Of a stretch of 64,000 nt of DNA, positions 1 through 64,000 are shown piece by piece. A program made the translations under genes and the position numbers. The stretch covers positions 590 through 64,589 of the forward strand of contig ONNQ01000016.1 in assembly GCA_900319245.1 (NCBI GenBank), given 5' to 3'. The notes beneath the pieces are model-generated. The model searched no databases, was not told the DNA's origin, and worked only from the letters and a program-made list of their open reading frames with translations. Positions within the stretch are counted from its first letter, which is position 1. Each line of letters begins with the position of its first letter. Source of the stretch: an uncultured Lachnospiraceae bacterium. GTDB lineage: Bacteria > Bacillota > Clostridia > Lachnospirales > Lachnospiraceae.

Positions 1-89
1 TTCTTCAATCTCCGGTATGCTGGCCGAAAGTCCTTCACTGCCTGTTTGATGATGGCGTTTGCCAGCGCCTCATAGTTTCCCTCATACAT
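1..89 (-). CDS. partial small phage protein (N-terminal end only)
   Basis: The first 29 codons of a leftward gene run off the window edge. The start ATG directly follows the TGA of the VRR-NUC gene, and a GGGAGGA ribosome binding site lies just upstream, so the two are translationally coupled. The visible N-terminus (MYEGNYEALANAIIKQAVKD) is helical and resembles small uncharacterised proteins found beside VRR-NUC genes in Firmicute prophages. No function can be assigned. Confidence 0.6.
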   Translation of the reverse strand, partial: MYEGNYEALANAIIKQAVKDFRPAYRRLK

Positions 90-371
90 TCAGTCCTCCC
101 TCACTTCTCTCAGGATGCCGGGTATCTGCTCTGGGTCATCCAAGACAAACACCTGAAAGCCCAGATCCCGCAGCTGGCCAAGCCGTTTTACCTGCAGGGG
201 TCCCGGCTCCTTTCCTGGAGCCTTGACCTCAACAAACCCGATGTGCGCATCCGGCAAAAGGACCAGGCGGTCAGGCATTCCGTCAGTGCCTGGCGATACG
301 AGCTTTGGACACATGCCGCCCTCAGCCTTTACTGCCTTCACGAGCTTTTGCTCAGTCTGTTTCTCCCGCAT
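90..371 (-). CDS. VRR-NUC domain nuclease
   Basis: This is a 93-residue stand-alone VRR-NUC protein, a PD-(D/E)XK-fold endonuclease family common in phage replication modules and thought to act on branched DNA or replication intermediates. Visible motifs are an N-terminal helix with E (EKQTEQKLVKAVKAEGG), the GTDGMPDRLVL segment supplying the catalytic Asp, and GFVEVKAPGKEP, the ExK of the active site, followed by the QVKRLGQLRDLGFQVFVLD core. An upstream in-frame extension exists, but the start at 371 has a GGAGG site nine bases away and gives the usual family length. It overlaps the end of the YozE-like gene by 20 bases, which indicates an operon. Confidence 0.9.
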   Translation of the reverse strand: MREKQTEQKLVKAVKAEGGMCPKLVSPGTDGMPDRLVLLPDAHIGFVEVKAPGKEPGPLQVKRLGQLRDLGFQVFVLDDPEQIPGILREVRED

Positions 372-588
372 GTATGTATTCCTCCCAGCACTCTTCAAAG
401 ACCTCGAGGCAAGCATCGCATGCATGACAGCTCTCCAGGTAGTTCCGGATCTCACCGTGTCCGTCACGATCCTTAATACCTACATGGGTCGGGAACTCGG
501 CCTCATCACTTACCATGTCATTTGCAAGGTCAGCTTTGCGGCCTTCTTTATCGTAGTAATTCTGTTTCATGTATTCGTAAAACGTCAT
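352..588 (-). CDS. YozE-like SAM-fold small protein
   Basis: A 78-residue acidic protein beginning MTFYEYMKQNYYDKEGRKADLANDM. This matches the YozE/SAM-like pattern (an aromatic FYEYM helix, then a helix with ADLANDM) of small all-helical proteins in Firmicute chromosomes and mobile elements. It has a Cys pair in ESCHACDACLEVFEECWEEY near the C-terminus. The start at 588 is chosen because GGAGGT lies seven bases upstream; an ATG 18 bases earlier lacks this spacing. It is co-transcribed with the VRR-NUC gene downstream. The biochemical role of the family is unknown. Confidence 0.7.
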   Translation of the reverse strand: MTFYEYMKQNYYDKEGRKADLANDMVSDEAEFPTHVGIKDRDGHGEIRNYLESCHACDACLEVFEECWEEYIHAGETD

Positions 589-910
589 GATTGGTACCTC
601 CATCACTTAATCATTGGGAAGGGTGCACATGGGTGATGGTCTCTACATAACCCCCTATATAAGATTTTTTTATTGATTTTTCCCTATATAGACTCTTATG
701 TACAGAAGGTACACCTATGTACACCACCCTATGAAATGCCTATAAATAAAGGATTTCTGGACCTGGCACAGTGCTGCTCGGTGCAGATCCATTGCTCCGT
801 TTTTAGTTCATTTTTATCCCGGTGCACATAGATGCAGGTCTGTTACAGACGGTTTGCACCCGCACTTTCGTGTCAAGGCCTGCATCTCCATACACCATTT
901 GAGCACCCCG
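589..910. promoter_or_regulatory. gene-free leader region of the YozE/VRR-NUC pair
   Basis: This AT-rich 320-bp stretch separates the primase gene from the YozE-like gene on the minus strand and has no convincing ORF. It contains paired CCCTATATA tracts (about 651 and 685), TGTACA-type repeats around 699-722 (GGTGTAC twice in tandem on the minus strand) and GGTGCACAT at about 634 and 821. These look like operator or promoter repeats for the two small genes to the left, but no canonical -35/-10 pair stands out. Confidence 0.35.
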
Positions 911-3181
911 TCAGCTGTCGAATTCGCTCTTGATGCGAAGCCCCAGGACCAGTACTCCCTTCTTGGTACGGTGCCGTTCAAACTCCCTCTGCGCCAGGGC
1001 GCCATAGAAGTCCGCGGTGCCTCTGGCGTACTCGCCCATGCGAAGGCACCAGGCGCGGTACTCCTGATACAACTCGCCGGACTTCTCCCGATAGCTTGGA
1101 TCGATCTCACAACAGTCCTCCAAGAATTCTCCCATCCAGTCATTCTGCCCGCGGTAAGCATCGATGGCGTCCTGCACCACTTGGGGATTCTTCAAATGAA
1201 AATCCTTGTCAATGATGCGCCGGGCCCCTTCGATAATCCACGAAAGCACAGCCGGACCCGCGTGCTCAAAAAGGAAATCCGCATAGTTTTTCACGTCGCT
1301 CTTTCCCTCAAACACGGCATTAAAGGGAATCACGATGAGCCGCCTCCAAGTGCCCTCATCGGCTGCGCCCACCTTAGGCAGGTGGTTCGTGTACAAGACC
1401 AAAGTGTGTGACGGCGTGAAGGATGCGGGCTTGCAGAACTTCTTCTCACCGTAAATGTCATCGGTGGAAGTGAGCTGTTTGACCACAGAGGTGTTGAGAC
1501 GCATGCCCTCTTCCAGCTCCTTGGCCAGCGCCAGGCGCACGCCCTTAAGTTCCGCCATTTCCGGCTTTACATTCCTTCGGCAGCCGACGGTCAGGGTGTC
1601 CGCTGACACGTTCCCTGCGTATCCGCCGAGGACCTTCGCGATGGTATTCCAGAATGTCGACTTGCCGTTGCGGCCTTCCCCATACGCGATGATCATGGCC
1701 TCCATGTAAACCTTGCCGATGGCAGAAAGACCCACAACCTCCTGCACGTAATCGATCAGCTCCTGGTCGTTCAAGAAGGTCTTATTCAGAGCATCCTGCC
1801 ACAGGGCCTCTCCCTGGTCGCCGGGTTCCACTGCCGTAACCTTCGTACAGTAGTCCTTCCAGTCATGTTCCTGCATGCCTTCCAGTCCATCCACCAGGCG
1901 AACAGATCCCCGAGGCGTATTGAGAAGAAGCGGATCGGCATTGAGCTCCTCCAGCTTCACTCCAACCATGGGCTTAGCTGCTTCCATAGCCGAGCGGATG
2001 TATTTGATGTTCCGACGGCCCATCACGAACTTGTGATAAGCGGCTGCCGCCAGGTATTCCATAAGCAGGCGGAGCTGTTCACCGGTAAGCCCCTCCATAG
2101 CTCTTTTTCCACCGGACAGCGCCTCTTCGCCGGCACCGGAGTTTAGGACCGCCTGCTTTGTGGTGAACATGAGGAGCTCCGCATCAGCAAGCTGCTGATC
2201 CAAAAACTCGATCGTTGCACCGAGCGCCGCCTCCTTCGATTCCTCCCAGTAGGTGCCGTTGTAGCGGAAAAAGTCTGTCGCCGGGTTGAAGCAGATCTCG
2301 TCTCCGTATTCCTTTGACAGGACCTTCGCCTGCCCGATATCAGAGTAGTCCTCGGGCTTTAAACACCCAGCGGGTCCGGCGATCTTGGCGGTATTGTATT
2401 TCTCAGGCGGGACGTACCCTTCCTGTGCCGTGACGACCTTCTCGAACTTCTTTGCGCTGAGCCAGATCTTCCTGAGCTCCTCGCTCGGCAAGGGCGGATC
2501 ACACTTTTTGGCTTCCTCCTGGAAGATCTGATGCGAGATGTCGTTCCAGCCGTATCGCTTGACAACCCGGCCGGCAAACCGGCTCATGGTGGCGTTCCGA
2601 CTCCCTTCCTTAATGGTATAGCTGCCGTAGCTGCCCCGTCCCATCCCTTCGTCGAAGTCATCCTCTTCTATGACTTCATCCAGTTTCTTCTCCCCAGGGA
2701 AGTATTCAACCTGGGGATCGTTTGTCCCATAGAAGAACCTGGCCGCATCCAGTGCTTTGGGATCGACATAGGGAAAGGCAAGGGCCACCTTCTGCTTCAT
2801 GGCCTTGTAGGCATCCGGATCGTTTATCTCGCTAATCTCCAGAAAGGCATGGTACTTGGGCCTTGCGGGCCTGCCGTTTTTCACCTTCATGTGGTTCCTG
2901 CTGTAATGGATCCCGATCGTCACATCCGGGAATGCTGCCCGCAGGTCCTGCGGCGTCACCCAGTCCTCCGGGTTCTCAGAGTGGTCATTATCAAATTCCA
3001 CAGCCAGGCAGTTGCTGCTGATAAAGTTTGCACTGCTGCGGTAGCTGTTCCTATATGCAGCGCAGACATAGTCGCGTGCGACTGCCTGCTTAAGTGATGC
3101 TGCGTCTGTCACTTCGGCCTTGTGCGGGTAGAGGCAGTTGTCTTCCCGTCCAAGACAATTAGCGTAATAAAAAGTAAACAT
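911..3181 (-). CDS. phage/plasmid primase-helicase, P4/D5 type
   Basis: A 756-residue replication protein. The N-terminal third carries primase-like features (AVEFDND around residues 60-66, then HYSRNHMK and RPKYHAFLEI). The C-terminal half is a D5_N plus superfamily 3 helicase: Walker A GEGRNGKST at 501-509, Walker B ALAKELEEG near 551-559, sensor VLYTNHLP near 595-602 and the arginine-finger segment GTWRRLIVIPF near 610. It would unwind the origin and prime element DNA. It is the largest gene of the leftward arm and follows the 296-residue gene after three bases, with its own AAGGAGG site. Identification of the helicase domain is secure. Primase activity is inferred from family architecture. 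Confidence 0.95.
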   Translation of the reverse strand: MFTFYYANCLGREDNCLYPHKAEVTDAASLKQAVARDYVCAAYRNSYRSSANFISSNCLAVEFDNDHSENPEDWVTPQDLRAAFPDVTIGIHYSRNHMKVKNGRPARPKYHAFLEISEINDPDAYKAMKQKVALAFPYVDPKALDAARFFYGTNDPQVEYFPGEKKLDEVIEEDDFDEGMGRGSYGSYTIKEGSRNATMSRFAGRVVKRYGWNDISHQIFQEEAKKCDPPLPSEELRKIWLSAKKFEKVVTAQEGYVPPEKYNTAKIAGPAGCLKPEDYSDIGQAKVLSKEYGDEICFNPATDFFRYNGTYWEESKEAALGATIEFLDQQLADAELLMFTTKQAVLNSGAGEEALSGGKRAMEGLTGEQLRLLMEYLAAAAYHKFVMGRRNIKYIRSAMEAAKPMVGVKLEELNADPLLLNTPRGSVRLVDGLEGMQEHDWKDYCTKVTAVEPGDQGEALWQDALNKTFLNDQELIDYVQEVVGLSAIGKVYMEAMIIAYGEGRNGKSTFWNTIAKVLGGYAGNVSADTLTVGCRRNVKPEMAELKGVRLALAKELEEGMRLNTSVVKQLTSTDDIYGEKKFCKPASFTPSHTLVLYTNHLPKVGAADEGTWRRLIVIPFNAVFEGKSDVKNYADFLFEHAGPAVLSWIIEGARRIIDKDFHLKNPQVVQDAIDAYRGQNDWMGEFLEDCCEIDPSYREKSGELYQEYRAWCLRMGEYARGTADFYGALAQREFERHRTKKGVLVLGLRIKSEFDS

Positions 3182-3184
3182 AGA

Positions 3185-4075
3185 TTATTCCTCCTTTGGG
3201 AGTTGATACTCCTTGGGCACATAGGCAGCAGGGTTGTTACGCTGCTTTCCTTTGCGATAAGGTTTGATCCAGACCTGCTTGCCGGACTTATATGTCCTCA
3301 TGTGACCGGCTACTCCCCAGCATGGGCAGGTGATCTTATGATGGCATTGCGTATCCTGCCGCTTGATTACGTCGTCTGAGACCCTGATCACCTTAATCAT
3401 CTTCGTCTTACGAACCTGCTTGTACCTGCCCTTACGTTTGATGGTCACAGTCTTTTCAACTTCCGCCGTTCCGGTACTGACCAGTACCTCGGGCCGCTTC
3501 ACTGATATCCTCTGTACCGCCATATAAAGCGCTTTGATCGTGCGGGCAAACTCATTAAAGTAATCCATGTCAGATAACATGTGATCTGTCTCCGGATCGT
3601 CGTTATAATAAGAAACCGCCTGGCCGGAGCAGGTCAGCATCTGGCCGGTCTCTATGTCTTTAAGGGTCGTTGCGCAGAGCGTTACAACGCAGTTGCACAT
3701 GGTTCCCCCGTTGTTCACATAGCAGTAGGCATCGATGAACGGGATGATCGAGGTCGCTGCCCCTTCCATAAAAGGAACAATAAAGTCATCATCGTTCATC
3801 AGCGTCCTGCGAAAACAGATGTATGTGTTTTCCTGCTTTCCTTCCTCACCCACAATGACTGTGAACTCCGGGATTGATGGGCGTTTCAGCGTTTCCGAGG
3901 AAAAATACTCTGTCTCGATCACTTCTTCTGCCATTGCGATGACCTGAGGCTCAGTGAGCATTAATCGATCCAGATCAGTCCAGTTCTCTCCGCGTCCTTT
4001 CCACCGTTTCGAATAACGCCTAAGGGCGTCTTCACGAATTCTCATTCCCTGAATCCTAAAAGGGCTGCCTGCCAT
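3185..4075 (-). CDS. phage protein of unknown function with C-terminal Cys/His motif
   Basis: A 296-residue protein of no recognised enzymatic family. The N-terminal two thirds is a mixed domain with several Cys residues (MCNCVVTLCATT, MLTCSG). The C-terminus has a basic stretch and then CHHKITCPCWGVAGHMRTYK followed by GKQVWIKPYRKG. This W-x-V-x-GH-x-R-x-YKSGK-x-V-W motif recurs at the C-terminus of many Firmicute phage proteins and may be a small metal-binding nucleic-acid module. The start has an AAGGAGG site. It lies immediately upstream of the primase in the same operon, so a replication-associated role is inferred only. Confidence 0.75.
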   Translation of the reverse strand: MAGSPFRIQGMRIREDALRRYSKRWKGRGENWTDLDRLMLTEPQVIAMAEEVIETEYFSSETLKRPSIPEFTVIVGEEGKQENTYICFRRTLMNDDDFIVPFMEGAATSIIPFIDAYCYVNNGGTMCNCVVTLCATTLKDIETGQMLTCSGQAVSYYNDDPETDHMLSDMDYFNEFARTIKALYMAVQRISVKRPEVLVSTGTAEVEKTVTIKRKGRYKQVRKTKMIKVIRVSDDVIKRQDTQCHHKITCPCWGVAGHMRTYKSGKQVWIKPYRKGKQRNNPAAYVPKEYQLPKEE

Positions 4076-4094
4076 TTGATATCCTCCTTACCAC

Positions 4095-4121
4095 GGCAGA
4101 CCGGACTCCCTCCGGCCTGCC
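4095..4121 (-). other. intercistronic hairpin
   Basis: On the minus strand an 11-bp stem (GGCAGGCCGGA with TCCGGTCTGCC, one G-U pair) with a five-base loop sits in the 60-bp gap between the 110-residue gene and the 296-residue gene. There is no T-tract, so it is more likely an mRNA processing or stability element than a terminator. Confidence 0.5.
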
Positions 4122-4135
4122 CGTTTCCTTATTCA

Positions 4136-4468
4136 TCAGTCATCCACATCGCAGCGCTGGTCGTTGATGACATCGCGTGCAAAGTCGAGCGCCTTCATGA
4201 CTGCATCCAGTGCTGCATCTCCGCAGCAGGCGATCTCAATCCCGAAGATCTCTCCATCGTCGCTGGTGACCGGCTCGAAATGGAAATCGCCTTCCATACA
4301 CACGAGGGCCAGATATGTTCTGCCTCCGGCCTTTCTACAGGGTGTTCCTTTATACCCGGTTGTGCCTGCTTCGACCATCAGCTCTGTGCTGTGGCCCATG
4401 ACCGACCGCTCGAACGTCTCCACGATCCTGTCGTTTATCCTTTTGTGTTTTTCCTCAACTGCAAACAT
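4136..4468 (-). CDS. small phage protein of unknown function
   Basis: A 110-residue acidic protein (MFAVEEKHKRINDRIVETFE at the N-terminus, DFARDVINDQRCDVDD at the end) with a central beta-rich section and the segment GTPCRKAGGRTYLALVCMEG. It belongs to no family recognisable by eye. It has a strong AAGGAGG site. Its start codon lies inside the 3' end of the 33-codon ORF at 4455-4556 in another frame, which suggests coupled translation. It is near the promoter-proximal end of the leftward replication arm. Confidence 0.7.
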   Translation of the reverse strand: MFAVEEKHKRINDRIVETFERSVMGHSTELMVEAGTTGYKGTPCRKAGGRTYLALVCMEGDFHFEPVTSDDGEIFGIEIACCGDAALDAVMKALDFARDVINDQRCDVDD

Positions 4469-4556
4469 TGATCTCTTCCTCCTTTAAATATCTGAGTGGT
4501 ATTCCTGCTTCTGCTGTGTCACGCCCTGCGGGTGAATCCCTGTTTCTGATTTCCAT
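4455..4556 (-). CDS. 33-residue leader ORF of the leftward arm
   Basis: This very short ORF (MEIRNRDSPAGRDTAEAGIP at the N-terminus, ending in EEEINVCS) starts nine bases after an AAAGGAG site. It is the first ORF downstream of promoter element A and overlaps the start of the next gene by 14 bases in a different frame. The position, the ribosome binding site and the overlap argue for translation. Its role (leader peptide or small effector) is unknown. Confidence 0.5.
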   Translation of the reverse strand: MEIRNRDSPAGRDTAEAGIPLRYLKEEEINVCS

Positions 4557-4587
4557 GGGAAAACATCTCCTTTCATCGTTCTGCTTT

Positions 4588-4616
4588 CCCATGCCTGCTT
4601 AGGCGCGATTTTTATA
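4588..4616 (-). promoter_or_regulatory. 29-bp control element, copy A (drives leftward arm)
   Basis: Read on the minus strand this is TATAAAAAT, six variable bases, then TAAGCAGGCATGGG. It points at the leftward arm; an AAAGGAG site and the 33-residue ORF begin about 20 and 32 bases after the 14-mer. TATAAA is -10-like. No TTGACA-like -35 sits 17 bp upstream, so an activator, an alternative sigma factor or an operator role for the 14-mer is possible. Confidence 0.7.
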
Positions 4617-4655
4617 ACGAAAATCGAAAAATTTGTATCTTTCTTCGAGGGCGGC

Positions 4656-4684
4656 TATAAAAATGTCCCCTAAGCAGGCATGGG
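4656..4684 (+). promoter_or_regulatory. 29-bp control element, copy B
   Basis: This has the same layout (TATAAAAAT, N6 = GTCCCC, TAAGCAGGCATGGG) on the plus strand, exactly 80 bp before copy C. No ORF begins between B and C. A weak GCCG/CGGC hairpin followed by six T's (about 4690-4716) could end a very short RNA started here. Confidence 0.65.
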
Positions 4685-4735
4685 AGTATAGCCGGAGATG
4701 CGACGGCGACTTTTTTAAAAAAGTTGAAGATCCGT

Positions 4736-4764
4736 TATAAAAATCCGGCTTAAGCAGGCATGGG
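4736..4764 (+). promoter_or_regulatory. 29-bp control element, copy C (drives rightward arm)
   Basis: TATAAAAAT, N6 = CCGGCT, TAAGCAGGCATGGG on the plus strand. It precedes the AAAGGAG site and the start of the 112-residue gene by a leader of about 45 nt, mirroring copy A. A 16-bp palindrome, ACTTTTTTAAAAAAGT, lies at 4709-4724 just upstream. Confidence 0.7.
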
Positions 4765-4795
4765 TAGTTGAGAACAAAAGAAAGGAGTTTTTGAG

Positions 4796-5134
4796 ATGAC
4801 AAAAAATGAAAAACAAGTTCTCATTGACGGACTCAGGAAGCTGGCAGCGGACGTGGCGGATCTCGCCTCGACGCTGGAAGGCATTGAGGCCACGTCACAG
4901 AATCAGGATGGTCCCGCTGAGGAATCTGCTCCCGCTGCCGCGGAGGAGACACCCGCCAAGGTGTACACCTACGAGGAAGTCAGGGCGATCCTCGCCGAGA
5001 AGTCCAGGACAGGGTACCGGGCAGAGGTCAAGGCACTCCTCACCGCTCACGGTGTGAAGCAGCTTTCCGATGTGAAGTCCCCGGAAGAGTTCGCCGCTAT
5101 CGTTGCGGAAGCGGAGGTGATCGGAAATGGCTAA
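4796..5134 (+). CDS. phage Rrp5-like/coiled small protein
   Basis: A 112-residue protein, first gene of the rightward arm. The N-terminal helix (KQVLIDGLRKLAADVADLAS) is followed by an Ala/Glu/Pro-rich linker (residues 40-60) and a C-terminal helical unit YTYEEVRAILAEKSRTGYRA with VKALLTAHGVKQLSDV. Proteins of this layout are regularly found directly before DUF2800 in Firmicute prophages and are often labelled rRNA biogenesis protein Rrp5 on weak similarity. The C-terminal unit may bind nucleic acid or a replication partner. It has a strong AAAGGAG site and overlaps the DUF2800 gene by eight bases. Confidence 0.75.
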   Translation: MTKNEKQVLIDGLRKLAADVADLASTLEGIEATSQNQDGPAEESAPAAAEETPAKVYTYEEVRAILAEKSRTGYRAEVKALLTAHGVKQLSDVKSPEEFAAIVAEAEVIGNG

Positions 5135-6263
5135 ACATGCTTACCTCGCTGCCTCCGCCAGTGAAAGGTGGCTCAGGTGCCCTCCCAGCGCAAAGCTCTG
5201 CGCCCAGGAGGAGGACCGCGGATCACCTTACGCGCAGCAAGGTACGGACGCCCACGAGCTCGCGGCCTATCTCACCGAGAGGGCGCTGGGTCGTAACACC
5301 CGCGATCCCACTGAGGATCTGACCTGGTACGACGCGGAGATGCAGGAAGCCGCTGAAGGCTACGCCGCCTTCGTAATGGAGCAGGTCGCTGAAGCCAAAA
5401 CGCTCTGCGCAGACCCGCTGGTCTGTATCGAGCAGACGCTGGATTTCTCCAAGTGGGTCGAGCATGGATTCGGCACCGGCGACTGCGTGATCGTTGCGGA
5501 CGACCTGCTGCACATCATTGATCTGAAATACGGTCTTGGAGTGCTGGTCAGTGCCTCCGGCGAGGACGGGACCGGCAACAGCCAGCTCAAGTGCTATGCG
5601 CTGGGTGCGCTGGATACCTTCGGAGACCTCTACGACATCCGCCGGATCAAGCTCTCGATCTACCAGCCGCGCAGGGACAACGTAGACACGTTTGAACTCA
5701 GCCGTGAGGACCTGCTGGCATGGGCAGAGGGTGTGCTGGCCCCGATCGCCGCGCTGGCCTACGAGGGACTTGGCGAATTCGCTGCCGGTGACCACTGTCA
5801 GTTCTGCAAGGTCAAGGCGACCTGCCGTAAACGGGCGGAGTATAACCTGGATCTGGCAAAGTACGATTTCGAGGAAGGACCGCTGCTGGAGGCAGACGAG
5901 ATCGCTGAGATCCTTCCGCAGATCGACAGCCTCGTATCCTGGGCCGAGGACATCAAGTCCTACGCTCTGGAAAAGGCGCTGTCCGGAGTCCGCTACCCCG
6001 GCTTCAAACTGGTCGAAGGCCGGAGCAACCGCAAGTACACCGATGAGGTGGCAGTCGCCACGGTCGTATCGAACGCCGGATACGATCCGTATGAGAAAAA
6101 GCTACTGGGCATCACAGCGATGCAGAGGCAGCTCGGTAAGAAGAAGTTTGATGAGCTCCTTTCCGGACTCATCGTAAAACCACAAGGTAAACCGGTGTTG
6201 GCTCCCGAGTCGGACAAGCGTCCGGAGTTCAACACCGCAGCAAACGATTTTATGGAGGATTAA
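5127..6263 (+). CDS. DUF2800 family nuclease (PD-(D/E)XK, RecB/Cas4-like)
   Basis: A 378-residue protein with the diagnostic DUF2800 start (AASASERWLRCPPSAKLC and then GTDAHELAAYL). The nuclease core shows GFGTGDCVIVADDLLHIIDL followed by K, supplying the D...DxK catalytic residues, and the NSQLKCYALGAL helix. A Cys group, HCQFCKVKATCRKRAEY around residues 225-245, resembles the metal- or Fe-S-binding Cys set of Cas4/AddB-like exonucleases. It probably resects or recombines element DNA together with the downstream DUF2815 ssDNA-binding protein. The gene is coupled to its neighbours (eight-base overlap before, four-base gap after). Confidence 0.92.
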   Translation: MAKHAYLAASASERWLRCPPSAKLCAQEEDRGSPYAQQGTDAHELAAYLTERALGRNTRDPTEDLTWYDAEMQEAAEGYAAFVMEQVAEAKTLCADPLVCIEQTLDFSKWVEHGFGTGDCVIVADDLLHIIDLKYGLGVLVSASGEDGTGNSQLKCYALGALDTFGDLYDIRRIKLSIYQPRRDNVDTFELSREDLLAWAEGVLAPIAALAYEGLGEFAAGDHCQFCKVKATCRKRAEYNLDLAKYDFEEGPLLEADEIAEILPQIDSLVSWAEDIKSYALEKALSGVRYPGFKLVEGRSNRKYTDEVAVATVVSNAGYDPYEKKLLGITAMQRQLGKKKFDELLSGLIVKPQGKPVLAPESDKRPEFNTAANDFMED

Positions 6264-6267
6264 TAAA

Positions 6268-6846
6268 ATGGCAAAGGGAATGAAGAACCCGACAAAAGTT
6301 GTAACTGGTAGACACACTGTTTTCTCTTATCTGAACGTCAATGAGCCCAAGACCCCCATGGGCGGCGGAACCCCGAAGTACAGCGTCTCGCTGATCATTC
6401 CGAAATCCGACACGGTGACCATCGCCAAGATCCGCGCCGCGATCCAGGCGGCCTACGATGAAGGCCAGTCTAAGCTCAAGGGCAACAGCAAGTATATACC
6501 CGCACTGGAAGATCTGAAGACCCCGCTGCGTGACGGCGACAAGGAGCGCAAAGGCGACGAGGCTTACAAGAATGCCTACTTCGTGAACGCGAACTCCACC
6601 ACCAAGCCGGGTGTGGTCGACGCAGACTGCCAGCCGATCCTTGATACCTCGGAACTCTACTCCGGGATCATCGGCAGGGCAAGCGTGAACTTTTACGCTT
6701 TCAACAGCAACGGCAACAAGGGGATCGCATGCGGACTCAACAACCTGCAGAAGCTCTCTGACGGCACACCGCTCGGTGGCCACAGCCGTGCTGAGGATGA
6801 CTTCGCTGATCTGGATGATGAGGATGACGAGGACTTCCTGTCCTAA
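6268..6846 (+). CDS. DUF2815 family ssDNA-binding protein
   Basis: A 192-residue protein of the DUF2815 family, which resembles T7 gp2.5-like single-stranded DNA-binding proteins. The N-terminus MAKGMKNPTKVVTG leads into an OB-fold-like region (TVFSYLNVNEPK, PKYSVSLIIPKSD), and the GRASVNFYAFN segment closes the fold. The last 20 residues are almost entirely acidic (DFADLDDEDDEDFLS), the hallmark tail by which such proteins contact polymerase and helicase partners. It lies between the DUF2800 nuclease and the polymerase, and a terminator-like hairpin follows directly. Confidence 0.92.
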   Translation: MAKGMKNPTKVVTGRHTVFSYLNVNEPKTPMGGGTPKYSVSLIIPKSDTVTIAKIRAAIQAAYDEGQSKLKGNSKYIPALEDLKTPLRDGDKERKGDEAYKNAYFVNANSTTKPGVVDADCQPILDTSELYSGIIGRASVNFYAFNSNGNKGIACGLNNLQKLSDGTPLGGHSRAEDDFADLDDEDDEDFLS

Positions 6847-6865
6847 TCACCCACTCTTTTATCAT

Positions 6866-6898
6866 GGCGGCAGGGCTCATTGCCTTGTCGCCTTTTTT
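6866..6898 (+). terminator. terminator or attenuator between ssb-like gene and polymerase gene
   Basis: An 11-bp stem (GGCGGCAGGGC with GCCTTGTCGCC, two G-U pairs), a five-base loop and six T's lie in the 66-bp gap inside the operon. The polymerase start is only 15 bases beyond, so it probably lowers polymerase expression rather than ending the operon. Confidence 0.75.
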
Positions 6899-6912
6899 GA
6901 AAGGAAAGCAAT

Positions 6913-8901
6913 ATGGAAATAAAATCGCTCAGCTTGGATTTAGAGACAAAATCAAGCGTCGACATCAGTAAATGCGGCGCCTACAAATACGCGGAGTCAC
7001 CGGACTTTGAGATCCTCCTTTTTGGCGTATCCGTAAACCACGGTCCCATCACCGTGTATGATCTTGCCTGCGGGGATACCGTCCCGGACGAGATCATCTG
7101 TGCCCTCTCCGATGACTCTGTGATCAAGACCGCCTACAATGCGGCGTTTGAGAGAATCTGCCTGTCCGTGTGGCTTCGAAGGTTCTATCCGCAGCACTTT
7201 AAGACCTACAGCATCCCCGGCGATCCCGTCCGGAACTACCTCGATCCGTCCTCCTGGAGATGTACCCTGGTATGGGCTGCCTACAACGGCCTGCCCCTAG
7301 GCCTTGAGAAGGTCGGCGCCGTCCTTGGCTTTGAGGAGCAGAAACTCAAAGAAGGAAAGGACCTCATCAAGTACTTCTGCTGCCCCTGCAAGCCCACAAA
7401 GAAGAATGGCGGCAGGACCTGGAACCTGCCCTGCCACGATCCGGAAAAATGGGCTTTATTTAAGAAATATAATGAGCGTGATGTTCTGGTAGAGCTCCAG
7501 ATCCAGGAACGGCTTAAGAACTACCCGGTTCCGGATTTCGTGTGGGAGGAGTACTGCCTTGATCAGGAGATCAACGACCGTGGCATTATGATCGATCAGG
7601 AAATGGTGACGCAGGCGCTTCGGATCGATGAGTTGTCAAAGACCGACCTGACTGTCAGGTTGAAGAGAAAGACAGGCCTAGAGAATCCGGGCTCGGTCAT
7701 ACAGATGAAATCTTATCTTTCAAAGAAAGGAATGGATGTCGACAGCCTTGGGAAGAAGGAAGTTGCTGCCATGATAAAATCGGCACCGGAGGATCTCGCA
7801 GAGGTACTTTCCCTTAGGCTGCAGCTTGCCAAAAGCAGCGTCCGCAAGTACCAGGCCATGCAGAACGCCGTCTGCGCTGACGGCCGTTGCCATGGAATGT
7901 TCATGTTTTACGGAGCCAACCGCAGCGGCAGGTGGGCCGGACGCTTGATTCAACTGCAGAATCTTCCTCAGAACCATATGGGAGATCTGGAGCAGGCGCG
8001 TGATCTGGTGAAGGCCGGTGATTATGAAATGTTAGACATGCTGTACGACTCTGTCCCCGGCGTACTCTCGGAGCTCATCCGCACTGCCTTCATCCCGCGT
8101 CCCGGATATAAATACATTGTCAGCGACTTTTCCGCCATCGAAGCTCGTGTGCTCTCCCACCTTGCCGGCGAGAAATGGCGTGCGGAGGTCTTCCACAAGG
8201 GCCGCGATATCTACTGCGAGAGCGCCAGCAGGATGTTCGGCGTTCCGGTTGAAAAGCACGGCATTAACAGCCACCTCCGGCAAAAAGGCAAAATTGCCGA
8301 GCTTGCCCTTGGCTATGGCGGCAGCGTCGGTGCTCTTACCGCCATGGGCGCCCTCGACATGGGGCTTTCCGAGGATGAGCTGCAGCCCTTGGTAGACATG
8401 TGGCGCAGCAGTAACCCGCACATCACTTCCTACTGGTGGGCTGTGGATGCCGCCGTCAAAAAAGCGATTAAACAAAGGTGCCAGACACGAGTTGGTGACA
8501 TCACTTTTGTAGTAAAGAGCGGTATGTTGTTCATTACGCTGCCTTCCGGCCGCCGGCTCTCTTACGTGAAACCCCGGATCGGCGAGAACCGTTTCGGCGG
8601 AGAGTCGGTCACCTACATGGGGATCGATGCCACAAAGCACTGGTCCCGGATCGAATCTTACGGTCCAAAATTTGTCGAGAACATCGTGCAGGCCGTGAGT
8701 CGGGATATCTTGGCTTACGCCATGAAAACCCTCCGCTGCTGTCAGATCGTCGGCCACGTCCATGATGAACTCATCATTGAATGTAGTCCTGACGTCTCGC
8801 TGGATGCCATCTGTGAGCAAATGGGGAGGACGCCCTCCTGGCTCCCTGGCATCGAGCTTCGAGCTGACGGGTACGAATGCGATTATTATCAGAAGCAATA
8901 A
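6913..8901 (+). CDS. phage family A DNA polymerase with 3'-5' exonuclease
   Basis: A 662-residue replicative polymerase of the phage PolA type. The exonuclease domain has LDLETKS at residues 8-14 (ExoI Asp and Glu) and YNERDV near 187 (ExoIII). The polymerase domain has motif A VSDFSAIEARVLSHLAG (403-419), motif B RQKGKIAELALGYGG (456-470) and motif C GHVHDELIIE (614-623), with both catalytic Asp residues present. No 5' nuclease domain is seen, as usual for phage versions. The AAGGA site lies inside the T-tract region of the preceding hairpin. Confidence 0.97.
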   Translation: MEIKSLSLDLETKSSVDISKCGAYKYAESPDFEILLFGVSVNHGPITVYDLACGDTVPDEIICALSDDSVIKTAYNAAFERICLSVWLRRFYPQHFKTYSIPGDPVRNYLDPSSWRCTLVWAAYNGLPLGLEKVGAVLGFEEQKLKEGKDLIKYFCCPCKPTKKNGGRTWNLPCHDPEKWALFKKYNERDVLVELQIQERLKNYPVPDFVWEEYCLDQEINDRGIMIDQEMVTQALRIDELSKTDLTVRLKRKTGLENPGSVIQMKSYLSKKGMDVDSLGKKEVAAMIKSAPEDLAEVLSLRLQLAKSSVRKYQAMQNAVCADGRCHGMFMFYGANRSGRWAGRLIQLQNLPQNHMGDLEQARDLVKAGDYEMLDMLYDSVPGVLSELIRTAFIPRPGYKYIVSDFSAIEARVLSHLAGEKWRAEVFHKGRDIYCESASRMFGVPVEKHGINSHLRQKGKIAELALGYGGSVGALTAMGALDMGLSEDELQPLVDMWRSSNPHITSYWWAVDAAVKKAIKQRCQTRVGDITFVVKSGMLFITLPSGRRLSYVKPRIGENRFGGESVTYMGIDATKHWSRIESYGPKFVENIVQAVSRDILAYAMKTLRCCQIVGHVHDELIIECSPDVSLDAICEQMGRTPSWLPGIELRADGYECDYYQKQ

Positions 8902-8905
8902 ATCA

Positions 8906-8936
8906 GGCAGGACCCGCTATTGCAGCAGGTCCTGCC
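8906..8936. terminator. bidirectional terminator after the polymerase gene
   Basis: A nine-bp perfect stem (GGCAGGACC with GGTCCTGCC) lies between the convergent polymerase gene and the 218-residue gene. CTTTC follows on the plus strand; the minus-strand T-tract is poor. Confidence 0.7.
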
Positions 8937-8946
8937 CTTTCAGTTA

Positions 8947-9603
8947 TTATTCATTCATCCTATATTCTTTGCCGATCTCTTTTGCACGTCTGAGCAGCTG
9001 ATATACCCTCGGCTCCGATACGCCAAGATCCGCTGCGATACTCGTGACGGAATCTCCCAGAAGCTCCCTTGCTTCAAAGGCCTTTGCGATCCTCGGATCT
9101 TCCGCATCCATGCGGGCGCGGATCTCAGCATACTCCATCTTTGCCACCGCCTGCTGCTCTACCGAATCAGCGGTCTCCGGCTCATATCCGTCCTCGACCA
9201 GGCCGTCCAAGGAGACGAGCGATGCCTGCTTTGTTTCCGGTGTCCTACCATAAGGGCATTCCGAGCACTTGTTGGTATCCTTGCATCTGATAAAGGCCTT
9301 GCGCTGTCCGGGCACCATGCATCTGGTGCTGCTGTATCCCCGAGAGTGCACGTTGTTGATGTACTCCCACTGCGCTTCTGCGAACGCCCTATTCGTTGTC
9401 TTGTAAAAGTACACGAGTATCCTCTGGCTGGAGCCGAGATGCAGATACCTGCAGTCCTCAATAGTTATCCCGTAATGGTTCATGTCATCCTTGTCCTTGA
9501 TCTCGATCGGAGCATCGTACAGAATCTCTCCATTCTCGCTCACATAGGATCTGTGCTTAAACTCACCGCTGTTACTTATATCAACCTTCTTTGTCCGAGC
9601 CAT
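8947..9603 (-). CDS. phage HTH protein, sigma-region-4-like, with Cys cluster
   Basis: A 218-residue protein. The C-terminal part has a helix-turn-helix of the sigma-70 region 4 kind (GDSVTSIAADLGVSEPRVYQ, about 184-203), preceded by an acidic helical linker. The central part has Cys at 95, 107, 113 and 116 (RCKDTNKCSECPYG), a possible zinc site. It runs opposite to the replication genes and ends at a shared terminator. Similar proteins occur in Firmicute prophages and are annotated as sigma factor-like or hypothetical. Regulation of the 29-bp elements nearby would be an attractive but untested role. Confidence 0.7.
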   Translation of the reverse strand: MARTKKVDISNSGEFKHRSYVSENGEILYDAPIEIKDKDDMNHYGITIEDCRYLHLGSSQRILVYFYKTTNRAFAEAQWEYINNVHSRGYSSTRCMVPGQRKAFIRCKDTNKCSECPYGRTPETKQASLVSLDGLVEDGYEPETADSVEQQAVAKMEYAEIRARMDAEDPRIAKAFEARELLGDSVTSIAADLGVSEPRVYQLLRRAKEIGKEYRMNE

Positions 9604-9973
9604 CTTGCTCTCCTTCCGCTTTTTGTCGCGAAACGGAGAGCCTCAAAATGACGCAAAGAAGGGTGCACTTAAAAGACCTGATTCTGGGAGCTTGTACTGA
9701 AGCTCTCCGTCTCTGGTTAAGTGCCATCCCTGTTCACTGGTCAGGCAGTTTTATTCAATTGTCACTGTAGACAAGAGGATGAACTCCCCTGATTCCGGTT
9801 CGGGCGGTCCTGTCTTCAGTGGGACAATTATGTCTTGTCCGGGGCATGAGCAGCTTGAGTGCTCAGACAGGTCTGCACTTAATGCCGGCCCGTCTCAAAA
9901 CTCAAGCATCACTCTTTTTTTAATACCCATCTAAAAAGGCAGCCCTCTCTTTTGACTGCTCTTTCTAGCTTTC
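9604..9973. other. intergenic region with inverted repeats and two doubtful micro-ORFs
   Basis: The region holds GCACTTAA at 9665-9672, its complement TTAAGTGC at 9717-9724, an inner GAGCTT/AAGCTC hairpin at 9688-9705, and a further GCACTTAA at 9875-9882. Two short plus-strand ORFs also fit: 9648-9770 (40 residues, GGAGAG site upstream) and 9779-9934 (51 residues, poorly spaced site). Neither resembles a known protein, so both are left unannotated. The minus-strand promoter of the 218-residue gene must also lie here. Confidence 0.4.
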
Positions 9974-10020
9974 TTGTACTAATCGTAGAAGTCGTGCTAT
10001 GATATATTCAAATATTGAAT
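9974..10020 (+). promoter_or_regulatory. promoter and palindromic operator of the XRE gene
   Basis: -35 TTGTAC at 9974-9979, an 18-bp spacer, -10 TATGAT at 9998-10003. A 15-bp palindrome, ATTCAAATATTGAAT, at 10006-10020 covers the expected transcription start, the usual place for an autoregulatory operator. Confidence 0.6.
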
Positions 10021-10064
10021 AAATATCTATTTTCAGAATTTTTATTCATAATGGAGAATTTAAT

Positions 10065-10712
10065 ATGTCTATTTTTAATACAGATATTCTTATACAGAAT
10101 GTTCTATTCTTAATGAAGGAGAACCATATCACACAGGAGAGACTGGCTGAAATCCTCGGCATGTCTCAGCCCAATGTGAGCAAGGCGCTCAGCCTTAAAG
10201 ACAAAAAAAGTTTCACTCTTGGCCAGGTAGTGGGAATCGCTAACCACTTCGGGGTATCCATCGATTACCTAGTTGGAAATAGAAGTCCTAAGTCCCAGGA
10301 AACCGGCCCCCGTGCTGTTGCAGAATTTCTGTCGAAGGTCGTAGAAAGCCATGATGCTAAGTACATAACTATAAATGTCGAAGAAAAAGTATTCGAATCT
10401 GAGGAGCACTACGATGTTGAATACGGCCAATCTTATGAAGATATTGTCGAGAGAAATAATGTAAACTCTTATATAGCTGTCTACTTTCCAAGCTACTGGC
10501 AACTTCCTGATCCTTCAGTAGTAGGGCAGGACACTTTTGAAGATATGGAAGCTGAAGCCTGGCAAATCGGAAATGAATCTCGTATGAAGCCGGTTAACGA
10601 TTTTTTGAGAAAGTTCATCAAGATCTTTAATCTCTATGACAAAAAAGAATTAGATGAAGATGAATACCGAATTGTTATAGAAAGCTTTCTTAAAAAACTA
10701 CGAGAGCGGTAA
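10065..10712 (+). CDS. XRE-family transcriptional regulator
   Basis: A 215-residue DNA-binding protein. The N-terminal HTH (ITQERLAEILGMSQPNVSKA at about 25-44, then FTLGQVVGIANHFGVSIDYL) is a standard Cro/C1-type domain. The rest is acidic with no peptidase motif (no Ser-Lys LexA dyad recognised), ending in a helical segment LDEDEYRIVIESFLKKLRER. It starts after a GGAG site and sits behind its own promoter with a palindrome. By position it is a candidate element repressor, possibly opposing the ImmR-like protein at 12.7-13.1 kb. Confidence 0.85.
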   Translation: MSIFNTDILIQNVLFLMKENHITQERLAEILGMSQPNVSKALSLKDKKSFTLGQVVGIANHFGVSIDYLVGNRSPKSQETGPRAVAEFLSKVVESHDAKYITINVEEKVFESEEHYDVEYGQSYEDIVERNNVNSYIAVYFPSYWQLPDPSVVGQDTFEDMEAEAWQIGNESRMKPVNDFLRKFIKIFNLYDKKELDEDEYRIVIESFLKKLRER

Positions 10713-10767
10713 ACACCCGTACACACTTTTTGTATCAAGTCGCCACGTGACTAAATGGAAATTAAAA

Positions 10768-10813
10768 ACGGCCAGGATGAATGCTCCTATGTCGGAGCAC
10801 TCATCCTGGCCGT
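10768..10813 (-). terminator. strong terminator of the 70-residue gene
   Basis: On the minus strand a 20-bp stem (with one G-U pair) closes a six-base loop and is followed by TTTTTAATTT. On the plus strand the same stem has an A-C mismatch and no T-run, so the minus strand is the functional one. Confidence 0.85.
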
Positions 10814-10831
10814 CAAGCAGCTCTGTGGATT

Positions 10832-11044
10832 TTATGCAGTCACTATATAACTCTTATGTACTATTTCATCTTGGCTGATCCTTTTAAGAACAGTTACTGT
10901 ATCGTCTCGCTCGATGATATACTCCCCACCGACCTGTATATGACTTCTCGTTCTAACCTTTTTATACTCATGCTTTACCACTCCAGTCGTAGGATCTGCA
11001 TAGCATGCGCAGCGGCCTTTGCAATCGTCATATCTTTGCAGCAT
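10832..11044 (-). CDS. small Cys-containing protein of unknown function
   Basis: A 70-residue protein starting MLQRYDDCKGRCACYADPTT, with Cys at 8, 12 and 14, then a basic beta-rich section (KHEYKKVRTRSHIQVGGEYI). A perfect GGGAGGAA site precedes the ATG and a strong terminator follows the stop, so it is a genuine transcription unit. It has no recognised family. A well-folded leader RNA (11070-11126) lies directly upstream of its ribosome binding site, which hints at post-transcriptional control. Confidence 0.65.
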   Translation of the reverse strand: MLQRYDDCKGRCACYADPTTGVVKHEYKKVRTRSHIQVGGEYIIERDDTVTVLKRISQDEIVHKSYIVTA

Positions 11045-11069
11045 TCAAATTCCTCCCTAAATAAACGCA

Positions 11070-11126
11070 GCCAGGGTAAATCGTAAATACAGGATCCTTA
11101 CCTCCTGTGAATTGATCTACCCCGGC
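11070..11126 (-). ncRNA. structured 5' leader upstream of the 70-residue gene
   Basis: On the minus strand a 13-bp outer stem (GCCGGGGTAGATC with GATTTACCCTGGC, two G-U pairs) encloses a six-bp inner hairpin (ACAGGA with TCCTGT, eight-base loop). The two G-U pairs become mismatches on the plus strand, so the fold belongs to the transcript of the 70-residue gene. It is not followed by a T-run. It matches no riboswitch class recognised by eye. Confidence 0.45.
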
Positions 11127-11237
11127 TTGTTCTCAATGCACCTCATATCTCATGCAAGGACTAGCTCGTCCAGGTCTCTTATATATGTTTCAATCGCTCT
11201 GGGTGAATCTAGACACCTCAATAGCAATGGTATTTAA

Positions 11238-11408
11238 TCACTTGTCAGCTCCAACGGCTTTACATAGGAATCTCTCCAAACTTATCTGATCCTCTTTTTT
11301 GCCGTGTTGGCAAAGCAAATATATGCGACCATCACTGTCGGTACGTACTTTACAGATAAGAATATTTTTGTCATCTGTTCTGACTTCAATATCTTCTTGT
11401 CTGGTCAT
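11238..11408 (-). CDS. 56-residue protein of unknown function
   Basis: A short ORF (MTRQEDIEVRTDDKNILICK at the N-terminus, ending FLCKAVGADK) with an AGGAGGG site seven bases before its ATG and a promoter (11524-11551) about 115 bases upstream. The sequence reads like a small beta-rich domain (VRTDSDGRIYLLCQHGKKED). Its family is unknown. It lies between two other very small genes downstream of the ImmR/ImmA pair. Confidence 0.6.
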   Translation of the reverse strand: MTRQEDIEVRTDDKNILICKVRTDSDGRIYLLCQHGKKEDQISLERFLCKAVGADK

Positions 11409-11523
11409 AAACCCTCCTTTCTGATTTTGAAAACGTTGATTTGCTGATGACCATGCAGGTCATTGTTCCCTATATAATCCCATGTGGTAATTTGCTTGTG
11501 AAAATGTGGATAACCATACTTAT

Positions 11524-11551
11524 ATTATACCATTAGGATCAGCTGAAACAA
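11524..11551 (-). promoter_or_regulatory. promoter of the 56-residue gene
   Basis: On the minus strand -35 TTGTTT (11546-11551), 16-bp spacer, -10 TATAAT (11524-11529), just downstream of the terminator of the ImmR/ImmA operon. Confidence 0.6.
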
Positions 11552-11620
11552 TGAAACGGTGTGGAAATCATTTCAGGCCGCATTTTTGGTCTCTTTTTAG
11601 GACAAGATCCTAGACAAAAA

Positions 11621-11654
11621 GGGAGCCAGTGAGATTACTCTCAATCTGACTCCC
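11621..11654 (-). terminator. terminator of the ImmR/ImmA operon
   Basis: Minus-strand stem GGGAGTCAG with CTGGCTCCC, an inner TGAGA/TCTCA extension, and TTTTTG after it. Confidence 0.8.
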
Positions 11655-11677
11655 ATTAGCCGTTACAGAGTACCCAT

Positions 11678-11833
11678 TTACTCTGCCTTCACAATATGCT
11701 TTTTAACTTCGAATACTTTTATTCTGCCATTTTTATCAACCCTAACTTCAGCATCGTTACCTCGTCGGATGATTCCTTTGATGGCTCTCATGACCTTTTG
11801 TTCCTCTTCCTGAGTTTCCTTCCCGGCCCCCAC
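11678..11833 (-). CDS. 51-residue GTG-start protein downstream of ImmA
   Basis: This short ORF begins at GTG with a GGAGGA site eight bases upstream, 15 bases after the ImmA stop, and is followed by the operon terminator. The N-terminus is charged (GAGKETQEEEQKVMRAIKG); the C-terminal half is a small beta motif (RRGNDAEVRVDKNGRIKVFE) ending in a basic tail. An internal ATG at residue 15 is an alternative start with a weaker site. The role is unknown; the position makes it a possible partner of the ImmR/ImmA pair. Confidence 0.55.
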   Translation of the reverse strand: MGAGKETQEEEQKVMRAIKGIIRRGNDAEVRVDKNGRIKVFEVKKHIVKAE

Positions 11834-11848
11834 TTCTGCTCCTCCACT

Positions 11849-12664
11849 TTATACCGCGATCCCTCTTCTGATGTAGAGAGGTAATTCCTTCGGATCCTCT
11901 GTCCTAATCAGGCCACACCTCTTCATGTGCACGAAAGCCGCGCTTTCCGACACGCCATATGTCTCCGCGATTTTCTGCCCGATCTCATCGAGAAAGACAT
12001 ACCAGTCCCGATATTGAAAGAATGGATCAATGCTGGGTCGTACAAAGATTCCATCCCTGTATCCAGCTTTTTTGTTGAGCGCCATGACAAACGGAACAAA
12101 TGTGGGCCTCGGCATCAGGATCGACGCCGCGTAGACATTCGCCTGGTGTTCCATGAAATCTCTATCCGTCCACTTCCTGTTTTCCGGTCTGTCAGTCTCA
12201 AGCATATTACTTCGGCACATGATCTTGTCCATGGTGTTCCTGGCTGCCAAAATGTCCTGACCGCAGAACGCCGGATAATGCATTGCGAAATGGCCGCCTT
12301 CATGGGCTATCGTGAACTGCGCAAATCCGTCTTCCCTGTCCATTACGTCCGAATCGATGATGATCGCTCCGGCGGGAAAGAGCTTGCTTACGCTTTTACC
12401 GTCTTCTCGTACCGGTATCATAGCGTCCTTAAACACTGTGATACCATTGATGCCCATTCCAGGGATTATGTTGTAAATGCCTTGGACATCTACCGCAGCG
12501 TTAAGATAGCTTTCAACAAAATGAAGCGCATTGATCTTTCCGGGCGTCTTCAAGAGATCCGGTTTATAATCACCGACCTGTGCCTCCGCATAAGCCATGA
12601 CTTCAAGATCACAGACAACAGGCGTGCCGTCATACTTCCTGTTGGGACAGTTGAATTCAATCAT
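11849..12664 (-). CDS. ImmA/IrrE-like metallopeptidase
   Basis: A 271-residue zinc peptidase of the ImmA/IrrE (M78) family, which cleaves or inactivates the partner repressor when the element is induced. The active-site helix is FTIAHEGGHFAMHYPAFCG with HEGGH at 121-125 (HExxH). The downstream FMEHQANVYAASILMP segment matches the family's ExxAN...LMP block. Its start overlaps the last codons of the XRE gene by eight bases, the classic immR-immA arrangement of ICEBs1-type elements. A C-terminal HTH-like tail (KIAETYGVSESAAFVHMKRC) is present. Confidence 0.92.
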   Translation of the reverse strand: MIEFNCPNRKYDGTPVVCDLEVMAYAEAQVGDYKPDLLKTPGKINALHFVESYLNAAVDVQGIYNIIPGMGINGITVFKDAMIPVREDGKSVSKLFPAGAIIIDSDVMDREDGFAQFTIAHEGGHFAMHYPAFCGQDILAARNTMDKIMCRSNMLETDRPENRKWTDRDFMEHQANVYAASILMPRPTFVPFVMALNKKAGYRDGIFVRPSIDPFFQYRDWYVFLDEIGQKIAETYGVSESAAFVHMKRCGLIRTEDPKELPLYIRRGIAV

Positions 12665-13058
12665 TGTCCTTTGTCTCCTTTACCCTTATGTAGTGGATGA
12701 ATTGCCTCCAGTCATCTTCATTGATGACTCCCTTCTTGGTCATACGGAGCGCAAACCTCGCCATTTCTCCGGCTTCAGAGTACATCATGATGTCGTCGAG
12801 ATCCCGCGGGATTCGGGAATTCTCCCTGGCAGCAAGATCGTACATCAGGGCAATGTCCTCTTCCGAAAACCGGAGGAACTCGATCAGCTTTTCAGTTTTC
12901 TCCTCATCGTATGGTTTGCGTCTCCCCTGCTCCACGTCGCTCACAAAACTGACGGAAACTCCCAGTTCCTCAGCAATATCTTTCAGCGTCAGCTCTCTGC
13001 TGTCCGATATACGTTTGGCTCTGAGGAATTGTCCATACCTCATGTTCTTTTCTTGCAT
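12657..13058 (-). CDS. ImmR-like XRE repressor
   Basis: A 133-residue HTH protein. The domain MRYGQFLRAKRISDSRELTL with DIAEELGVSVSFVSDVEQGRRKP is a typical Cro/C1 fold; the remainder is helical and acidic. It starts behind AAGGGA and overlaps the ImmA-like gene, so it is the probable substrate and partner of that protease. The upstream 187 bp is rich in inverted repeats that would serve as its operators. It likely holds the element in the quiescent state. Confidence 0.9.
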   Translation of the reverse strand: MQEKNMRYGQFLRAKRISDSRELTLKDIAEELGVSVSFVSDVEQGRRKPYDEEKTEKLIEFLRFSEEDIALMYDLAARENSRIPRDLDDIMMYSEAGEMARFALRMTKKGVINEDDWRQFIHYIRVKETKDND

Positions 13059-13245
13059 AATCCCTTCTTTCTAATGCGTTTTACGCAAATTTGTCCATTT
13101 TGGGGTAAAGCATAGAATAAAATTACGCCGCCCCAAAAATGTGAACATTTGTTTGCTTCGGCGTAACTTTACTGTATCATTTTATATAGTCATTTGCAAT
13201 ATAAAATTCGAACATATTTTCGATATCTCGATTAGCTAATTCTAC
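13059..13245. promoter_or_regulatory. operator-rich region upstream of the ImmR-like gene
   Basis: Contains an eight-bp inverted repeat TTACGCCG...CGGCGTAA (13122-13166), a 14-bp palindrome AAATGTGAACATTT (13137-13150), and a TTTTGGGG/CCCCAAAA pair around 13097-13139. No other gene fits here, and the repeats are well placed for repressor binding. Confidence 0.5.
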
Positions 13246-13935
13246 TTACCCATTATATATGATTGGCTCCCAGTAGATCCGTCCAAATTCTTCATCCTCT
13301 TTTTCGTTCTTTGGTATAGGCAGGAATTCAACTTCATGCTCACATGTCCACAATGAAAGCTTTCCTTTTACTGGGAAAGGTTTGATCGGTCTTGGATTCG
13401 ATAATATCCAGGCGTATTCTCCGGGCCCAAAAGAATCCATCATTGCACCCTTAAGGTGCTTCCTTTCAAACGGAACTATATCCTCTAAAGATACAACTCC
13501 AAGCGCGTGCCCCGGAATTGAACCTTTTTCTTTCTTTGCCGTGCTACAGATTAAGAGATCGCCTCTGTAACTGGTGGTCCATGTACGGCATTCGATCGTC
13601 TTTTGTCCGGCGACGATACTCATAGCATATACCGGATGAATTGACAGTGCTTTCATTGACATAATGGTGTCTTTATTGTCAACCTTTCTGGCATCCGTTT
13701 CCTGTTCCGAAACAGAACTATTCATCTTTTGCAATAAAGTTCTTAGAGCAATCAGCTCTTCTTCTGTCAATGTGACACCCTTTCCCATTTTCTCATGACC
13801 AGGTCCCCAATCTCGAATATCATACTTTGGTTTACCACCATTCCATGAGATTAAGTTCACTTCTTTTGTCCATCCTCGGGCGTTCTGAGACAAAACACCG
13901 ATGGATTGGATGATCTCATATTTAATATCTGCCAT
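13246..13935 (-). CDS. PC4/YdbC-like domain fused to an ASCH domain
   Basis: A 229-residue two-domain protein. Residues 1-75 match the YdbC branch of PC4-like ssDNA-binding proteins (GVLSQNARGWTKEVNLISWN followed by GGKPKYDIRDWGPGHEKMGK and GVTLTEEE). Residues from about 92 form an ASCH domain, a PUA-like RNA-binding fold (MKALSIHPVYAMSIVAGQKT, then IECRTW and YRGDLLICST, closing with LWTCEHEVEF). In other genomes these are usually separate proteins. The GGAGG site is 69 bases after the stop of the GIY-YIG gene, so the two are probably co-transcribed. Binding to ssDNA or modified RNA is inferred from the folds; no catalytic role is shown. Confidence 0.85.
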   Translation of the reverse strand: MADIKYEIIQSIGVLSQNARGWTKEVNLISWNGGKPKYDIRDWGPGHEKMGKGVTLTEEELIALRTLLQKMNSSVSEQETDARKVDNKDTIMSMKALSIHPVYAMSIVAGQKTIECRTWTTSYRGDLLICSTAKKEKGSIPGHALGVVSLEDIVPFERKHLKGAMMDSFGPGEYAWILSNPRPIKPFPVKGKLSLWTCEHEVEFLPIPKNEKEDEEFGRIYWEPIIYNG

Positions 13936-14004
13936 TCTCTACCTCCGTCGATATGAGTATCATTTTGAAATACTACAACGATCATAACTTAAATTTCTTA
14001 GTCT

Positions 14005-14868
14005 TTAATCTGTTGAACTTGCCTCTATTTCTTTTAGTGTTCGTCCATCTTTAGTCTTCCATGTTGCTGGACCACTTACGCTATATCCAAGCACAAAAAC
14101 AGCAGCTGCAGATGAACTATTAAATAGAATATCCTCTGTCGTCTTATTATCTGCAACATGCTTTTCAGCAATATGCTTTTCACGAAGCTTTACCATCCCG
14201 GGGCTTACTGACTTTTCGCTAATCTTTTCATTGATCGCGGCACCTTTGTAAACCACAAATCCCTCGGAAGTTACCACTCCGGTCGCACTGGCATTTCCTT
14301 GTGATAGATAATACTCTTCATTTATATCAGCGGAAGTCCCCGCAGCCGGTTTAGATGCAACAGGCTCCAAGACTTTATAACCAAGGGCATTGATGAGGAT
14401 CTTTATGTTCTCAATGAACTCCTCCATTGCTGATTTCTGTGACTCTTTCATGACCGTGTTCTTGTAAGTATTCTTCGTGAGCACTTTATACCGCTTACTA
14501 TCCCTAGCAATTACAACCAGGCGATATTCCAGGTAACGAATCAACGCTTTATTCAGATCACGGCCAGTAAAGAGCACTGCTGTGTTCCAGTAGTACTTCT
14601 CTTTTCCTGATTGGTTATCACGGATATGCTGAACAAGCCGATCCTTAATATTCTCGGCTTCTCCTATATACACAGAATCATCTCCGTCATCTTCTTTACA
14701 GAACAGGAAATAGACACCGGGACCTGTGACGTCATCTCTCTTACAGGAAGCTACTTCTATACGAGGAATCTTGATGGCCATCCCATTCCAATTTGACAAT
14801 TCTGCTGTGATAATACTGTCTGCGGTACCATTGACCAGAAACAATTCTATTGCTTTGCCGAACGACAT
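14005..14868 (-). CDS. GIY-YIG nuclease-like protein with DUF4357
   Basis: A 287-residue protein. The GIY-YIG core is GPGVYFLFCKED (49-60) and SVYIGEAENIKDRLVQHI (65-82), with the conserved Arg in KDRL and a Glu in LIRYLEYRLV (about 115). The C-terminus (about 225-285) is a DUF4357 unit (NSSSAAAVFVLGYSVSGPAT, W, DGRTLKEIE). This architecture is known from restriction and defence neighbourhoods, where it may cut foreign or stalled DNA. The AGGAGAG site and a promoter about 200 bases upstream support an independent start. Confidence 0.9.
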   Translation of the reverse strand: MSFGKAIELFLVNGTADSIITAELSNWNGMAIKIPRIEVASCKRDDVTGPGVYFLFCKEDDGDDSVYIGEAENIKDRLVQHIRDNQSGKEKYYWNTAVLFTGRDLNKALIRYLEYRLVVIARDSKRYKVLTKNTYKNTVMKESQKSAMEEFIENIKILINALGYKVLEPVASKPAAGTSADINEEYYLSQGNASATGVVTSEGFVVYKGAAINEKISEKSVSPGMVKLREKHIAEKHVADNKTTEDILFNSSSAAAVFVLGYSVSGPATWKTKDGRTLKEIEASSTD

Positions 14869-15061
14869 CCTACTCTCCTATCATTATTCATTCAATTGAT
14901 CCAGGTGTATCAGTGAAAACGAGAAAAATCTATTTCAATATACACTTCAAACTGCTCCTTACAGCATTCCCTTTTGATTACTGTCTGCTTGTCTTTTCTG
15001 TTATCGTTAAACCAGATACTCCGTTTTACAGCATTCTCTTCAGCAGTTTTTCTCATCAGAA

Positions 15062-15091
15062 ACTATACTGCTGCTTAGAGTGTTTACACAA
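15062..15091 (-). promoter_or_regulatory. candidate promoter of the GIY-YIG/PC4-ASCH unit
   Basis: Minus strand: TTGTGT (15086-15091), 18-bp spacer, TATAGT (15062-15067). The rest of the 283-bp gap (14869-15151) shows only a repeated TTACAGCATTC-like phrase and nothing else recognisable. Confidence 0.45.
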
Positions 15092-15151
15092 CGGATATTA
15101 ATAACGTAAGCATCAGCTTGCACCATGTAATTAGCATTTTTTCTTTCCAGA

Positions 15152-15718
15152 TTATTCAACATCTTCGATATGCTGTTGAAGGACACCAAAGAAGTCAAAA
15201 TACCGCTGAGTATGCAAAAGGGCTAATTCGCTATCCGTCAATTTCCATTCTGGTTTATTGACATTGGTGCAGATATTATTAAAAAAGTCTGTTGCAGGTT
15301 TCAAAAGCTCTGACATTTCATCATTTGTAAGTGGTGTAGCTGAAACTTCTACATCTAGATGGGCTAAATACCCATTTCTATACGCCTCTGCTTTTTTTAG
15401 CGCAGATTCCTCTGTCTTAGGGAATTTTCCCCAATTCCCGGTTCGAAACCTCATTGCAAGAGACTGTATATTTCTCAGCGAATTTTTACCTGTTTTTTCA
15501 TACAGCTTTGTCACTGATAGGCAAAGGTCATATTGCATCAATTTCCTATAATGGTTCAATATAGATACTAAATGCCCGTCTATTCTAAAATCCTTCTCAA
15601 CGCCTTTTATGCAATTGTCTATTACGTCCAATCCATAAGCGTCGATCCAAGCATTTCGCAAGACACCCCGAATCCGAAGCATTCTTTTTTTTAACTCTTC
15701 TTCACTAACCTCTTGCAT
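15152..15718 (-). CDS. HEPN (AbiU2-like) domain protein
   Basis: A 188-residue all-helical protein with the HEPN RNase signature RNGYLAH (R114 to H120, an R-x5-H motif whose polar N follows the Arg) inside KKAEAYRNGYLAHLDVEVSA. The pattern matches the AbiU2-like group of HEPN proteins, which act in abortive infection or as RNase toxins. A GTG six codons upstream is possible, but the ATG at 15718 has GAGG at the right distance. It sits alone, with about 290-bp gaps on both sides, downstream of hsdS. The family is inferred from the motif and helical layout rather than full-length similarity. Confidence 0.6.
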   Translation of the reverse strand: MQEVSEEELKKRMLRIRGVLRNAWIDAYGLDVIDNCIKGVEKDFRIDGHLVSILNHYRKLMQYDLCLSVTKLYEKTGKNSLRNIQSLAMRFRTGNWGKFPKTEESALKKAEAYRNGYLAHLDVEVSATPLTNDEMSELLKPATDFFNNICTNVNKPEWKLTDSELALLHTQRYFDFFGVLQQHIEDVE

Positions 15719-15867
15719 CTTTATCCTCTGTTTCACTAATAAAATACTGGCTCACACTATGTAAGACGCATTTGCAAGACAAAAGTCACAAAGCATTCTG
15801 AATGATACTTCGCTGCCGTGGCAAATGAATAGAATTTTTATCACTTATTCTTCCTCTTCGAAGTGCC

Positions 15868-15971
15868 GTGTTATGCCGGGAAAATCCCTATTTTATCGGC
15901 TTTTTGGGCATTGTAACATTTTTGACACTGTTACCGATTTCGCCGTAAAACGGCATAATTTGGCATAACAC
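15868..15971. ncRNA. four-stem structured intergenic element (ncRNA or DNA element)
   Basis: A closing stem GTGTTATGCC (15868-15877) / GGCATAACAC (15962-15971) surrounds three hairpins: GCCG-GG-AAAAT-CCCT-ATTTT-AT-CGGC (15875-15900), GTAACA/TGTTAC (15913-15934) and GCCGT-AAA-ACGGC (15942-15954). The first hairpin competes with the last three bases of the closing stem. The strand is undetermined. It lies between hsdS and the HEPN gene in a 307-bp gap without ORFs and fits no class recognised by eye. Confidence 0.45.
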
Positions 15972-16025
15972 AACAGTCTTTAGTAGTAAAAGTAGTAGTA
16001 ATCTGCGATGTAATTACTACTCAAA

Positions 16026-17552
16026 TTAACGTTCCATCTTCTGCTCAAGAACACTAAACTGAGGAATTAACCGCTTCAATTCTGATACAATTCTTTCCTG
16101 CTCTCTAAGTGGTGCAATGGGGATCAATGTATTAGCAATATCCCTCATAACCCAATTCTTATTTCCAACGCCTCTCGTATTCTCGGCACATTGCTTTTGA
16201 ACACAAGGCGAATTTATCACATTTATTAGATAATCGCGGTTAATTAGATCTATGTTGAATTTTAATAAAGCAACACTTACAAACAGACTGAATTTAATAT
16301 CCGTATCAACCGGAGCCGGTACTCCTGTTGTTCCCACCTTTGAAAGCAACACATCTCCACGTTCTGGATTGCATCTCATATTAAGCTCATCAGCTTCTTT
16401 TTCTGTAATGAACTTTGTGTTTGAGAACGAAATACAGCCAGAACTCATGTCTTTCACAGAAATAAACGGGACTCCCTCTGTCACATAATGAGGAGTCTTA
16501 TGAGTCCCGTCTGTTAACAGCTTTAGAATAGAGCCAAGTCTCACCCACTCCCAGCTCTCCGGAATATCGAAAGGAATCTCGTCTTCCGTAACCTCTGGAA
16601 GCTGTTTCTGCTTCTTTATCTTCCCTTCTTTAATTAGTCTCTTCTTCTCTTCGGCAATTTTCTTCAGTAGTAAACTTGCCGGTTCATCGTTCGGATCCTG
16701 TGGTACGAGCTTTCCCTGCACCGCTTCCTGAAGGATCGACTTCTTCATCATTTCCGGGAACGAGGCATTGAGCGTATTCAGTTTGGTACTGGCAGCTGCA
16801 TACTGCTCCACAAAGGGCATTAGTTCCTCGATTTTTGCGACAATGCGTTTCTGCTCTTCAAGGGGAGGAATCGGGATCAAAATTGTCTTAAGATCTGTTT
16901 TGTTAAACTTTTTCATTGCTGTCCCGGATGTAATCGCAATCAATTCTTCATACCCTAATGGAGACAGTAAAAAATGATACAAATAATCTCTTAACTGATC
17001 ATCTGCTAATCGCACCATTACGCTATTTGGTGCAAGCGTCATCTTTCTATTCAATTTTGGAACAATAAAAACTTTTCCAATCGAGCCTATATTGCTTAAA
17101 ACCAATTCACCGCCAAATAGATTAGAGTTATTTAGGAATTCATATCCATGTTTAGTGGTATATGTAAGGTTTTGTGTGAAGTCGTTTGAAAAATCTGCTG
17201 TCTTTACCAAGATTGCATAATCTTCAGTTTTCAAAGAGGGCGCATTTTCCCTCAATGAAGCAAAACTACCGCTCGCTACATAATCCGTAACTTTTTCGGC
17301 ATAATCTCCAAGCCTTACCCATTCCCATGTTTCTGGAATATCAAAAGGAATTTCGTTCTCTGCAATTGGTGATAATTCTTTTTCTTTCTTAATAATTCCT
17401 TGTTTAATCAAAGACTGCTTCTTCTTTTTGATTTCTTGTATTAATGAAACCGCTTTGCCTTCAGATAATTCTTGATTTACAAGCTTCCCCTGAATCGCCA
17501 GCTGCAGTATTGATCCCTTCAACTGTTCTGCTGTCATCATATCACTCACCAT
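16026..17552 (-). CDS. hsdS: type I restriction-modification specificity subunit HsdS
   Basis: A 508-residue DNA-recognition subunit with two target-recognition domains (about residues 75-240 and 330-490). Each is preceded by a repeated conserved segment (EIPFDIPETWEWVRLGDYAE and EIPFDIPESWEWVRLGSILK) and followed by helical spacers (PLEEQKRIVAKIEELMPFVE; PLREQERIVSELKRLIPQF). It pairs with HsdM for methylation and with HsdM and HsdR for restriction. It overlaps the hsdM stop by 11 bases. Both halves appear intact; no recombinase gene or second hsdS copy is present in the window, so there is no sign of shuffling here. Confidence 0.95.
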   Translation of the reverse strand: MVSDMMTAEQLKGSILQLAIQGKLVNQELSEGKAVSLIQEIKKKKQSLIKQGIIKKEKELSPIAENEIPFDIPETWEWVRLGDYAEKVTDYVASGSFASLRENAPSLKTEDYAILVKTADFSNDFTQNLTYTTKHGYEFLNNSNLFGGELVLSNIGSIGKVFIVPKLNRKMTLAPNSVMVRLADDQLRDYLYHFLLSPLGYEELIAITSGTAMKKFNKTDLKTILIPIPPLEEQKRIVAKIEELMPFVEQYAAASTKLNTLNASFPEMMKKSILQEAVQGKLVPQDPNDEPASLLLKKIAEEKKRLIKEGKIKKQKQLPEVTEDEIPFDIPESWEWVRLGSILKLLTDGTHKTPHYVTEGVPFISVKDMSSGCISFSNTKFITEKEADELNMRCNPERGDVLLSKVGTTGVPAPVDTDIKFSLFVSVALLKFNIDLINRDYLINVINSPCVQKQCAENTRGVGNKNWVMRDIANTLIPIAPLREQERIVSELKRLIPQFSVLEQKMER

Positions 17553-19029
17553 CCTCTTCTATCCCAAGAATGTCCGTGATCTTGGCAAGGATACGATCAA
17601 TATCCGCATTAAGGCTTGCCCGCTTCTCCTGGTACTGCTGGATTAGTTCCTTTGGAGGCAGGATTTCTTCTTCCTCGTGTGGATACCCACAAAGATCAAG
17701 ATTATAGTTGCCTTCTGCGATTTCGGCTGCGGTGTAGCACTTTGACTTGAAGGTATCAGTGTCTGAATCCTTGATCTCCGTGCGGTTCTCCCACCAAGCT
17801 CGCACATCATCGAAGTGCTCGGACTTCATCGGCTTGGTCTTGGAGAAGTGCTTGTATCCTTCTGGCATATCCATGCGATAGAACCATACATTCTTTGTGG
17901 TTCCTTCATTCTCAAAGAATAGGATATTTGTGGTGATGGACGTGTAAGGCGAAAAAACACTGCCGGGCATACGGATGATTGTATGCAGATTAAACTCGCT
18001 CATCAGCTTCTTCTTGATAGCCACTTTTGTATTATCAGTGCCGAACAGGAATCCATCGGGAAGGATCACTGCTGCTCTCCCTTCTGCTTTCAGTCTGTAC
18101 ATGATTACGGACATGAAAAGATCCGCCGTTTCCGAGCTGGCAAGGTCAGTAGGGAAATGGCCTTTCACATCTGCCTTTTCAGAACCACCGTAAGGAGGAT
18201 TCATCAGGACTACGTCAAACTGGTCCTTCTCTGTGTAGTCGAGCACATCCTTAAGCAGGGAGTTGTCATGGTAGACGCGAGGAACATCAACTCCATGAAG
18301 GAGCATATTCGTGACGCAGAGCATATACGGGAACTGCTTCTTCTCAATACCGTAAATGGACCTGTGCATGGCGTCAGAGTCCTCTGTGGTCTCCACCTGG
18401 TCCTCCAGTCTCTTGATCCAGCTGACGAGGAATCCCCCTGTACCACAGGCGAAATCCGCCATGGTCTCACCGATCTGTGGTTTGATCATCTCCGCCATGA
18501 AGTCCGTAACAGCGCGAGGGGTATAGAACTCACCTGCGCTGCCGGCGCTCTGCAGTTCCTTCAGGATCGACTCGTAAATATCGCCAAAAGCATGACTCTC
18601 CTCGTAGTCACCGAAATCAACGCTGTCGATTATATTGATGACCTGCCGAAGGAGGACACCGTCTTTCATGTACTGGTTGGCATCCTCGAAGGTGGACTTC
18701 ACGATAGCCTTTTTGATCGGTGTGTCGGCATCCACGTCCAGTCCTTTGAGAGTCGGGAACAGCGTGTTATTGACAAACTCAAGCAGCTGATCACCGGTCA
18801 AGGCAGTACCTTTGCCGTCATCTACCGCCCAATTCCTCCATCGGCAGTCCTCCGGGATGATGGAGACATAATCCTCCTCATCAAACTCCCAGTTCTCTTC
18901 CTGTGCATCATACACTTTTAAAAAGAGCATCCATGCAATCTGCTCAATGCGCTGGGCATCACCGTTTATGCCTGCATCGTTGCGCATGATATCCCTGAGC
19001 CTTTTTACGAAACTTCCCAAATCACTCAT
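17542..19029 (-). CDS. hsdM: type I restriction-modification DNA methyltransferase HsdM
   Basis: A 495-residue N6-adenine methyltransferase. The N-terminal HsdM_N helical domain precedes the catalytic domain with SAM motif I FACGTGG (193-199), the GEFYTPRAV entry segment and motif IV NPPYGG (277-282). It follows hsdR by seven bases and overlaps hsdS, giving one R-M-S operon. Length and motifs are those of an intact enzyme. Confidence 0.97.
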   Translation of the reverse strand: MSDLGSFVKRLRDIMRNDAGINGDAQRIEQIAWMLFLKVYDAQEENWEFDEEDYVSIIPEDCRWRNWAVDDGKGTALTGDQLLEFVNNTLFPTLKGLDVDADTPIKKAIVKSTFEDANQYMKDGVLLRQVINIIDSVDFGDYEESHAFGDIYESILKELQSAGSAGEFYTPRAVTDFMAEMIKPQIGETMADFACGTGGFLVSWIKRLEDQVETTEDSDAMHRSIYGIEKKQFPYMLCVTNMLLHGVDVPRVYHDNSLLKDVLDYTEKDQFDVVLMNPPYGGSEKADVKGHFPTDLASSETADLFMSVIMYRLKAEGRAAVILPDGFLFGTDNTKVAIKKKLMSEFNLHTIIRMPGSVFSPYTSITTNILFFENEGTTKNVWFYRMDMPEGYKHFSKTKPMKSEHFDDVRAWWENRTEIKDSDTDTFKSKCYTAAEIAEGNYNLDLCGYPHEEEEILPPKELIQQYQEKRASLNADIDRILAKITDILGIEEDGE

Positions 19030-19036
19030 AATTCTG

Positions 19037-21358
19037 TCATCCTATTCTGTAGATTTCTTCTTCCAGTTCTTTGACTGCCTTCAAGTAGCCTTCTTTGCCG
19101 CCGAAGAGTTTAGCTATACGTGCAGGGTTCCCCATCCGCCTAAACGGATCGAGCCTGAGCACTTCTGTCCTCTCGATCTCTGTAATACCGTCATTGGCGT
19201 ACTTCTCAAGGAGCGCCTCAATGACCTGTCTTGCCACACCGCTGTATTTATGCAGGAAGTCGCGCTTCTTTACGTTCTCAGCGCGTTCCCTTCTTGTCAG
19301 CGGTTTCTGGTCATAAGCCACATGGGTGATAAAGTCAAAATCATCGACATCTTCCATGTGCTGGTCTTTTTTGAGCTTGTCCAGATCAATGCCGTGTGAC
19401 TTCAGCTCCTGCCTGATCGCTTCCTTCTTCTCCGTCTGCGACCACTTCCGCACAAAGGTTCCCAGATCAGCATAATTGCCCCGGATGTTCCTTCTTGTAT
19501 AGTCGATGATGTTCTCCTGCCTGAGCAGTTTTCCGTTTGTATCGTAAACTGAAACTGTCTCCTGTATGAGCTGGACTCTCGCTCCTTCCGCGTCCACATA
19601 GGGTATGTGCTTCGGCTCAACAGGGACTTTGGGTTTTACAGGACCGGGGCCATCCCCATTTTTCGGGTAGTCATCTACCTGCTCCACAGGACCATCCCAG
19701 TCAGGATCAGAGAAGAGACGCGCGACTCCCCTGAAATCCATAATCGTGAAACTGAGCTTCCCCTGGTCCTCACGGACGCGGGTGCCCCTGCCGATGATCT
19801 GCTTAAACTGCGTCATGGAATTGATGTTCTTGTCAAGGACGATCAGCTTCGTCAGCTTGCAGTCCGAGCCGGTGGACAGCATCTCCGATGTTGTTGCGAT
19901 GACCGGATACTTCTGGGAAGCGGAAATAAAGTACTTCAGCTTACTCTTCCCATAGTCATCGCTCCCGGTAATGCGCACCACGTAGTCGGGGTTCTTCTGC
20001 ACCATATCCTTGTTCAGATTCACAAGAGCCATCCGCATCCGCTCTGCTGCGTCCTCAGTCGCGCAGAACACGATGGTCTTCTGCATCCTGCCGTATTTCT
20101 TCAGATACTCCGTGATCCGAAATGCAACTTCCTGAATTCGGTCCGCGAGGATAATGTTGTAGTCATAGTCCCTGTTGTTGTAGATGCGGTCCTCGATCTC
20201 GTGACCGAAATAATCCTTCTGTCCCTTATAAGGCCTCCATCCATCACTGATGTTCATCGTCATTCCCAGCACACGGAAAGGCGCGAGGAACCCGTCTTCA
20301 ATACCGGTCTTGAGGCTGTACTCATAAACCGGTTTCCCAAAATAGTCTATGTTTGAGACGTACATTGTCTCTTTCGGTGTCGCGGTCATACCAATCTGCG
20401 TGGCGCCGCTGAAGTACTCAAGGATCCTTCTCCACCGGCTGTCCTCTTTTGCTGATCCTCTGTGGCACTCGTCCACTATGATCAGGTCGAAGAAGTCCGG
20501 GTCAAAAAGCTCGCTGTAGTGCTCCTGGTCGTTATCCCCGATGAGCTGCTGATACAGGGCAAAATAGACCTGGTACGCTGTGATTGTATCCTTCTTGTCC
20601 TTTGCGAAATTGACCTTGTGTATGACCTTCTCAAGCGGTGCAAAGTCCTGCTGGATCGACTGGTCGACCAGATTGTTGCGGTCTGCGAGGTACAGGACCT
20701 TCCGTTTCACTCCACTCGTGAGGAGCCGGTATACGATCTGAAAAGCAGTGTAAGTCTTTCCGGTTCCTGTCGCCATGACGAGCAGGATCCTGTCCTGTCC
20801 CCTTGCAACGGCATCCAGCGTGCGGTTGACCGCGTTTCTCTGGTAATAACGCGGAGGGTAGGTATTCTGGCTGGAGTAATAAGGCTGGTCGATCAGCAGC
20901 AGCTCCTGTTCGTTTAATCCCTTACCACCATTGTGCTCTCCCTTATACCGGGAAACCAGTTCTTCCACCGTAGGGAACTCTTCCATCGTAAGCATCCGCT
21001 CAGTCCCTGTCAGGAAGTCATGCTCACAGAATCCGTCACCGTTGGAACTGTAAGCAAACGGCAAGTCCAGCATCTGGGCATAGGTCATCGCCTGCTGCAG
21101 GCCATGGGAAACACTGTGGTTATTGTCCTTTGCCTCCACAACAGCGATCGGGTTGTATTTATTCAGGTAAAGAAGGTAATCCGCTTTTTTTGCCTTCTCA
21201 CGGTAAGCCATGTTTCCCTTGATGTTGATCTTGCCGTCCGTGATCTTGGTCTCCATTGTGATGTTTATGCCGTTTCTCCAACCACTGGCATTAATGGCAG
21301 GCGTAATGTAATTAAGCTTGATGTCCTCTTCGGTCATCTGCTTCTTATTCAGGATCAT
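19037..21358 (-). CDS. hsdR: type I restriction enzyme motor/nuclease subunit HsdR
   Basis: A 773-residue translocase-nuclease of the shorter EcoEI-like type. The N-terminal nuclease domain has YLLYLNKYNPIAVVEAKDNN with the E75-x-K77 site. The helicase has Walker A MATGTGKT (195-202), the DECH box (296-299), GMTATP and QIIGRGTRVRED (motif VI), followed by an EcoEI-type C-terminal domain (about 590-770). The start at 21358 is chosen over an upstream ATG because GGGAGGAGG precedes it; the longer N-terminus lacks homology. It is first in the R-M-S operon. Confidence 0.95.
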   Translation of the reverse strand: MILNKKQMTEEDIKLNYITPAINASGWRNGINITMETKITDGKINIKGNMAYREKAKKADYLLYLNKYNPIAVVEAKDNNHSVSHGLQQAMTYAQMLDLPFAYSSNGDGFCEHDFLTGTERMLTMEEFPTVEELVSRYKGEHNGGKGLNEQELLLIDQPYYSSQNTYPPRYYQRNAVNRTLDAVARGQDRILLVMATGTGKTYTAFQIVYRLLTSGVKRKVLYLADRNNLVDQSIQQDFAPLEKVIHKVNFAKDKKDTITAYQVYFALYQQLIGDNDQEHYSELFDPDFFDLIIVDECHRGSAKEDSRWRRILEYFSGATQIGMTATPKETMYVSNIDYFGKPVYEYSLKTGIEDGFLAPFRVLGMTMNISDGWRPYKGQKDYFGHEIEDRIYNNRDYDYNIILADRIQEVAFRITEYLKKYGRMQKTIVFCATEDAAERMRMALVNLNKDMVQKNPDYVVRITGSDDYGKSKLKYFISASQKYPVIATTSEMLSTGSDCKLTKLIVLDKNINSMTQFKQIIGRGTRVREDQGKLSFTIMDFRGVARLFSDPDWDGPVEQVDDYPKNGDGPGPVKPKVPVEPKHIPYVDAEGARVQLIQETVSVYDTNGKLLRQENIIDYTRRNIRGNYADLGTFVRKWSQTEKKEAIRQELKSHGIDLDKLKKDQHMEDVDDFDFITHVAYDQKPLTRRERAENVKKRDFLHKYSGVARQVIEALLEKYANDGITEIERTEVLRLDPFRRMGNPARIAKLFGGKEGYLKAVKELEEEIYRIG

Positions 21359-21624
21359 GGGATCCTCCTCCCTATGAGAGCACATAATTAATCCAGTATG
21401 AAACCATTTTATCAAAAAGCAATAGTTTAATATAGTAAGGAATTAGACTGCAAAGCTTGGTGCGTCAAAAATAGACCAGCACAGTAATAGATTACTCTTC
21501 CAACCAACAAGAACCCCTATTTCTCGAAAATAGTAAAATCATTTTCTCGTTTGCCCAAATAGTAAAATCGCAGCTACAACCCTCCAAAATCAGAGTTGTG
21601 GATATGTTCCTTCAGACATAAAAC
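21359..21624. other. gene-free junction region between the Hsd operon and the chromosome
   Basis: AT-rich, no ORF with a ribosome binding site. It must contain the leftward hsdR promoter. It contains the direct repeats at 21528-21569 listed separately. Gene content changes from accessory to conserved chromosomal to its right, so an island boundary probably falls here. Confidence 0.4.
21528..21569. repeat. two 13-bp direct repeats
   Basis: AAATAGTAAAATC occurs at 21528-21540 and again at 21557-21569, 29 bp apart, within the junction region. The function is unknown; an attachment-site remnant or regulator sites are possible. Confidence 0.55.
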
Positions 21625-21676
21625 AAGGGACTTCCATCACCGGAGAGCACGCTGTCCCGATGATGGAAAGTCCCTT
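21625..21676 (-). terminator. terminator of the rRNA methyltransferase gene
   Basis: A 15-bp stem (AAGGGACTTCCATCA with its complement, one bulged A), about 21-base loop, and TTGTTTTA on the minus strand. Confidence 0.8.
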
Positions 21677-21704
21677 ATTTTAAGCCTTTTTCAGGCCTCT
21701 TCTT

Positions 21705-22868
21705 TCAATTATGTGTTAGTAAACAGACAGTCTCGACCCCTTCGGTGTAAGGGAACATGTCGACGGGCACCGCCTTCTTCATGGCATAGCCGCCCTCAGT
21801 CAAAAGAGCGAGGTCCCTTGCAAGCGTATCCGGCTCGCAGGAGACATAGACGACCTTGGCGGGACGCAGTGTAAGCACGGCCTCGATAAACTCCTCGCTG
21901 GCGCCGCTTCTGGGCGGATCCATGAAGAGAATGTCGAGCTTCTCGTTTTTGGCAGCCATATCTTTCATGAAGCGGCCCGAGTCGTTTCGGAAAACTTCTA
22001 CGTTCTGCGCATTGTTGAGCTTTACATTGATCCTGGCGTCCTTGACTGCCTCTGGATTGAGCTCCACGCTCAGCACCTCTTTGCAGCGGTCGGACGCAAT
22101 GATCCCGATCGTTCCGATGCCGCAGTAGGCGTCCAGGATCCTCTCCTTGCCCGAAAATCCAGCGTAGTCCAGCGCTATATTGTAGAGCTTCTCCGTCTGC
22201 AGGGAATTGACCTGGTAGAAGGAGCGGGAGGAAATCCGGAAGCGCTTTTTGCAGAGGACGTCCTCGATGTAGCCGGGGCCATGGAGAACCTTCTCTTTCT
22301 CACCAAGAACCATGGTGGTCTGCTTGTCGTTGATGTTCTGTACCACTGTCGTGATTTCCGGGTGGCGCTTTACGAGGGCGTTCACGAATTTCTTAGCCTG
22401 TGGAAAGACAGCCTCCGCCGTGACCAGGGTCACCATGACCTGCCTTGTGCCGCGTGCCGTACGCACCTGTACATAGCGCAGAAAGCCCGTTCTGCGGTCC
22501 TCGTCGTAGACGCGGATCTTGAAGGATTCCATCAGTGCAAACACGGTCTGAATGATCCTGTCGGCGCGCAGATCCTCCAGCATGCAGGCCTTGACCGGAA
22601 CCACTTCGTGCGTGCCGGCCTTATAGATACCGCAGACCGGCTTGCCCTTCTTGTCCGGTGCAAACACTGACGTCACTTTATTGCGATAGTGGTCCGGATT
22701 CTTCATCCGCACGATCGGGTCCACGCGGCCATAGCGGCCGATCAGGTCCTCTACGCGCTGCTGCTTGCGTACTGTCTGCTCCTCATAGGGGACGTTGATC
22801 ATGGTGCAGCCGCCGCATTTCTTGGACACGGGGCATCTGGATTTGCTCTTATTTACTGTATCTGCCAT
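21705..22868 (-). CDS. rlmCD: 23S rRNA (uracil-5-)-methyltransferase, RlmD/RlmCD family
   Basis: A 387-residue SAM-dependent tRNA/rRNA m5U methyltransferase. A 4Fe-4S site CPVSKKCGGC (12-21) with a later Cys in VKACMLEDL is typical of RumA-type enzymes. The SAM domain has ILDAYCGIGTIGI, the FMDPPRSGASEE motif and VVYVSCEPDTLARDL with the catalytic Cys. It lacks the N-terminal TRAM domain, as some clostridial copies do. Which uridine it modifies cannot be told from sequence. It is a single-gene unit ending in a strong terminator and is the first clearly chromosomal gene right of the island. Confidence 0.92.
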   Translation of the reverse strand: MADTVNKSKSRCPVSKKCGGCTMINVPYEEQTVRKQQRVEDLIGRYGRVDPIVRMKNPDHYRNKVTSVFAPDKKGKPVCGIYKAGTHEVVPVKACMLEDLRADRIIQTVFALMESFKIRVYDEDRRTGFLRYVQVRTARGTRQVMVTLVTAEAVFPQAKKFVNALVKRHPEITTVVQNINDKQTTMVLGEKEKVLHGPGYIEDVLCKKRFRISSRSFYQVNSLQTEKLYNIALDYAGFSGKERILDAYCGIGTIGIIASDRCKEVLSVELNPEAVKDARINVKLNNAQNVEVFRNDSGRFMKDMAAKNEKLDILFMDPPRSGASEEFIEAVLTLRPAKVVYVSCEPDTLARDLALLTEGGYAMKKAVPVDMFPYTEGVETVCLLTHN

Positions 22869-22978
22869 ATCTGTCTATTTACTGTCCTTCCTTGACCTAT
22901 TGTCACATTAGCAGGTGAACGCCCGCCACTTCCACCAAGTGCAGAGAATGAGGTATTCCGCCAAAAAGCATGGTAAAA

Positions 22979-22999
22979 GGCCGGCGCAAAACGCCGGCC
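22979..22999 (-). terminator. terminator of the desulfoferrodoxin gene
   Basis: Perfect GGCCGGCG/CGCCGGCC stem with a five-base loop, followed by TTTTACC on the minus strand. Confidence 0.85.
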
Positions 23000-23038
23000 C
23001 TATTGGATTCTACCTTGTCCCCGAATGAGGACTCCCTA

Positions 23039-23410
23039 TCAGATCTCTGCCTTCCAGAATCCGTGCAGGTTGCAGTACTCGTATGCAGCAACGGGATCAG
23101 CTGCCTTGAAAACTGCCTTGGGCGCCTGGCCGGGCTCAAGTTCCGCATACTGGAATCCGCTCTTTGTCTCGAGAACGATGAACTGGATGTAGTGTGCATC
23201 CATCATAGGGTGCTCAACAGAGCCAACCTGAACCGTTACAGTCTCGCCATCAACGGTAACAGCGGGAACGTGCTTCTCTCTCGCGCCGTCGGTAACGCCC
23301 GCGATCATCTCTTTCATGGGCTCACCGCAGCAGGAAGGGGAACATCCCTTCGCATTGAGCTTTACGACCATACTTCCGCATTTTGCGCAGCGATAAAATT
23401 TAAGTGCCAT
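23039..23410 (-). CDS. dfx: desulfoferrodoxin (superoxide reductase)
   Basis: A 123-residue two-iron protein that reduces superoxide to peroxide without making oxygen, typical of anaerobes. Centre I ligands are CAKCG (8-12) and the CCGEPM pair. Centre II ligands are the His of EKHVP, the two His of EHPMMDAHYI, and Cys and His of CNLHGFWK near the C-terminus, so both iron sites are complete. The start at 23410 is set by TAGGAGG. It is a monocistronic unit with its own terminator. Confidence 0.95.
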   Translation of the reverse strand: MALKFYRCAKCGSMVVKLNAKGCSPSCCGEPMKEMIAGVTDGAREKHVPAVTVDGETVTVQVGSVEHPMMDAHYIQFIVLETKSGFQYAELEPGQAPKAVFKAADPVAAYEYCNLHGFWKAEI

Positions 23411-23520
23411 ACTAATACCTCCTACCTCCAATTTCAGTTTTTGTGCTATTTACATTTTTGAATTCCCATTTATAGAAATATTTTAATGCATTTGCAGATA
23501 AAAGAAAAGCTGAATCTCGT

Positions 23521-26358
23521 TCATTCCTCCAGGCTTTCCAGATGCTTTTGCAGCGCTGCCGCCGTCTCCTCGCTCATGCCCGCGAGAACGCCGCCGGACT
23601 TGCCGCCGTCCTTCTTCTCGTAGTGCTCCCGCATCAGGCTCTTGGTCAGGACCAGCTCCTCCAGCAGGTTCTGTGCGGACATGCGGTAGGCGCCGGCTCC
23701 GTAGATGATCACCTGTTCCACGGCGTCCGACGTCGCCACGGTCACTTTATAGCGCTTACTGAGTTCGTGCGCCGCCTTCTCGATATAGAGGTCCGCTGTC
23801 TCCGCCTCCTTGGTGTAGATCACGTCGATCCCGCCCACATGGATCACTTCGCCGCGTCCGCCCCGCACTTTATAGGCGTCAAAAACGAGAATGACGTGCT
23901 CTTTCCGAAAGCCCGCAAAGTCAACGATCATATCGATCAGCTTGTCTCTTGCGGCCATGATATCCTTCGCAGCCAGCTCCCGCAAATCCTCCCATGCAAA
24001 GACAATATTGTAGCCGTCGATCAGAAGATATTCCTTTTCCGTCGCTTTTCGGGCCGCGTGGGATCGCTTATCCGGCGGATCCGCGCTGATCACACGAGAC
24101 GCCCGCTTCCAGGATTTGGCAGACCTTCCGTTATCCGGTTCCTCGTCGCTGAACCGGCTTTTGATGGGGCCGTATGTGCGCTCGAAGATCCGGCGCAGCT
24201 CGTCTTCCTCCGCGAACAATTTGGCCTCTCTCTCGCTAAAGGACGCCGGTTTCTCCGCCTTGCGGACGCCCGCGCGAAGGCCGGTCCTTCCGGCGCTGCC
24301 GTAGGACATATCTTCCTCCCACAGGTCTTCTTCCGCATAGCCCAGCATCGCTTTGCCTGTCAGTGGTCCGTCCGACGGGTCGCGCCAGCCGGAGTCCACA
24401 TGCATGCGTTCCCGCACCTCGTACCACGGAACCGGCGTGCCCGCGCCGTGTGCGCAGAAGACCGATCCGGGCGGATTGCGAAGATCCAGTTCCGGATCGT
24501 ACCCCGACGCGGCAATGATCTCCTCTGCATTGGTGCAGGGCTCATAGCCCTTGAGCGTACAGGTGATCTGTCCCTCGCCGCGCGTGTAGGCTGCCAGCTG
24601 CTCCGCATAATTGGCAATTTGGGAAACCGGCGCGCTGCCGGTGATCACAGACCTGCCGTCTTCGAGGTCCGGCTGTGTGAAGGATGCGCCCATCTGCTGC
24701 AGATCCGTGAGCGCTCGGCCCAGCGATTCCTGCGGAATCTCCATGCGGAAGCTGTAGAAAGGCTCCAAAAGGACACTTTCCGTCATCATAAGGCCTTGTC
24801 GTACCGCGCGGTAGGTAGCCTGGCGGAAGTCGCCGCCCTCCGTGTGCTTGAGATGGGCCTTGCCGGTGAGAAGAGAGATCTTCATATCCGTGATCTCCGC
24901 GCCGGTCAGAACTCCCCGGTGCCGTTTCTCCTCCAGATGGGTCATGATCAGGCGCTGCCAGTTGACCGCCAGTACGTCCGCCCTGCAGCGGTTTTCAAAT
25001 ACCAGTCCGCTCCCGGGCACGCCGGGTTCGAGCAGCAAATGAACTTCCGCATAATGGCGCAGCGGCTCGAAATGGCCGACGCCCTCTACCGCCCTGGCGA
25101 TCGTCTCTTTATAAATAATGGAAGGCTCGCCAAAAGATACCCGAAGGCCCAATCTCTCCCGGATCATCCGCTGCAGGATCTCCTTCTGCACCTGGCCCAT
25201 GATCTGCGCGGTGATCTCCTTTTTCTCCTCATCGTAGGTGAGGTGGAGGGTCGGATCTTCTTCCTCGAGGGTTCTCAGGCTCCTGTAGGCCTTGAACAGG
25301 TCTTCGCCGGGCGGCAGAAGGACTGCACAGCGGAGGACCGGCTGCAGGAGCTCTTCCGCGCCGCTTGCCTCTGCGCCGATGCCCTGTCCCACTCTGGTCC
25401 GGGTGAGGCCGGTCACGGCGCACACTTCGCCTGCGACAGCCTCCTGCCGGGCCTCATATTTACTGCCGGAATAGAACCGGATCTGTTCGACCTTCTCGGG
25501 GCTTCCCTTTTCATCCGTGCACTCGGCCAGCGGTGTTTTGACAGACAGTCTGCCGCCGGTGAGCTTCATCCAGGTCAGTCTTGCGCCGCCGTCTCGTGTG
25601 ATCTTGAAGATCCGGGCGCCGAATGCATCGCCGTACACGGGCGGCTGGATCAGCGTATCCAGGCACTCCAGAAGCGCCGGGACGCCCTGTTCACGCAGCG
25701 CTGCGCCGAACAGGACCGGAAAGAGCTTGCGGTCCGCGGTCAGCCTGCAGATCTGCTCGTTGGTGACCGGTTCGCCCTCCAGGTAGGCGTTCAGAAGCGC
25801 ATCGTCGCAGACTGCGATCTCCTCCTGCACGTCCCCTTGCGCCAGCTGTTCCGACAGCGGACCGTTGCCGGGCATCACGTCCACGCATTTGGTACTCAGT
25901 TCCTTCTTGATGGAGGATAAGAGGACTGCTCTGTCCGCGCCGTCCTGGTCCATCTTGTTAACGAAGAGAAAGGTCGGGACTTTGTAGTGGTCCAGCAGTC
26001 TCCACAGGACCCGCACCTGCCCGTTCACGCCGTCCGCCGCGCTGATGACCAGTACGGCGCAGTCCAGAACGCCCAAAACGCGCTCCATCTCGGTCGAAAA
26101 ATCGACGTGCCCCGGCGTATCCAGAAGGGTATAGCTTCTCTCTACATTCTCTCGGGAAGAAGTAAATCTGGCCTGTTTGGAGAAGATCGTAATGCCCCTC
26201 TCCTTTTCCATCTCATTGGTATCCAGAAATGCGTCCTTGTGGTCCACGCGGCCCGCTTTGCGCACGGCGCCGGTAATATGTAAAAGCGCCTCGGAAAGTG
26301 TCGTCTTGCCCGCGTCCACATGGGCCAGAATTCCCAGAATCAGGTTTTGTTTGGTCAT
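23521..26358 (-). CDS. TetM/EF-G-like GTPase fused to a NYN (YacP-like) RNase domain
   Basis: A 945-residue fusion. The N-terminal 640 or so residues are a translational GTPase close to ribosomal-protection proteins and EF-G: G1 AHVDAGKTTLSEA (12-24), G3 DTPGHVDF (80-87), G4 NKMDQDGADRA (134-144), then domains II-V. From about 776 to 905 it is a NYN/PIN-like domain of the YacP type (YLLIDGYNIVFAWEDL, VILVFDAYKV, ETADLYIEKA, VATSDAVEQ) with four acidic residues positioned as in active RNases. The fusion recurs in Lachnospiraceae and is not, by itself, evidence of tetracycline resistance. It may pair ribosome binding with mRNA or rRNA cleavage. The start at MTKQNLILG is the usual GTPase start; an ATG 38 codons upstream encodes non-homologous sequence. 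Confidence 0.92.
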   Translation of the reverse strand: MTKQNLILGILAHVDAGKTTLSEALLHITGAVRKAGRVDHKDAFLDTNEMEKERGITIFSKQARFTSSRENVERSYTLLDTPGHVDFSTEMERVLGVLDCAVLVISAADGVNGQVRVLWRLLDHYKVPTFLFVNKMDQDGADRAVLLSSIKKELSTKCVDVMPGNGPLSEQLAQGDVQEEIAVCDDALLNAYLEGEPVTNEQICRLTADRKLFPVLFGAALREQGVPALLECLDTLIQPPVYGDAFGARIFKITRDGGARLTWMKLTGGRLSVKTPLAECTDEKGSPEKVEQIRFYSGSKYEARQEAVAGEVCAVTGLTRTRVGQGIGAEASGAEELLQPVLRCAVLLPPGEDLFKAYRSLRTLEEEDPTLHLTYDEEKKEITAQIMGQVQKEILQRMIRERLGLRVSFGEPSIIYKETIARAVEGVGHFEPLRHYAEVHLLLEPGVPGSGLVFENRCRADVLAVNWQRLIMTHLEEKRHRGVLTGAEITDMKISLLTGKAHLKHTEGGDFRQATYRAVRQGLMMTESVLLEPFYSFRMEIPQESLGRALTDLQQMGASFTQPDLEDGRSVITGSAPVSQIANYAEQLAAYTRGEGQITCTLKGYEPCTNAEEIIAASGYDPELDLRNPPGSVFCAHGAGTPVPWYEVRERMHVDSGWRDPSDGPLTGKAMLGYAEEDLWEEDMSYGSAGRTGLRAGVRKAEKPASFSEREAKLFAEEDELRRIFERTYGPIKSRFSDEEPDNGRSAKSWKRASRVISADPPDKRSHAARKATEKEYLLIDGYNIVFAWEDLRELAAKDIMAARDKLIDMIVDFAGFRKEHVILVFDAYKVRGGRGEVIHVGGIDVIYTKEAETADLYIEKAAHELSKRYKVTVATSDAVEQVIIYGAGAYRMSAQNLLEELVLTKSLMREHYEKKDGGKSGGVLAGMSEETAAALQKHLESLEE

Positions 26359-26417
26359 AATACTATTCCTTACATCACATTTTCTGTGCACAAATACATT
26401 TCTATACGCAAAAATAA

Positions 26418-26445
26418 TTGTTTTGCAGTCGAAAATGATTATACT
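26418..26445 (+). promoter_or_regulatory. promoter of purC
   Basis: -35 TTGTTT (26418-26423), 16-bp spacer, -10 TATACT (26440-26445). The following leader of about 110 nt shows no purine riboswitch-like core. Confidence 0.55.
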
Positions 26446-26565
26446 AAAGAAGTGTTCACCACAAAAGCGCATTGTTAGAAGTGCAGCCTGGTCGTGAACG
26501 ATTCAATAGCAGAATACCACAAAGCGCTGCAGAGCGTGCAGGCAAATCGAAGGAGGAAAAGAGGC

Positions 26566-27438
26566 ATGCAGGAGTTTACCCCCGTCAAAGAAGGAAAGGT
26601 ACGCGAGATTTACGACATCGGCGACAAGCTCATTATGGTAGCGACCGACAGAATTTCCGCGTTTGACGTAATTCTTAAGAACAAGATCGTGAAGAAGGGC
26701 ACCGTTCTCACACAGATGTCCCGCTTCTGGTTCGATCTCACAAAGGATATCATTCCCAACCACATGATCAGCGTGGACGTGAACGATATGCCCGAATTCT
26801 TCCGTCAGGAGCGTTTTGACGGCAACAGCATGATGTGCAGAAAGCTGACCATGCTCCCCATCGAGTGCATCGTTCGCGGCTATATCACCGGCAGCGGCTG
26901 GGCCAGCTACAAGAAGGACGGCACTGTCTGCGGCATCCAGCTCCCCGAGGGCCTCAACGAATGCGACAAGCTCCCTGAACCCATCTACACGCCCAGCACA
27001 AAGGCTGAGATCGGCGACCACGATGAGAACATCAGCTTTGAGAAGAGCATCGAAGTGCTCGAGAAGGCGTTCCCCGGCCACGGTCAGGAATACGCGCAGA
27101 CCATCAAGGACTGCACCATCGCGCTCTACAAAAAATGCGCCGATTACGCGCTGACAAGAGGCATCATCATTGCGGACACCAAGTTTGAATTTGGTCTGGA
27201 CGAGAACGGAAATGTGGTTCTGGGCGACGAAATGCTCACGCCCGACAGCAGCCGCTTCTGGCCCCTGGAAGGCTATGCGCCCGGCCACAGCCAGCCCTCT
27301 TTTGACAAGCAGTTCGTCCGCGATTGGCTCAAGGCCAATCCCGACAGCGACTATCTGCTGCCCCAGGACGTCATCGATAAGACCATCGACAAGTACAAGG
27401 AGGCCTATCACCTTCTGACCGGCGATACGATCGCCTGA
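26566..27438 (+). CDS. purC: SAICAR synthetase (PurC)
   Basis: A 290-residue phosphoribosylaminoimidazole-succinocarboxamide synthase, step 8 of de novo purine synthesis. It is the longer, eukaryote/yeast-like form rather than the 240-residue type. Visible motifs: VKEGKVREIYDIGDKLIMVA (ATP site), TDRISAFDVIL, PIECIVRGYITGSGW, and DTKFEFGLDENGNVVLGDE. The start at 26566 is fixed by AAGGAGG; an ATG 24 codons upstream adds unrelated residues. It stands alone, with no other pur genes in the window, followed by a strong terminator. Confidence 0.96.
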   Translation: MQEFTPVKEGKVREIYDIGDKLIMVATDRISAFDVILKNKIVKKGTVLTQMSRFWFDLTKDIIPNHMISVDVNDMPEFFRQERFDGNSMMCRKLTMLPIECIVRGYITGSGWASYKKDGTVCGIQLPEGLNECDKLPEPIYTPSTKAEIGDHDENISFEKSIEVLEKAFPGHGQEYAQTIKDCTIALYKKCADYALTRGIIIADTKFEFGLDENGNVVLGDEMLTPDSSRFWPLEGYAPGHSQPSFDKQFVRDWLKANPDSDYLLPQDVIDKTIDKYKEAYHLLTGDTIA

Positions 27439-27502
27439 GATCGAAGGCCGGTCCCTGCAGGCCGCCTGCAGATTGCGGATCTATACAGTCTACATATACG
27501 TA

Positions 27503-27526
27503 CGCCCGGAGTGCACACTCCGGGCG
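27503..27526 (+). terminator. terminator of purC
   Basis: Perfect 11-bp stem CGCCCGGAGTG/CACTCCGGGCG with a two-base apex, followed by TTTGCTT. Confidence 0.8.
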
Positions 27527-27621
27527 TTTGCTTCAGTGGTATATGAAAGAAATCCATTTTAAACACGAATTATCGAGGTACATTGTTATTGCACCGGGTA
27601 AGGATGATCAGAACAAGGACT

Positions 27622-28185
27622 ATGGAATACGAACTCATCAGAAGCCGCAGAAAGAGCATATCGGTCGAGATCAAGCAGGACGGGCGGATCATCGTGCGCG
27701 CCCCCTTGCGCCTTCCCAAGCGGGAAATCGAGCGCTTTCTCCTTGAAAAACAGGATTGGATCCTGTCGCATCGCGCAAGGATCCTACAGCGTAACGCCGA
27801 GCAGGCGGCTCATCCCATACCGGCTCTCACGGACGCGCAGCTGCGCGATCTCAAAAGGAGAGCGTCGGTGGTGATTCCGGAGCGCGTGCAGTATTTTGCC
27901 CCGCTTGTGGGCGTCGACTACAGGCGCATTACCATCCGCAGTCAGAAGACCCGCTGGGGCAGCTGCAGCTCGTCCGGAAACCTCAATTACAACTGCCTTC
28001 TGCTGCTCGCGCCGCCCGAAGTCCTGGACTACGTCGTCGTGCACGAGCTGTGCCACCGCAAAGAGATGAACCACTCGCCCCGCTTCTGGGCGGAAGTGGG
28101 ACGCGTTCTGCCAGATTACAAAAAGCGCAACAAATGGCTGAAGGAAAACGGCAGCCGCCTGATGCTGCTCATTCGATCCACTTAA
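27622..28185 (+). CDS. YgjP-like (M48/SprT-type) metallopeptidase
   Basis: A 187-residue zinc peptidase of the YgjP family (DUF45). The N-terminal strand MEYELIRSRRKSISVEIKQD and the catalytic helix VVVHELCHRKEMNHSPRFWA (HELCH) plus a downstream KKRNKWLKEN helix identify it, and QKTRWGSCSSSGNLNYNCLL is a family marker. Substrates are unknown. ATG codons at 27604 and 27622 are both possible; 27622 matches the family N-terminus. Its last 17 bases overlap the convergent flippase gene. Confidence 0.85.
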   Translation: MEYELIRSRRKSISVEIKQDGRIIVRAPLRLPKREIERFLLEKQDWILSHRARILQRNAEQAAHPIPALTDAQLRDLKRRASVVIPERVQYFAPLVGVDYRRITIRSQKTRWGSCSSSGNLNYNCLLLLAPPEVLDYVVVHELCHRKEMNHSPRFWAEVGRVLPDYKKRNKWLKENGSRLMLLIRST

Positions 28186-29848
28186 GTTTCTGCAAGAGGG
28201 CAAGAATCCTGGTTCCCTTGGGCGCCTGCAGAATGTCATTCTTCTTAAGGCCGCCGATCCTGATCAGCACGAAGAAGTACACGAAGATGGCGATCACAAT
28301 GGACACCGCTGTCGCGATCAAATTGATGAAATAGGGTCTGTCCACGACAAGGACGCCGCCCCGGTAGACCAGCTCATATACGAGTTTGGTGACGATGCCC
28401 ATGACCGCCGCCGCCGCGACCGGTCTTCCGTAGACCCGGTAGATGCGCAGGCGCATCCGCAGATACTTGCAGATGAAATGGCTGTCGATGGCAAAGATCA
28501 GCACCGAGTAAAGGACGCTGCACAGTACCAGTGCATGGACGCCCAGATCCGTAAAGAGGATCAGAACAAACAGGACGATCGTCTGGATCACCAGTGCGAT
28601 CCCCGCGCTCACAAGCGGCATATGGATCCTGCCGATGGACTGCAAAACCGCATTCATGATCGTGCCGACCGAGTAGAAAATGACGGTCACAGCGAGCTCG
28701 GCCAGAAGGAGCGACGCCGTTCCCAAGGTATCCCACTGGGGGAATAACAGCATTGTGACCGGTCTTGCCAGCGCCATCAGGCCCACCGCGCAAGGTACCG
28801 CGATGATCAGGGTCATGCGAACTGCGTTCACGCTGCGCTTGCGGGTCTCTTTGAGATTGCCCTGCGCAAAGGAAGTCGAGATGTTGGGCAGGATGGCCGC
28901 CGCCACCGCTGTCGCGATGGAAATCGGAATATTGGTGATGACAACCGCCTTATTGGAGAAGAGGCCGTACAGGGTCGTCGTCATGACCTCTTCCCAGCCC
29001 CGCATTCCGATCATGATCTTCATGAAAATGGTCTGGTTGACAGAGGTCGTCAGATTCAGGATAAAGCTCGACAGAATGAAGGGCGTGATGACCAGAATGG
29101 TCTCCCGCATCAGCGGTCCGAAGGGCTCCTCCGCATGCGTCGTATCCGCCTTCACGCGCGCCATGAACATGCCGCGATGCTTCCAGTAGACGAGGGTCAT
29201 GAAGATCAGGGCCACCAGCACGCCGCTGCCGGTTCCCAGCGCACTTCCCATCGCGCCGTGGATCGCTTCTGTCGTCGCGCCCTGCCCCGCTACGGTGCGC
29301 ATCAGAAGAAACGCCGCGCCGATACTCACGACCGCATTGGCAATCTGCTCCAGAATCTGGGAGACGGACGTCTGCAGCATGGACTGGTTGGCCTGGAAAT
29401 AGCCGCGCAGAACGCCCAGGATGCCGAACAGAAACACGGTCGGGGCAAACACCTGCAGCACAGGCACACTATTGGGCGGCACCAGCGCGCCGGCGCCAAA
29501 ATACAGCAGGAGGCTCCCAAGGATGCCCACGGCCAGTGCATAGACCATGGAACAATGAAATACCTTCTGGGCGTTTCTATACTCTCCCACCGCCATCTTC
29601 TGCGCCATCTGCTTGGAGATCGCCGACGGAACGCCAAAACTGGACACCATCAGGATGATCGTATAGATATTGATTGCTGTTCCGTAATAGCCATTTCCCT
29701 CGTCGCCGATGATCGCCGTCAGCGGGGACCGGTACAGGAGTCCGATAATACGGGACAAAATACTGGCTGCGGCCAGGATTCCGGCCTGCGCCACCACATT
29801 ACTGCCGCCGCCAAGTGCGGCGCTTTTTTGCTTCTTCTCTGCTGTCAT
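28169..29848 (-). CDS. SpoVB/MurJ-type polysaccharide flippase
   Basis: A 559-residue membrane protein with about 14 transmembrane segments, of the MOP superfamily (MATE-like lipid flippases). The ILSRIIGLLYRSPLTAIIGD start, followed by a GYYGTAINIYTIILMVSSFG segment and later LARPVTMLLFPQW and GRIHMPLVSAG, are as in SpoVB and relatives involved in peptidoglycan or spore-cortex precursor export. It begins after AGAGGA and is convergent with the YgjP gene. Whether it acts in sporulation or cell wall growth is not decidable here. Confidence 0.88.
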   Translation of the reverse strand: MTAEKKQKSAALGGGSNVVAQAGILAAASILSRIIGLLYRSPLTAIIGDEGNGYYGTAINIYTIILMVSSFGVPSAISKQMAQKMAVGEYRNAQKVFHCSMVYALAVGILGSLLLYFGAGALVPPNSVPVLQVFAPTVFLFGILGVLRGYFQANQSMLQTSVSQILEQIANAVVSIGAAFLLMRTVAGQGATTEAIHGAMGSALGTGSGVLVALIFMTLVYWKHRGMFMARVKADTTHAEEPFGPLMRETILVITPFILSSFILNLTTSVNQTIFMKIMIGMRGWEEVMTTTLYGLFSNKAVVITNIPISIATAVAAAILPNISTSFAQGNLKETRKRSVNAVRMTLIIAVPCAVGLMALARPVTMLLFPQWDTLGTASLLLAELAVTVIFYSVGTIMNAVLQSIGRIHMPLVSAGIALVIQTIVLFVLILFTDLGVHALVLCSVLYSVLIFAIDSHFICKYLRMRLRIYRVYGRPVAAAAVMGIVTKLVYELVYRGGVLVVDRPYFINLIATAVSIVIAIFVYFFVLIRIGGLKKNDILQAPKGTRILALLQKLKWIE

Positions 29849-29936
29849 ATATTGCGTTCCTCTAGGAGTATATCAATCACATATTTGCATCCATTCCGCT
29901 GTTCGAGCGCACCCATGGCGCCCCAACCATAAAAAC

Positions 29937-29966
29937 GGGGTGACGAACGGTTTCGTTCGTCACCCC
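29937..29966 (-). terminator. terminator of glgA
   Basis: Perfect 13-bp stem GGGGTGACGAACG/CGTTCGTCACCCC with a four-base loop and GTTTTTA on the minus strand. Confidence 0.88.
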
Positions 29967-30001
29967 ATTATAAATGCCTTTTTACAAAGTTACAACCGCG
30001 A

Positions 30002-31468
30002 TCAGCCGCCGATCATCCAGTCATACATCTCCTGATATTTGAGTGCGGACTGCTTCCAGGAAAAGTCAGCTCTCATCGCGCGCTCTACCATCTTGTTCCA
30101 GTCTCTCTTCCTGTCATAGTAGATCTTCTCGGCGTAGCGCACTGCATGCATCATCTCGTGTGCATTGTAGTTGGCAAAGGTAAAGCCCGTGCCGGTATTC
30201 TCATACTCGTTGTAAGGCTCTACCGTATCCTTGAGGCCGCCGGTCTCGCGAACGATCGGAAGTGTGCCATAGCGCAGGGACATCAGCTGGCTGAGTCCGC
30301 AGGGCTCGAACAGAGAAGGCATCAGGAATGCATCGGACGCCGCATAGATCTTGTGGGACAGCTCGTCGGAATAATAGATATTCGCAGAGATCTTGTCGTT
30401 GTACTTCCAGTCAAAGTACCGGAACATATTCTCGTATCTCTCCTCGCCGGTGCCCAGAACGACGATCTGGATGGCGTCGAGAGAAAGCATCTCTTCCAGT
30501 ACATACGCGATCAGATCAAAGCCCTTCTGGTCTGTCAGACGGGATACGATACCGATCATGAAGCACTTCTCATCCTGCTTGAGGCCGAGTTCCTTCTGCA
30601 GCGCGATCTTGTTCTTGACCTTGTTCCTGCGGAAATCATCTACGGTGTAGGACTTGAAGATCTTCTTGTCGTTGTCCGGGCTGAAGTCTGTGTAGTCGAT
30701 ACCATTTAAGATACCGCGAAGGTCATTCGCGCGGGCGTTCATCAGTCCGTCAAGGCCCTCGCCGTAGAACTGGGTCTTGATCTCTTCCGCATAGGTCGGG
30801 CTGACAGTGGTGATGGCATCCGCATAGACAAGGCCGCCCTTGAGGAGGTTGGCATCCTTGTAGGCCTCGAGCTTGTCGGGTGTGAAATAATATCCGGAAA
30901 GACCTGTGATGTCCTCCACATCCTTGACGTTCCATTTGCCCTGGAATTTGAGGTTATGAATGGTCATAACGGTCTTGATGCCGTGGAAGAAATCGTTGGC
31001 CTGGAATCTCTCCTTGAGATACACCGGAACGAGACCGGTCTGCCAGTCGTGGCAGTGGATCAGGTCAGGACGGAATCCGATCGTGGGAAGCGCGGACAGG
31101 CATGCCTTGGAGAAGAATGCGAATCTCGTGATCTCAAAGAGCGGATCATCTGTATAAGGCTTATCACTCGTGAAGAATCCCTCGTTGTCGATGAAATAGA
31201 AGGTGATGCCGTTCTTCACAGTCTGCAGAACGCCCACATATTCACTCTTCCAGTGGTAGTCCATGTAGAAGTGTGTGACATATTCCATCTGGTCCTTCAC
31301 ATCCTGTTTCATGCAGGAATACTTAGGAATCATAACCCTTACATCATAATACTCCGGATCGATATCCTTGGGCAGAGAGCCGACAACGTCAGCCAGTCCG
31401 CCAGTCTTGATGAAGGGAACGCACTCAGATGCGACAAATAATATTTTTTTTCTCTCGTTTGCTGCCAT
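30002..31468 (-). CDS. glgA: glycogen synthase GlgA
   Basis: A 488-residue ADP-glucose-type starch/glycogen synthase (GT5). The ADP-glucose motif is KTGGLADVVGSLPK (17-30). It has HCHDWQTGLVPVYLK, the GT-B C-terminal motif IGIVSRLTDQKGFDLI, and SLFEPCGLSQLMSLRYGTLP with the donor-binding EPCGL. The GGGGG ribosome binding site and a TATAAT-like -10 (about 31527-31532) are just upstream. No glgB, glgC or glgP lies nearby. Confidence 0.97.
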   Translation of the reverse strand: MAANERKKILFVASECVPFIKTGGLADVVGSLPKDIDPEYYDVRVMIPKYSCMKQDVKDQMEYVTHFYMDYHWKSEYVGVLQTVKNGITFYFIDNEGFFTSDKPYTDDPLFEITRFAFFSKACLSALPTIGFRPDLIHCHDWQTGLVPVYLKERFQANDFFHGIKTVMTIHNLKFQGKWNVKDVEDITGLSGYYFTPDKLEAYKDANLLKGGLVYADAITTVSPTYAEEIKTQFYGEGLDGLMNARANDLRGILNGIDYTDFSPDNDKKIFKSYTVDDFRRNKVKNKIALQKELGLKQDEKCFMIGIVSRLTDQKGFDLIAYVLEEMLSLDAIQIVVLGTGEERYENMFRYFDWKYNDKISANIYYSDELSHKIYAASDAFLMPSLFEPCGLSQLMSLRYGTLPIVRETGGLKDTVEPYNEYENTGTGFTFANYNAHEMMHAVRYAEKIYYDRKRDWNKMVERAMRADFSWKQSALKYQEMYDWMIGG

Positions 31469-31583
31469 TGCTTGACCCCCTTGTTACGAATATTGATAGC
31501 AGATTTTTGGTGATTTTATAGTAGTATTATACCCTATCTATGAATTTTTTGTGCAGTATTTGTAAAATTTCCTTTAAAAAAAT

Positions 31584-31609
31584 GGAGACGAAAATTTCTT
31601 TTCGTCTCC
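31584..31609 (-). terminator. terminator of rny
   Basis: Stem GGAGACGAAAA/TTTTCGTCTCC with a four-base loop, then ATTTTTTT on the minus strand. Classic Rho-independent. Confidence 0.9.
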
Positions 31610-31634
31610 ATTTGCATTTTCATTTTCTCTTGCC

Positions 31635-33182
31635 TTACTTGGCGAAATCCGTCACTCTTGATTCGCGGATCACGCTGACCTTGATCTGTCCGGGATATTC
31701 CATTTCGTTCTCGATCTTCTTGGAAATATCGCGGGCCAGAAGCACCATGTCAGTATCGCTGATCTGCTCAGGAACTACCATAACACGAACTTCTCTACCT
31801 GCCTGAATAGCGTAAGAATTACTAACCCCTTTAAAACTGTTGGTGATCTCTTCAAGCTGTTTGAGTCTTGTAGTGTAGGTTTCCAGCGTTTCTCTGCGGG
31901 CACCGGGTCTTGCTGCCGAAATTGTATCTGCAGCCTGTACGATACATGCGATCAAACTGGTGGGTTCTACATCTCCATGGTGAGATTCTACAGCATTGAT
32001 AACTACCTGCGATTCCTTGTACTTGCGGCACAGTTCCGCGCCGAGCTGTACGTGAGAGCCCTCCATCTCGTGGTCCACTGCCTTACCGATGTCATGCAGC
32101 AGTCCTGCGCGCTTGGCCAGGCGAATGTCCAGTCCCAGCTCGCCTGCCAGAAGTCCTGACAGCTGCGCCACTTCGATTGAGTGCTTGAGGGCGTTCTGCC
32201 CGTAACTGGTGCGGAAACGCATCTTTCCGAGAAGCCTTACCAGCTCCGGATGGATTCCGTGTACGCCGACTTCCAGAGTCGCCGCCTCGCCTTCCTCCTT
32301 GATCCGGGCTTCCACTTCTCGCTGTGCCTTACCGACCATCTCTTCGATTCTTGCGGGATGGATTCGTCCGTCCACGATCAGCTTTTCAAGCGCGATCCTG
32401 GCAACCTCTCGCCGAATCGGTTCAAATCCGGAAATAACGACCGCTTCCGGCGTATCGTCAATGATCAGATCCACGCCGGTCATTGTCTCGAGCGTGCGGA
32501 TATTTCTTCCCTCACGTCCGATGATCCTTCCCTTCATCTCATCACTGGGAAGCTGCACGACCGAGATGGTTGCCTCGGAAACATGGTCTGCAGCACAACG
32601 CTGAATCGCGCTGATCACATATTCCTTGGCTCTCTTGTCGGCTTCTTCCTTCGCCTCCGCCTCGATCTCCTTGATCATAACGGCGGAATCATGTCTCACA
32701 TCGTCTTCAACAATTCTCAAAAGGTATTCTTTGGCTTGTTCAGAGGTTAAACCAGAAATTCGTTCCAGTTCCAGTTGACGCTGCTCACCAAGCTTCGTGA
32801 CTTCGTCCTTCTGCTTGTGCAGTGATTCTTCCTTCGCCTGCAGACTCTGTTCCTTGCGCTCGAGAGTATCCATCTTCCGATCCAGGGACTCTTCTTTCTG
32901 CTGGACCCTGCGTTCATTGCGCTGCACTTCATTCCTGCGGTCGCGGATTTCCTTCTCCAGCTCGTTTCTGGAGCGGATGGATTCCTCCTTGACCTCAAGA
33001 AGTGCCTCGCGCTTCTTGGTCTCAGCAGTCGTCAGTGCCTCGTCAATAATCGCCCTGGCCTTCTCCTGCGCGTTTCCGATCGTCTCCTCCTGCTGCTTCT
33101 TCCGGTAGTTGGAAGTTACGAGGAAAGTGACGGGTACAGAGATTGCAAGTGTACAAATCACCGCTATAATGGCAGTAATCAT
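31635..33182 (-). CDS. rny: ribonuclease Y
   Basis: A 515-residue membrane-anchored endoribonuclease that starts mRNA decay. It has an N-terminal transmembrane helix (residues 2-25), a long charged coiled coil (about 30-190), a KH domain ([20 protein letters not shown] near 215-234) and an HD domain ([20 protein letters not shown] near 345-364) with the catalytic His-Asp pair. It sits downstream of recA-recX in the order common in clostridia but is separated by a 116-bp gap and has its own AAGGAGG site. Confidence 0.97.
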
Positions 33183-33298
33183 ACAGGAGCACCTCCTTAT
33201 TAGTTTCGCGTTTCTCCGTTATTTTAAGATGCTATATAATTCATATACAAAAATGTACATAAATCGATCGCAAAATAGCAGATTCGCACTCACTAATT

Positions 33299-33793
33299 TT
33301 ATACACTAAACTCATCACTGTCAAGCAATTCTACGTTCATGGCGATGCGAACAGAGGCACTTCCATACCCCTTTCGGTACAGAAATGCCTGTATCTTACT
33401 CCGTTCCTCCCACGTCGCAGTCGAAGGGTCAAAACCTCGTTTCTCTATGAGCCTGCGGATCTGGCGGATTTCCGCTACATTGCCTCGCTCTGAAGACGCC
33501 TCCTCGAGCACCTCACTGATGATCTGTGACGGTACGCCGCGGCTCTCCAGATCGGCTCTGATCCGGCGTTTGCTTCTGTTCTCCCATTGAGCCTCGACAA
33601 AGCTCTGCGCATAGCGCCTGTCGTCCAGGTAGTGTGCCTCTATAAGGCTCTCCAGCACTTCCGCGACCAGATCCTCCTCGTAGCCGGCGCCTGTGAGCTT
33701 GTCTCTTAGGCGCGCGCAGGTATAATCTCTCTGTGCCAGAAGATTGCCGCACTTTCTAAGGCACTCCTTCCGGCGCTCTTCCCGGTCTCTCAT
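33299..33793 (-). CDS. recX: RecX regulatory protein
   Basis: A 164-residue RecX-type helical repeat protein ([60 protein letters not shown]) that modulates RecA filaments. Its ATG overlaps the recA stop by four bases (ATGA), so it is co-transcribed and SOS-controlled with recA. Confidence 0.92.
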
Positions 33794-34851
33794 TCTTCCT
33801 GTGCGCCTTCATCGGCGGCAGGCAGTTCCGGCGCCTGAAACGCGCCTTCGGGATCCAGTCCGTAATGCTCCCTGACCTTGCGGTCCACTTCCGCCAGGAT
33901 CTCCGGATGCGCCGTCAGATAGGCCTTGGAATTCTCGCGGCCCTGTCCGATCTTGTTGCCGTTGTAATTGTACCAGGCGCCGCTCTTGTTGATGATGTCG
34001 CACTTGGCGGCCAGATCCAGCACGTCTCCCACATAGGAAATGCCCTTGCCGAACATGATATCGAATTCCGCCTCCTTGAAAGGCGGTGCGATCTTGTTCT
34101 TCACAACGCGGATCCTTGTGCGGTTTCCGATCACTTCACCGCTCTGCTTCAAGGACTCGATCCTTCTTACGTCCATGCGGACAGAAGAATAGAACTTGAG
34201 CGCACGTCCGCCGGTCGTCGTCTCCGGGTTGCCGAACATAACGCCGACCTTCTCGCGCAGCTGGTTGATAAAGACAACCGCGCAGTTGGACTTACTGATC
34301 ACAGCCGTCAGTTTGCGAAGCGCCTGGGACATCAGACGGGCATGAAGACCCACATGGGAATCGCCCATATCGCCGTCGATCTCCGCCTTGGGAACCAGCG
34401 CTGCGACAGAGTCCACAACGACAATATCGATCGCGCCTGATCGCACCATGGTCTCCGCGATCTCCAGCGCCTGCTCGCCGCTGTCGGGCTGGGAAATATA
34501 CAGATTGTCGATATCCACGCCGATGTTCTTGGCATAGACGGGATCCAGCGCGTGCTCCGCATCGATAAATCCGGCGATGCCGCCCCGCTTCTGCACTTCC
34601 GCGATCATGTGCAGGGTCACGGTCGTCTTACCGGAGGACTCCGGTCCGTAGATCTCAATGATCCTTCCCTTGGGAATGCCGCCAAGACCAAGGGCAATGT
34701 CAAGGCTCAAAGAGCCTGTGGGGATGGTCTCAATATTCATCTGGACGGAAGGGTCGCCAAGTTTCATGACCGCGCCCTTGCCGTACTGTTTCTCGATCTG
34801 CAGAAGGGCTGCATCAAGCGCCTTCTTCTTCTGTTCATTATCTATACTCAT
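33790..34851 (-). CDS. recA: recombinase RecA
   Basis: A 353-residue recombinase for homologous recombination and SOS induction. It has Walker [11 protein letters not shown], Walker [21 protein letters not shown], and the L1/L2 loops with [20 protein letters not shown]. The C-terminus is acidic. The start [13 protein letters not shown] at 34851 has GGAGGA; a longer ORF upstream is not homologous and overlaps the promoter. It is preceded by a near-consensus promoter and a LexA/DinR box. Confidence 0.98.
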
Positions 34852-34870
34852 TTGCTCTCCTCCAAAATTA

Positions 34871-34884
34871 CGAACGTTTGTTCT
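34871..34884. promoter_or_regulatory. LexA/DinR (SOS) box of recA
   Basis: CGAACGTTTGTTCT contains the perfect GAAC-N4-GTTC core of the Gram-positive SOS box. It lies between the -10 and the recA start, where LexA binding would block transcription. Confidence 0.9.
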
Positions 34885-34890
34885 TGTGAT

Positions 34891-34919
34891 AGTATAACAC
34901 CCGCTTCCCCAAGGTGCAA
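34891..34919 (-). promoter_or_regulatory. recA promoter
   Basis: Minus strand: TTGCAC (34914-34919), exactly 17 bp, TATACT (34891-34896), upstream of the SOS box. Confidence 0.85.
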
Positions 34920-35038
34920 GGCATTTTAAATATAAAATCGAATGTATTTTCGATTTTTTCATGCTCTTTCCGCTATTGTAAACTGTTATTTGTGAAAGCC
35001 GCCGGAGCCCGGCGCCAGACCTACGTCAGAGTATAAAA

Positions 35039-35063
35039 GACCGGGGGCAGAATGCCTCCGGTC
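35039..35063 (-). terminator. terminator of the rhomboid-like/sigma-like operon
   Basis: Ten-bp stem GACCGGAGGC/GCCCCCGGTC (one G-U pair) with a five-base loop and TTTTATA on the minus strand, just after the tandem repeats. Confidence 0.8.
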
Positions 35064-35070
35064 CTATTAT

Positions 35071-35172
35071 CCGTTTCTATGTGCGTGCCTGTCAAGCCGT
35101 TTCTATGCGTGCGCCTGTCAAGCCGTTTCTATGCGTACGCCTGCTAAGCCGTTTCTATGCGTGCCTGTCAAG
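35071..35172 (-). repeat. 26-bp tandem repeat, four copies, in an operon 3' end
   Basis: Units begin at 35071, 35097, 35123 and 35149 (26, 26, 26 and 24 bp) with the shared phrase CCGTTTCTATG on the plus strand and minor changes between copies. The array begins immediately after the stop codon of the 138-residue gene and ends just before the terminator, so it is transcribed as 3' UTR. No spacers are present, so it is not a CRISPR. Confidence 0.9.
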
Positions 35173-35589
35173 TCAGACTGCGAATTCCCGCAGCTTGATC
35201 TTGGGAATCTGCAGCTCCGACAGTACAATCCCTCTGAACTGCTTGCTGTGGGCGCTGATCGCCATGAGATCCTCTATGGTCCACAGCTCCTCCGCAAACA
35301 CCTTCTGTTCCTTCCCGAACAGCCCTTTGCGAACCGTGGGCACGTTCACCTTTACGCGCGCGCCCAGCTGCCGGTAGGTCTGCGCCGCCGGCTGGTCCGG
35401 CGTCAGATAATACAGGTGGCTCTCCAGCGTCGTGTCCGGATCCACTTCCGTGACCAGGTACTGCCGGCAGACCGCTTTGAATTTGTAATAGGCGTCTTCG
35501 TTTTCCAGGATCTCTCTGTATGTGCACTGCACGCCAAAATATACCCTGTACAGGTCCTGCATCATATACTTGAAATCGTTGCTTGTCAT
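35173..35589 (-). CDS. conserved-looking protein of unknown function
   Basis: A 138-residue mixed alpha/beta protein (MTSNDFKYMMQDLYRVYFGV at the start, then ENEDAYYKFKAVCRQYLVTE; ending SELQIPKIKLREFAV). It belongs to no family recognised by eye. Its ATG overlaps the sigma-like gene by four bases, so it is translationally coupled to it. Its stop abuts the tandem repeats. Confidence 0.7.
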   Translation of the reverse strand: MTSNDFKYMMQDLYRVYFGVQCTYREILENEDAYYKFKAVCRQYLVTEVDPDTTLESHLYYLTPDQPAAQTYRQLGARVKVNVPTVRKGLFGKEQKVFAEELWTIEDLMAISAHSKQFRGIVLSELQIPKIKLREFAV

Positions 35590-36326
35590 CCGATATCTCC
35601 GATTGCATTGCCGGACAGGCGCACCGCCTCCTGAATATCCTCGGGATCCATGTCGTACTCCCTTGCGAGTTCTGCGACGCTCACCTTTCTTCCAAGTTCC
35701 TCCGCCAGTTCCCTGGCTCTGTCCGCCACGAGGTTCACCCGCTCCTCGACCGCTTTCTCCGCGGCCTTCTCGTCCAGGTTCACCGCGACCAGGTCCTCCA
35801 TGGCGTCCATGATCCTGCGTCCCAGGTATCCGTCCACTTCGTCCGGCTTCTCCAAAGGTGCAAGCTGCGTGACCGCTGTCAATAACCGCTCGTTGCCGGC
35901 GCCGATCAGATCTTCCATGTAGACGCCCTGTCCAGCGTACAGCCGCGCGATATCGACGACCTTGCGCAGGGAGTATTCCACAAGGCGCTTCTGTGCCTCC
36001 TTCTCTCCCGCCATCGCCGAGAGCTTGACGGCGTCAAGGATATTGTCCGAAGGCACCTCGATCGCCTCGATGAGCGCTTCGTATTCCGCCAGGTGATTCA
36101 TCTCCTCTTCGGAGAGCACTTCCTCAATCGGGAGCGCTTCGCCGATGCCGATCCCGCTGTTCTTCAGGTACTCCCTGACCTGTTCCATCTGGGCGCTGCT
36201 CAATGACAGGTCCGCAAAAGACGCCAGAAGATCCTCTTCCGAGATTGTATTTCCATTCTGCGCGGCGTTTTTCACAACTTCCTGGATCCGTTCCAGAAAG
36301 AGCGCCTGTTTCTGTTTTTCTTCCAT
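35586..36326 (-). CDS. sigma-70-like protein (region 2/3 only)
   Basis: A 246-residue protein. The middle and C-terminal parts look like sigma-70 regions 2 and 3 (VEYSLRKVVDIARLYAGQGV, then YMEDLIGAGNERLLTA; and RELAEELGRKVSVAELAREY followed by DMDPEDIQEAVRLSGN). A region 4 HTH for -35 recognition is absent, and the acidic N-terminal third (EEDLLASFADLSL) is unusual. It may be a degenerate sigma factor or a regulator derived from one. It is coupled to the following 138-residue gene. Confidence 0.72.
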   Translation of the reverse strand: MEEKQKQALFLERIQEVVKNAAQNGNTISEEDLLASFADLSLSSAQMEQVREYLKNSGIGIGEALPIEEVLSEEEMNHLAEYEALIEAIEVPSDNILDAVKLSAMAGEKEAQKRLVEYSLRKVVDIARLYAGQGVYMEDLIGAGNERLLTAVTQLAPLEKPDEVDGYLGRRIMDAMEDLVAVNLDEKAAEKAVEERVNLVADRARELAEELGRKVSVAELAREYDMDPEDIQEAVRLSGNAIGDIG

Positions 36327-36362
36327 AATAAACTGTGTCTTCCTCCAATTGTCATTCGATCA

Positions 36363-37349
36363 TCATTGTTCGCCGGGCGCCTTCATATGCGGTGCCTCGC
36401 CTTCTTTGACATGCACATGGGTGAACAGGTGGTCCTGGCAGTACTCCATGCCGCCCTCACACTTGGAGCAATAGCGGAACTCCAGATCCGGATTGTCGAG
36501 ATTGGTTCTGCCGCAGATCGCGCAGCGGTGTACAATTCGTCCGTTTGCAGAGCGGGTCCGCCTTGCCGCGCCTGCCCCCGCGTTCGCGCGCTGACCGCCG
36601 CCGGCAGCGCCTCTTCTGTTTCCGAAGGGATTCCCTCCCTTCCCCTGGAACCCTTCTAACATACGGGAAAAGCCGGTTCCGAGACTGCTTCTTCTTCGCA
36701 CCGGTCCCTTAAAGCGCCAGTACAAGAGCCCGATGTTGGCAAAGGTCGCAAGAATGGCGAACCTTGTGGCGGACGACGCGCCAATAAACTCATAGAGCAG
36801 GTACGCGACGTCCAGAAGTCCCAGCCATTTGACCTTCATCGGGATGATGAAGAACATCAAAACGACCGCGTCCGGGAAGGTCAGCGCATAGGCGAAGAAA
36901 ATGCCCATGTTGATGTAGTACGTGGAAAACGCCATGGAATAATAGCCAAAATACTGCGCCGCCCCGACGGATGAGATCATCGATCCCGCCGTCAGATAGG
37001 AGAATCCCATCCAGACAAATGACGCTGCGACCGTCAGAAGAATTCCGGTAAAGATAAACACATTGTAGCGCCAGGTGCCCCACACACGCTCCAGTGACGT
37101 TCCTATGCTATAATAAAAGAACATCATGACCGCGACAAAGAACAGATTGCTTGTGCTTGGCGGGATCAAAAGCCAGGAGAAAATCCGCCAGATCTGGCCA
37201 TGCACGATCGCATACGGGTTGAGCGTCATATAAAAAATGATCTGGGAGTTCAAATAGTACAGTGCGTACCCCGCCAGATATAAAATGATCAGTTTCAGCG
37301 AGAGGTCCCGCACTGCGTATTTGCCAAATTTTCTCTCAAACTCACTCAT
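36363..37349 (-). CDS. rhomboid-like membrane protein with C-terminal zinc ribbon
   Basis: A 328-residue protein with about six transmembrane segments in the first 200 residues, of rhomboid-like layout (HGQIWRIFSWLLIPPSTSNL resembles the first rhomboid loop). The catalytic GxSG and His are not seen, so it is probably a non-proteolytic relative. After a Gly/Arg-rich linker (about 225-270) comes a Cys-rich tail, HRCAICGRTN, RYCSKCEGGMEYCQDHL, likely binding zinc. It heads the operon with the sigma-like and 138-residue genes. Confidence 0.78.
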   Translation of the reverse strand: MSEFERKFGKYAVRDLSLKLIILYLAGYALYYLNSQIIFYMTLNPYAIVHGQIWRIFSWLLIPPSTSNLFFVAVMMFFYYSIGTSLERVWGTWRYNVFIFTGILLTVAASFVWMGFSYLTAGSMISSVGAAQYFGYYSMAFSTYYINMGIFFAYALTFPDAVVLMFFIIPMKVKWLGLLDVAYLLYEFIGASSATRFAILATFANIGLLYWRFKGPVRRRSSLGTGFSRMLEGFQGKGGNPFGNRRGAAGGGQRANAGAGAARRTRSANGRIVHRCAICGRTNLDNPDLEFRYCSKCEGGMEYCQDHLFTHVHVKEGEAPHMKAPGEQ

Positions 37350-37533
37350 ATTCTATCCACCTTGCGTAAGAACTTTTGAAAGCATTTTATCATCGCTCTT
37401 TTGCTCTGTAAACTGACATCTATTTGATTTTGCGCAATTAAATACCGTTGCATTTTTGAATTAGCTGACTTATACTGTTTTTTACATGTAAAGAGTTGAG
37501 TATTTTCTTTATTTTTATAGTAGGAGATTTTTT

Positions 37534-40500
37534 GTGATTGCTAAGGATTACACTTTAGGAATTGATATCGGATCCACGACTGTAAAGATTGCGATCCTTG
37601 ATCCGGATCACCAGCTGCTGTTTGCAGACTACAGGCGCCATCACGCCGATATCCGCGGAACATTATACGAACTGCTCTCTGAAGCCATGGAGCAGCTTGG
37701 CGACCACACCATTCATCCCGTCATCACCGGATCCGGCGGACTGACCCTGGCCAACTACCTGAAGGTTCCCTTCGTCCAGGAAGTCGTCTCCGTCTCCACG
37801 GCGCTGGAAGAGATTGCCCCCAAGACGGACGTCGCGATCGAACTGGGCGGTGAGGATGCCAAGATCATCTATTTTGAAAACGGAAATGTCGAGCAGCGAA
37901 TGAACGGCATCTGTGCCGGCGGTACAGGGTCCTTTATCGACCAGATGGCTTCCCTTCTGCAGACCGATGCGGCAGGACTGAACGAATATGCCAGGGATTA
38001 CACGTCCCTTTATACCATTGCGGCCCGGTGCGGCGTTTTTGCCAAATCCGACATCCAGCCGCTCATCAATGAAGGCGCCACCAAGGAAGACCTTGCCGCG
38101 TCTATCTTCCAGGCCGTCGTCAATCAGACCATCAGCGGCCTTGCCTGCGGCAAGCCCATCCGCGGCCACGTCGCGTTTCTGGGTGGCCCCTTACATTTCC
38201 TCACAGAGCTCAAGGAGGCCTTCATCCGCACGCTGCGGCTCGATGAGGAGCACACGATCGAAGTGGAGAACTCCCACCTCTTTGCCGCCATGGGAAGCGC
38301 CATGAACGCCAAGGAGGACAATTTCCTTCTGCTCTCCGAAATGAAAGAGCGCCTGTCCGGCGAGATCCACATGGAATTCGAGATCGGACGCATGGATCCT
38401 CTCTTTGAGAGCCAGGAGGAATACGACGCGTTTACAGAGCGCCACAGTAAGGCCTGTGTCGTCAAGGGCAATCTGTCTGACTATCACGGCAATTGCTATC
38501 TGGGCATCGACGCCGGCTCGACAACGACCAAGCTTGCGCTGGTCGGTGAAGACGGCTCTCTTCTGTATTCTTTCTATAGTAATAACGAGGGAAGTCCTAT
38601 TAAGACGTCCATTCGCTCCATCAAAGAGATCAAGAAGCTCCTTCCCAAGGACGCGCGCATCGCGCGCAGCTGCTCCACAGGTTACGGCGAAGCCCTGCTC
38701 AAGGCGGCCTTCCTTTTAGATGAGGGCGAAGTCGAGACCATCGCCCACTACTATGCGGCAGCCTTCTTTAACCCCGACGTGGACTGCATTCTCGACATCG
38801 GCGGACAGGACATGAAGTGCATCCGCATCAAGAACCACGCTGTGGACAACGTGCTTCTCAACGAGGCCTGTTCCTCCGGCTGCGGCTCCTTCATCGAGAC
38901 CTTTGCCAAATCGCTGGACTATAGCGTGCAGGATTTTGCCAAGGCGGCGCTGTTTGCCAAGCATCCCATTGATCTGGGCACCCGCTGCACGGTCTTTATG
39001 AATTCCCGCGTCAAGCAGGCCCAGAAGGAAGGTGCGGAAGTCTCCGACATCTCGGCGGGTCTTGCCTATTCCGTCGTCAAGAACGCGCTGTTCAAGGTCA
39101 TCAAGGTCTCCGACGCTTCCCAGCTCGGCCGCAATATCGTCGTGCAGGGCGGCACTTTCTACAATGACGCGGTCCTTCGAAGCCTTGAGGTGATTTCCGA
39201 CGGGCAGGTCATCCGCCCCGATATCGCCGGCATTATGGGTGCCTTCGGCGCGGCCCTGATCGCAAGAGAACGCTATGACGGAGAGACGCCTTCCACCATG
39301 CTCTCTTTTGACGAAATCGAGAATCTCACTTTTGAGACCTCGATCCGCAACTGCGGAAAGTGCAACAACAACTGCCGCCTGACTGTCAACCACTTCAGCG
39401 GCGGACGTGAATATATCTCCGGCAACCGCTGCGAGCGCGGCCTTGGCCAGGAGATCAAGAAGAACAATATTCCCAACCTCTACAAGTACAAACTGCGGAG
39501 GATCTTCGCCTACAAACCTCTCTCCAAGGAGGAGGCCTTCCGTGGAACTGTTGGAATTCCGCGCGTGCTCAACATCTATGAGAACTTCCCCTTCTGGGCG
39601 ACCTTCTTCAGAAAGCTGGGCTATCGCGTCGTAATTTCCCCGCTCTCCACGCACAAGGTATATGAAATGGGCATCGAGTCGATTCCCAGTGAATCGGCCT
39701 GCTACCCTGCCAAAATCGCGCACGGTCATATTATGTGGCTGATCCAGAAGGGCGTGGATTTCATCTTCTATCCCTCTCTCTTCTATGAGCGCGCGGAATT
39801 TGACAAGGCGGACAACCACTACAACTGCCCGATCGTCACCTCCTATCCGGAGAATATCCGCAACAACGTGGAGGAGATCGGACGCGGCGAAGTGGATTTC
39901 CGCAATCCCTTCATGGCCTTTACCAACATCGGAACCGTGAGTGCGGCACTGAAAAAGGAATTCTCCAATATTCCCGAAAAGGAAGTCGAGGAAGCCGCGT
40001 ATGAGGCATGGACGGAGCTCATGAACTGCCGCCGCGATATCCAGAAAAAGGGTGAAGAGGTGTTGAAGTTCATGGAGGAGAACCATGTCAAGGGCATCGT
40101 CCTGGCCGGACGTCCCTACCATGTGGACCCCGAGATCAACCACGGTATCCCGGAGATGATCAACTCCTATGGAATTGCTGTCCTCTCTGAGGACTCCATC
40201 TCCCATCTGCAGGATCCGGAGCGCCCCATCGTCGTTCTGGACCAGTGGATGTACCACTCCAGACTATATGCGGCCGCCAGCTATGTGCGGACCAGAGATG
40301 ATCTGGATCTGATCCAGCTCAATTCCTTTGGCTGCGGCATTGACGCGGTCACGACCGACCAGGTAGACGACATCTTGTCAGGCTCTGACAAGATCTATAC
40401 CTGCCTCAAGATCGATGAGGTCAACAACCTGGGCAGCGCCCGCATCCGCGTGCGTTCCCTGATCGCAGCCATCCGTATCCGCGACACCAAGAAAACCAAG

Positions 40501-41880
40501 CGCAAATACCACGATACGACCATCAAAAAGGTTCCGTTCACCGAGGAGATGCGCAAGAACTATACGATCCTGTGCCCGCAGATGTCGCCGATCCACTTTG
40601 ACCTGCTTGAGCCTGCGATGCGCTCCTGCGGCTACAATCTGGTGGTTCTGCCCAACGATAACCGCAGAGCTGTCGATTTTGGCCTCAAGTACGTCAACAA
40701 CGACGCCTGCTATCCGTCCCTCTTTGTAGTCGGACAGATCATGGAGGCGCTCAATTCGGGCAAATATGACCTGAACAGAACGGCTGTCATCATGTCGCAG
40801 ACAGGCGGCGGCTGCCGTGCCTCCAACTACGTAGGCTTCATCCGCCGTGCACTTCGCAAAGCGGGTATGGAGCAGATCCCGGTCATCAGTGCCAACCTGT
40901 CCGGTCTCGAGGAGAACCCCGGCTTTAAGCTGGACCTCAAGATGCTAAGCCGCGCCGCATGTGCCATCGTGTTCGGCGACGTCATGATGCGCTGCGTCTA
41001 CCGCATGCGCCCCTACGAGCTCCGCGAAGGCAGCGTCGAGGCCTGCCACCAGAAATGGCTGCGCAAGTGCTCCGAATTTCTGACAACAACGTCCGGCATC
41101 AACCTGCCCAAAGTGCACAAGATCGCCTTCGATATGATCAAGGACTTCGATTCGATCCCGATCCGCGAGGAGAGAAAGCCCCGTGTCGGCATCGTCGGCG
41201 AGATCCTGGTCAAGTATGCGCCTGCCGCCAATAACCACCTCGTGGATCTTTTGGAGCAGGAAGGCGCAGAAGCCAATGTGCCGGACCTGATGGGCTTTAT
41301 GCTGTACTGCTTCTACAACCAGGTCTACAAGGCAGAAAACCTTGGCACCAGCAAACGGACCGCCATGTTATGCAACATGGGTATCCGGGCCATAGAGGCC
41401 TTCCTCGGCCCCATCAACAGGGCTTACAAGAAGAGCCGCCATTTCGATCCGCCGGCAAGCATCTACCAGCTGGTCAAGTACGCGGAACCGATCGTCAGCA
41501 TCGGCAACGAGACCGGCGAGGGTTGGTTCCTAACCGGTGAAATGATCGAACTGATCCACAGCGGTGTAGAGAACATTGTATGTATTCAGCCCTTTGGCTG
41601 TCTTCCCAACCACGTTGTAGGAAAGGGTGTCATCAAACACATCCGCAGCCTTTACCCTATGGCCAACATCGCTGCGATCGACTACGATCCCGGCGCCAGT
41701 GAAGTCAACCAGCTCAACCGCATCAAGCTCATGCTGGCCACAGCCGGCAAAAACGCGGCCAAAAAGGAAGAAGGGCAGACGAACGGAGCCGGGACGCAAG
41801 CCAGCGGAAACGGCAAAGGAAAGCGTTTCTCCTTCCGAAAGAGAGCCGGAAAAGGCAGAGGCCTGGCCCTATTCAAATAA
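37534..41880 (+). CDS. 2-hydroxyacyl-CoA dehydratase activase fusion (BadF/BcrA/HgdC-like with DUF2229 and HgdB-like region)
   Basis: A 1448-residue protein of the clostridial giant-activase family. Two ASKHA ATPase domains stand in tandem: LGIDIGSTTVKIAILDP (8-24) with MNGICAGGTGSFIDQMA, and YLGIDAGSTTTKLALVGEDG (about 326-345) with EACSSGCGSFIETFAKS. The Cys of each GxCxxGxGSF-type segment would hold a bridging 4Fe-4S cluster. A Cys motif CGKCNNNCRLTVNHFSGGRE follows, then a DUF2229 domain and a C-terminal dehydratase-subunit-like region. It starts at GTG behind TAGGAG. No hgdA/hgdB-type genes lie beside it, so its substrate is unknown. Length and order are normal for the family. Confidence 0.95.
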   Translation: MIAKDYTLGIDIGSTTVKIAILDPDHQLLFADYRRHHADIRGTLYELLSEAMEQLGDHTIHPVITGSGGLTLANYLKVPFVQEVVSVSTALEEIAPKTDVAIELGGEDAKIIYFENGNVEQRMNGICAGGTGSFIDQMASLLQTDAAGLNEYARDYTSLYTIAARCGVFAKSDIQPLINEGATKEDLAASIFQAVVNQTISGLACGKPIRGHVAFLGGPLHFLTELKEAFIRTLRLDEEHTIEVENSHLFAAMGSAMNAKEDNFLLLSEMKERLSGEIHMEFEIGRMDPLFESQEEYDAFTERHSKACVVKGNLSDYHGNCYLGIDAGSTTTKLALVGEDGSLLYSFYSNNEGSPIKTSIRSIKEIKKLLPKDARIARSCSTGYGEALLKAAFLLDEGEVETIAHYYAAAFFNPDVDCILDIGGQDMKCIRIKNHAVDNVLLNEACSSGCGSFIETFAKSLDYSVQDFAKAALFAKHPIDLGTRCTVFMNSRVKQAQKEGAEVSDISAGLAYSVVKNALFKVIKVSDASQLGRNIVVQGGTFYNDAVLRSLEVISDGQVIRPDIAGIMGAFGAALIARERYDGETPSTMLSFDEIENLTFETSIRNCGKCNNNCRLTVNHFSGGREYISGNRCERGLGQEIKKNNIPNLYKYKLRRIFAYKPLSKEEAFRGTVGIPRVLNIYENFPFWATFFRKLGYRVVISPLSTHKVYEMGIESIPSESACYPAKIAHGHIMWLIQKGVDFIFYPSLFYERAEFDKADNHYNCPIVTSYPENIRNNVEEIGRGEVDFRNPFMAFTNIGTVSAALKKEFSNIPEKEVEEAAYEAWTELMNCRRDIQKKGEEVLKFMEENHVKGIVLAGRPYHVDPEINHGIPEMINSYGIAVLSEDSISHLQDPERPIVVLDQWMYHSRLYAAASYVRTRDDLDLIQLNSFGCGIDAVTTDQVDDILSGSDKIYTCLKIDEVNNLGSARIRVRSLIAAIRIRDTKKTKRKYHDTTIKKVPFTEEMRKNYTILCPQMSPIHFDLLEPAMRSCGYNLVVLPNDNRRAVDFGLKYVNNDACYPSLFVVGQIMEALNSGKYDLNRTAVIMSQTGGGCRASNYVGFIRRALRKAGMEQIPVISANLSGLEENPGFKLDLKMLSRAACAIVFGDVMMRCVYRMRPYELREGSVEACHQKWLRKCSEFLTTTSGINLPKVHKIAFDMIKDFDSIPIREERKPRVGIVGEILVKYAPAANNHLVDLLEQEGAEANVPDLMGFMLYCFYNQVYKAENLGTSKRTAMLCNMGIRAIEAFLGPINRAYKKSRHFDPPASIYQLVKYAEPIVSIGNETGEGWFLTGEMIELIHSGVENIVCIQPFGCLPNHVVGKGVIKHIRSLYPMANIAAIDYDPGASEVNQLNRIKLMLATAGKNAAKKEEGQTNGAGTQASGNGKGKRFSFRKRAGKGRGLALFK

Positions 41881-41900
41881 TGTTTACTTAACGCAATATC

Positions 41901-41927
41901 AAAGCCCCGGAGTTTCTCCGGGGCTTT
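41901..41927 (+). terminator. terminator of the activase gene
   Basis: Perfect 12-bp stem AAAGCCCCGGAG/CTCCGGGGCTTT with a three-base loop and TTTCTTT at its end. Confidence 0.88.
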
Positions 41928-42742
41928 CTTTATATATGGTGATTCATGTAAAGCTACTCATGAATACGATTCATACAAAGCAACCATTCGTCAATCAAAT
42001 GGCGATCTTACGGCAATAAGAAAGGGTACTGATCTTCTTTACGACCGGTACCCTTTCTTAATGTGCTTTGTCCAATGGCTTGCTCCTCCTTTGCACTTTC
42101 TTTATGATCCTTTCTTCGTTCCACCCTTTCTCTTTTTGTACTGATTGTACTGCGATGTTCATGGCTGATTTCCTGCATCATCGAGTGTCGACCCTCATGT
42201 AGATGCTTTCTTGTTTTCTTCATCCATTCTCTTGAAAAATGATTCCTATTAGAACTTACCCTGAATCTCTCTTCTGATCTACTATTTGATTGGTGCGATG
42301 ATCTGAAATATAAGATTAGATCTATATATTTCTCATCCTGTACCTTTCCGGTTTCCGATCAGGTTTAAAGTTTGGGTTTTCATCTTCCTGGAATAATTGA
42401 TTCGCTTTCCATTTTCATGATTCCGGTTGACATCGGATCCATTACTGTGGCTGCTATCAAAAGAATTTCTTAAGAATAAAGAAATATCTGCTCTGATGAA
42501 ATTGCACCGCGCTCTTCGTGTACTTGAATTCGGATATTTGTGAGCTTACCGAGTTACCAAATATAGGCTCTCCAGTGGAATTTACCAGTGGAGTGGTTCG
42601 TCCTTCCTTTCTTCCTCCTCGGCGAAGGAGTTTTTCTTTGTGAGTTTATTGTACTAATTTAAGTACAATTTGTCAACAACTCATTTTATTCTTTTATAAT
42701 TATCTGATTTTTCTGACGATTAGCACTATTTTGACACAAAAA
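41928..42742. other. 800-bp gene-poor region
   Basis: No ORF here has a good ribosome binding site. Structure seen: a perfect 13-bp inverted repeat TAAGAAAGGGTAC/GTACCCTTTCTTA (42017-42060) without a T-tract; a short CTCCT/AGGAG hairpin with TTTTTCTTT (42615-42639) that could end a rightward transcript; and a 41-codon open stretch without a start (42421-42543). The composition is AT-rich compared with its neighbours. Confidence 0.45.
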
Positions 42743-42766
42743 GGGCCGCCGTTGTCACGGCAGCCC
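42743..42766 (-). terminator. terminator of glyA
   Basis: Minus-strand stem GGGCTGCCGT/ACGGCGGCCC (one G-U pair), loop GACA, then TTTTTGTG. Confidence 0.85.
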
Positions 42767-42786
42767 CTGCAATCATATGGTCCTCT

Positions 42787-44025
42787 TTAGTTAAGCGGAT
42801 ACTTGTCGGTAATTGTCTTGATGATGGCCCTGGCCTCCTCAATGCCCGCCTCTCTCTTTTTGATGACGATGGAGATGGCCTCTGCCACGCGGTCAAAATC
42901 TTCCGTATTCAGGCCGCGCGTGGTCGCCGCCGGCGTTCCCAGGCGGATGCCGCTGGTCACGAACGGTGATCGCTGCTCGTTGGGAATGGTGTTCTTGTTG
43001 GCTGTGATGCAAGCCTCGTCCAGCCACTTCTCCACTTCCTTGCCAGTCAGGTCATAACGGGTCAGATCGACCAGCATCAGGTGGTTGTCTGTGCCGCCGG
43101 ACACGATATCGATGTCTCTCGCCTGCAGGCCGCTGCAGAGCGCCTTCGCGTTGTCGATGACGTTCTGCGCATAGACCTTGAAGGAGGGATCCAGTGCTTC
43201 CTTGAAGCAGACAGCCTTGGCTGCGATCACATGCTCAAGAGGACCGCCCTGGATGCCGGGGAATACAGCCTTGTTGAAGTTGTACTTCTTAGCCGCTTCC
43301 GCATTGGCGAGGATCAGGCCGCCTCTGGGACCTCTGAGGGTCTTGTGGGTCGTCGTCGTAACAACGTCCGCATAGGGGAAGGGACTGGGATGAAGGCCTG
43401 CTGCCACAAGTCCCGCGATGTGCGCGATATCGGCCATCAGGACTGCGCCGCATGCATCCGCCGCTTCTCTGAACTTTGCAAAATCAATGGTTCTTCCATA
43501 GGCAGACGCGCCTGCGATGATCAGCTTGGGCTTATGCTCAATCGCGATCTTCTTGAGCTCATCATAATCGATAAAACCGTTCTCATCGACGCCATAGGGA
43601 ACAATGTTAAAGTAAGAGCCGGAGATATTGGCCGCGCTTCCGTGGGTCAGATGGCCGCCCTGGTTGAGGTTCATGCCCATCATGGTATCGCCGGGCTTCA
43701 GAATCGCGAACTCCACAGCAAGGTTCGCCTGTGCGCCGGAGTGGGGCTGCACGTTTGCGTACTCACAGCCAAAGAGCTTCTTCGCTCTCTCGATGGCCAA
43801 CGTCTCAATTTCATCGATGACAGCACATCCGCCATAATACCGTTTTCCGGAGTATCCTTCGGCATATTTATTGGTCAGGGGGCTTCCCATAGCCGCCATA
43901 ACAGCTTTGCTGGTCCAGTTCTCAGAGGCGATCAGTTCAATGTGATCGTTCTGCCTCTGCACTTCTTTTTCAATGGCAGCCGCAATTTCCGGGTCGGTCA
44001 ATCTAACTTCTTCGATCGAATACAT
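42787..44025 (-). CDS. glyA: serine hydroxymethyltransferase
   Basis: A 412-residue PLP enzyme interconverting serine and glycine with tetrahydrofolate. The start [18 protein letters not shown] at 44025 follows AGGAGGA; an upstream extension of 76 codons lacks homology and runs into the promoter. Motifs: [38 protein letters not shown], the PLP-lysine segment [16 protein letters not shown], and the C-terminal [18 protein letters not shown]. It is monocistronic, with its own promoter and terminator. Confidence 0.97.
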
Positions 44026-44090
44026 GTAATTCCTCCTGTCATGCTTTTGTGGGGCGGACATTCGTCTTTTTTTAGAAGTCGCCAATCGTA

Positions 44091-44119
44091 AGTATAACAA
44101 GGTCATAAACGCTCTGCAA
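44091..44119 (-). promoter_or_regulatory. glyA promoter
   Basis: Minus strand: TTGCAG (44114-44119), 17-bp spacer, TATACT (44091-44096). Confidence 0.75.
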
Positions 44120-44305
44120 GAGAATCTTCCACTAAAACCGATGGCTAAGCCGGCGTCTTCGTTGTTCATTCTGCTTCTTTTTGCGTGCAGCACTTGCATT
44201 TGGGGCTGATTCGATGTAGAATTCGCACGATGGTTAAGGTTTTTGAACAACATCTTTCAAATCCAGATTTTAAAAAATGTATTTTATCCAAATAGAGGAG
44301 ATTCT

Positions 44306-45070
44306 ATGACAAAGAATCGGTTTTCTTATGCCGAACGCCCACTTGGATCTCTCGTCACAAAGCGCCTGTCGCCTCCGCTCCAACGCAAAGCAAGGCTGGC
44401 GGTCCCCATGGCGCTCTACATGCTCTTCTATCTGACCTCTTTTATGGTCATAGAGAGCTGGAACAGATTGCATTACACAGTGATTCACACAGTGGTGGAT
44501 GATATGATTCCTTTTTGTGAGTTATTCATCATTCCCTATCTGCTGTGGTTTCTCTATGTAAGCGTTTTCACGCTCTGCATGCTGTTTACGGACGAAAAGA
44601 GTTACCACGAGATCTGTACGAATCTGGCGATCGGAATGACAGTATTCATCATCGTCTCGGCGATTTTCCCCAACATCCTGTTCCTGCGGCCGCAGGTGAT
44701 GCCCAGAGACAATGTGCTCACCCGCCTCTGCGCAGCCTTGTATGCAATCGATACGCCGACCAATGTGACCCCGAGCATCCACGTGTATAACTCCATTGCC
44801 GTGATGGTCGCAGCGGTCAAGACGAATGCGAGACCCTTCAGGTCCTGGTACATGAAGATCGCTATGGCACTTATGGGGCTCTCGATCATCCTGGCCACAA
44901 TGTTCATCAAACAGCACTCCTTCTCCGATGTGGTCATCGCGACGGGACTTTCCCTTTGTTCCTACATTCTCGTGTACAAGCTTGGATTCGTGTTCATTCC
45001 ACAGGAAGGCATTCGATTCCGCAATCGCAAGGTGAGAAGGCGCGTCCGCAAAGGGGCGCTCTCCGCGTGA
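44306..45070 (+). CDS. PAP2/Aur1-like membrane phosphatase
   Basis: A 254-residue protein with about six transmembrane segments. The phosphatase motifs are PSIHVYNS (156-163) and KQHSFSDVV (202-210), the second and third PAP2 blocks; the first block (KxxxxxxRP) is not clear. This pattern fits the inositol phosphotransferase/PAP2-like group acting on lipid or phosphorylated substrates at the membrane. The start is set by AGAGGAG; an upstream in-frame ATG has no site. The C-terminus is very basic. Confidence 0.8.
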   Translation: MTKNRFSYAERPLGSLVTKRLSPPLQRKARLAVPMALYMLFYLTSFMVIESWNRLHYTVIHTVVDDMIPFCELFIIPYLLWFLYVSVFTLCMLFTDEKSYHEICTNLAIGMTVFIIVSAIFPNILFLRPQVMPRDNVLTRLCAALYAIDTPTNVTPSIHVYNSIAVMVAAVKTNARPFRSWYMKIAMALMGLSIILATMFIKQHSFSDVVIATGLSLCSYILVYKLGFVFIPQEGIRFRNRKVRRRVRKGALSA

Positions 45071-45111
45071 CCACTTTGATGGTTGTCAAAGCATTGCAGA
45101 TATGAATTAAA

Positions 45112-45145
45112 AAATCCCGCATGACGTTGCTGTCATGCGGGATTT
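45112..45145. terminator. bidirectional terminator (PAP2-like and LCP genes)
   Basis: Fourteen-bp stem AAATCCCGCATGAC/GTCATGCGGGATTT with a six-base loop; T-runs flank both ends. It serves the convergent genes on both sides. Confidence 0.85.
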
Positions 45146-45167
45146 TTATAATTCTATTCTTTTCTGC

Positions 45168-46721
45168 TCACTGGGCAGAGGCGGTCGTTACAGCGGTATT
45201 GTTGTAACCCTCGTGCAGGATCATCTCGATTCTCGCCGCGTTGACCTTGACGCTGGCGTCATCAGGCCACATGACGTAAAGCGGCGTGGAGCCCGCGGAA
45301 TAGGTGGTCTCCAGCGCGCTTTCGCCCTGCTCTGCCGTCTGCTTGAGAATCTCCCAGTGCGCATTGTCTGTCAGCTGCATGTTGACCAGCTCCGCGATCT
45401 TCTCCTGCGGCATGTTGAGCTGGAAGAAACCGTCCAGGCTGTCCAGAATGTCCGCGTAATGCGGCAGGATCGCAGGGGACATCATCTTCTCCAGAAGCGC
45501 CTTGAGCACCTGCTCCTGGTTGCGTCCTCTCTGGTTATCGCCGTCTGCGAAGCTGTATCTCTCTCTGCAGAAGGCCAGAACCTGGTCGCCGAACATATCG
45601 TGCCAGCCCTTGTCGAAGTGATATTCGTCTGTGTAGCAGTCGAAGGGATACTCGACATAGACGTCCAGTCCGTCCATCGCGTCGACAAGCTTGATCAGCG
45701 TATCGAAGTTGACGCGGACGAAATAGGTGATATCCACGCCGTAGAGCTCCTCAAGGGTTCGCATCGACGCATCGACGCCGTAAATGCCGGCATGGGTGAG
45801 CTTATCGCGCACGCCGTTCGAAACCTCCGGAATCGGCACGTAATAATCTCTGGGAGTGGACGTCAGGAGGATCTTCTTGGTCTTGGGATTGACCGTTACG
45901 ATGATATTGACGTCGCTTCGGCTGGTCTGCGAGATATCGCCGTAGACGTCGATACCGCTGATCAAAATATTGAAGGGCTCTCCTACTTTGACATCTCCCT
46001 TGTCAATACTGGTCTCAATGCCGTACTGATACAGCACTCTGACCTGGTCCTCATATTCGTCATTTTCAAGGGATTCCGCAATGACCGACGTGTACGCCTT
46101 GTTGTAGATCGCGGCGTCGACTTCGCCGTCCAGCAGCGCCTTGGCTGCCTCGATATCACTGCTGTACTCCTTGACGTTGATCTTGGAGGAGAGAACGTCC
46201 TCAATGTCCGCGATCATCGCATTGCTGCCGCCGGTCTCCGAGGAGGACCTGTGAATGGAATAATTGTAATCACGGGCGTCTCCCAGATCCTGTGCGGGGT
46301 CATCCGCGCGGACAACGACGACCATATTATCTGTCTTGAGCGCCTTACTGCCGACGGACAAAAGGCCCATGGTCTTGTTGAAATAGGTCGTGAGCACCAG
46401 GACCAATACGATCATCACGGCGCTGATGCCGGTTCCCGCAATGCGGATCTTTCTGCTGCGGCGCAGGTTCATCAGCAGCGTAACGGCTGCAAGAAACGCA
46501 AATACCAAAAAGATCAAGAACATGTACTTCATAGGAAGCATGCGGGATCTCGCGATCGTGATCACAAGGATCAGCGACAGCAGTGCCTGGATGATAAACG
46601 CCACACGGCCTGTAATTCTTATGTATCGGTTGATCTTTCTCTGTTGTGCTTTCCGCTTACTGACAGCGCGCTTTCTCTTCTGTGTTCGTTTCCTCTGCGG
46701 ACTGACTTTCTCACTGTTCAT
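45168..46721 (-). CDS. LytR-CpsA-Psr (LCP) family cell-wall glycopolymer ligase
   Basis: A protein of about 517 residues. It has a very basic N-terminal cytoplasmic tail (QRKRTQKRKRAVSKRKAQQR), three or so transmembrane helices, an accessory extracellular domain, and the LCP domain (NILISGIDVYGDISQTSRSD; TPRDYYVPIP; THAGIYGVDASMRTLEELYG). It transfers wall teichoic-acid-like or capsule polymers to peptidoglycan. Three ATGs lie close together; 46721 is preferred because GAGG is six bases upstream. Confidence 0.92.
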   Translation of the reverse strand: MNSEKVSPQRKRTQKRKRAVSKRKAQQRKINRYIRITGRVAFIIQALLSLILVITIARSRMLPMKYMFLIFLVFAFLAAVTLLMNLRRSRKIRIAGTGISAVMIVLVLVLTTYFNKTMGLLSVGSKALKTDNMVVVVRADDPAQDLGDARDYNYSIHRSSSETGGSNAMIADIEDVLSSKINVKEYSSDIEAAKALLDGEVDAAIYNKAYTSVIAESLENDEYEDQVRVLYQYGIETSIDKGDVKVGEPFNILISGIDVYGDISQTSRSDVNIIVTVNPKTKKILLTSTPRDYYVPIPEVSNGVRDKLTHAGIYGVDASMRTLEELYGVDITYFVRVNFDTLIKLVDAMDGLDVYVEYPFDCYTDEYHFDKGWHDMFGDQVLAFCRERYSFADGDNQRGRNQEQVLKALLEKMMSPAILPHYADILDSLDGFFQLNMPQEKIAELVNMQLTDNAHWEILKQTAEQGESALETTYSAGSTPLYVMWPDDASVKVNAARIEMILHEGYNNTAVTTASAQ

Positions 46722-46810
46722 ATTCATCCTCATTTATATGCACAAAAACACACAATCTTTACAATACCTTTAGATAAAATACTCTATTTGCCCCGTAAAT
46801 GCAATGTTTA

Positions 46811-47623
46811 TCAGCTTTTTGAGGCGTTCATCATGACAGATTTTTCCATACATGCGCGCGTTCCTTCGATGACCGCGGTGCGAAGGCCCTTCTCTTCCAG
46901 CACCCGGACCGCCTCGATCGTCGTACCGGCCGGGGAGCAGACCATATCCTTGAGTTCTCCCGGATGTTTGCCTGTCTCCAGCATCATCTTCGCGCTGCCA
47001 AGTACCGCCTGTCCGACAAACTGATACGCCTGCGCTCTGGGCATGCCGCCCAGGACCGCCGCGTCAGCCATGGCTTCCATTATCATAAAAATGTAGGCGG
47101 GAGAACTGCCGCTCACCGCCGTGACGACGTCAAACAGGCTCTCCGGCACGACCTCAAATCTTCCGAAGGTCCTGCACAGGTCCGCAACCGCCTGCATTTG
47201 CGCTTGCGAGACAGACTCGCTTGCGCAAGCGGCCGTCATACCCTCTCCCACCAGGGCCGGCGTATTGGGCATCAGACGGATCAGGCGGACGTCGTGATAA
47301 AGCGCCTTCTGATAATAGGCCAGGCTCCGTCCAGCCACAATGCTGACGACCAGTTGATCGGGCCGTATCACGTCTTTGATCTCGTCGATCACGCCGTCCA
47401 AAAACTGCGGTTTGACGCAGAGAAAGAGAGTGCCGGCTTCCTTCGCGACTTCCCGGTTGTCGCCTGTCATTGCGATCTGATAGAGCGCCTCCGCCTTTTC
47501 CCTGCTTGCGGCCGACTTGCAGGAACCGATGATCTGCGAAGCGTCCGCTTTCTTACTCTGTAAAAGGCCCCCGATCATGGCGCCCGCCATATTTCCGACG
47601 CCGATAAATCCGTATTCTCTCAT
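46811..47623 (-). CDS. proC: pyrroline-5-carboxylate reductase
   Basis: A 270-residue NAD(P)H-dependent enzyme, last step of proline synthesis. The nucleotide-binding start YGFIGVGNMAGAMIGGLL and the C-terminal signature segment PGELKDMVCSPAGTTIEAV are clear. The start at 47623 has AGGGAG; a long upstream extension is non-homologous. It is divergent from the lipoprotein gene. Confidence 0.95.
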   Translation of the reverse strand: MREYGFIGVGNMAGAMIGGLLQSKKADASQIIGSCKSAASREKAEALYQIAMTGDNREVAKEAGTLFLCVKPQFLDGVIDEIKDVIRPDQLVVSIVAGRSLAYYQKALYHDVRLIRLMPNTPALVGEGMTAACASESVSQAQMQAVADLCRTFGRFEVVPESLFDVVTAVSGSSPAYIFMIMEAMADAAVLGGMPRAQAYQFVGQAVLGSAKMMLETGKHPGELKDMVCSPAGTTIEAVRVLEEKGLRTAVIEGTRACMEKSVMMNASKS

Positions 47624-47799
47624 ATAACTCCCTTTCTCCCAATGTTTTGCCTTCGCCCGCTGCCGTCTTTCATTTGTGCTCTCTATTTTATGGTATGATT
47701 GTAAAAAGAATCGGCCAAGCGGTCTGTTCTTTCGATCTATTATTGCGTTTACAACATGTACCATCTTATCACATTTATAAGATACTGAGGTATTCATCC

Positions 47800-49719
47800 A
47801 TGCTATTTTCACACAATCATCGCCCTTGGCGCAAATTTTTTCTACTCGTGTGGGTCAGTTTTCTTGTTCTGACCGCCTGCACTGGGCAAACAGGGCAGAC
47901 CGGGGACCCTGACAAGCGGGCGGTTCTCTCTTTTTTAACCCCTCTTCAAATAGAGTCCGCGAGCGGACGCCTGTACGACCTCACTTCTATGGTCGAGCGT
48001 CAGGACGGTACGCTCATCAGCTGCGGTCTCTATGATGCGACGCACCTGATGCTCCTCTACAGCACAGACGAAAGCGGCGATGGCAATATTACAAATATTT
48101 CACATTGCGAGGTCCAAACGCTGGATTTACAGGACGGAACGCTGGCGGATCTCGCCTCGTTTGACCGGGCTGCGGACGCCGCAGATCACATGGGAGATGA
48201 TTGGGATCAGTGGGGCACAGAGGAAATCCGGCTTCTGTCCGCAGATCCCCTATGTGTGTACGACCGCCGCAAAGCCGTCCTCTACCTGCCGGACGTAACG
48301 ACCGATCCGCTTCCTCTTCCCATATGGCTTTCGGACGCCGACATCCATGCGCTGGACGGACGCCTTTGGCTCTCCTCCGGGCGGGGCATGGTGTGCGAGA
48401 TCACCGAAAAAGGGATTTCTGCCCCGGTCTGGACGCTCCCCCACGCCTATGGTCCCCTCACGCCGGTCGTCACAGGCCATAGCGGCGTGCTGTCTTTTGT
48501 CACCAGCCTGCGCACGGAGCCCTCTGCGCGCATTTTCGTGGACGTAGACCCTGTCAGCGGAGAGAGCGCGTTCTACCAATGCGACATGGATCCGGCCCGC
48601 TTTGCAGCCTATGAGGACGGGCGCCTTCTGGGCACCTCGTTTCGATCAGATCCTGCTGTTTTCGTCTGCGATCCGGCGCAAGGCGTCAAAACAGAGCTCG
48701 TCCTTCCCGCCCCGGTCCAGGATCTTCTGCGCGGCAGCGCGGCGAAACAGACGTCCCGAAAGGGCGGCGAAGCGCTCCATTTTGGAACCGGTTCTCTTCC
48801 TTTGTGCGGCGACTGGTGCTGCTGGACCCTGCAGGACGACCGCATGCGTCTGGTTCGGGTCTATCTCTGGGACACAGCGTCCACCGAAAGCGCCTCCTGG
48901 AAAGCGCCCGAAACCCGCTCCTTCACGCCGCCCGCGGCTGCCGATTACGGCGATCTGAGCCGCAAAGCCTCGGCACTGGAGGACCAATACGGCGTCCGGA
49001 TCGTGCTGGGTGAAAATATTCCGTCCGAGTTTGCCGATTACGCCGCGCAGCCGGTCACCGACGGCCCTGTGATCGACGGCTCCCTCTCTGTCCTGGAAAA
49101 CGTATTATCCCTGTATCCGGATGGCTATTTTGACGCGCTGCGAGGAAGCTATTACCGGGACATTGTCTTCTACCTGACGGGCCCCTTGACGCCGCTCAAC
49201 CAGGACGCCAATATCTCTAACGCGGGCGCCTTCGCCACGGAGTCCTGCGGCGTCATGCAGCTCGCCTTCGATCTCTATGACGATCTTTCGCCCGATACCG
49301 TGATCCATGAGCTGACACACGCCGCGGATTACCGTTTTCTGGGAGAGGGGCTCTGGGACGAGGATGCGTGGAACCGATTGAATCCGGAAGGATTTGTCTA
49401 TTACGGCGCCTACATCGATGAAAACGGGGAGAGCTACGAGACCGCCGGCAGCTCTGCCAATACGGCTTTGGGCAGGGAAGCCGCCGATGCGGTCTACTTC
49501 ATTGATCCTTACAGCAAGACCTACGCCATGGAGGACCGCGCGAGGCTCATGGAAAACCTGCTTTCCGGCAGCAGCCCCTACGCCTATTGCTTCCAGGGCG
49601 CGCATGTACAGGAAAAGCTGCGCTACTATTTCCGTTTTCTGAGAAAAACGCTGGGCGATGAAACGTGGCCTGCCCGCACAAGCTGGGAGGAGGCCCTGGA
49701 AAGAAATTCTGATTCTTGA
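47800..49719 (+). CDS. lipoprotein with C-terminal zinc metallopeptidase-like domain
   Basis: A 639-residue exported lipoprotein: basic N-terminus, hydrophobic core and lipobox LTAC (Cys27). Residues of roughly 60-400 have a repetitive beta layout (propeller-like). The C-terminal domain has HELTH at 503-507 (VIHELTHAADYRF) and a candidate third zinc ligand Glu578 in YAMEDRARLMENLL, so it is a gluzincin-like peptidase in appearance. No named family could be recognised. The start at 47800 has GAGG nine bases upstream. Confidence 0.8.
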   Translation: MLFSHNHRPWRKFFLLVWVSFLVLTACTGQTGQTGDPDKRAVLSFLTPLQIESASGRLYDLTSMVERQDGTLISCGLYDATHLMLLYSTDESGDGNITNISHCEVQTLDLQDGTLADLASFDRAADAADHMGDDWDQWGTEEIRLLSADPLCVYDRRKAVLYLPDVTTDPLPLPIWLSDADIHALDGRLWLSSGRGMVCEITEKGISAPVWTLPHAYGPLTPVVTGHSGVLSFVTSLRTEPSARIFVDVDPVSGESAFYQCDMDPARFAAYEDGRLLGTSFRSDPAVFVCDPAQGVKTELVLPAPVQDLLRGSAAKQTSRKGGEALHFGTGSLPLCGDWCCWTLQDDRMRLVRVYLWDTASTESASWKAPETRSFTPPAAADYGDLSRKASALEDQYGVRIVLGENIPSEFADYAAQPVTDGPVIDGSLSVLENVLSLYPDGYFDALRGSYYRDIVFYLTGPLTPLNQDANISNAGAFATESCGVMQLAFDLYDDLSPDTVIHELTHAADYRFLGEGLWDEDAWNRLNPEGFVYYGAYIDENGESYETAGSSANTALGREAADAVYFIDPYSKTYAMEDRARLMENLLSGSSPYAYCFQGAHVQEKLRYYFRFLRKTLGDETWPARTSWEEALERNSDS

Positions 49720-49765
49720 TCCTATGGCAGAAAAGATTGCCATGTATACTACCCTACAGCGAAAA

Positions 49766-49803
49766 GACCCCCGTCCTGCTCCCCAAAGGCGCAGGCGGGG
49801 GTC
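49766..49803. terminator. terminator between the lipoprotein and HAD genes
   Basis: Stem GACCCCCG...CGGGGGTC with an added CCTGC/GCAGG pairing and an 11-base loop; AAAAG flanks it on the left, giving CTTTT on the minus strand. Confidence 0.75.
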
Positions 49804-49877
49804 CGCTTGTACTTTATTCGTTATTAGATTCGTTATTGGATTCGCTGTTTAATCCACGCTTTTATGCACGCTATTAA

Positions 49878-50642
49878 TCACGCTTCTTTTTCCAGCGTCT
49901 CAATCGCCTGGGATACGGAGAGCACAGTATGGTCGGCCGCGCTTATGAGGGCCTCCGGCGAAGTCGGGAAGGTAAATCCAACGTCCGCCGCCTCGATCAG
50001 GGGCAGATCGTTAAAGGAATCTCCGATCCCGCCCATCTTTCCGATCGAAAACAGTTCTTTTGCCTTCGCGGCGCCGGTTCCCTTGGAGCAGCCGGCCGCA
50101 ACAATATCCACATTGACAAGGTTCTGGAAGGCCGCTGCCCTGTCGCCGTATTCCTCTTGTATGCACTGTACAGCTTCTGCCGCCGCCTCTTCATCCGGAA
50201 GCCGCATGGAGATGCCGTAAATGCGGTCCGCCGGGAGCTCGTCGCAGGACTCGATCTGGATCTGCAGCGGATATTCCATCTTGCAGAGCGCGTAGACGTG
50301 TCCGTCCGCATGGACGACTACCAGCGCCTTGTCCTTAAACCGATTGTAGATGGCCTCCGTTGTCGCAAGGTCCAGACAGTGCTTGTCCAGAACGGTGCCT
50401 TTTCCATCGATGATCAGCGCGCCGCTCACGGAAATAATAAAGTCCGGGTGCATAAAGTGCCCGATCGTATCCAGTATGCTGTCCGGGGATCGTCCGGTAC
50501 AGATTCCGAATAATCCGCCTCTTTTTTGAAAGAAGAGGATCTCGAAGATATCCTGCGCCTTGAATTGTTCCTCTGTATTACGGAAAAACAGCGTATTGTC
50601 GAAATCGCTGATCAGTGCTGTTTTCTTATTTTGTTCGTTCAT
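49878..50642 (-). CDS. HAD-superfamily (Cof-type) phosphatase
   Basis: A 254-residue HAD IIB hydrolase. Motif I is ALISDFDNTLF (the nucleophile Asp in DFDNT), with FGICTGRSPD (motif II), and GGIGDSFNDLPLIEAA (motif IV DSFND). It probably dephosphorylates sugar phosphates or cofactors; the substrate is not predictable. It is 49 bases after the histidine kinase gene, probably co-transcribed. Confidence 0.88.
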   Translation of the reverse strand: MNEQNKKTALISDFDNTLFFRNTEEQFKAQDIFEILFFQKRGGLFGICTGRSPDSILDTIGHFMHPDFIISVSGALIIDGKGTVLDKHCLDLATTEAIYNRFKDKALVVVHADGHVYALCKMEYPLQIQIESCDELPADRIYGISMRLPDEEAAAEAVQCIQEEYGDRAAAFQNLVNVDIVAAGCSKGTGAAKAKELFSIGKMGGIGDSFNDLPLIEAADVGFTFPTSPEALISAADHTVLSVSQAIETLEKEA

Positions 50643-50691
50643 ACTGCTCCTCATTTTCCCATCCGGCTCTGGTCAGCCCCTTTTTCTATGA

Positions 50692-53238
50692 TCAGACAGG
50701 AAGGATCATTCCCAGGATCGTTTTCAACGATTCGGGGTCCACAGGCTTTGCAATATAGCCGTCCATCCCCGCGCTGCGGGCCTTTTCCATGTCCTCGTCA
50801 AACGCATTGGCTGTCATCGCGATGATCGGGATCTCGGCGTGCTCCTTGTCATAGAGCCTTCGGATACTCCTTGCCGCCTCGTAGCCGTCGATTCCGGGCA
50901 TCTGGATATCCATTAAGATCGCATCGTAATACTCCTTGTCCGATCTCGCGATCATGACAACGGACGTCTCGCCGTCTTCTGCCGTCTCCACCAGATAGCC
51001 GTCATCTTCTAAAAGTTCCTTTGCGATCTCTCTGTTGAGCTCGTTGTCCTCGACCACAAGGAGCCGTCTCGGACCGCTCTTTTTGCGTGCGCCGCGCGTT
51101 CTTTTATGCGTGAATACCGCCGTCTTGGCCGGTATTGAAATCGCATTCTCTGTATTGTCCCTAAGAAGCGCCGTGACAGACGCAGTCTCCTCTTGCTTGT
51201 CGCATTCTTTGCAGCGCATAGCCAGATGCACGGTGATCACGGTTCCTCTGCCCTGCATGCTGTCTACCGTCATGGAGCCGCCCATGGAGTCCACAATGCC
51301 TTTACAGATGGGCATTCCAAGACCGCTTCCCATGACTTTACTGACAGTCGTATTATTCTCTCTCTCAAAGGGTTCGAAGAGCTTCTTCTGGAACTCCCTG
51401 CTGATTCCTATGCCCGTATCGCTGACCACAAACGCAAGGGTCGTATACCCTGTCGGTGCGCCCGCGCCTTCCGAGACTTCCAGTTTGACTCTGCCCTGCC
51501 TGGGCGTATACTTCACCGCATTGCTGAGAAGATTGAGCAGCAGCTGCGTCATTCTCAGCTTGTCGCAGAGCACGTATTCGGGCACGGTGTCTGCCACCTG
51601 GAAGGTATATTCATGTCTGTGCGCCATGATCTCCGGTTTCATGAGATCCGTGACTTCCTCGATCAGCTCCCGAAGGTTGATCCAGGACTCCTCCAATACC
51701 ATTCTGCCGCTCTCGATCCGGCTCATATCCAGTACGTTATTGATCAGCTGCAGCAGATGATTGCTGGACGCCATGATTTTCTGCAGACTGTCCCTCACCT
51801 TTTCAGGATCGTCTATGTGCGCCGAGGCAATATTGGCAAATCCAATGATGGCGTTCATAGGCGTGCGGATATCGTGGGACATATTGGAGAGGAAGGCGCT
51901 CTTGGCGTCATCCGCGTGCCTTGCCTGCTCCAGGGCTGCTTCGAGAAGCCTTCTCTTTCTGAGTTCTTCCTGCCTCTCTTCTTCAATGTTGGCAAATCCA
52001 AGCAGCATCTGTATGGGTTTGCCCGTTCCGATCCGGACAGCCTTCACCTGATAGTATTGCGGCGCACCTGTATTGCCGGTACGGAAGGAAAATGTGAATC
52101 CGCCTTTTTTGTGGAGTGTTTCCACCGCATGATGGATATCGGTCTGGAGAAGGAAATTATCCCTGTCCTGCCTGGAAACGCCCTGATAGGCAAACGCCTC
52201 TATCGTATCTGTGTAGCTGGGCGAGAAAATCCGCCTGTACTTGTTGACGATCTTGTCGTTGCGCCTGTAGATCTCGTAGGTGTCTGCATCCAGATCGACC
52301 AGATATACCGACTCATACTCCTTGGTAAGGCCCATGATCAGGTCCATCCGCCTGGTGTTCTCAATCTCGATTTTCTTGCGCTCCGTCACATCGCGCAGAA
52401 TGATCAGGCCCATAATATCGCCGGTCGTCTCATCCTTGGAGAGGACCATGATCTGTCTGAGCCAGAGCCGTTTTCCATTTTTATCCTGGATCATATATTC
52501 TGTCCAGAGCTCTTTTTGGCCCATCTCATACATAGTGATGAGATTTTCTATGCGCACCAGTTCTTCATACTGCTCCTTATTGTCGGACAGGATCCGCTTC
52601 GCCCATTTGGCGGAATGGTAGGAAAATGCGCCCGTGATCTCAGATTCCTTTATGTAATAAAAAATATCACGATCCAGATTCTGGATCGATGTGATCTCAT
52701 CCCGGGTCACGTTGATTTCAAACGTCCCCATAGAATTATAGACGACTGTGCTCTGGTAGGTACGCCCCTCTGGATCGGTGTGCCGGATGTCTGCCGTCAC
52801 TTCCGTTGTGCCTCTGAACCGTTCCGGAGCGCTGCGATCTGTCCCTGCAGCTCCGCTGCTCTCACCATCCCGTATGCAGGCAAACACCTTGACCGGCATG
52901 CCATCCCGCTTCATGGCGACCCGGTTCTCCACTCGTTTCCATTTGCCGTCCTGCATCTGATACGACAGTGTAAAGCAGTTCGTCTCGGCCAGGTTCTTGC
53001 GGAGGTTTTCGATGCTTCCCTGGATCATCCGCCACTGCGAGTACTCCGGATCCAGCCGTGTATTGCTGTAAATGTGGTTGAATTCTGAATACGTCCTCGT
53101 GAAGACGGGATCCATATAAGACACGTCACCCGCCTCCATGACCTTTTCGATCGTGTCATTTTCCAGATCGATCAGATAGACGCGGCTGTATTCGTTCAGA
53201 AAGGATTGCAGAAGTATTTCTTTATAATCGCTAGTCAT
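50692..53238 (-). CDS. hybrid sensor histidine kinase with receiver domain
   Basis: An 848-residue protein with several PAS-like sensor repeats (SRVYLIDLENDTIEKVMEAG; ESVYLVDLDADTYEIYRRND), and no transmembrane segment seen, so probably cytoplasmic. HisKA has NMSHDIRTPMNAIIGFANIA with phospho-accepting His455. The HATPase has VVSDTGIGISREFQKKLFEP and GSGLGMPICKGIV. The C-terminal receiver has Asp777 in DAILMDIQMPGIDGYEAARS. No HPt domain or separate partner is present nearby, so its output is unknown. Confidence 0.94.
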   Translation of the reverse strand: MTSDYKEILLQSFLNEYSRVYLIDLENDTIEKVMEAGDVSYMDPVFTRTYSEFNHIYSNTRLDPEYSQWRMIQGSIENLRKNLAETNCFTLSYQMQDGKWKRVENRVAMKRDGMPVKVFACIRDGESSGAAGTDRSAPERFRGTTEVTADIRHTDPEGRTYQSTVVYNSMGTFEINVTRDEITSIQNLDRDIFYYIKESEITGAFSYHSAKWAKRILSDNKEQYEELVRIENLITMYEMGQKELWTEYMIQDKNGKRLWLRQIMVLSKDETTGDIMGLIILRDVTERKKIEIENTRRMDLIMGLTKEYESVYLVDLDADTYEIYRRNDKIVNKYRRIFSPSYTDTIEAFAYQGVSRQDRDNFLLQTDIHHAVETLHKKGGFTFSFRTGNTGAPQYYQVKAVRIGTGKPIQMLLGFANIEEERQEELRKRRLLEAALEQARHADDAKSAFLSNMSHDIRTPMNAIIGFANIASAHIDDPEKVRDSLQKIMASSNHLLQLINNVLDMSRIESGRMVLEESWINLRELIEEVTDLMKPEIMAHRHEYTFQVADTVPEYVLCDKLRMTQLLLNLLSNAVKYTPRQGRVKLEVSEGAGAPTGYTTLAFVVSDTGIGISREFQKKLFEPFERENNTTVSKVMGSGLGMPICKGIVDSMGGSMTVDSMQGRGTVITVHLAMRCKECDKQEETASVTALLRDNTENAISIPAKTAVFTHKRTRGARKKSGPRRLLVVEDNELNREIAKELLEDDGYLVETAEDGETSVVMIARSDKEYYDAILMDIQMPGIDGYEAARSIRRLYDKEHAEIPIIAMTANAFDEDMEKARSAGMDGYIAKPVDPESLKTILGMILPV

Positions 53239-53293
53239 TGTATCTCCTTTTCCTCGCAAACACACAAGTTCGTAAACTGTCAAGAGCGAACGA

Positions 53294-54043
53294 TCAATAG
53301 TCCACTTTCATAAGGCATAGCCCCTGTGCGGGCGCCGTATAGCCTGCCAGCTTCCGGTTCCTGCCCTCCAGGATCCCGGCCATATCCTCCGGCTCTCGTT
53401 TGCCATATCCGACTTCCAGCAGGGTCCCGGTCATGATCCGGACCATATTCTGCAGAAATCCGTTTCCGTGGTAATAAAAGCGTATGTAATTTCCGCTCTC
53501 TTCGATCCGGATCACGTCCACGACGCGGATCGTCGATTTCTTCATCCTCGTATTGCCGCAGAAGCTCTTGTAGTCGTGCATGCCCGTCAGGTATTCCGCC
53601 GCCTCCCGCATGCGTTCCACATCCGGCTCCCGTTCCAAAACGGTCACATACCGCCTGTCAAATACAGGCTTGGTTGTCCCGTACCAGCAGGTATAGCGGT
53701 AGGTCTTGCCGATTGCCTTAAAGCGGCTGTGAAACCGGTCCGCCGCCAGTTTCACGCTGTTCACGCTGATGTCATCCGGGAGATAGCGGTTCATGTAAGC
53801 CTGGATCTCCTCCTCGGACTTGTCCGTGTCGAGGAGCACGTTGCAGGTCATCGCGCGCGCGTGAACGCCTGCGTCTGTCCGCCCCGCACCGATCACCGTC
53901 ACCGACTCTCCCTCGGGCAGGTCCAGCATCTGGCTCAGCACATTCTCCAGTTTCCCCTGTATTGTCAGATCCGTATCCGGCTGATGCTCCCAGCCAAAAT
54001 ATCGTGTACCGTCATAACTGACGACAAGCTTATAATTTTTCAT
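53294..54043 (-). CDS. truA: tRNA pseudouridine synthase A
   Basis: A 249-residue TruA enzyme modifying positions 38-40 of tRNA anticodon arms. The catalytic Asp57 lies in GAGRTDAGVHARAM, and the fold markers YDGTRYFGWEHQPDTDLTIQ and FLQNMVRIMTGTLLEVG are present. It lies 21 bases after a small gene of the MoxR/VWA operon. Confidence 0.97.
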   Translation of the reverse strand: MKNYKLVVSYDGTRYFGWEHQPDTDLTIQGKLENVLSQMLDLPEGESVTVIGAGRTDAGVHARAMTCNVLLDTDKSEEEIQAYMNRYLPDDISVNSVKLAADRFHSRFKAIGKTYRYTCWYGTTKPVFDRRYVTVLEREPDVERMREAAEYLTGMHDYKSFCGNTRMKKSTIRVVDVIRIEESGNYIRFYYHGNGFLQNMVRIMTGTLLEVGYGKREPEDMAGILEGRNRKLAGYTAPAQGLCLMKVDY

Positions 54044-54064
54044 TCTTCACCTGCCATTTTCCGC

Positions 54065-54400
54065 TTACTGCTTTCTTTTCAGGAGCGCGAACAATTCCTC
54101 CGCGGCTCTCTTGTTTTCCACGGTGAGCACCTCTGCGCCGCTTCCATAGATCACGCGGACGGTGGGCAATTCGATGTGATACCCGCCCATGGCGCTGTCC
54201 TCGTCCCGGCTCTCCCTGCCCGGGATCACCCCGCGGATCTTGTCCAGCGGAATATAGCGCCAGGAAAACCCCTTGTCCGGTATGTAGAGCGCTCTCTCGC
54301 CCAGATGATATTGTTCTATGACGCGAGATCCTCTGAAATCCTTACCGGGATCCTCGATCGCAAATTCCGGCAGAACCGGCCTGTATCCCCAAAAAGCCAT
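54065..54400 (-). CDS. small protein of unknown function (PH-like beta fold)
   Basis: A 111-residue protein (MAFWGYRPVLPEFAIEDPGK at the start, then RALYIPDKGFSWRYIPLDKI and LTVENKRAAEELFALLKRKQ). Short beta strands and a C-terminal helix suggest a PH-like fold; the family is unknown. An upstream extension to 54487 overlaps the AAA gene's C-terminus and lacks a site. It is in the operon with the AAA/VWA genes and truA. Confidence 0.65.
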   Translation of the reverse strand: MAFWGYRPVLPEFAIEDPGKDFRGSRVIEQYHLGERALYIPDKGFSWRYIPLDKIRGVIPGRESRDEDSAMGGYHIELPTVRVIYGSGAEVLTVENKRAAEELFALLKRKQ

Positions 54401-54458
54401 TTCCTTGTCTCTCCCACTGCCTGGCCGTCTGTAAACTTGCTTTATTATACCATATCTC

Positions 54459-55997
54459 TTACAGCGCAAGAAGTTCCATGGCCTCATGCTGCAAGCTCTC
54501 CCTGCGATCCTTTAAAAGGAGCAGACGGTTGTAGCGGTAGTAAGCGTCGTTTCCACACTCGCTCACAAACTGCAGACTGTAATAGCCGGCTGTCAGTTCC
54601 GACAGAAACAGGACGATCTCCTGTCCCTCGCCGAAGGTAGCGGAAAGGAAGCGGAAGCTGTTGGTCAGGTGTCTGTCCGCAGCTTCGATCTGGGCCTTTC
54701 TGTCCGCCTCAGATGCGTCAAAGGCCGCTTTGAGCAGCATAAAGTCGCGCCGTGCGTCCATGGTTCCCTCGAGACGGAGCAGTTTCTCCATATCAAGAAG
54801 CCGCAGGGAGACCTTTCTGGCAATCTTCTCTTCCTCTCTCGAGAGCATTCTCGCTTTCTTTCGTCTTGCGATCTCCCCTTCACAGACAAGCCGCCTTGCG
54901 GATACCAATTCGCGGGCGCTCTGCGCGTCGCCGCCTGCACTTTGTGCCTTGAGATCCCCACGGATCCCCACCAGTTCCTTCAGCACGCGCTCCTGGATCT
55001 GTTTGTTCTCGGCGTAGGCCGCAAATTCCTGATTCAGGCTGTCGATGAGAAGGCCCAAGATGCTCAGCTTTTCATCAAACGGCGCCTCTTTGAGCGCGCT
55101 GCTCTCCTCGGGCACTGCGCCTTCGAGGATCTCCGGAATTCTGTAAAGCGTGCGATATTTGCTGTAGAGCTCGTAGTAGGCGGCAAATCCGGCCGCAATC
55201 TCCGGATCCTGCAGGTACTGGACGCAGAGCCGCTCGTCCACCTCGATTCCCATCTTTTCGTAGACCTTGATGATCCTCGACAGGTCCTCCCAGCCTCTCG
55301 CGGTGACGAACTGCCTGCCGTCGATCTGTGTTTTGACACTGTAGAAGTCCTTCTTGCGGATTTCCAGATAAGAGAGGATGGCGCCGTGCACGCCCGCCTG
55401 GTAGGCGTATTCCTTCCAGACCGTGAAATCCTCCTCGATATCGATCCTTTTCACGCGGTCCAGCGTCACGATGTCAAAATCGCGCACGGACTTATTGTAC
55501 TGGGGCGGGTTGCCGGCTGTGACGATGATAAAGCCCTCGGGCACCTTGTGGTTTCCGAACATCTTGTACTGCAGAAACTGCAGCATGGTCGGCGCCAGCG
55601 TCTCCGAGACGCAGTTGATCTCATCCAGAAAGAGGATGCCCTCCGTGATGCCGGACGCCTCGATCCGGTCATAGACCGACGCGACGATCTCGCTCATGGT
55701 GTATTCCGTGACGGCGTGCTCCTCCCCGCCGTATTCCTTGCGGGAGATGAAGGGAAGGCCGATAGCGCTCTGTCTGGTGTGATGGGTGATCGTGTAGGAA
55801 ATCAGGCTGATCCCCAGTTCCTCGGCGACCTGCTCCATGATGGCCGTCTTGCCGATGCCGGGCGGGCCCATGAGGAGAATGGGCCTTTGCCTCTCCGGCG
55901 GAATTTCATAGGCGCCGGTCTCGTCCTTGTGCAGGTAGGCCCTGACGGTATTGATGACTTCCTGTTTGGCTTCTTTAATGTTCAGTTTGATGCTCAA
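54459..55997 (-). CDS. MoxR-type AAA+ ATPase
   Basis: A 512-residue AAA+ protein. Walker A MGPPGIGKT (43-51), Walker B ILFLDEIN (about 121-128), sensor I VTAGNPPQYN and the DRVKRIDIEEDFTVW segment. The long helical C-terminal part is unusual among MoxR proteins. Its start overlaps the VWA gene by four bases, the usual MoxR-VWA pairing, in which the ATPase remodels or metal-loads a client with the VWA partner. Confidence 0.9.
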   Translation of the reverse strand: MSIKLNIKEAKQEVINTVRAYLHKDETGAYEIPPERQRPILLMGPPGIGKTAIMEQVAEELGISLISYTITHHTRQSAIGLPFISRKEYGGEEHAVTEYTMSEIVASVYDRIEASGITEGILFLDEINCVSETLAPTMLQFLQYKMFGNHKVPEGFIIVTAGNPPQYNKSVRDFDIVTLDRVKRIDIEEDFTVWKEYAYQAGVHGAILSYLEIRKKDFYSVKTQIDGRQFVTARGWEDLSRIIKVYEKMGIEVDERLCVQYLQDPEIAAGFAAYYELYSKYRTLYRIPEILEGAVPEESSALKEAPFDEKLSILGLLIDSLNQEFAAYAENKQIQERVLKELVGIRGDLKAQSAGGDAQSARELVSARRLVCEGEIARRKKARMLSREEEKIARKVSLRLLDMEKLLRLEGTMDARRDFMLLKAAFDASEADRKAQIEAADRHLTNSFRFLSATFGEGQEIVLFLSELTAGYYSLQFVSECGNDAYYRYNRLLLLKDRRESLQHEAMELLAL

Positions 55998-57418
55998 TTT
56001 GTTCCCTCGCGTTTCTCCACTGTCTCCATCCCCTCAGGGGTCAGGAATAATTTCATTGCCCAGTCCGGCACGCCGGTGTCGTCGAGCTCTTCGTCCCGCC
56101 AAAACACAAATGCCGTCTCATAATCGGTCGGCTTATGCGGGTATACGCCAAAGCCGTCGGTAAAATACATAAGTCCCTTGAGATTTTCCAGTTCGCCCGC
56201 TGCCCGCAGGTCCTCTATGTAGTTAAAAACAGGTCGGAAATCGGTTCCGAAGCCCCCCTTGACCTCAAACTCGTTTGCGTACTGCTGCAGGTCTCTAAGA
56301 TCCGTGATCACTCGGTCGTTCTGCACCTGGTCGTCACATTCGATCAGGTGGATCTCGGTCTTCTTAAAAAAGCTCCCGATCCCGGACAGAAGGTCCGCCG
56401 TCTCATTCAGGAACTGCTGCACCAGAACTTTCTGGCAGGAGGCCGACGTATCGATGGCGATCACCAGGGAGTCCACTTTTCGGACCTCCCGAAACTCATT
56501 TTCCTCAATGAGGGGCATATTGCCGTAGAGCTCCATGCCGTAGTAATAAAAACCGTAGTCAAAGGAGTCGAGGTCCACGCCTGCTTCCTCCCGCAGGATG
56601 GAGAATCGCTGCAGAAATTCTCTGTAATCGGTGCGCTTTCTGCTCTCAAAGCGAAGAATCCTGGAGAGAGAGCCGTGCTCCTCGCTCTTCTCCTTCCCCA
56701 TGATCTCCAGATCCGCCTCGATCTGCTCCGCGTTTTTCTTCCACTCGTCCTCTTTGGGCTGCACCGGTTTGAGATTGCGGGACTCCTGCGTCTCCTGCTG
56801 CCCATCTCCGCCGTCTCTGTCCGGCGGTGCGCCGGGCGGCGCCTGGGGCGGCCGTTTCTGCGGCTCCTCGTCGTCTTCCATACGCTGCCAGAAGCTGTGG
56901 TCATCGACGGTGAAGGCACGCCGGAGCGCTTCCTCCACGCTGTAGTCGCGGTCCCTGGACAAGAACCAAGCGTAGATCTTCTCCGCGGTCAGGATCTTGA
57001 GTTCTCCCTCCAGCTTCTCGTACCACTCCTCCCGAAAGGTCGAGTGGGGCCTTGCGATCACGTCGTAGGACATGGAATCCACGACCGATTCCGCCGCGAT
57101 ATCGCAGCAGAGATCCCATAGCTCCGGGTCCTCTCTGTCTCTAGATGAGAACATATGCCGGAACAGGCAGTGCAGCAGCATGTGCACATAGGTCCTGTTC
57201 ATGCGGCGGGGCCTTTCCACATATTCCTGCAGCAAAAATCCGGGGTTGAATCGTATATAGGCCGCGTCCGTTCCGACGGACGAAGTTCTTAGATCCATCT
57301 TAAATCCAAGGCTGTTCAAAGCCGGCGCCATAAAACGCATGGACAATAAAAGCTCCGTGCGCACCGCGTCCAGGATCCGAAATCCCATCTCTTCCAGCTT
57401 TTCTCTGGTCTCCGACAT
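55994..57418 (-). CDS. VWA-domain protein, DUF2201 type
   Basis: A 474-residue partner of the MoxR ATPase. The N-terminal half (SMRFMAPALNSLGFKMDLRT; HMLLHCLFRHMFSSRDREDP) is the DUF2201 metallopeptidase-like domain. A Pro/Gly/Asp-rich linker (about 195-225) follows. The C-terminal VWA domain has the MIDAS motif VIAIDTSASC (about 315-325). The start at MSETREK has GGAGG. The C-terminal HLIECDDQVQ and FGTDFRPVFNYIEDLRAAGE segments complete the fold. Confidence 0.9.
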   Translation of the reverse strand: MSETREKLEEMGFRILDAVRTELLLSMRFMAPALNSLGFKMDLRTSSVGTDAAYIRFNPGFLLQEYVERPRRMNRTYVHMLLHCLFRHMFSSRDREDPELWDLCCDIAAESVVDSMSYDVIARPHSTFREEWYEKLEGELKILTAEKIYAWFLSRDRDYSVEEALRRAFTVDDHSFWQRMEDDEEPQKRPPQAPPGAPPDRDGGDGQQETQESRNLKPVQPKEDEWKKNAEQIEADLEIMGKEKSEEHGSLSRILRFESRKRTDYREFLQRFSILREEAGVDLDSFDYGFYYYGMELYGNMPLIEENEFREVRKVDSLVIAIDTSASCQKVLVQQFLNETADLLSGIGSFFKKTEIHLIECDDQVQNDRVITDLRDLQQYANEFEVKGGFGTDFRPVFNYIEDLRAAGELENLKGLMYFTDGFGVYPHKPTDYETAFVFWRDEELDDTGVPDWAMKLFLTPEGMETVEKREGTN

Positions 57419-57510
57419 CGATACCTCCATCATGAAGCAGTTTCTTCTCTATTTTGCCAAACTCTCTGCTTCGCTGCCACTTGACTGCCGCTGCGCCTTC
57501 CTAAGGTCCC

Positions 57511-58407
57511 TTACCAGTCTTCCAATTCCAGCGACAGGCCAAGGCCTGTCTCCTGCTTCTTGTTCTGCCGCCCGCTCTCCATCAAAAGCGCGCAGATCGC
57601 CGTTTCTTTCAGGTCCGAGGCGGTCCGCAGGGCCGCGGCAATGGCGTTTTCATCCGCCAGCCCCTTCTCCGTGATCATGCGCACCCGGTCAATCTGTCCG
57701 CGCCGTATGAACAGGTCCAGCGCCTCTTTCGCATGTCCGCGCAGAAACGCCGTGTACCGCGTCTGTGCGGCCTCATCCAGGTCATGCGGATACAGCAGGC
57801 GGTCCGTGGCGATGATCGACGCGAACGATGGATCGTCGTGTTCCATAAACGGAAAGAGACGGTCGTATTCCCGGTAGCGGATCTCCTTTTTGTGCACGCA
57901 GTTTCTGTATGCGTATCCGCCCCCCTCATAGGCGAACTGGATGGTCCTTGCCATTGTGTTCTCCGAGGCGATCAGCGCGTAGGAGGGAAAGGACAAGCAG
58001 ATCTCTTCTTCGGGAAGATGCAGATGAAAGCTCATGGCGTGATCGTTGTCCTCCAGCATTTCCCGCATCAGCGCATAGGGCCTTTTGCTGCCATACAGTT
58101 CGATCCATTCCAGTTCCCCGCACTGCCGGATCACGCCGTCGTAATAGTCCTCCACACTGTCATGCAGCGTAATTTTCCGGAGGTTCGCGCAGTTGTGGAA
58201 GGCGAACAGGCTGAGTCTCCTCAGAGAAGCCGGGAGGCTGACCTCTTGAAGGTCCGCGCGCCGCTCGAAGGCGTGTCTTCCGATGCTGCGCACCGCCAGC
58301 CCGCCGATCTGTTCCGGGATCGTCAGATTCTTTACGCTTCCCTCAAAGCCGGTTATTTCCAGGCATTCCTCCCGCTGATACTCTATTGTGTCATAAACTA
58401 AAGGCAT
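57511..58407 (-). CDS. leucine-rich repeat protein, BspA-like, leading the MoxR/VWA operon
   Basis: A 298-residue protein. Residues 20-110 have LRR_5-type repeats (VKNLTIPEQIGGLAVRSIGR; LQEVSLPASLRRLSLFAFHN; LRKITLHDSV). The second half is helical and charged. No signal peptide is present, so it is probably cytoplasmic, unlike many BspA-type proteins. It precedes the VWA gene by 92 bases in the same direction, and an AAGGAG site plus a TATAAT -10 (58437-58442) stand upstream. Confidence 0.8.
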   Translation of the reverse strand: MPLVYDTIEYQREECLEITGFEGSVKNLTIPEQIGGLAVRSIGRHAFERRADLQEVSLPASLRRLSLFAFHNCANLRKITLHDSVEDYYDGVIRQCGELEWIELYGSKRPYALMREMLEDNDHAMSFHLHLPEEEICLSFPSYALIASENTMARTIQFAYEGGGYAYRNCVHKKEIRYREYDRLFPFMEHDDPSFASIIATDRLLYPHDLDEAAQTRYTAFLRGHAKEALDLFIRRGQIDRVRMITEKGLADENAIAAALRTASDLKETAICALLMESGRQNKKQETGLGLSLELEDW

Positions 58408-58538
58408 TGATCCGATGCTCCTTCCTACTGCTGAAAATTATAACAAATCGGAAGCCATCACACCATTGCCTGTTGACAATGTCCGTCTGCCTCTTACGTA
58501 CTTCGCGCTGCCTGTGCCTAATCGTTGATCCCCCGTAA

Positions 58539-58564
58539 AAAGAGCTGCCTTGCGGCAGCTCTTT
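58539..58564 (-). terminator. terminator of the lipoprotein gene at 58.7-59.5 kb
   Basis: Perfect 11-bp stem AAAGAGCTGCC/GGCAGCTCTTT with a four-base loop and TTTTTAC on the minus strand. Confidence 0.88.
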
Positions 58565-58654
58565 CATTCCTGACATCGGGGAATCGTGTTATTTCTATTC
58601 TTTATTCTTTCCCGTTCATGTCTTTTCGTTATGATCTTTTTCGTTATGATCTTT

Positions 58655-59551
58655 TCAGCCCAGAATTCCATCCAGAATATTCAGGTGATCGACGTCGATC
58701 GCATTTTCCGTGACATGCGCAGGGACTTCCATGCTATCCAGTGTGTCAAACTCGTCAAAGTGGAACGTCAGTATGAACGCCTTGGCCTCTCCGTCCCAAT
58801 CCTGATTGCCGGTCATGTGCTTTATGAGGACATTGCCCAGTGCTGTGCAGTCAAACCGAAACTCGGCGGGGCGGCCGGACTTCGCATCCACATAGACGGT
58901 GATATCGGCGGAGCTTTCCGACAGATCCAGATCCGCCGGCAGGTCAAACTTGCCGGACTCCGCAACGCTCTTCACCAGTTCCTGCAGGGCCGGCCCACTG
59001 ATGGCGATATCCATTCTCCGCACCTCCTGGTCGCCCAGCATCTCTGTCTCCTTGGACGCTTCCGCCTTGATCTCGCCCTGCATGATCTTCTGGATCATGC
59101 CAAATACGAATTTGGTGCTGTCAAAAGAGGCCGTCGTTTCGCTCTCTGTCCCTGTCTGTTGATGACGAAGCCACTTTCCCTTCTGAAGATTGGTATAGGA
59201 AGTGAAGCCATCGCCCTCCTGCAGCGCATAATTCTCCAGCGCCACCGGATAGGAAAAGCCGAGTGCGGAGACTGTGACCGTCCCTGTTTCATGGGACTTC
59301 AAATTCTCGCCGGTCAGCATCTGCACCTCGAGATCCGCATTGATTCCAATCTCGCCGCCGATCCCCATATAGGAGATCGTGCCGTCATAGTCCACGGTCA
59401 GTTCTCCGGTCACCGATTGCAGCGCCTGCATTTTGCTGACTGTCTTGCCGGCGATGACGGGCGGCGTCGAACTCACATGATTCAGGGCGGTAAACATCCC
59501 AATGCAAGCTGCAACTGCTGCAATGACGATAACTAGAATTCTCTTTTTCAT
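58655..59551 (-). CDS. probable lipoprotein of unknown function
   Basis: A 298-residue exported protein with a basic start, hydrophobic core and lipobox VAAC (Cys16). The mature part is beta-rich with repeated strand patterns (LTVDYDGTISYMGIGGEIGI; ADITVYVDAKSGRPAEFRFD), as in LolA-like or DUF6612-like surface proteins. The substrate is unknown. A terminator follows. Confidence 0.72.
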   Translation of the reverse strand: MKKRILVIVIAAVAACIGMFTALNHVSSTPPVIAGKTVSKMQALQSVTGELTVDYDGTISYMGIGGEIGINADLEVQMLTGENLKSHETGTVTVSALGFSYPVALENYALQEGDGFTSYTNLQKGKWLRHQQTGTESETTASFDSTKFVFGMIQKIMQGEIKAEASKETEMLGDQEVRRMDIAISGPALQELVKSVAESGKFDLPADLDLSESSADITVYVDAKSGRPAEFRFDCTALGNVLIKHMTGNQDWDGEAKAFILTFHFDEFDTLDSMEVPAHVTENAIDVDHLNILDGILG

Positions 59552-59577
59552 ACGACCAGCTCCTTATTACGAATCAT

Positions 59578-60204
59578 TTAATGACTGGCAGGCGTATCCT
59601 TTCCATAGCGAAGGGGCATTGAGATTTTCTCGTTAAAAAGCTGAATGATCGGTCCTGTGCCAAATGCGGTCAGTACCGTCCCGATTCCCACTGTGGCGCC
59701 GAGAATCCCTCCGATCGCGACACAGAGAAAATCCGTGGACACACGCACTACTCTGAAGGCCCATCCTTTCCTCTCCGAGATTGTCAGCGCGATCCAGTCA
59801 TAGGCCGACACGCCCATATCCGCGACAAAATACAGAGAGGCGGCAAAGGAAGCCAGGATCAACGCCAGCAGCATCAGCAGAACCCGCAAAAATACGGAGG
59901 GTGCCGGAAAGATCCTTGACAGGATCACGTCCGTGTACTCCACCACGTATCCCAGCAGAAAAAGGTTGATGATGGTGCCAAGGCCGATCATATGCTTGTT
60001 AAAAAAGAACATAAATACAAGCAGGATCCCGTTCAGGATCACATAAAAGGTGCCAAAGGAGAGGGGCGTCAGTCCCCATGTCCCATGGGCAAATACCTGA
60101 AAGGGATCCATGCCAAATGCGGTGAACCCAAATGTTCCCGCGGCAACGCCTGACAGAAAAACTCCTGTGATACACATTAAGAGACGTTTATTTTTTTCAT
60201 TCAT
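59578..60204 (-). CDS. YczE/YitT-like integral membrane protein
   Basis: A 208-residue protein with about five transmembrane segments (LLMCITGVFLSGVAAGTFGF; SFGTFYVILNGILLVFMFFF; ADMGVSAYDWIALTISERKG; IGGILGATVGIGTVLTAFGTG). The layout matches the YczE family of Firmicute membrane proteins of unknown function. The start at 60204 (MNEKNKRLLM) has AAAGGA upstream. Confidence 0.8.
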   Translation of the reverse strand: MNEKNKRLLMCITGVFLSGVAAGTFGFTAFGMDPFQVFAHGTWGLTPLSFGTFYVILNGILLVFMFFFNKHMIGLGTIINLFLLGYVVEYTDVILSRIFPAPSVFLRVLLMLLALILASFAASLYFVADMGVSAYDWIALTISERKGWAFRVVRVSTDFLCVAIGGILGATVGIGTVLTAFGTGPIIQLFNEKISMPLRYGKDTPASH

Positions 60205-60277
60205 TACATTATCATCCTTTTGTGTCTTTTCTATGTGCTGTCGATGCGTATTGGACCTCACAGGGCTATACGGCTAA

Positions 60278-60315
60278 ACCGGCCCTCTGCCGTTACATAA
60301 CGGCAGAGAGCCGGT
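60278..60315 (-). terminator. terminator-like hairpin after galE
   Basis: Seventeen-bp stem ACCGGC-CTCTGCCGTTA/TAACGGCAGAG-GCCGGT with a mismatch and a two-base apex; only three T's follow on the minus strand, so termination may be partial. Confidence 0.65.
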
Positions 60316-60343
60316 CTGTTCGACTCTATGATCCTGATTCGAT

Positions 60344-61360
60344 TTATTCTACATATCCGTCAGGGTTCTTGCTCTGCCAGTTCCAACCGTCCCTGCACAT
60401 GTCTTCCAGGTTCTTCTCCGCTGTCCAGCCGAGCACTTCCTTCGCCTTTGCGGGGTCACTGTAGCAGACCGCGATATCGCCGGGTCTTCTGGGATCGATC
60501 ACATAGGGAAGGTCCTTGCCGCAGGCCTTGGAAAAGGCCTTGATAATGTCAAGAACACTGTATCCGTGTCCGGTTCCGAGGTTGAAGATATTGACGCCAT
60601 CCAGCTTCTCCATGCCCTCAATCGCCTTCACGTGGCCCTTGGCCAGGTCAACAACGTGGATATAATCGCGGATTCCGGTTCCGTCCGGTGTGTCGTAGTC
60701 ATTGCCGAATACGTGGACCTTCTCCAGCTTTCCGGACGCCACCTGCGCGACATAAGGGAGCAGGTTGTTGGGGATTCCCTTGGGATCTTCTCCGATCATG
60801 CCGCTCTCGTGGGCTCCGATGGGATTGAAATAGCGGAGCAGCATAACTTTCCAGCGGTTGTCCGCTTTCCAGATATCTGTCAGGATCCTCTCCTGCATGG
60901 ATTTGGTCTCGCCGTAAGGATTGGTCGTGATCCCCTTGGGGCACTCTTCCGTGATCGGCACAAACGCGGGATCGCCGTAAACGGTCGCCGATGAGGAGAA
61001 TACGATCTTGAAGCAGTCGTGCTCTCTCATGGATTTGCACAGTGTCAGTGTGGATCCCAGGTTGTTCTCATAGTATTCGATGGGCTTTCTGGTCGACTCG
61101 CCGACCGCCTTATAGCCCGCGAAATGAATGACCGCGTCGATCTTTTCCTTATCAAAAAGCGAATCGAGCGCTGCCTTGTCGCAGACATCCAATTCGTAAA
61201 AGGCAGGTCTCTTTCCGGTGATCGCCTCAATGCGGTCAACGACCATTGCCTTGGAATTATAGAGATTATCCGCAATCACAACTTCATAACCTGACTGCAG
61301 CAGTTCCACTACAGTATGACTTCCGATAAAGCCTGTTCCGCCAGTAACTAGTATTGCCAT
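60344..61360 (-). CDS. galE: UDP-glucose 4-epimerase
   Basis: A 338-residue extended SDR enzyme interconverting UDP-glucose and UDP-galactose. NAD site VTGGTGFIGSHTVVEL (5-20), the FSSSATVYGDP segment with catalytic Ser, and NPYGETKSMQE with the YxxxK pair. The C-terminal RPGDIAVCYSDPAKA segment is as in GalE. The start is fixed by AAGGAGG. It supplies nucleotide sugars for envelope polymers. Confidence 0.97.
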   Translation of the reverse strand: MAILVTGGTGFIGSHTVVELLQSGYEVVIADNLYNSKAMVVDRIEAITGKRPAFYELDVCDKAALDSLFDKEKIDAVIHFAGYKAVGESTRKPIEYYENNLGSTLTLCKSMREHDCFKIVFSSSATVYGDPAFVPITEECPKGITTNPYGETKSMQERILTDIWKADNRWKVMLLRYFNPIGAHESGMIGEDPKGIPNNLLPYVAQVASGKLEKVHVFGNDYDTPDGTGIRDYIHVVDLAKGHVKAIEGMEKLDGVNIFNLGTGHGYSVLDIIKAFSKACGKDLPYVIDPRRPGDIAVCYSDPAKAKEVLGWTAEKNLEDMCRDGWNWQSKNPDGYVE

Positions 61361-61488
61361 GGTGCTACCTCCTTCACCTGATTGTTTATCTAACATCTAT
61401 AATAATGCAAAAAACAACTTTCATAAACAATGTATTTTTGCACACTTTTTGATTCCTTATGTGATATACGCGCATGGGTTGACAGCGG

Positions 61489-62631
61489 TCATTTCAGCAC
61501 GCACTCCATGAGGACCGGATTATGATCCGTCTGAACAAATCCGATATCCCGGGTCTCACAGGACTTCACTTCGATGTTGGAGGAGACGATAAAACCGTCG
61601 ATCACATAATATTGGAATGTGTCATGATCAGCTCCCGCATACGGCTGGTCCAGCGAGCGGCATGTCGGAACATCGCTGTCCATCAGACACTGCCAGTCAT
61701 CTCCGAACTCCTCTGTGTCGATCGTGCCGGGCTGCCACTTGCCTTCCTGCTGCGGATAGGCGCTGATGTCTGTATTGTTGAAAGTCTGGTTGAAATCGCC
61801 GCCTGCTATGACATAGTTTCCTTTCACGGCTTCCTCGTTGAGGATGTCCCGCAGCGCTTTCGTCTGCGCGATCTTGCCCTCCCCGTCATCGAAAGCTTCC
61901 AGATGCAGGTTGATCAGGACCAGTTCCTTTTCTGATTCACGCACCGGAGTTCTTGTAATCAGCAGACAGCGCTTGAGATTGCCCAGCCTGACCGGCCACT
62001 TGAAAGGGCAGGGAAGCTGGATCCGCTCAGCCGACCCTATGCTGATATCAGTAAGCGTCATAATTCCGCTGCGGACTTTTCCGATCGGTGGGATCGGGAA
62101 GGGGACAAACTCCACGTCAAAGTTATAGGCGAAAGCCGGGATATAGTCCAGCTCATAGTCTTCCATCAACGTGTTGTTGATCTCGATCAGCTCATCGATA
62201 TGGTGTGAACGGGTGCTGTTACGGTCCACTTCCTGCAAAAAGCACACATCCGGCTGCAGCTGCGCAGCTGTCTGTTCAATGCCGGCAAGATTGTTCCGGA
62301 CTCTCTCCCGGTCTGCCGTCATGACGCTCTTCCCGCCGTCCATGAAGAAATCCGCGTTATCGCCAAGCGCCCCGTATCCGCAGTTCCAGGTCATCACCTT
62401 CAGGGAAATGCCCGGATAGATGGGATCGCCGGGCCAGGGGCTGACTGCCACATGTTCTCTTTCCTGCGGCCTGTACTCCGTCAGCGTCAGATATTCGAGA
62501 AGGCCCGCGAACAGGATTGCCGCGAGCAGGAACATCGACAACAGAAACCGCAGTATTTTGCCGGCGGGACCTTTTTTCCGGAGCCCGGTATTTGTGTTGT
62601 CCGATCGATACTGTTTGTTTTCCTTATCCAT
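61489..62631 (-). CDS. membrane-anchored EEP-family phosphatase/nuclease
   Basis: A 380-residue protein with an N-terminal transmembrane helix (about 25-45) and an endonuclease/exonuclease/phosphatase domain: KVMTWNCGYGALGD (Asn of the first motif), VCFLQEVDRNSTRSHHI (catalytic Glu), GGDFNQTFNN and TDHNPVLMECVLK (Asp-His pair). Substrates may be nucleic acids, phosphodiesters or phosphoinositides. Its ATG follows the stop of the DUF218 gene by eight bases. Confidence 0.86.
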   Translation of the reverse strand: MDKENKQYRSDNTNTGLRKKGPAGKILRFLLSMFLLAAILFAGLLEYLTLTEYRPQEREHVAVSPWPGDPIYPGISLKVMTWNCGYGALGDNADFFMDGGKSVMTADRERVRNNLAGIEQTAAQLQPDVCFLQEVDRNSTRSHHIDELIEINNTLMEDYELDYIPAFAYNFDVEFVPFPIPPIGKVRSGIMTLTDISIGSAERIQLPCPFKWPVRLGNLKRCLLITRTPVRESEKELVLINLHLEAFDDGEGKIAQTKALRDILNEEAVKGNYVIAGGDFNQTFNNTDISAYPQQEGKWQPGTIDTEEFGDDWQCLMDSDVPTCRSLDQPYAGADHDTFQYYVIDGFIVSSNIEVKSCETRDIGFVQTDHNPVLMECVLK

Positions 62632-62639
62632 TTCCTTCC

Positions 62640-63692
62640 TCACTGGCTGAACATGTTCATCAGCCTGTACATCATTGGCATCACGCACGCCAGCCATCCG
62701 GCGATAAAAATGACCAGATGCTTCTTCTTTAAAATGATCGCGGCAAATTCCCGGATCATGGCGCTGGGCCAGTAATACGGCGCGACATGGGCGCCGATCC
62801 CCGTACACTCCAGGTCCATTTCCCTGCACAGGCTCAGTGCCCGGTAAACATGATAATTGCTGGTGACAAGCGCCGTATAGCGCGGTCCCTGCCGCCCCTC
62901 AATAATTGCCTTGGAAAAAAGCAGGTTCTCGCGGGTCGTCGCAGACCTGTCCTCCCGTATGATATGATCCTGCGGGATCCCGTGCTCCAGAAGATACTCC
63001 TCCATGGCTTCCGCCTCCGAGCGCGCTTCGTCCCCGCCTTTTCCGCCGGAAGGAATCATGACAGGCGGCGTGGGGTCCTTGTGATAGACCTCGATCGCCT
63101 TATCGATGCGGTCAGCCAGGAGCTTGGATACTTTGGATCCGCCGATCAGTCCGCACCCGTGAATGATGACATAGTCAAAATCCCTCTTGCGGGGAATGAT
63201 CTGCAAAAGGACCGTGTAGCTCATGAAAGCGACGAAGACAAGCGACCCGTATGTCACCGACAAACTGATAAATAAAAGGATCCGCATGCCGGTCGTGACA
63301 AACTGCGCCGTATCTTCCGCCCAGAAATAGGGGAAGATATAAAACAAAAAGGTACAGGCCTCTCCTGCTCCGACGACCAGTCCCAGCAGGAGTGAAAGCA
63401 TATTGGCAAGGCTGTGTCCCTCCCGCCGGTACATGATCACGCCGTTCGCGACCAGAAGACCGGGCACCGATAAAAGGACAATGAAGACAACCACCGAGAT
63501 CGCCCTGGCTGTGAGGCCAAAATACGGTCCCGACAGCGCGCAGACCAGCGGCACCGTAGAGGCGGCGGCAAAAAGCAGAAAAATACTGTTTCTGAACCGG
63601 CTCCGGTCCGCGGCGATCGCAGCAGCAAGGATTCCCCAGAAGATCACGCAGGGAACTGCATATTCAAATACTCTGCTCCAATAGGCACCCAT
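62640..63692 (-). CDS. DUF218 (YdcF/SanA-like) membrane protein
   Basis: A 350-residue protein with about six N-terminal transmembrane segments and a DUF218 domain (DYVIIHGCGLIGGSKVSKLL, ADRIDKAIEVYHK, MIPSGGKGGDEARSEAEAME, TTRENLLFSKAI, ALVTSNYHVYRALSLC). Family members affect envelope and vancomycin-sensitivity traits; the enzymatic role is not established. It is coupled with the EEP phosphatase gene. Confidence 0.9.
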   Translation of the reverse strand: MGAYWSRVFEYAVPCVIFWGILAAAIAADRSRFRNSIFLLFAAASTVPLVCALSGPYFGLTARAISVVVFIVLLSVPGLLVANGVIMYRREGHSLANMLSLLLGLVVGAGEACTFLFYIFPYFWAEDTAQFVTTGMRILLFISLSVTYGSLVFVAFMSYTVLLQIIPRKRDFDYVIIHGCGLIGGSKVSKLLADRIDKAIEVYHKDPTPPVMIPSGGKGGDEARSEAEAMEEYLLEHGIPQDHIIREDRSATTRENLLFSKAIIEGRQGPRYTALVTSNYHVYRALSLCREMDLECTGIGAHVAPYYWPSAMIREFAAIILKKKHLVIFIAGWLACVMPMMYRLMNMFSQ

Positions 63693-63818
63693 TCTGTATA
63701 TCTACTCCTTAATACCCTGTTTTCGCAGGAGCGCAGCCCTGTAACGGCATGTTTTGGCGGACCGGACTCCTCTCTTCAAATGATTATCCCCGATTATACC
63801 ATTTTCAGGTCATTATGA

Positions 63819-63858
63819 AAACGGGGCGCCTCCTTCCCCGGAAAGAGACGCCCCGTTT
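63819..63858 (-). terminator. terminator of the gene at the right edge
   Basis: Ten-bp stem AAACGGGGCG/CGCCCCGTTT with a 20-base loop, then TTTTC on the minus strand. Confidence 0.75.
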
Positions 63859-63930
63859 GGCTCTGAATCATTTGCGCAGCTTCTATGATTTCATAGATTC
63901 ATATGCGCAATTTCTATTGTTATGTTGTCG

Positions 63931-64000
63931 TCACTGATTAGCCATCATCTTGACGCGGTTCAGCGCATCCGCGACAGCCGGAATACTGATCAGGATCAGT
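63931..64000 (-). CDS. partial gene, C-terminal end only
   Basis: The last 22 codons of a leftward gene (ILISIPAVADALNRVKMMAN then Q and stop) enter from the right edge. The hydrophobic-then-amphipathic pattern suits the end of a membrane protein. No function can be named. Confidence 0.55.
   Translation of the reverse strand, partial: LILISIPAVADALNRVKMMANQ

Follow-up and report, generated by a model that had tools for sequence, protein, structure and literature searches.

A 29-bp element that precedes replication and integration genes in a group of rumen phages and resembles a shared on-switch

Gene organization of the locus

The stretch of DNA analysed here, termed the window, comprises 64,000 nucleotides from an uncultured Lachnospiraceae bacterium and is part of contig C34, the left end of which lies about 5 kb from the repeated element described below. 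Near this end, two sets of phage replication genes diverge from a common intergenic region. The left arm, on the minus strand, encodes a primase/helicase-like protein (911..3181), identified by domain matches to D5_N and DUF5906, a 296-amino acid protein (3185..4075) belonging to a PHROG of unknown function, and a 110-amino acid protein (4136..4468). The last of these is found at 77–95% to that of phage G401 in phages carrying the TAA class of the element and at 51–62% in those carrying the TTT class. The right arm, on the plus strand, begins with a 112-amino acid protein (4796..5134) assigned to phrog_408, function unknown. It continues with proteins of 378 amino acids (5127..6263), which we take to be DUF2800-like, and 192 amino acids (6268..6846), presumably DUF2815-like, neither of which has an NCBIfam family, and with a DNA polymerase of the PolA kind (6913..8901, 662 amino acids), whose matches are under curated cut-offs.

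Beyond the polymerase, the minus strand encodes a 218-amino acid protein (8947..9603). It has a conserved Cys motif in its N-terminal half and a helix–turn–helix (HTH) at the C-terminus that resembles sigma region 4, again with matches under curated cut-offs. A conserved leader precedes this gene (9604..9905, minus strand) and is predicted to be structured, with a ribosome-binding site that could be sequestered. Further along the same strand are an XRE regulator and an ImmA/IrrE-like M78 peptidase (11849–13058). The XRE protein is 97–99% identical among the window, G397:C2 and G401, versus 84–86% for its M78 partner. Adjoining this pair is a reading frame (13246–13935, minus strand) that encodes a PC4-like domain and, C-terminal to it, an ASCH domain, and which has no match in the related loci compared. 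Three consecutive large open reading frames on the minus strand (16026–21415) look like a type I restriction–modification system, judged from the starts of the frames alone.

Copies of the element

The intergenic region between the arms has three exact copies of the sequence TATAAAAAT-N6-TAAGCAGGCATGGG, with zero mismatches, and no more are present elsewhere in the window. All are of the TAA class. Copy A (4588..4616, minus strand) precedes the left, primase arm and copy C (4736..4764, plus strand) precedes the right, DNA polymerase arm. Copy B (4656..4684, plus strand) is in tandem upstream of C and is oriented like the right arm. An ATG follows 31 nt past the end of copy A and likewise of copy C (for C, at 4796), with an AAAGGAG in each interval. 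A sequence-only reading of the window had pointed out both the three copies and the mirror-image placement of the outer two, and both observations are borne out. When 100 dinucleotide-preserving shuffles of the window were scanned with up to three mismatches allowed, the mean and the maximum count of the pattern were zero. Two lesser points of that reading find no support as meaningful features. The distance of 80 bp between B and C is true of the window, but start-to-start distances in seven phages are 80, 83, 82, 79, 81, 83 and 72. A partial match in the primase gene near position 3080 is at chance level, as the 14-mer with up to three mismatches has seven matches in the window against 5.12 expected.

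A scan of the entire genome (2.9 Mb, 80 contigs) for the exact pattern reveals a fourth copy on another contig, at C41:16603, ahead of a serine-recombinase (integration) operon that consists of a gene for a 71-amino acid protein and serine recombinases. All four copies are found on one contig in the metagenome-assembled genome (MAG) RUG12657 (CACZJD010000002.1) and in the 49.9-kb record IMGVR_UViG_3300028886_003665. In both, the replication copies and the recombinase copy are about 37 kb apart, and one copy has a single mismatch. With these two records as the basis, the four copies are assigned to one phage type, which for the window's own genome we infer across two contigs. Control of the replisome, the role first proposed, thus fits the positions at both replication arms but not as a sole role, since the element also lies before the recombinase operon.

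Consensus and conservation

Exact scans yielded 10 stretches from viral contigs and four stretches of genome contigs from three rumen Lachnospiraceae MAGs. A relaxed scan with TATAAAAA-N10-GCAGGCATGG yielded 30 stretches, of which 23 were retained and seven (L056, L060, L061, L068, L070, L071 and L072) dropped before counting, together with L018 from a scan of family genomes. The eight dropped stretches have the triplet ATG, AAC or TTC, and all are inside same-strand open frames of 409–1473 codons. The alignment has 39 distinct instances from seven contexts: seven each of copies A, B and C, 15 from recombinase operons with the 71-amino acid gene, and one each from the G412 recombinase operon, an unrelated phage and the decayed phage L036.

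The refined element is Y-TATAAAAA-N7-T(AA/TT)-GCAGGCATGGG, part of which is fixed by the search pattern: TATAAAAA, the 10-nt gap, GCAGGCAT and the final GG are found in 39/39 instances because the pattern demands them. Other features were not demanded. The base preceding TATAAAAA is a pyrimidine in all 39, and T16 is likewise present in all 39, a count that is partly a selection effect of removing rows by their triplet. G27 is found in 36 instances, where the pattern permitted A or T. The class triplet is TAA in 21, TTT in 17 and TAT in one. The ninth letter of the left half is variable (T 27, A 6, C 5, G 1). The fixed 9-mer and 14-mer of the sequence-only reading therefore need amendment at this letter, at the two class-dependent letters of the 14-mer and at position 27 (3/39).

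Conservation of the element is also seen in loci retrieved by other means. Ten loci were fetched by similarity to the 71-amino acid protein, the motif not being in the query, and nine of these show the element at the equivalent position, differing from the TAA form at two letters or fewer. In the tenth, L054, whose 71-amino acid homologue is 58% identical, the element is absent. Across 27 loci scanned with up to five mismatches to the two blocks, copies appear at 0–1 mismatch (those with one being the three copies of G412), and what else appears is scattered matches at 4–5. In the loci compared, no other gap length was seen when a pyrimidine-TATAAAAA and up to three mismatches in the right half were allowed. 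The GCAGGCATGGG 11-mer has 35 distinct occurrences in 1,058,255 bases (1.06 Mb) of redundant loci. In 34 of them, a few chance stretches included, TATAAAAA is found at the constant spacing, and the thirty-fifth is truncated by a contig end. Since most of these loci were retrieved with both halves, the count speaks for these phages and not for sequences elsewhere. These phages have no free right halves. In four host genomes, eight contexts of free 11-mers were viewed and TATAAAAA is present in none.

Occurrence in other phages and in host genomes

Searching for the pattern in related phages was one test by which the sequence-only reading could have failed, and the element is present there. It is also found outside this backbone. 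In the unrelated phages G410 (20 kb scanned) and G414 (28 kb scanned), a single TAA copy is present in each. At E 1e-3, what they have in common with the other phages is limited to a recombinase, part of the lysin region, a short ParB-like segment and some weak open reading frame matches. The G410 copy ends 41 nt ahead of a gene for a 163-amino acid protein. G414 has the same gene run, followed by a protein matching AAA_25 and DnaB_C, that is, a DnaB-like helicase. By these predicted functions, the element precedes replication genes in two phage backbones. In the decayed phage L036, the element ends about 180 nt ahead of the leader RNA of the 218-amino acid gene.

Four host genomes were searched with up to two mismatches to the two blocks, and of the 12 matches, 11 belong to phages or prophage remnants; the twelfth has two mismatches and lies on G398:C57. 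Among 397 family genomes, seven others have a weak, three-mismatch match, and a reversed-pattern control matches two genomes. Five of the seven weak matches are inside same-strand open frames of 200–531 codons; L015 is solely in an opposite-strand frame and L021 in no frame, so that L021 may be a genuine copy. With at most one mismatch, 392 order-level genomes gave three new matches, all of which, as well as a match in G315, are inside open reading frames. Searched at the limits used, 50,697 phage records contain nothing that matches the element region, the leader or the 218-amino acid protein, and literature searches by motif letters and topic found no published report of the motif.

The viral record L089 (IMGVR_UViG_2799112819_000002) is compact, with four copies in 12.4 kb and with replication genes, a lysin-like gene, recombinases and an XRE gene all side by side. 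It may be a deleted prophage or a satellite.

Two sequence classes

The class triplet divides the elements into TAA and TTT species. Copies of both kinds, replication and recombinase, are present in five phages: that of the window's genome, G397:C2 and G401 (TAA), G409 (TTT) and G412 (TTT, with TAT in copy B). In all five, the replication and recombinase copies belong to the same class. The N7 spacer differs among copies within one phage, and the agreement is therefore not accounted for by mere duplication of a single site. In a tree of 17 recombinase proteins, class requires two changes, and in none of the 200 bootstrap trees is one change enough, while the well-supported branches by themselves force only one change. 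The agreement within phages suggests that each phage has one trans-acting, sequence-specific factor, probably encoded by the phage. Both classes are also found within a single MAG, RUG12657, where a binning error is possible.

Promoter-like features

The sequence TATAAA in the left half has five of the six letters of TATAAT, the final T being missing. The element has the promoter-like look noted earlier. As to the −35, called poor in the same description, no sigma-70 promoter with a −35 hexamer 16–18 nt before the −10 was found in the window at 4400–4900 or in L089 at 7500–7900 (shuffle means 0.5 and 0.2), and the 39 instances have no fixed column upstream of position −2. In the recombinase loci L058, L062 and L107, a terminator-like hairpin (−22.5 to −24.7 kcal/mol) with a run of seven T ends 9–10 nt ahead of TATAAAAA. 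These hairpins come from a separate analysis; a scan for unbroken stems did not list the hairpin in its region. So short a distance leaves little room for an upstream promoter, and the element itself probably carries the whole promoter. Five copies in different contexts end 31–45 nt ahead of a start codon. The element is not a palindrome, the best overlaps with its own reverse complement being 4/6 and 6/10 letters, and thus it differs from the palindromic dimer sites of the CI/lambda type.

Candidate regulators

The 218-amino acid protein, one of the candidates put forward from the sequence alone, fits best. Its gene is found in the window, in G397:C2 and in G401 (92% and 81%). A covariance model of the leader located a diverged second locus, L132, which is contig C51 of RUG12657; it encodes a homologue at 73% and has kept the leader. 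The L132 polymerase is at 93% to those of the TTT phages G408 and G409, 87% to that of the TTT phage G412 and 85–88% to those of four TAA phages. A TTT recombinase copy is present on contig C104 of the same MAG. Polymerase similarity and this TTT copy make L132 a probable member of the TTT lineage; L132 itself has no element. The gene is thus present in these TAA phages and in L132, by this link in both lineages, and in L036 the element lies before its leader. On these grounds, the 218-amino acid protein is preferred, with moderate confidence, over the other candidates as the reader of the element. The C-terminal HTH hardly differs between L132 and the TAA phages, and a class difference would therefore have to be read elsewhere in the protein.

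Relatives of this protein are few. Profile and protein searches of viral contigs found only G401 and a fragment in L039, and a search of 150 family genomes only G000 and G126. No relative was found by tblastn or profile in the 20 and 28 kb of G410 and G414, and by the same methods no regulator common to these two and the other phages was detected except for weak HTH-region matches. A PDB sequence search gave nothing below E 0.36. The similarity to sigma region 4 is weak, and none to region 2 is reported. In L111 (G126:C50, 3660–7146), a distant homologue (37%) is beside a serine recombinase and an XRE gene; by eye, the latter resembles the XRE gene behind the phage recombinases. The element was not seen in the first 20 kb of G126.

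The XRE proteins, also proposed as readers, are not supported. The XRE protein encoded behind the recombinases is near-identical in L008 (TAA) and L066 (TTT) and cannot set the class; its gene was not found directly behind the recombinases of the window's own genome. The other XRE protein (XRE133) and its M78 partner are present in the window, G397:C2, G401 and L036, as well as in the 14-kb fragment L039, which lacks the element. The pair was attractive because it adjoins the element in L036. However, G407 has the pair (77%) and no element within three mismatches in 44 kb, and the pair is not among the matches of L132. A site that occurs with, and only with, an ImmR/ImmA pair is thus not what is observed. 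In the G407 XRE133 protein, the stretch VSVSFVSDVEQGRR differs at one residue, and other repeats are found near the phage's own switch region.

Leader RNAs and base-pairing

The long leader of the 218-amino acid gene is predicted to be structured and riboswitch-like. It is found in the window (9604–9905, minus strand), G401 (L033, approximately 3043–3316), L028 (approximately 9187–9480, minus strand), L039 (approximately 9690–9959) and L132 (3185–3334, minus strand, 3′ part). The sequence GCTCTCCGTTT has two possible partners, the ribosome-binding site GGAGAGC and, as judged by eye, an upstream AAACGGAGAGC; the two hairpins would be mutually exclusive. The folding z-score is −6.06. In five sequences, 47 pairs are seen in the 3′ part, six of them changed on both sides; the covariation term is small. 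No Rfam match was found with E up to 1.

A different pairing is seen in leaders of the recombinase operons. In L045 and L048, GTTCTCCC upstream of the element could base-pair with GGGAGAAC, which lies at the ribosome-binding site of the 71-amino acid gene, and in L054, which has no element, both sides of the pairing are changed together (GTCCTCC/GGAGGAC). Translational control of the 71-amino acid gene is possible. Pairing of this type is found in TAA recombinase leaders and in the TTT leaders L048, L049 and L064. It is lost in L058, L062, L107 and L066, and it was set aside as an explanation of the element. A hairpin within the element is not indicated either: in the 28 distinct cores, the pairing of N7 with the fixed half is equalled by 129 of 300 shuffles of N7.

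Proposed function and alternative explanations

The element of this group of rumen phages, placed before replication and integration genes, looks like a shared on-switch read by the phage's own regulator. In the proposed mechanism, the host RNA polymerase would use TATAAAAA as a −10 without a −35. The class triplet and GCAGGCATGGG, about one helical turn downstream and at or just past the transcription start, would be bound by a phage-encoded regulator. One regulator would thereby switch on both replication arms and the recombinase operon together, and excision or integration would be coupled to replication. The regulator would most likely be the 218-amino acid HTH protein acting as an early activator, itself restrained by the variable CI-like repressor region of the phage and by the structured leader RNA. 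This combination, a short phage promoter that includes a recognition signal of its own and the 218-amino acid protein as the early activator that couples the recombinase operon to replication, is advanced tentatively, at a little less than even confidence. Doubtful is a bolder form, in which the element represents a new class of phage promoter: −10-only, with a second block downstream of the start that is read from downstream by a sigma-region-4-like protein, with switchable three-base classes, with excision linked to replication, and with an activator translated only once the leader frees its ribosome-binding site.

Activators that bind downstream of the start site are rare, and a repressor would suit this position as well or better. 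This raises the question of whether the right half is instead an asymmetric operator, at which a phage repressor covers the start site and TATAAAAA is a mere −10, in the manner of L5-clade repressor operators. Such an operator is the strongest alternative, if an unlikely one. The downstream position and the asymmetry are as expected, the two specificity classes resemble immunity types, and there is a precedent in a two-domain repressor that acts as a monomer on an asymmetric site (PMC9283540). Against it, the phage loci compared have no free right half, unlike dispersed stoperators, and no copy was seen at another gap. In addition, the CI-like genes differ among phages (215 amino acids in the window, 260 in G401 and 309 in L132, the last judged from the start of the gene alone), while the element hardly varies, if at all. 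A host-encoded factor exploited by several phages would account for the TAA class in two unrelated backbones and for the failure to find, among all the fragments, one phage-encoded regulator that they share. It appears improbable, given that all but one of the 12 matches in the four host genomes, at up to two mismatches, belong to phages or prophage remnants and that RUG12657 has TAA and TTT together, unless its contigs were wrongly binned.

Perhaps the element acts as a 5′ RNA tag or structured RNA common to the mRNAs. The 14-mer would indeed be near each mRNA 5′ end if TATAAAAA is the −10; inverted repeats flank the element in L036 and copy B of the window, the L036 stretch folding better than 200 shuffles; and GTTCTCCC is pairable with the ribosome-binding site in many recombinase leaders. 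Yet the flanking pairings are absent from other copies, N7 pairing does not exceed that of shuffled sequences, and the window has no Rfam match at gathering score (two sub-threshold matches appear in five loci), so that an RNA role is very unlikely. Least probable is that the copies are iterons of a replication origin, which the sequence-only reading thought the region might be. Three copies are indeed located between the divergent arms, where the GC skew also switches sign, a change equally expected from divergent transcription alone. But the copies are only three, in both orientations and with a spacing that varies among phages, rather than regular direct repeats beside an initiator gene; an extra copy is located about 37 kb away before the recombinases; and the unrelated phages G410 and G414 have a single copy in 20–28 kb.

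If the element is indeed a switch read by a phage regulator, it defines a likely early regulon of a group of rumen Lachnospiraceae phages whose element region, leader and 218-amino acid protein have no match among the 50,697 phage records at the limits used, and it ties replication and integration genes about 37 kb apart to one switch. With its two natural specificity classes, it would be a system in which to ask by what means a site beyond the start recruits RNA polymerase or blocks it.

Relation to known systems

The element fits none of the following types: the sigma-70 promoter with a −35, the palindromic operator, the dispersed stoperator and the iteron. It is classed here as a putative early phage promoter–operator common to several operons. 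The mobile element ICEBs1 represents a type of control by an ImmR/ImmA pair. The phages described here resemble it in encoding an XRE regulator and an M78 peptidase in the same phage, but the pair is missing from the probable TTT contig L132 and present in the element-free G407. The C1 operators of phage P1 are an asymmetric site common to several operons of a temperate phage, and their position relative to the −10 is not known to be fixed. The asymmetric multi-operon site is thus a shared property, whereas the fixed −10 distance is a difference. Late promoters of phage T4 (TATAAATA) are phage-specific, lack a −35, have a strict TATA-like −10 and need a phage factor. The strict TATA-like sequence, here a putative −10 with no −35 found, is alike in the two, as would be the need for a phage factor, and the strict downstream block of 11 bp is found only in the element described here. 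The candidate factor is a further difference, with its weak likeness to region 4 and none reported to region 2.

Cluster A (L5-clade) mycobacteriophages have asymmetric operators/stoperators, with several copies per temperate genome and a specificity that differs between related phages (PMC6550527, PMC9283540). The likeness is in the several copies of one asymmetric site and in the specificity varying among related phages. The difference is in number and position: there are four copies here, three directly before operons and copy B just upstream of another copy. In the loci compared, free right halves, as would be expected of copies inside transcription units away from promoters, are not seen, and the downstream block is always joined to TATAAAAA at a fixed gap.
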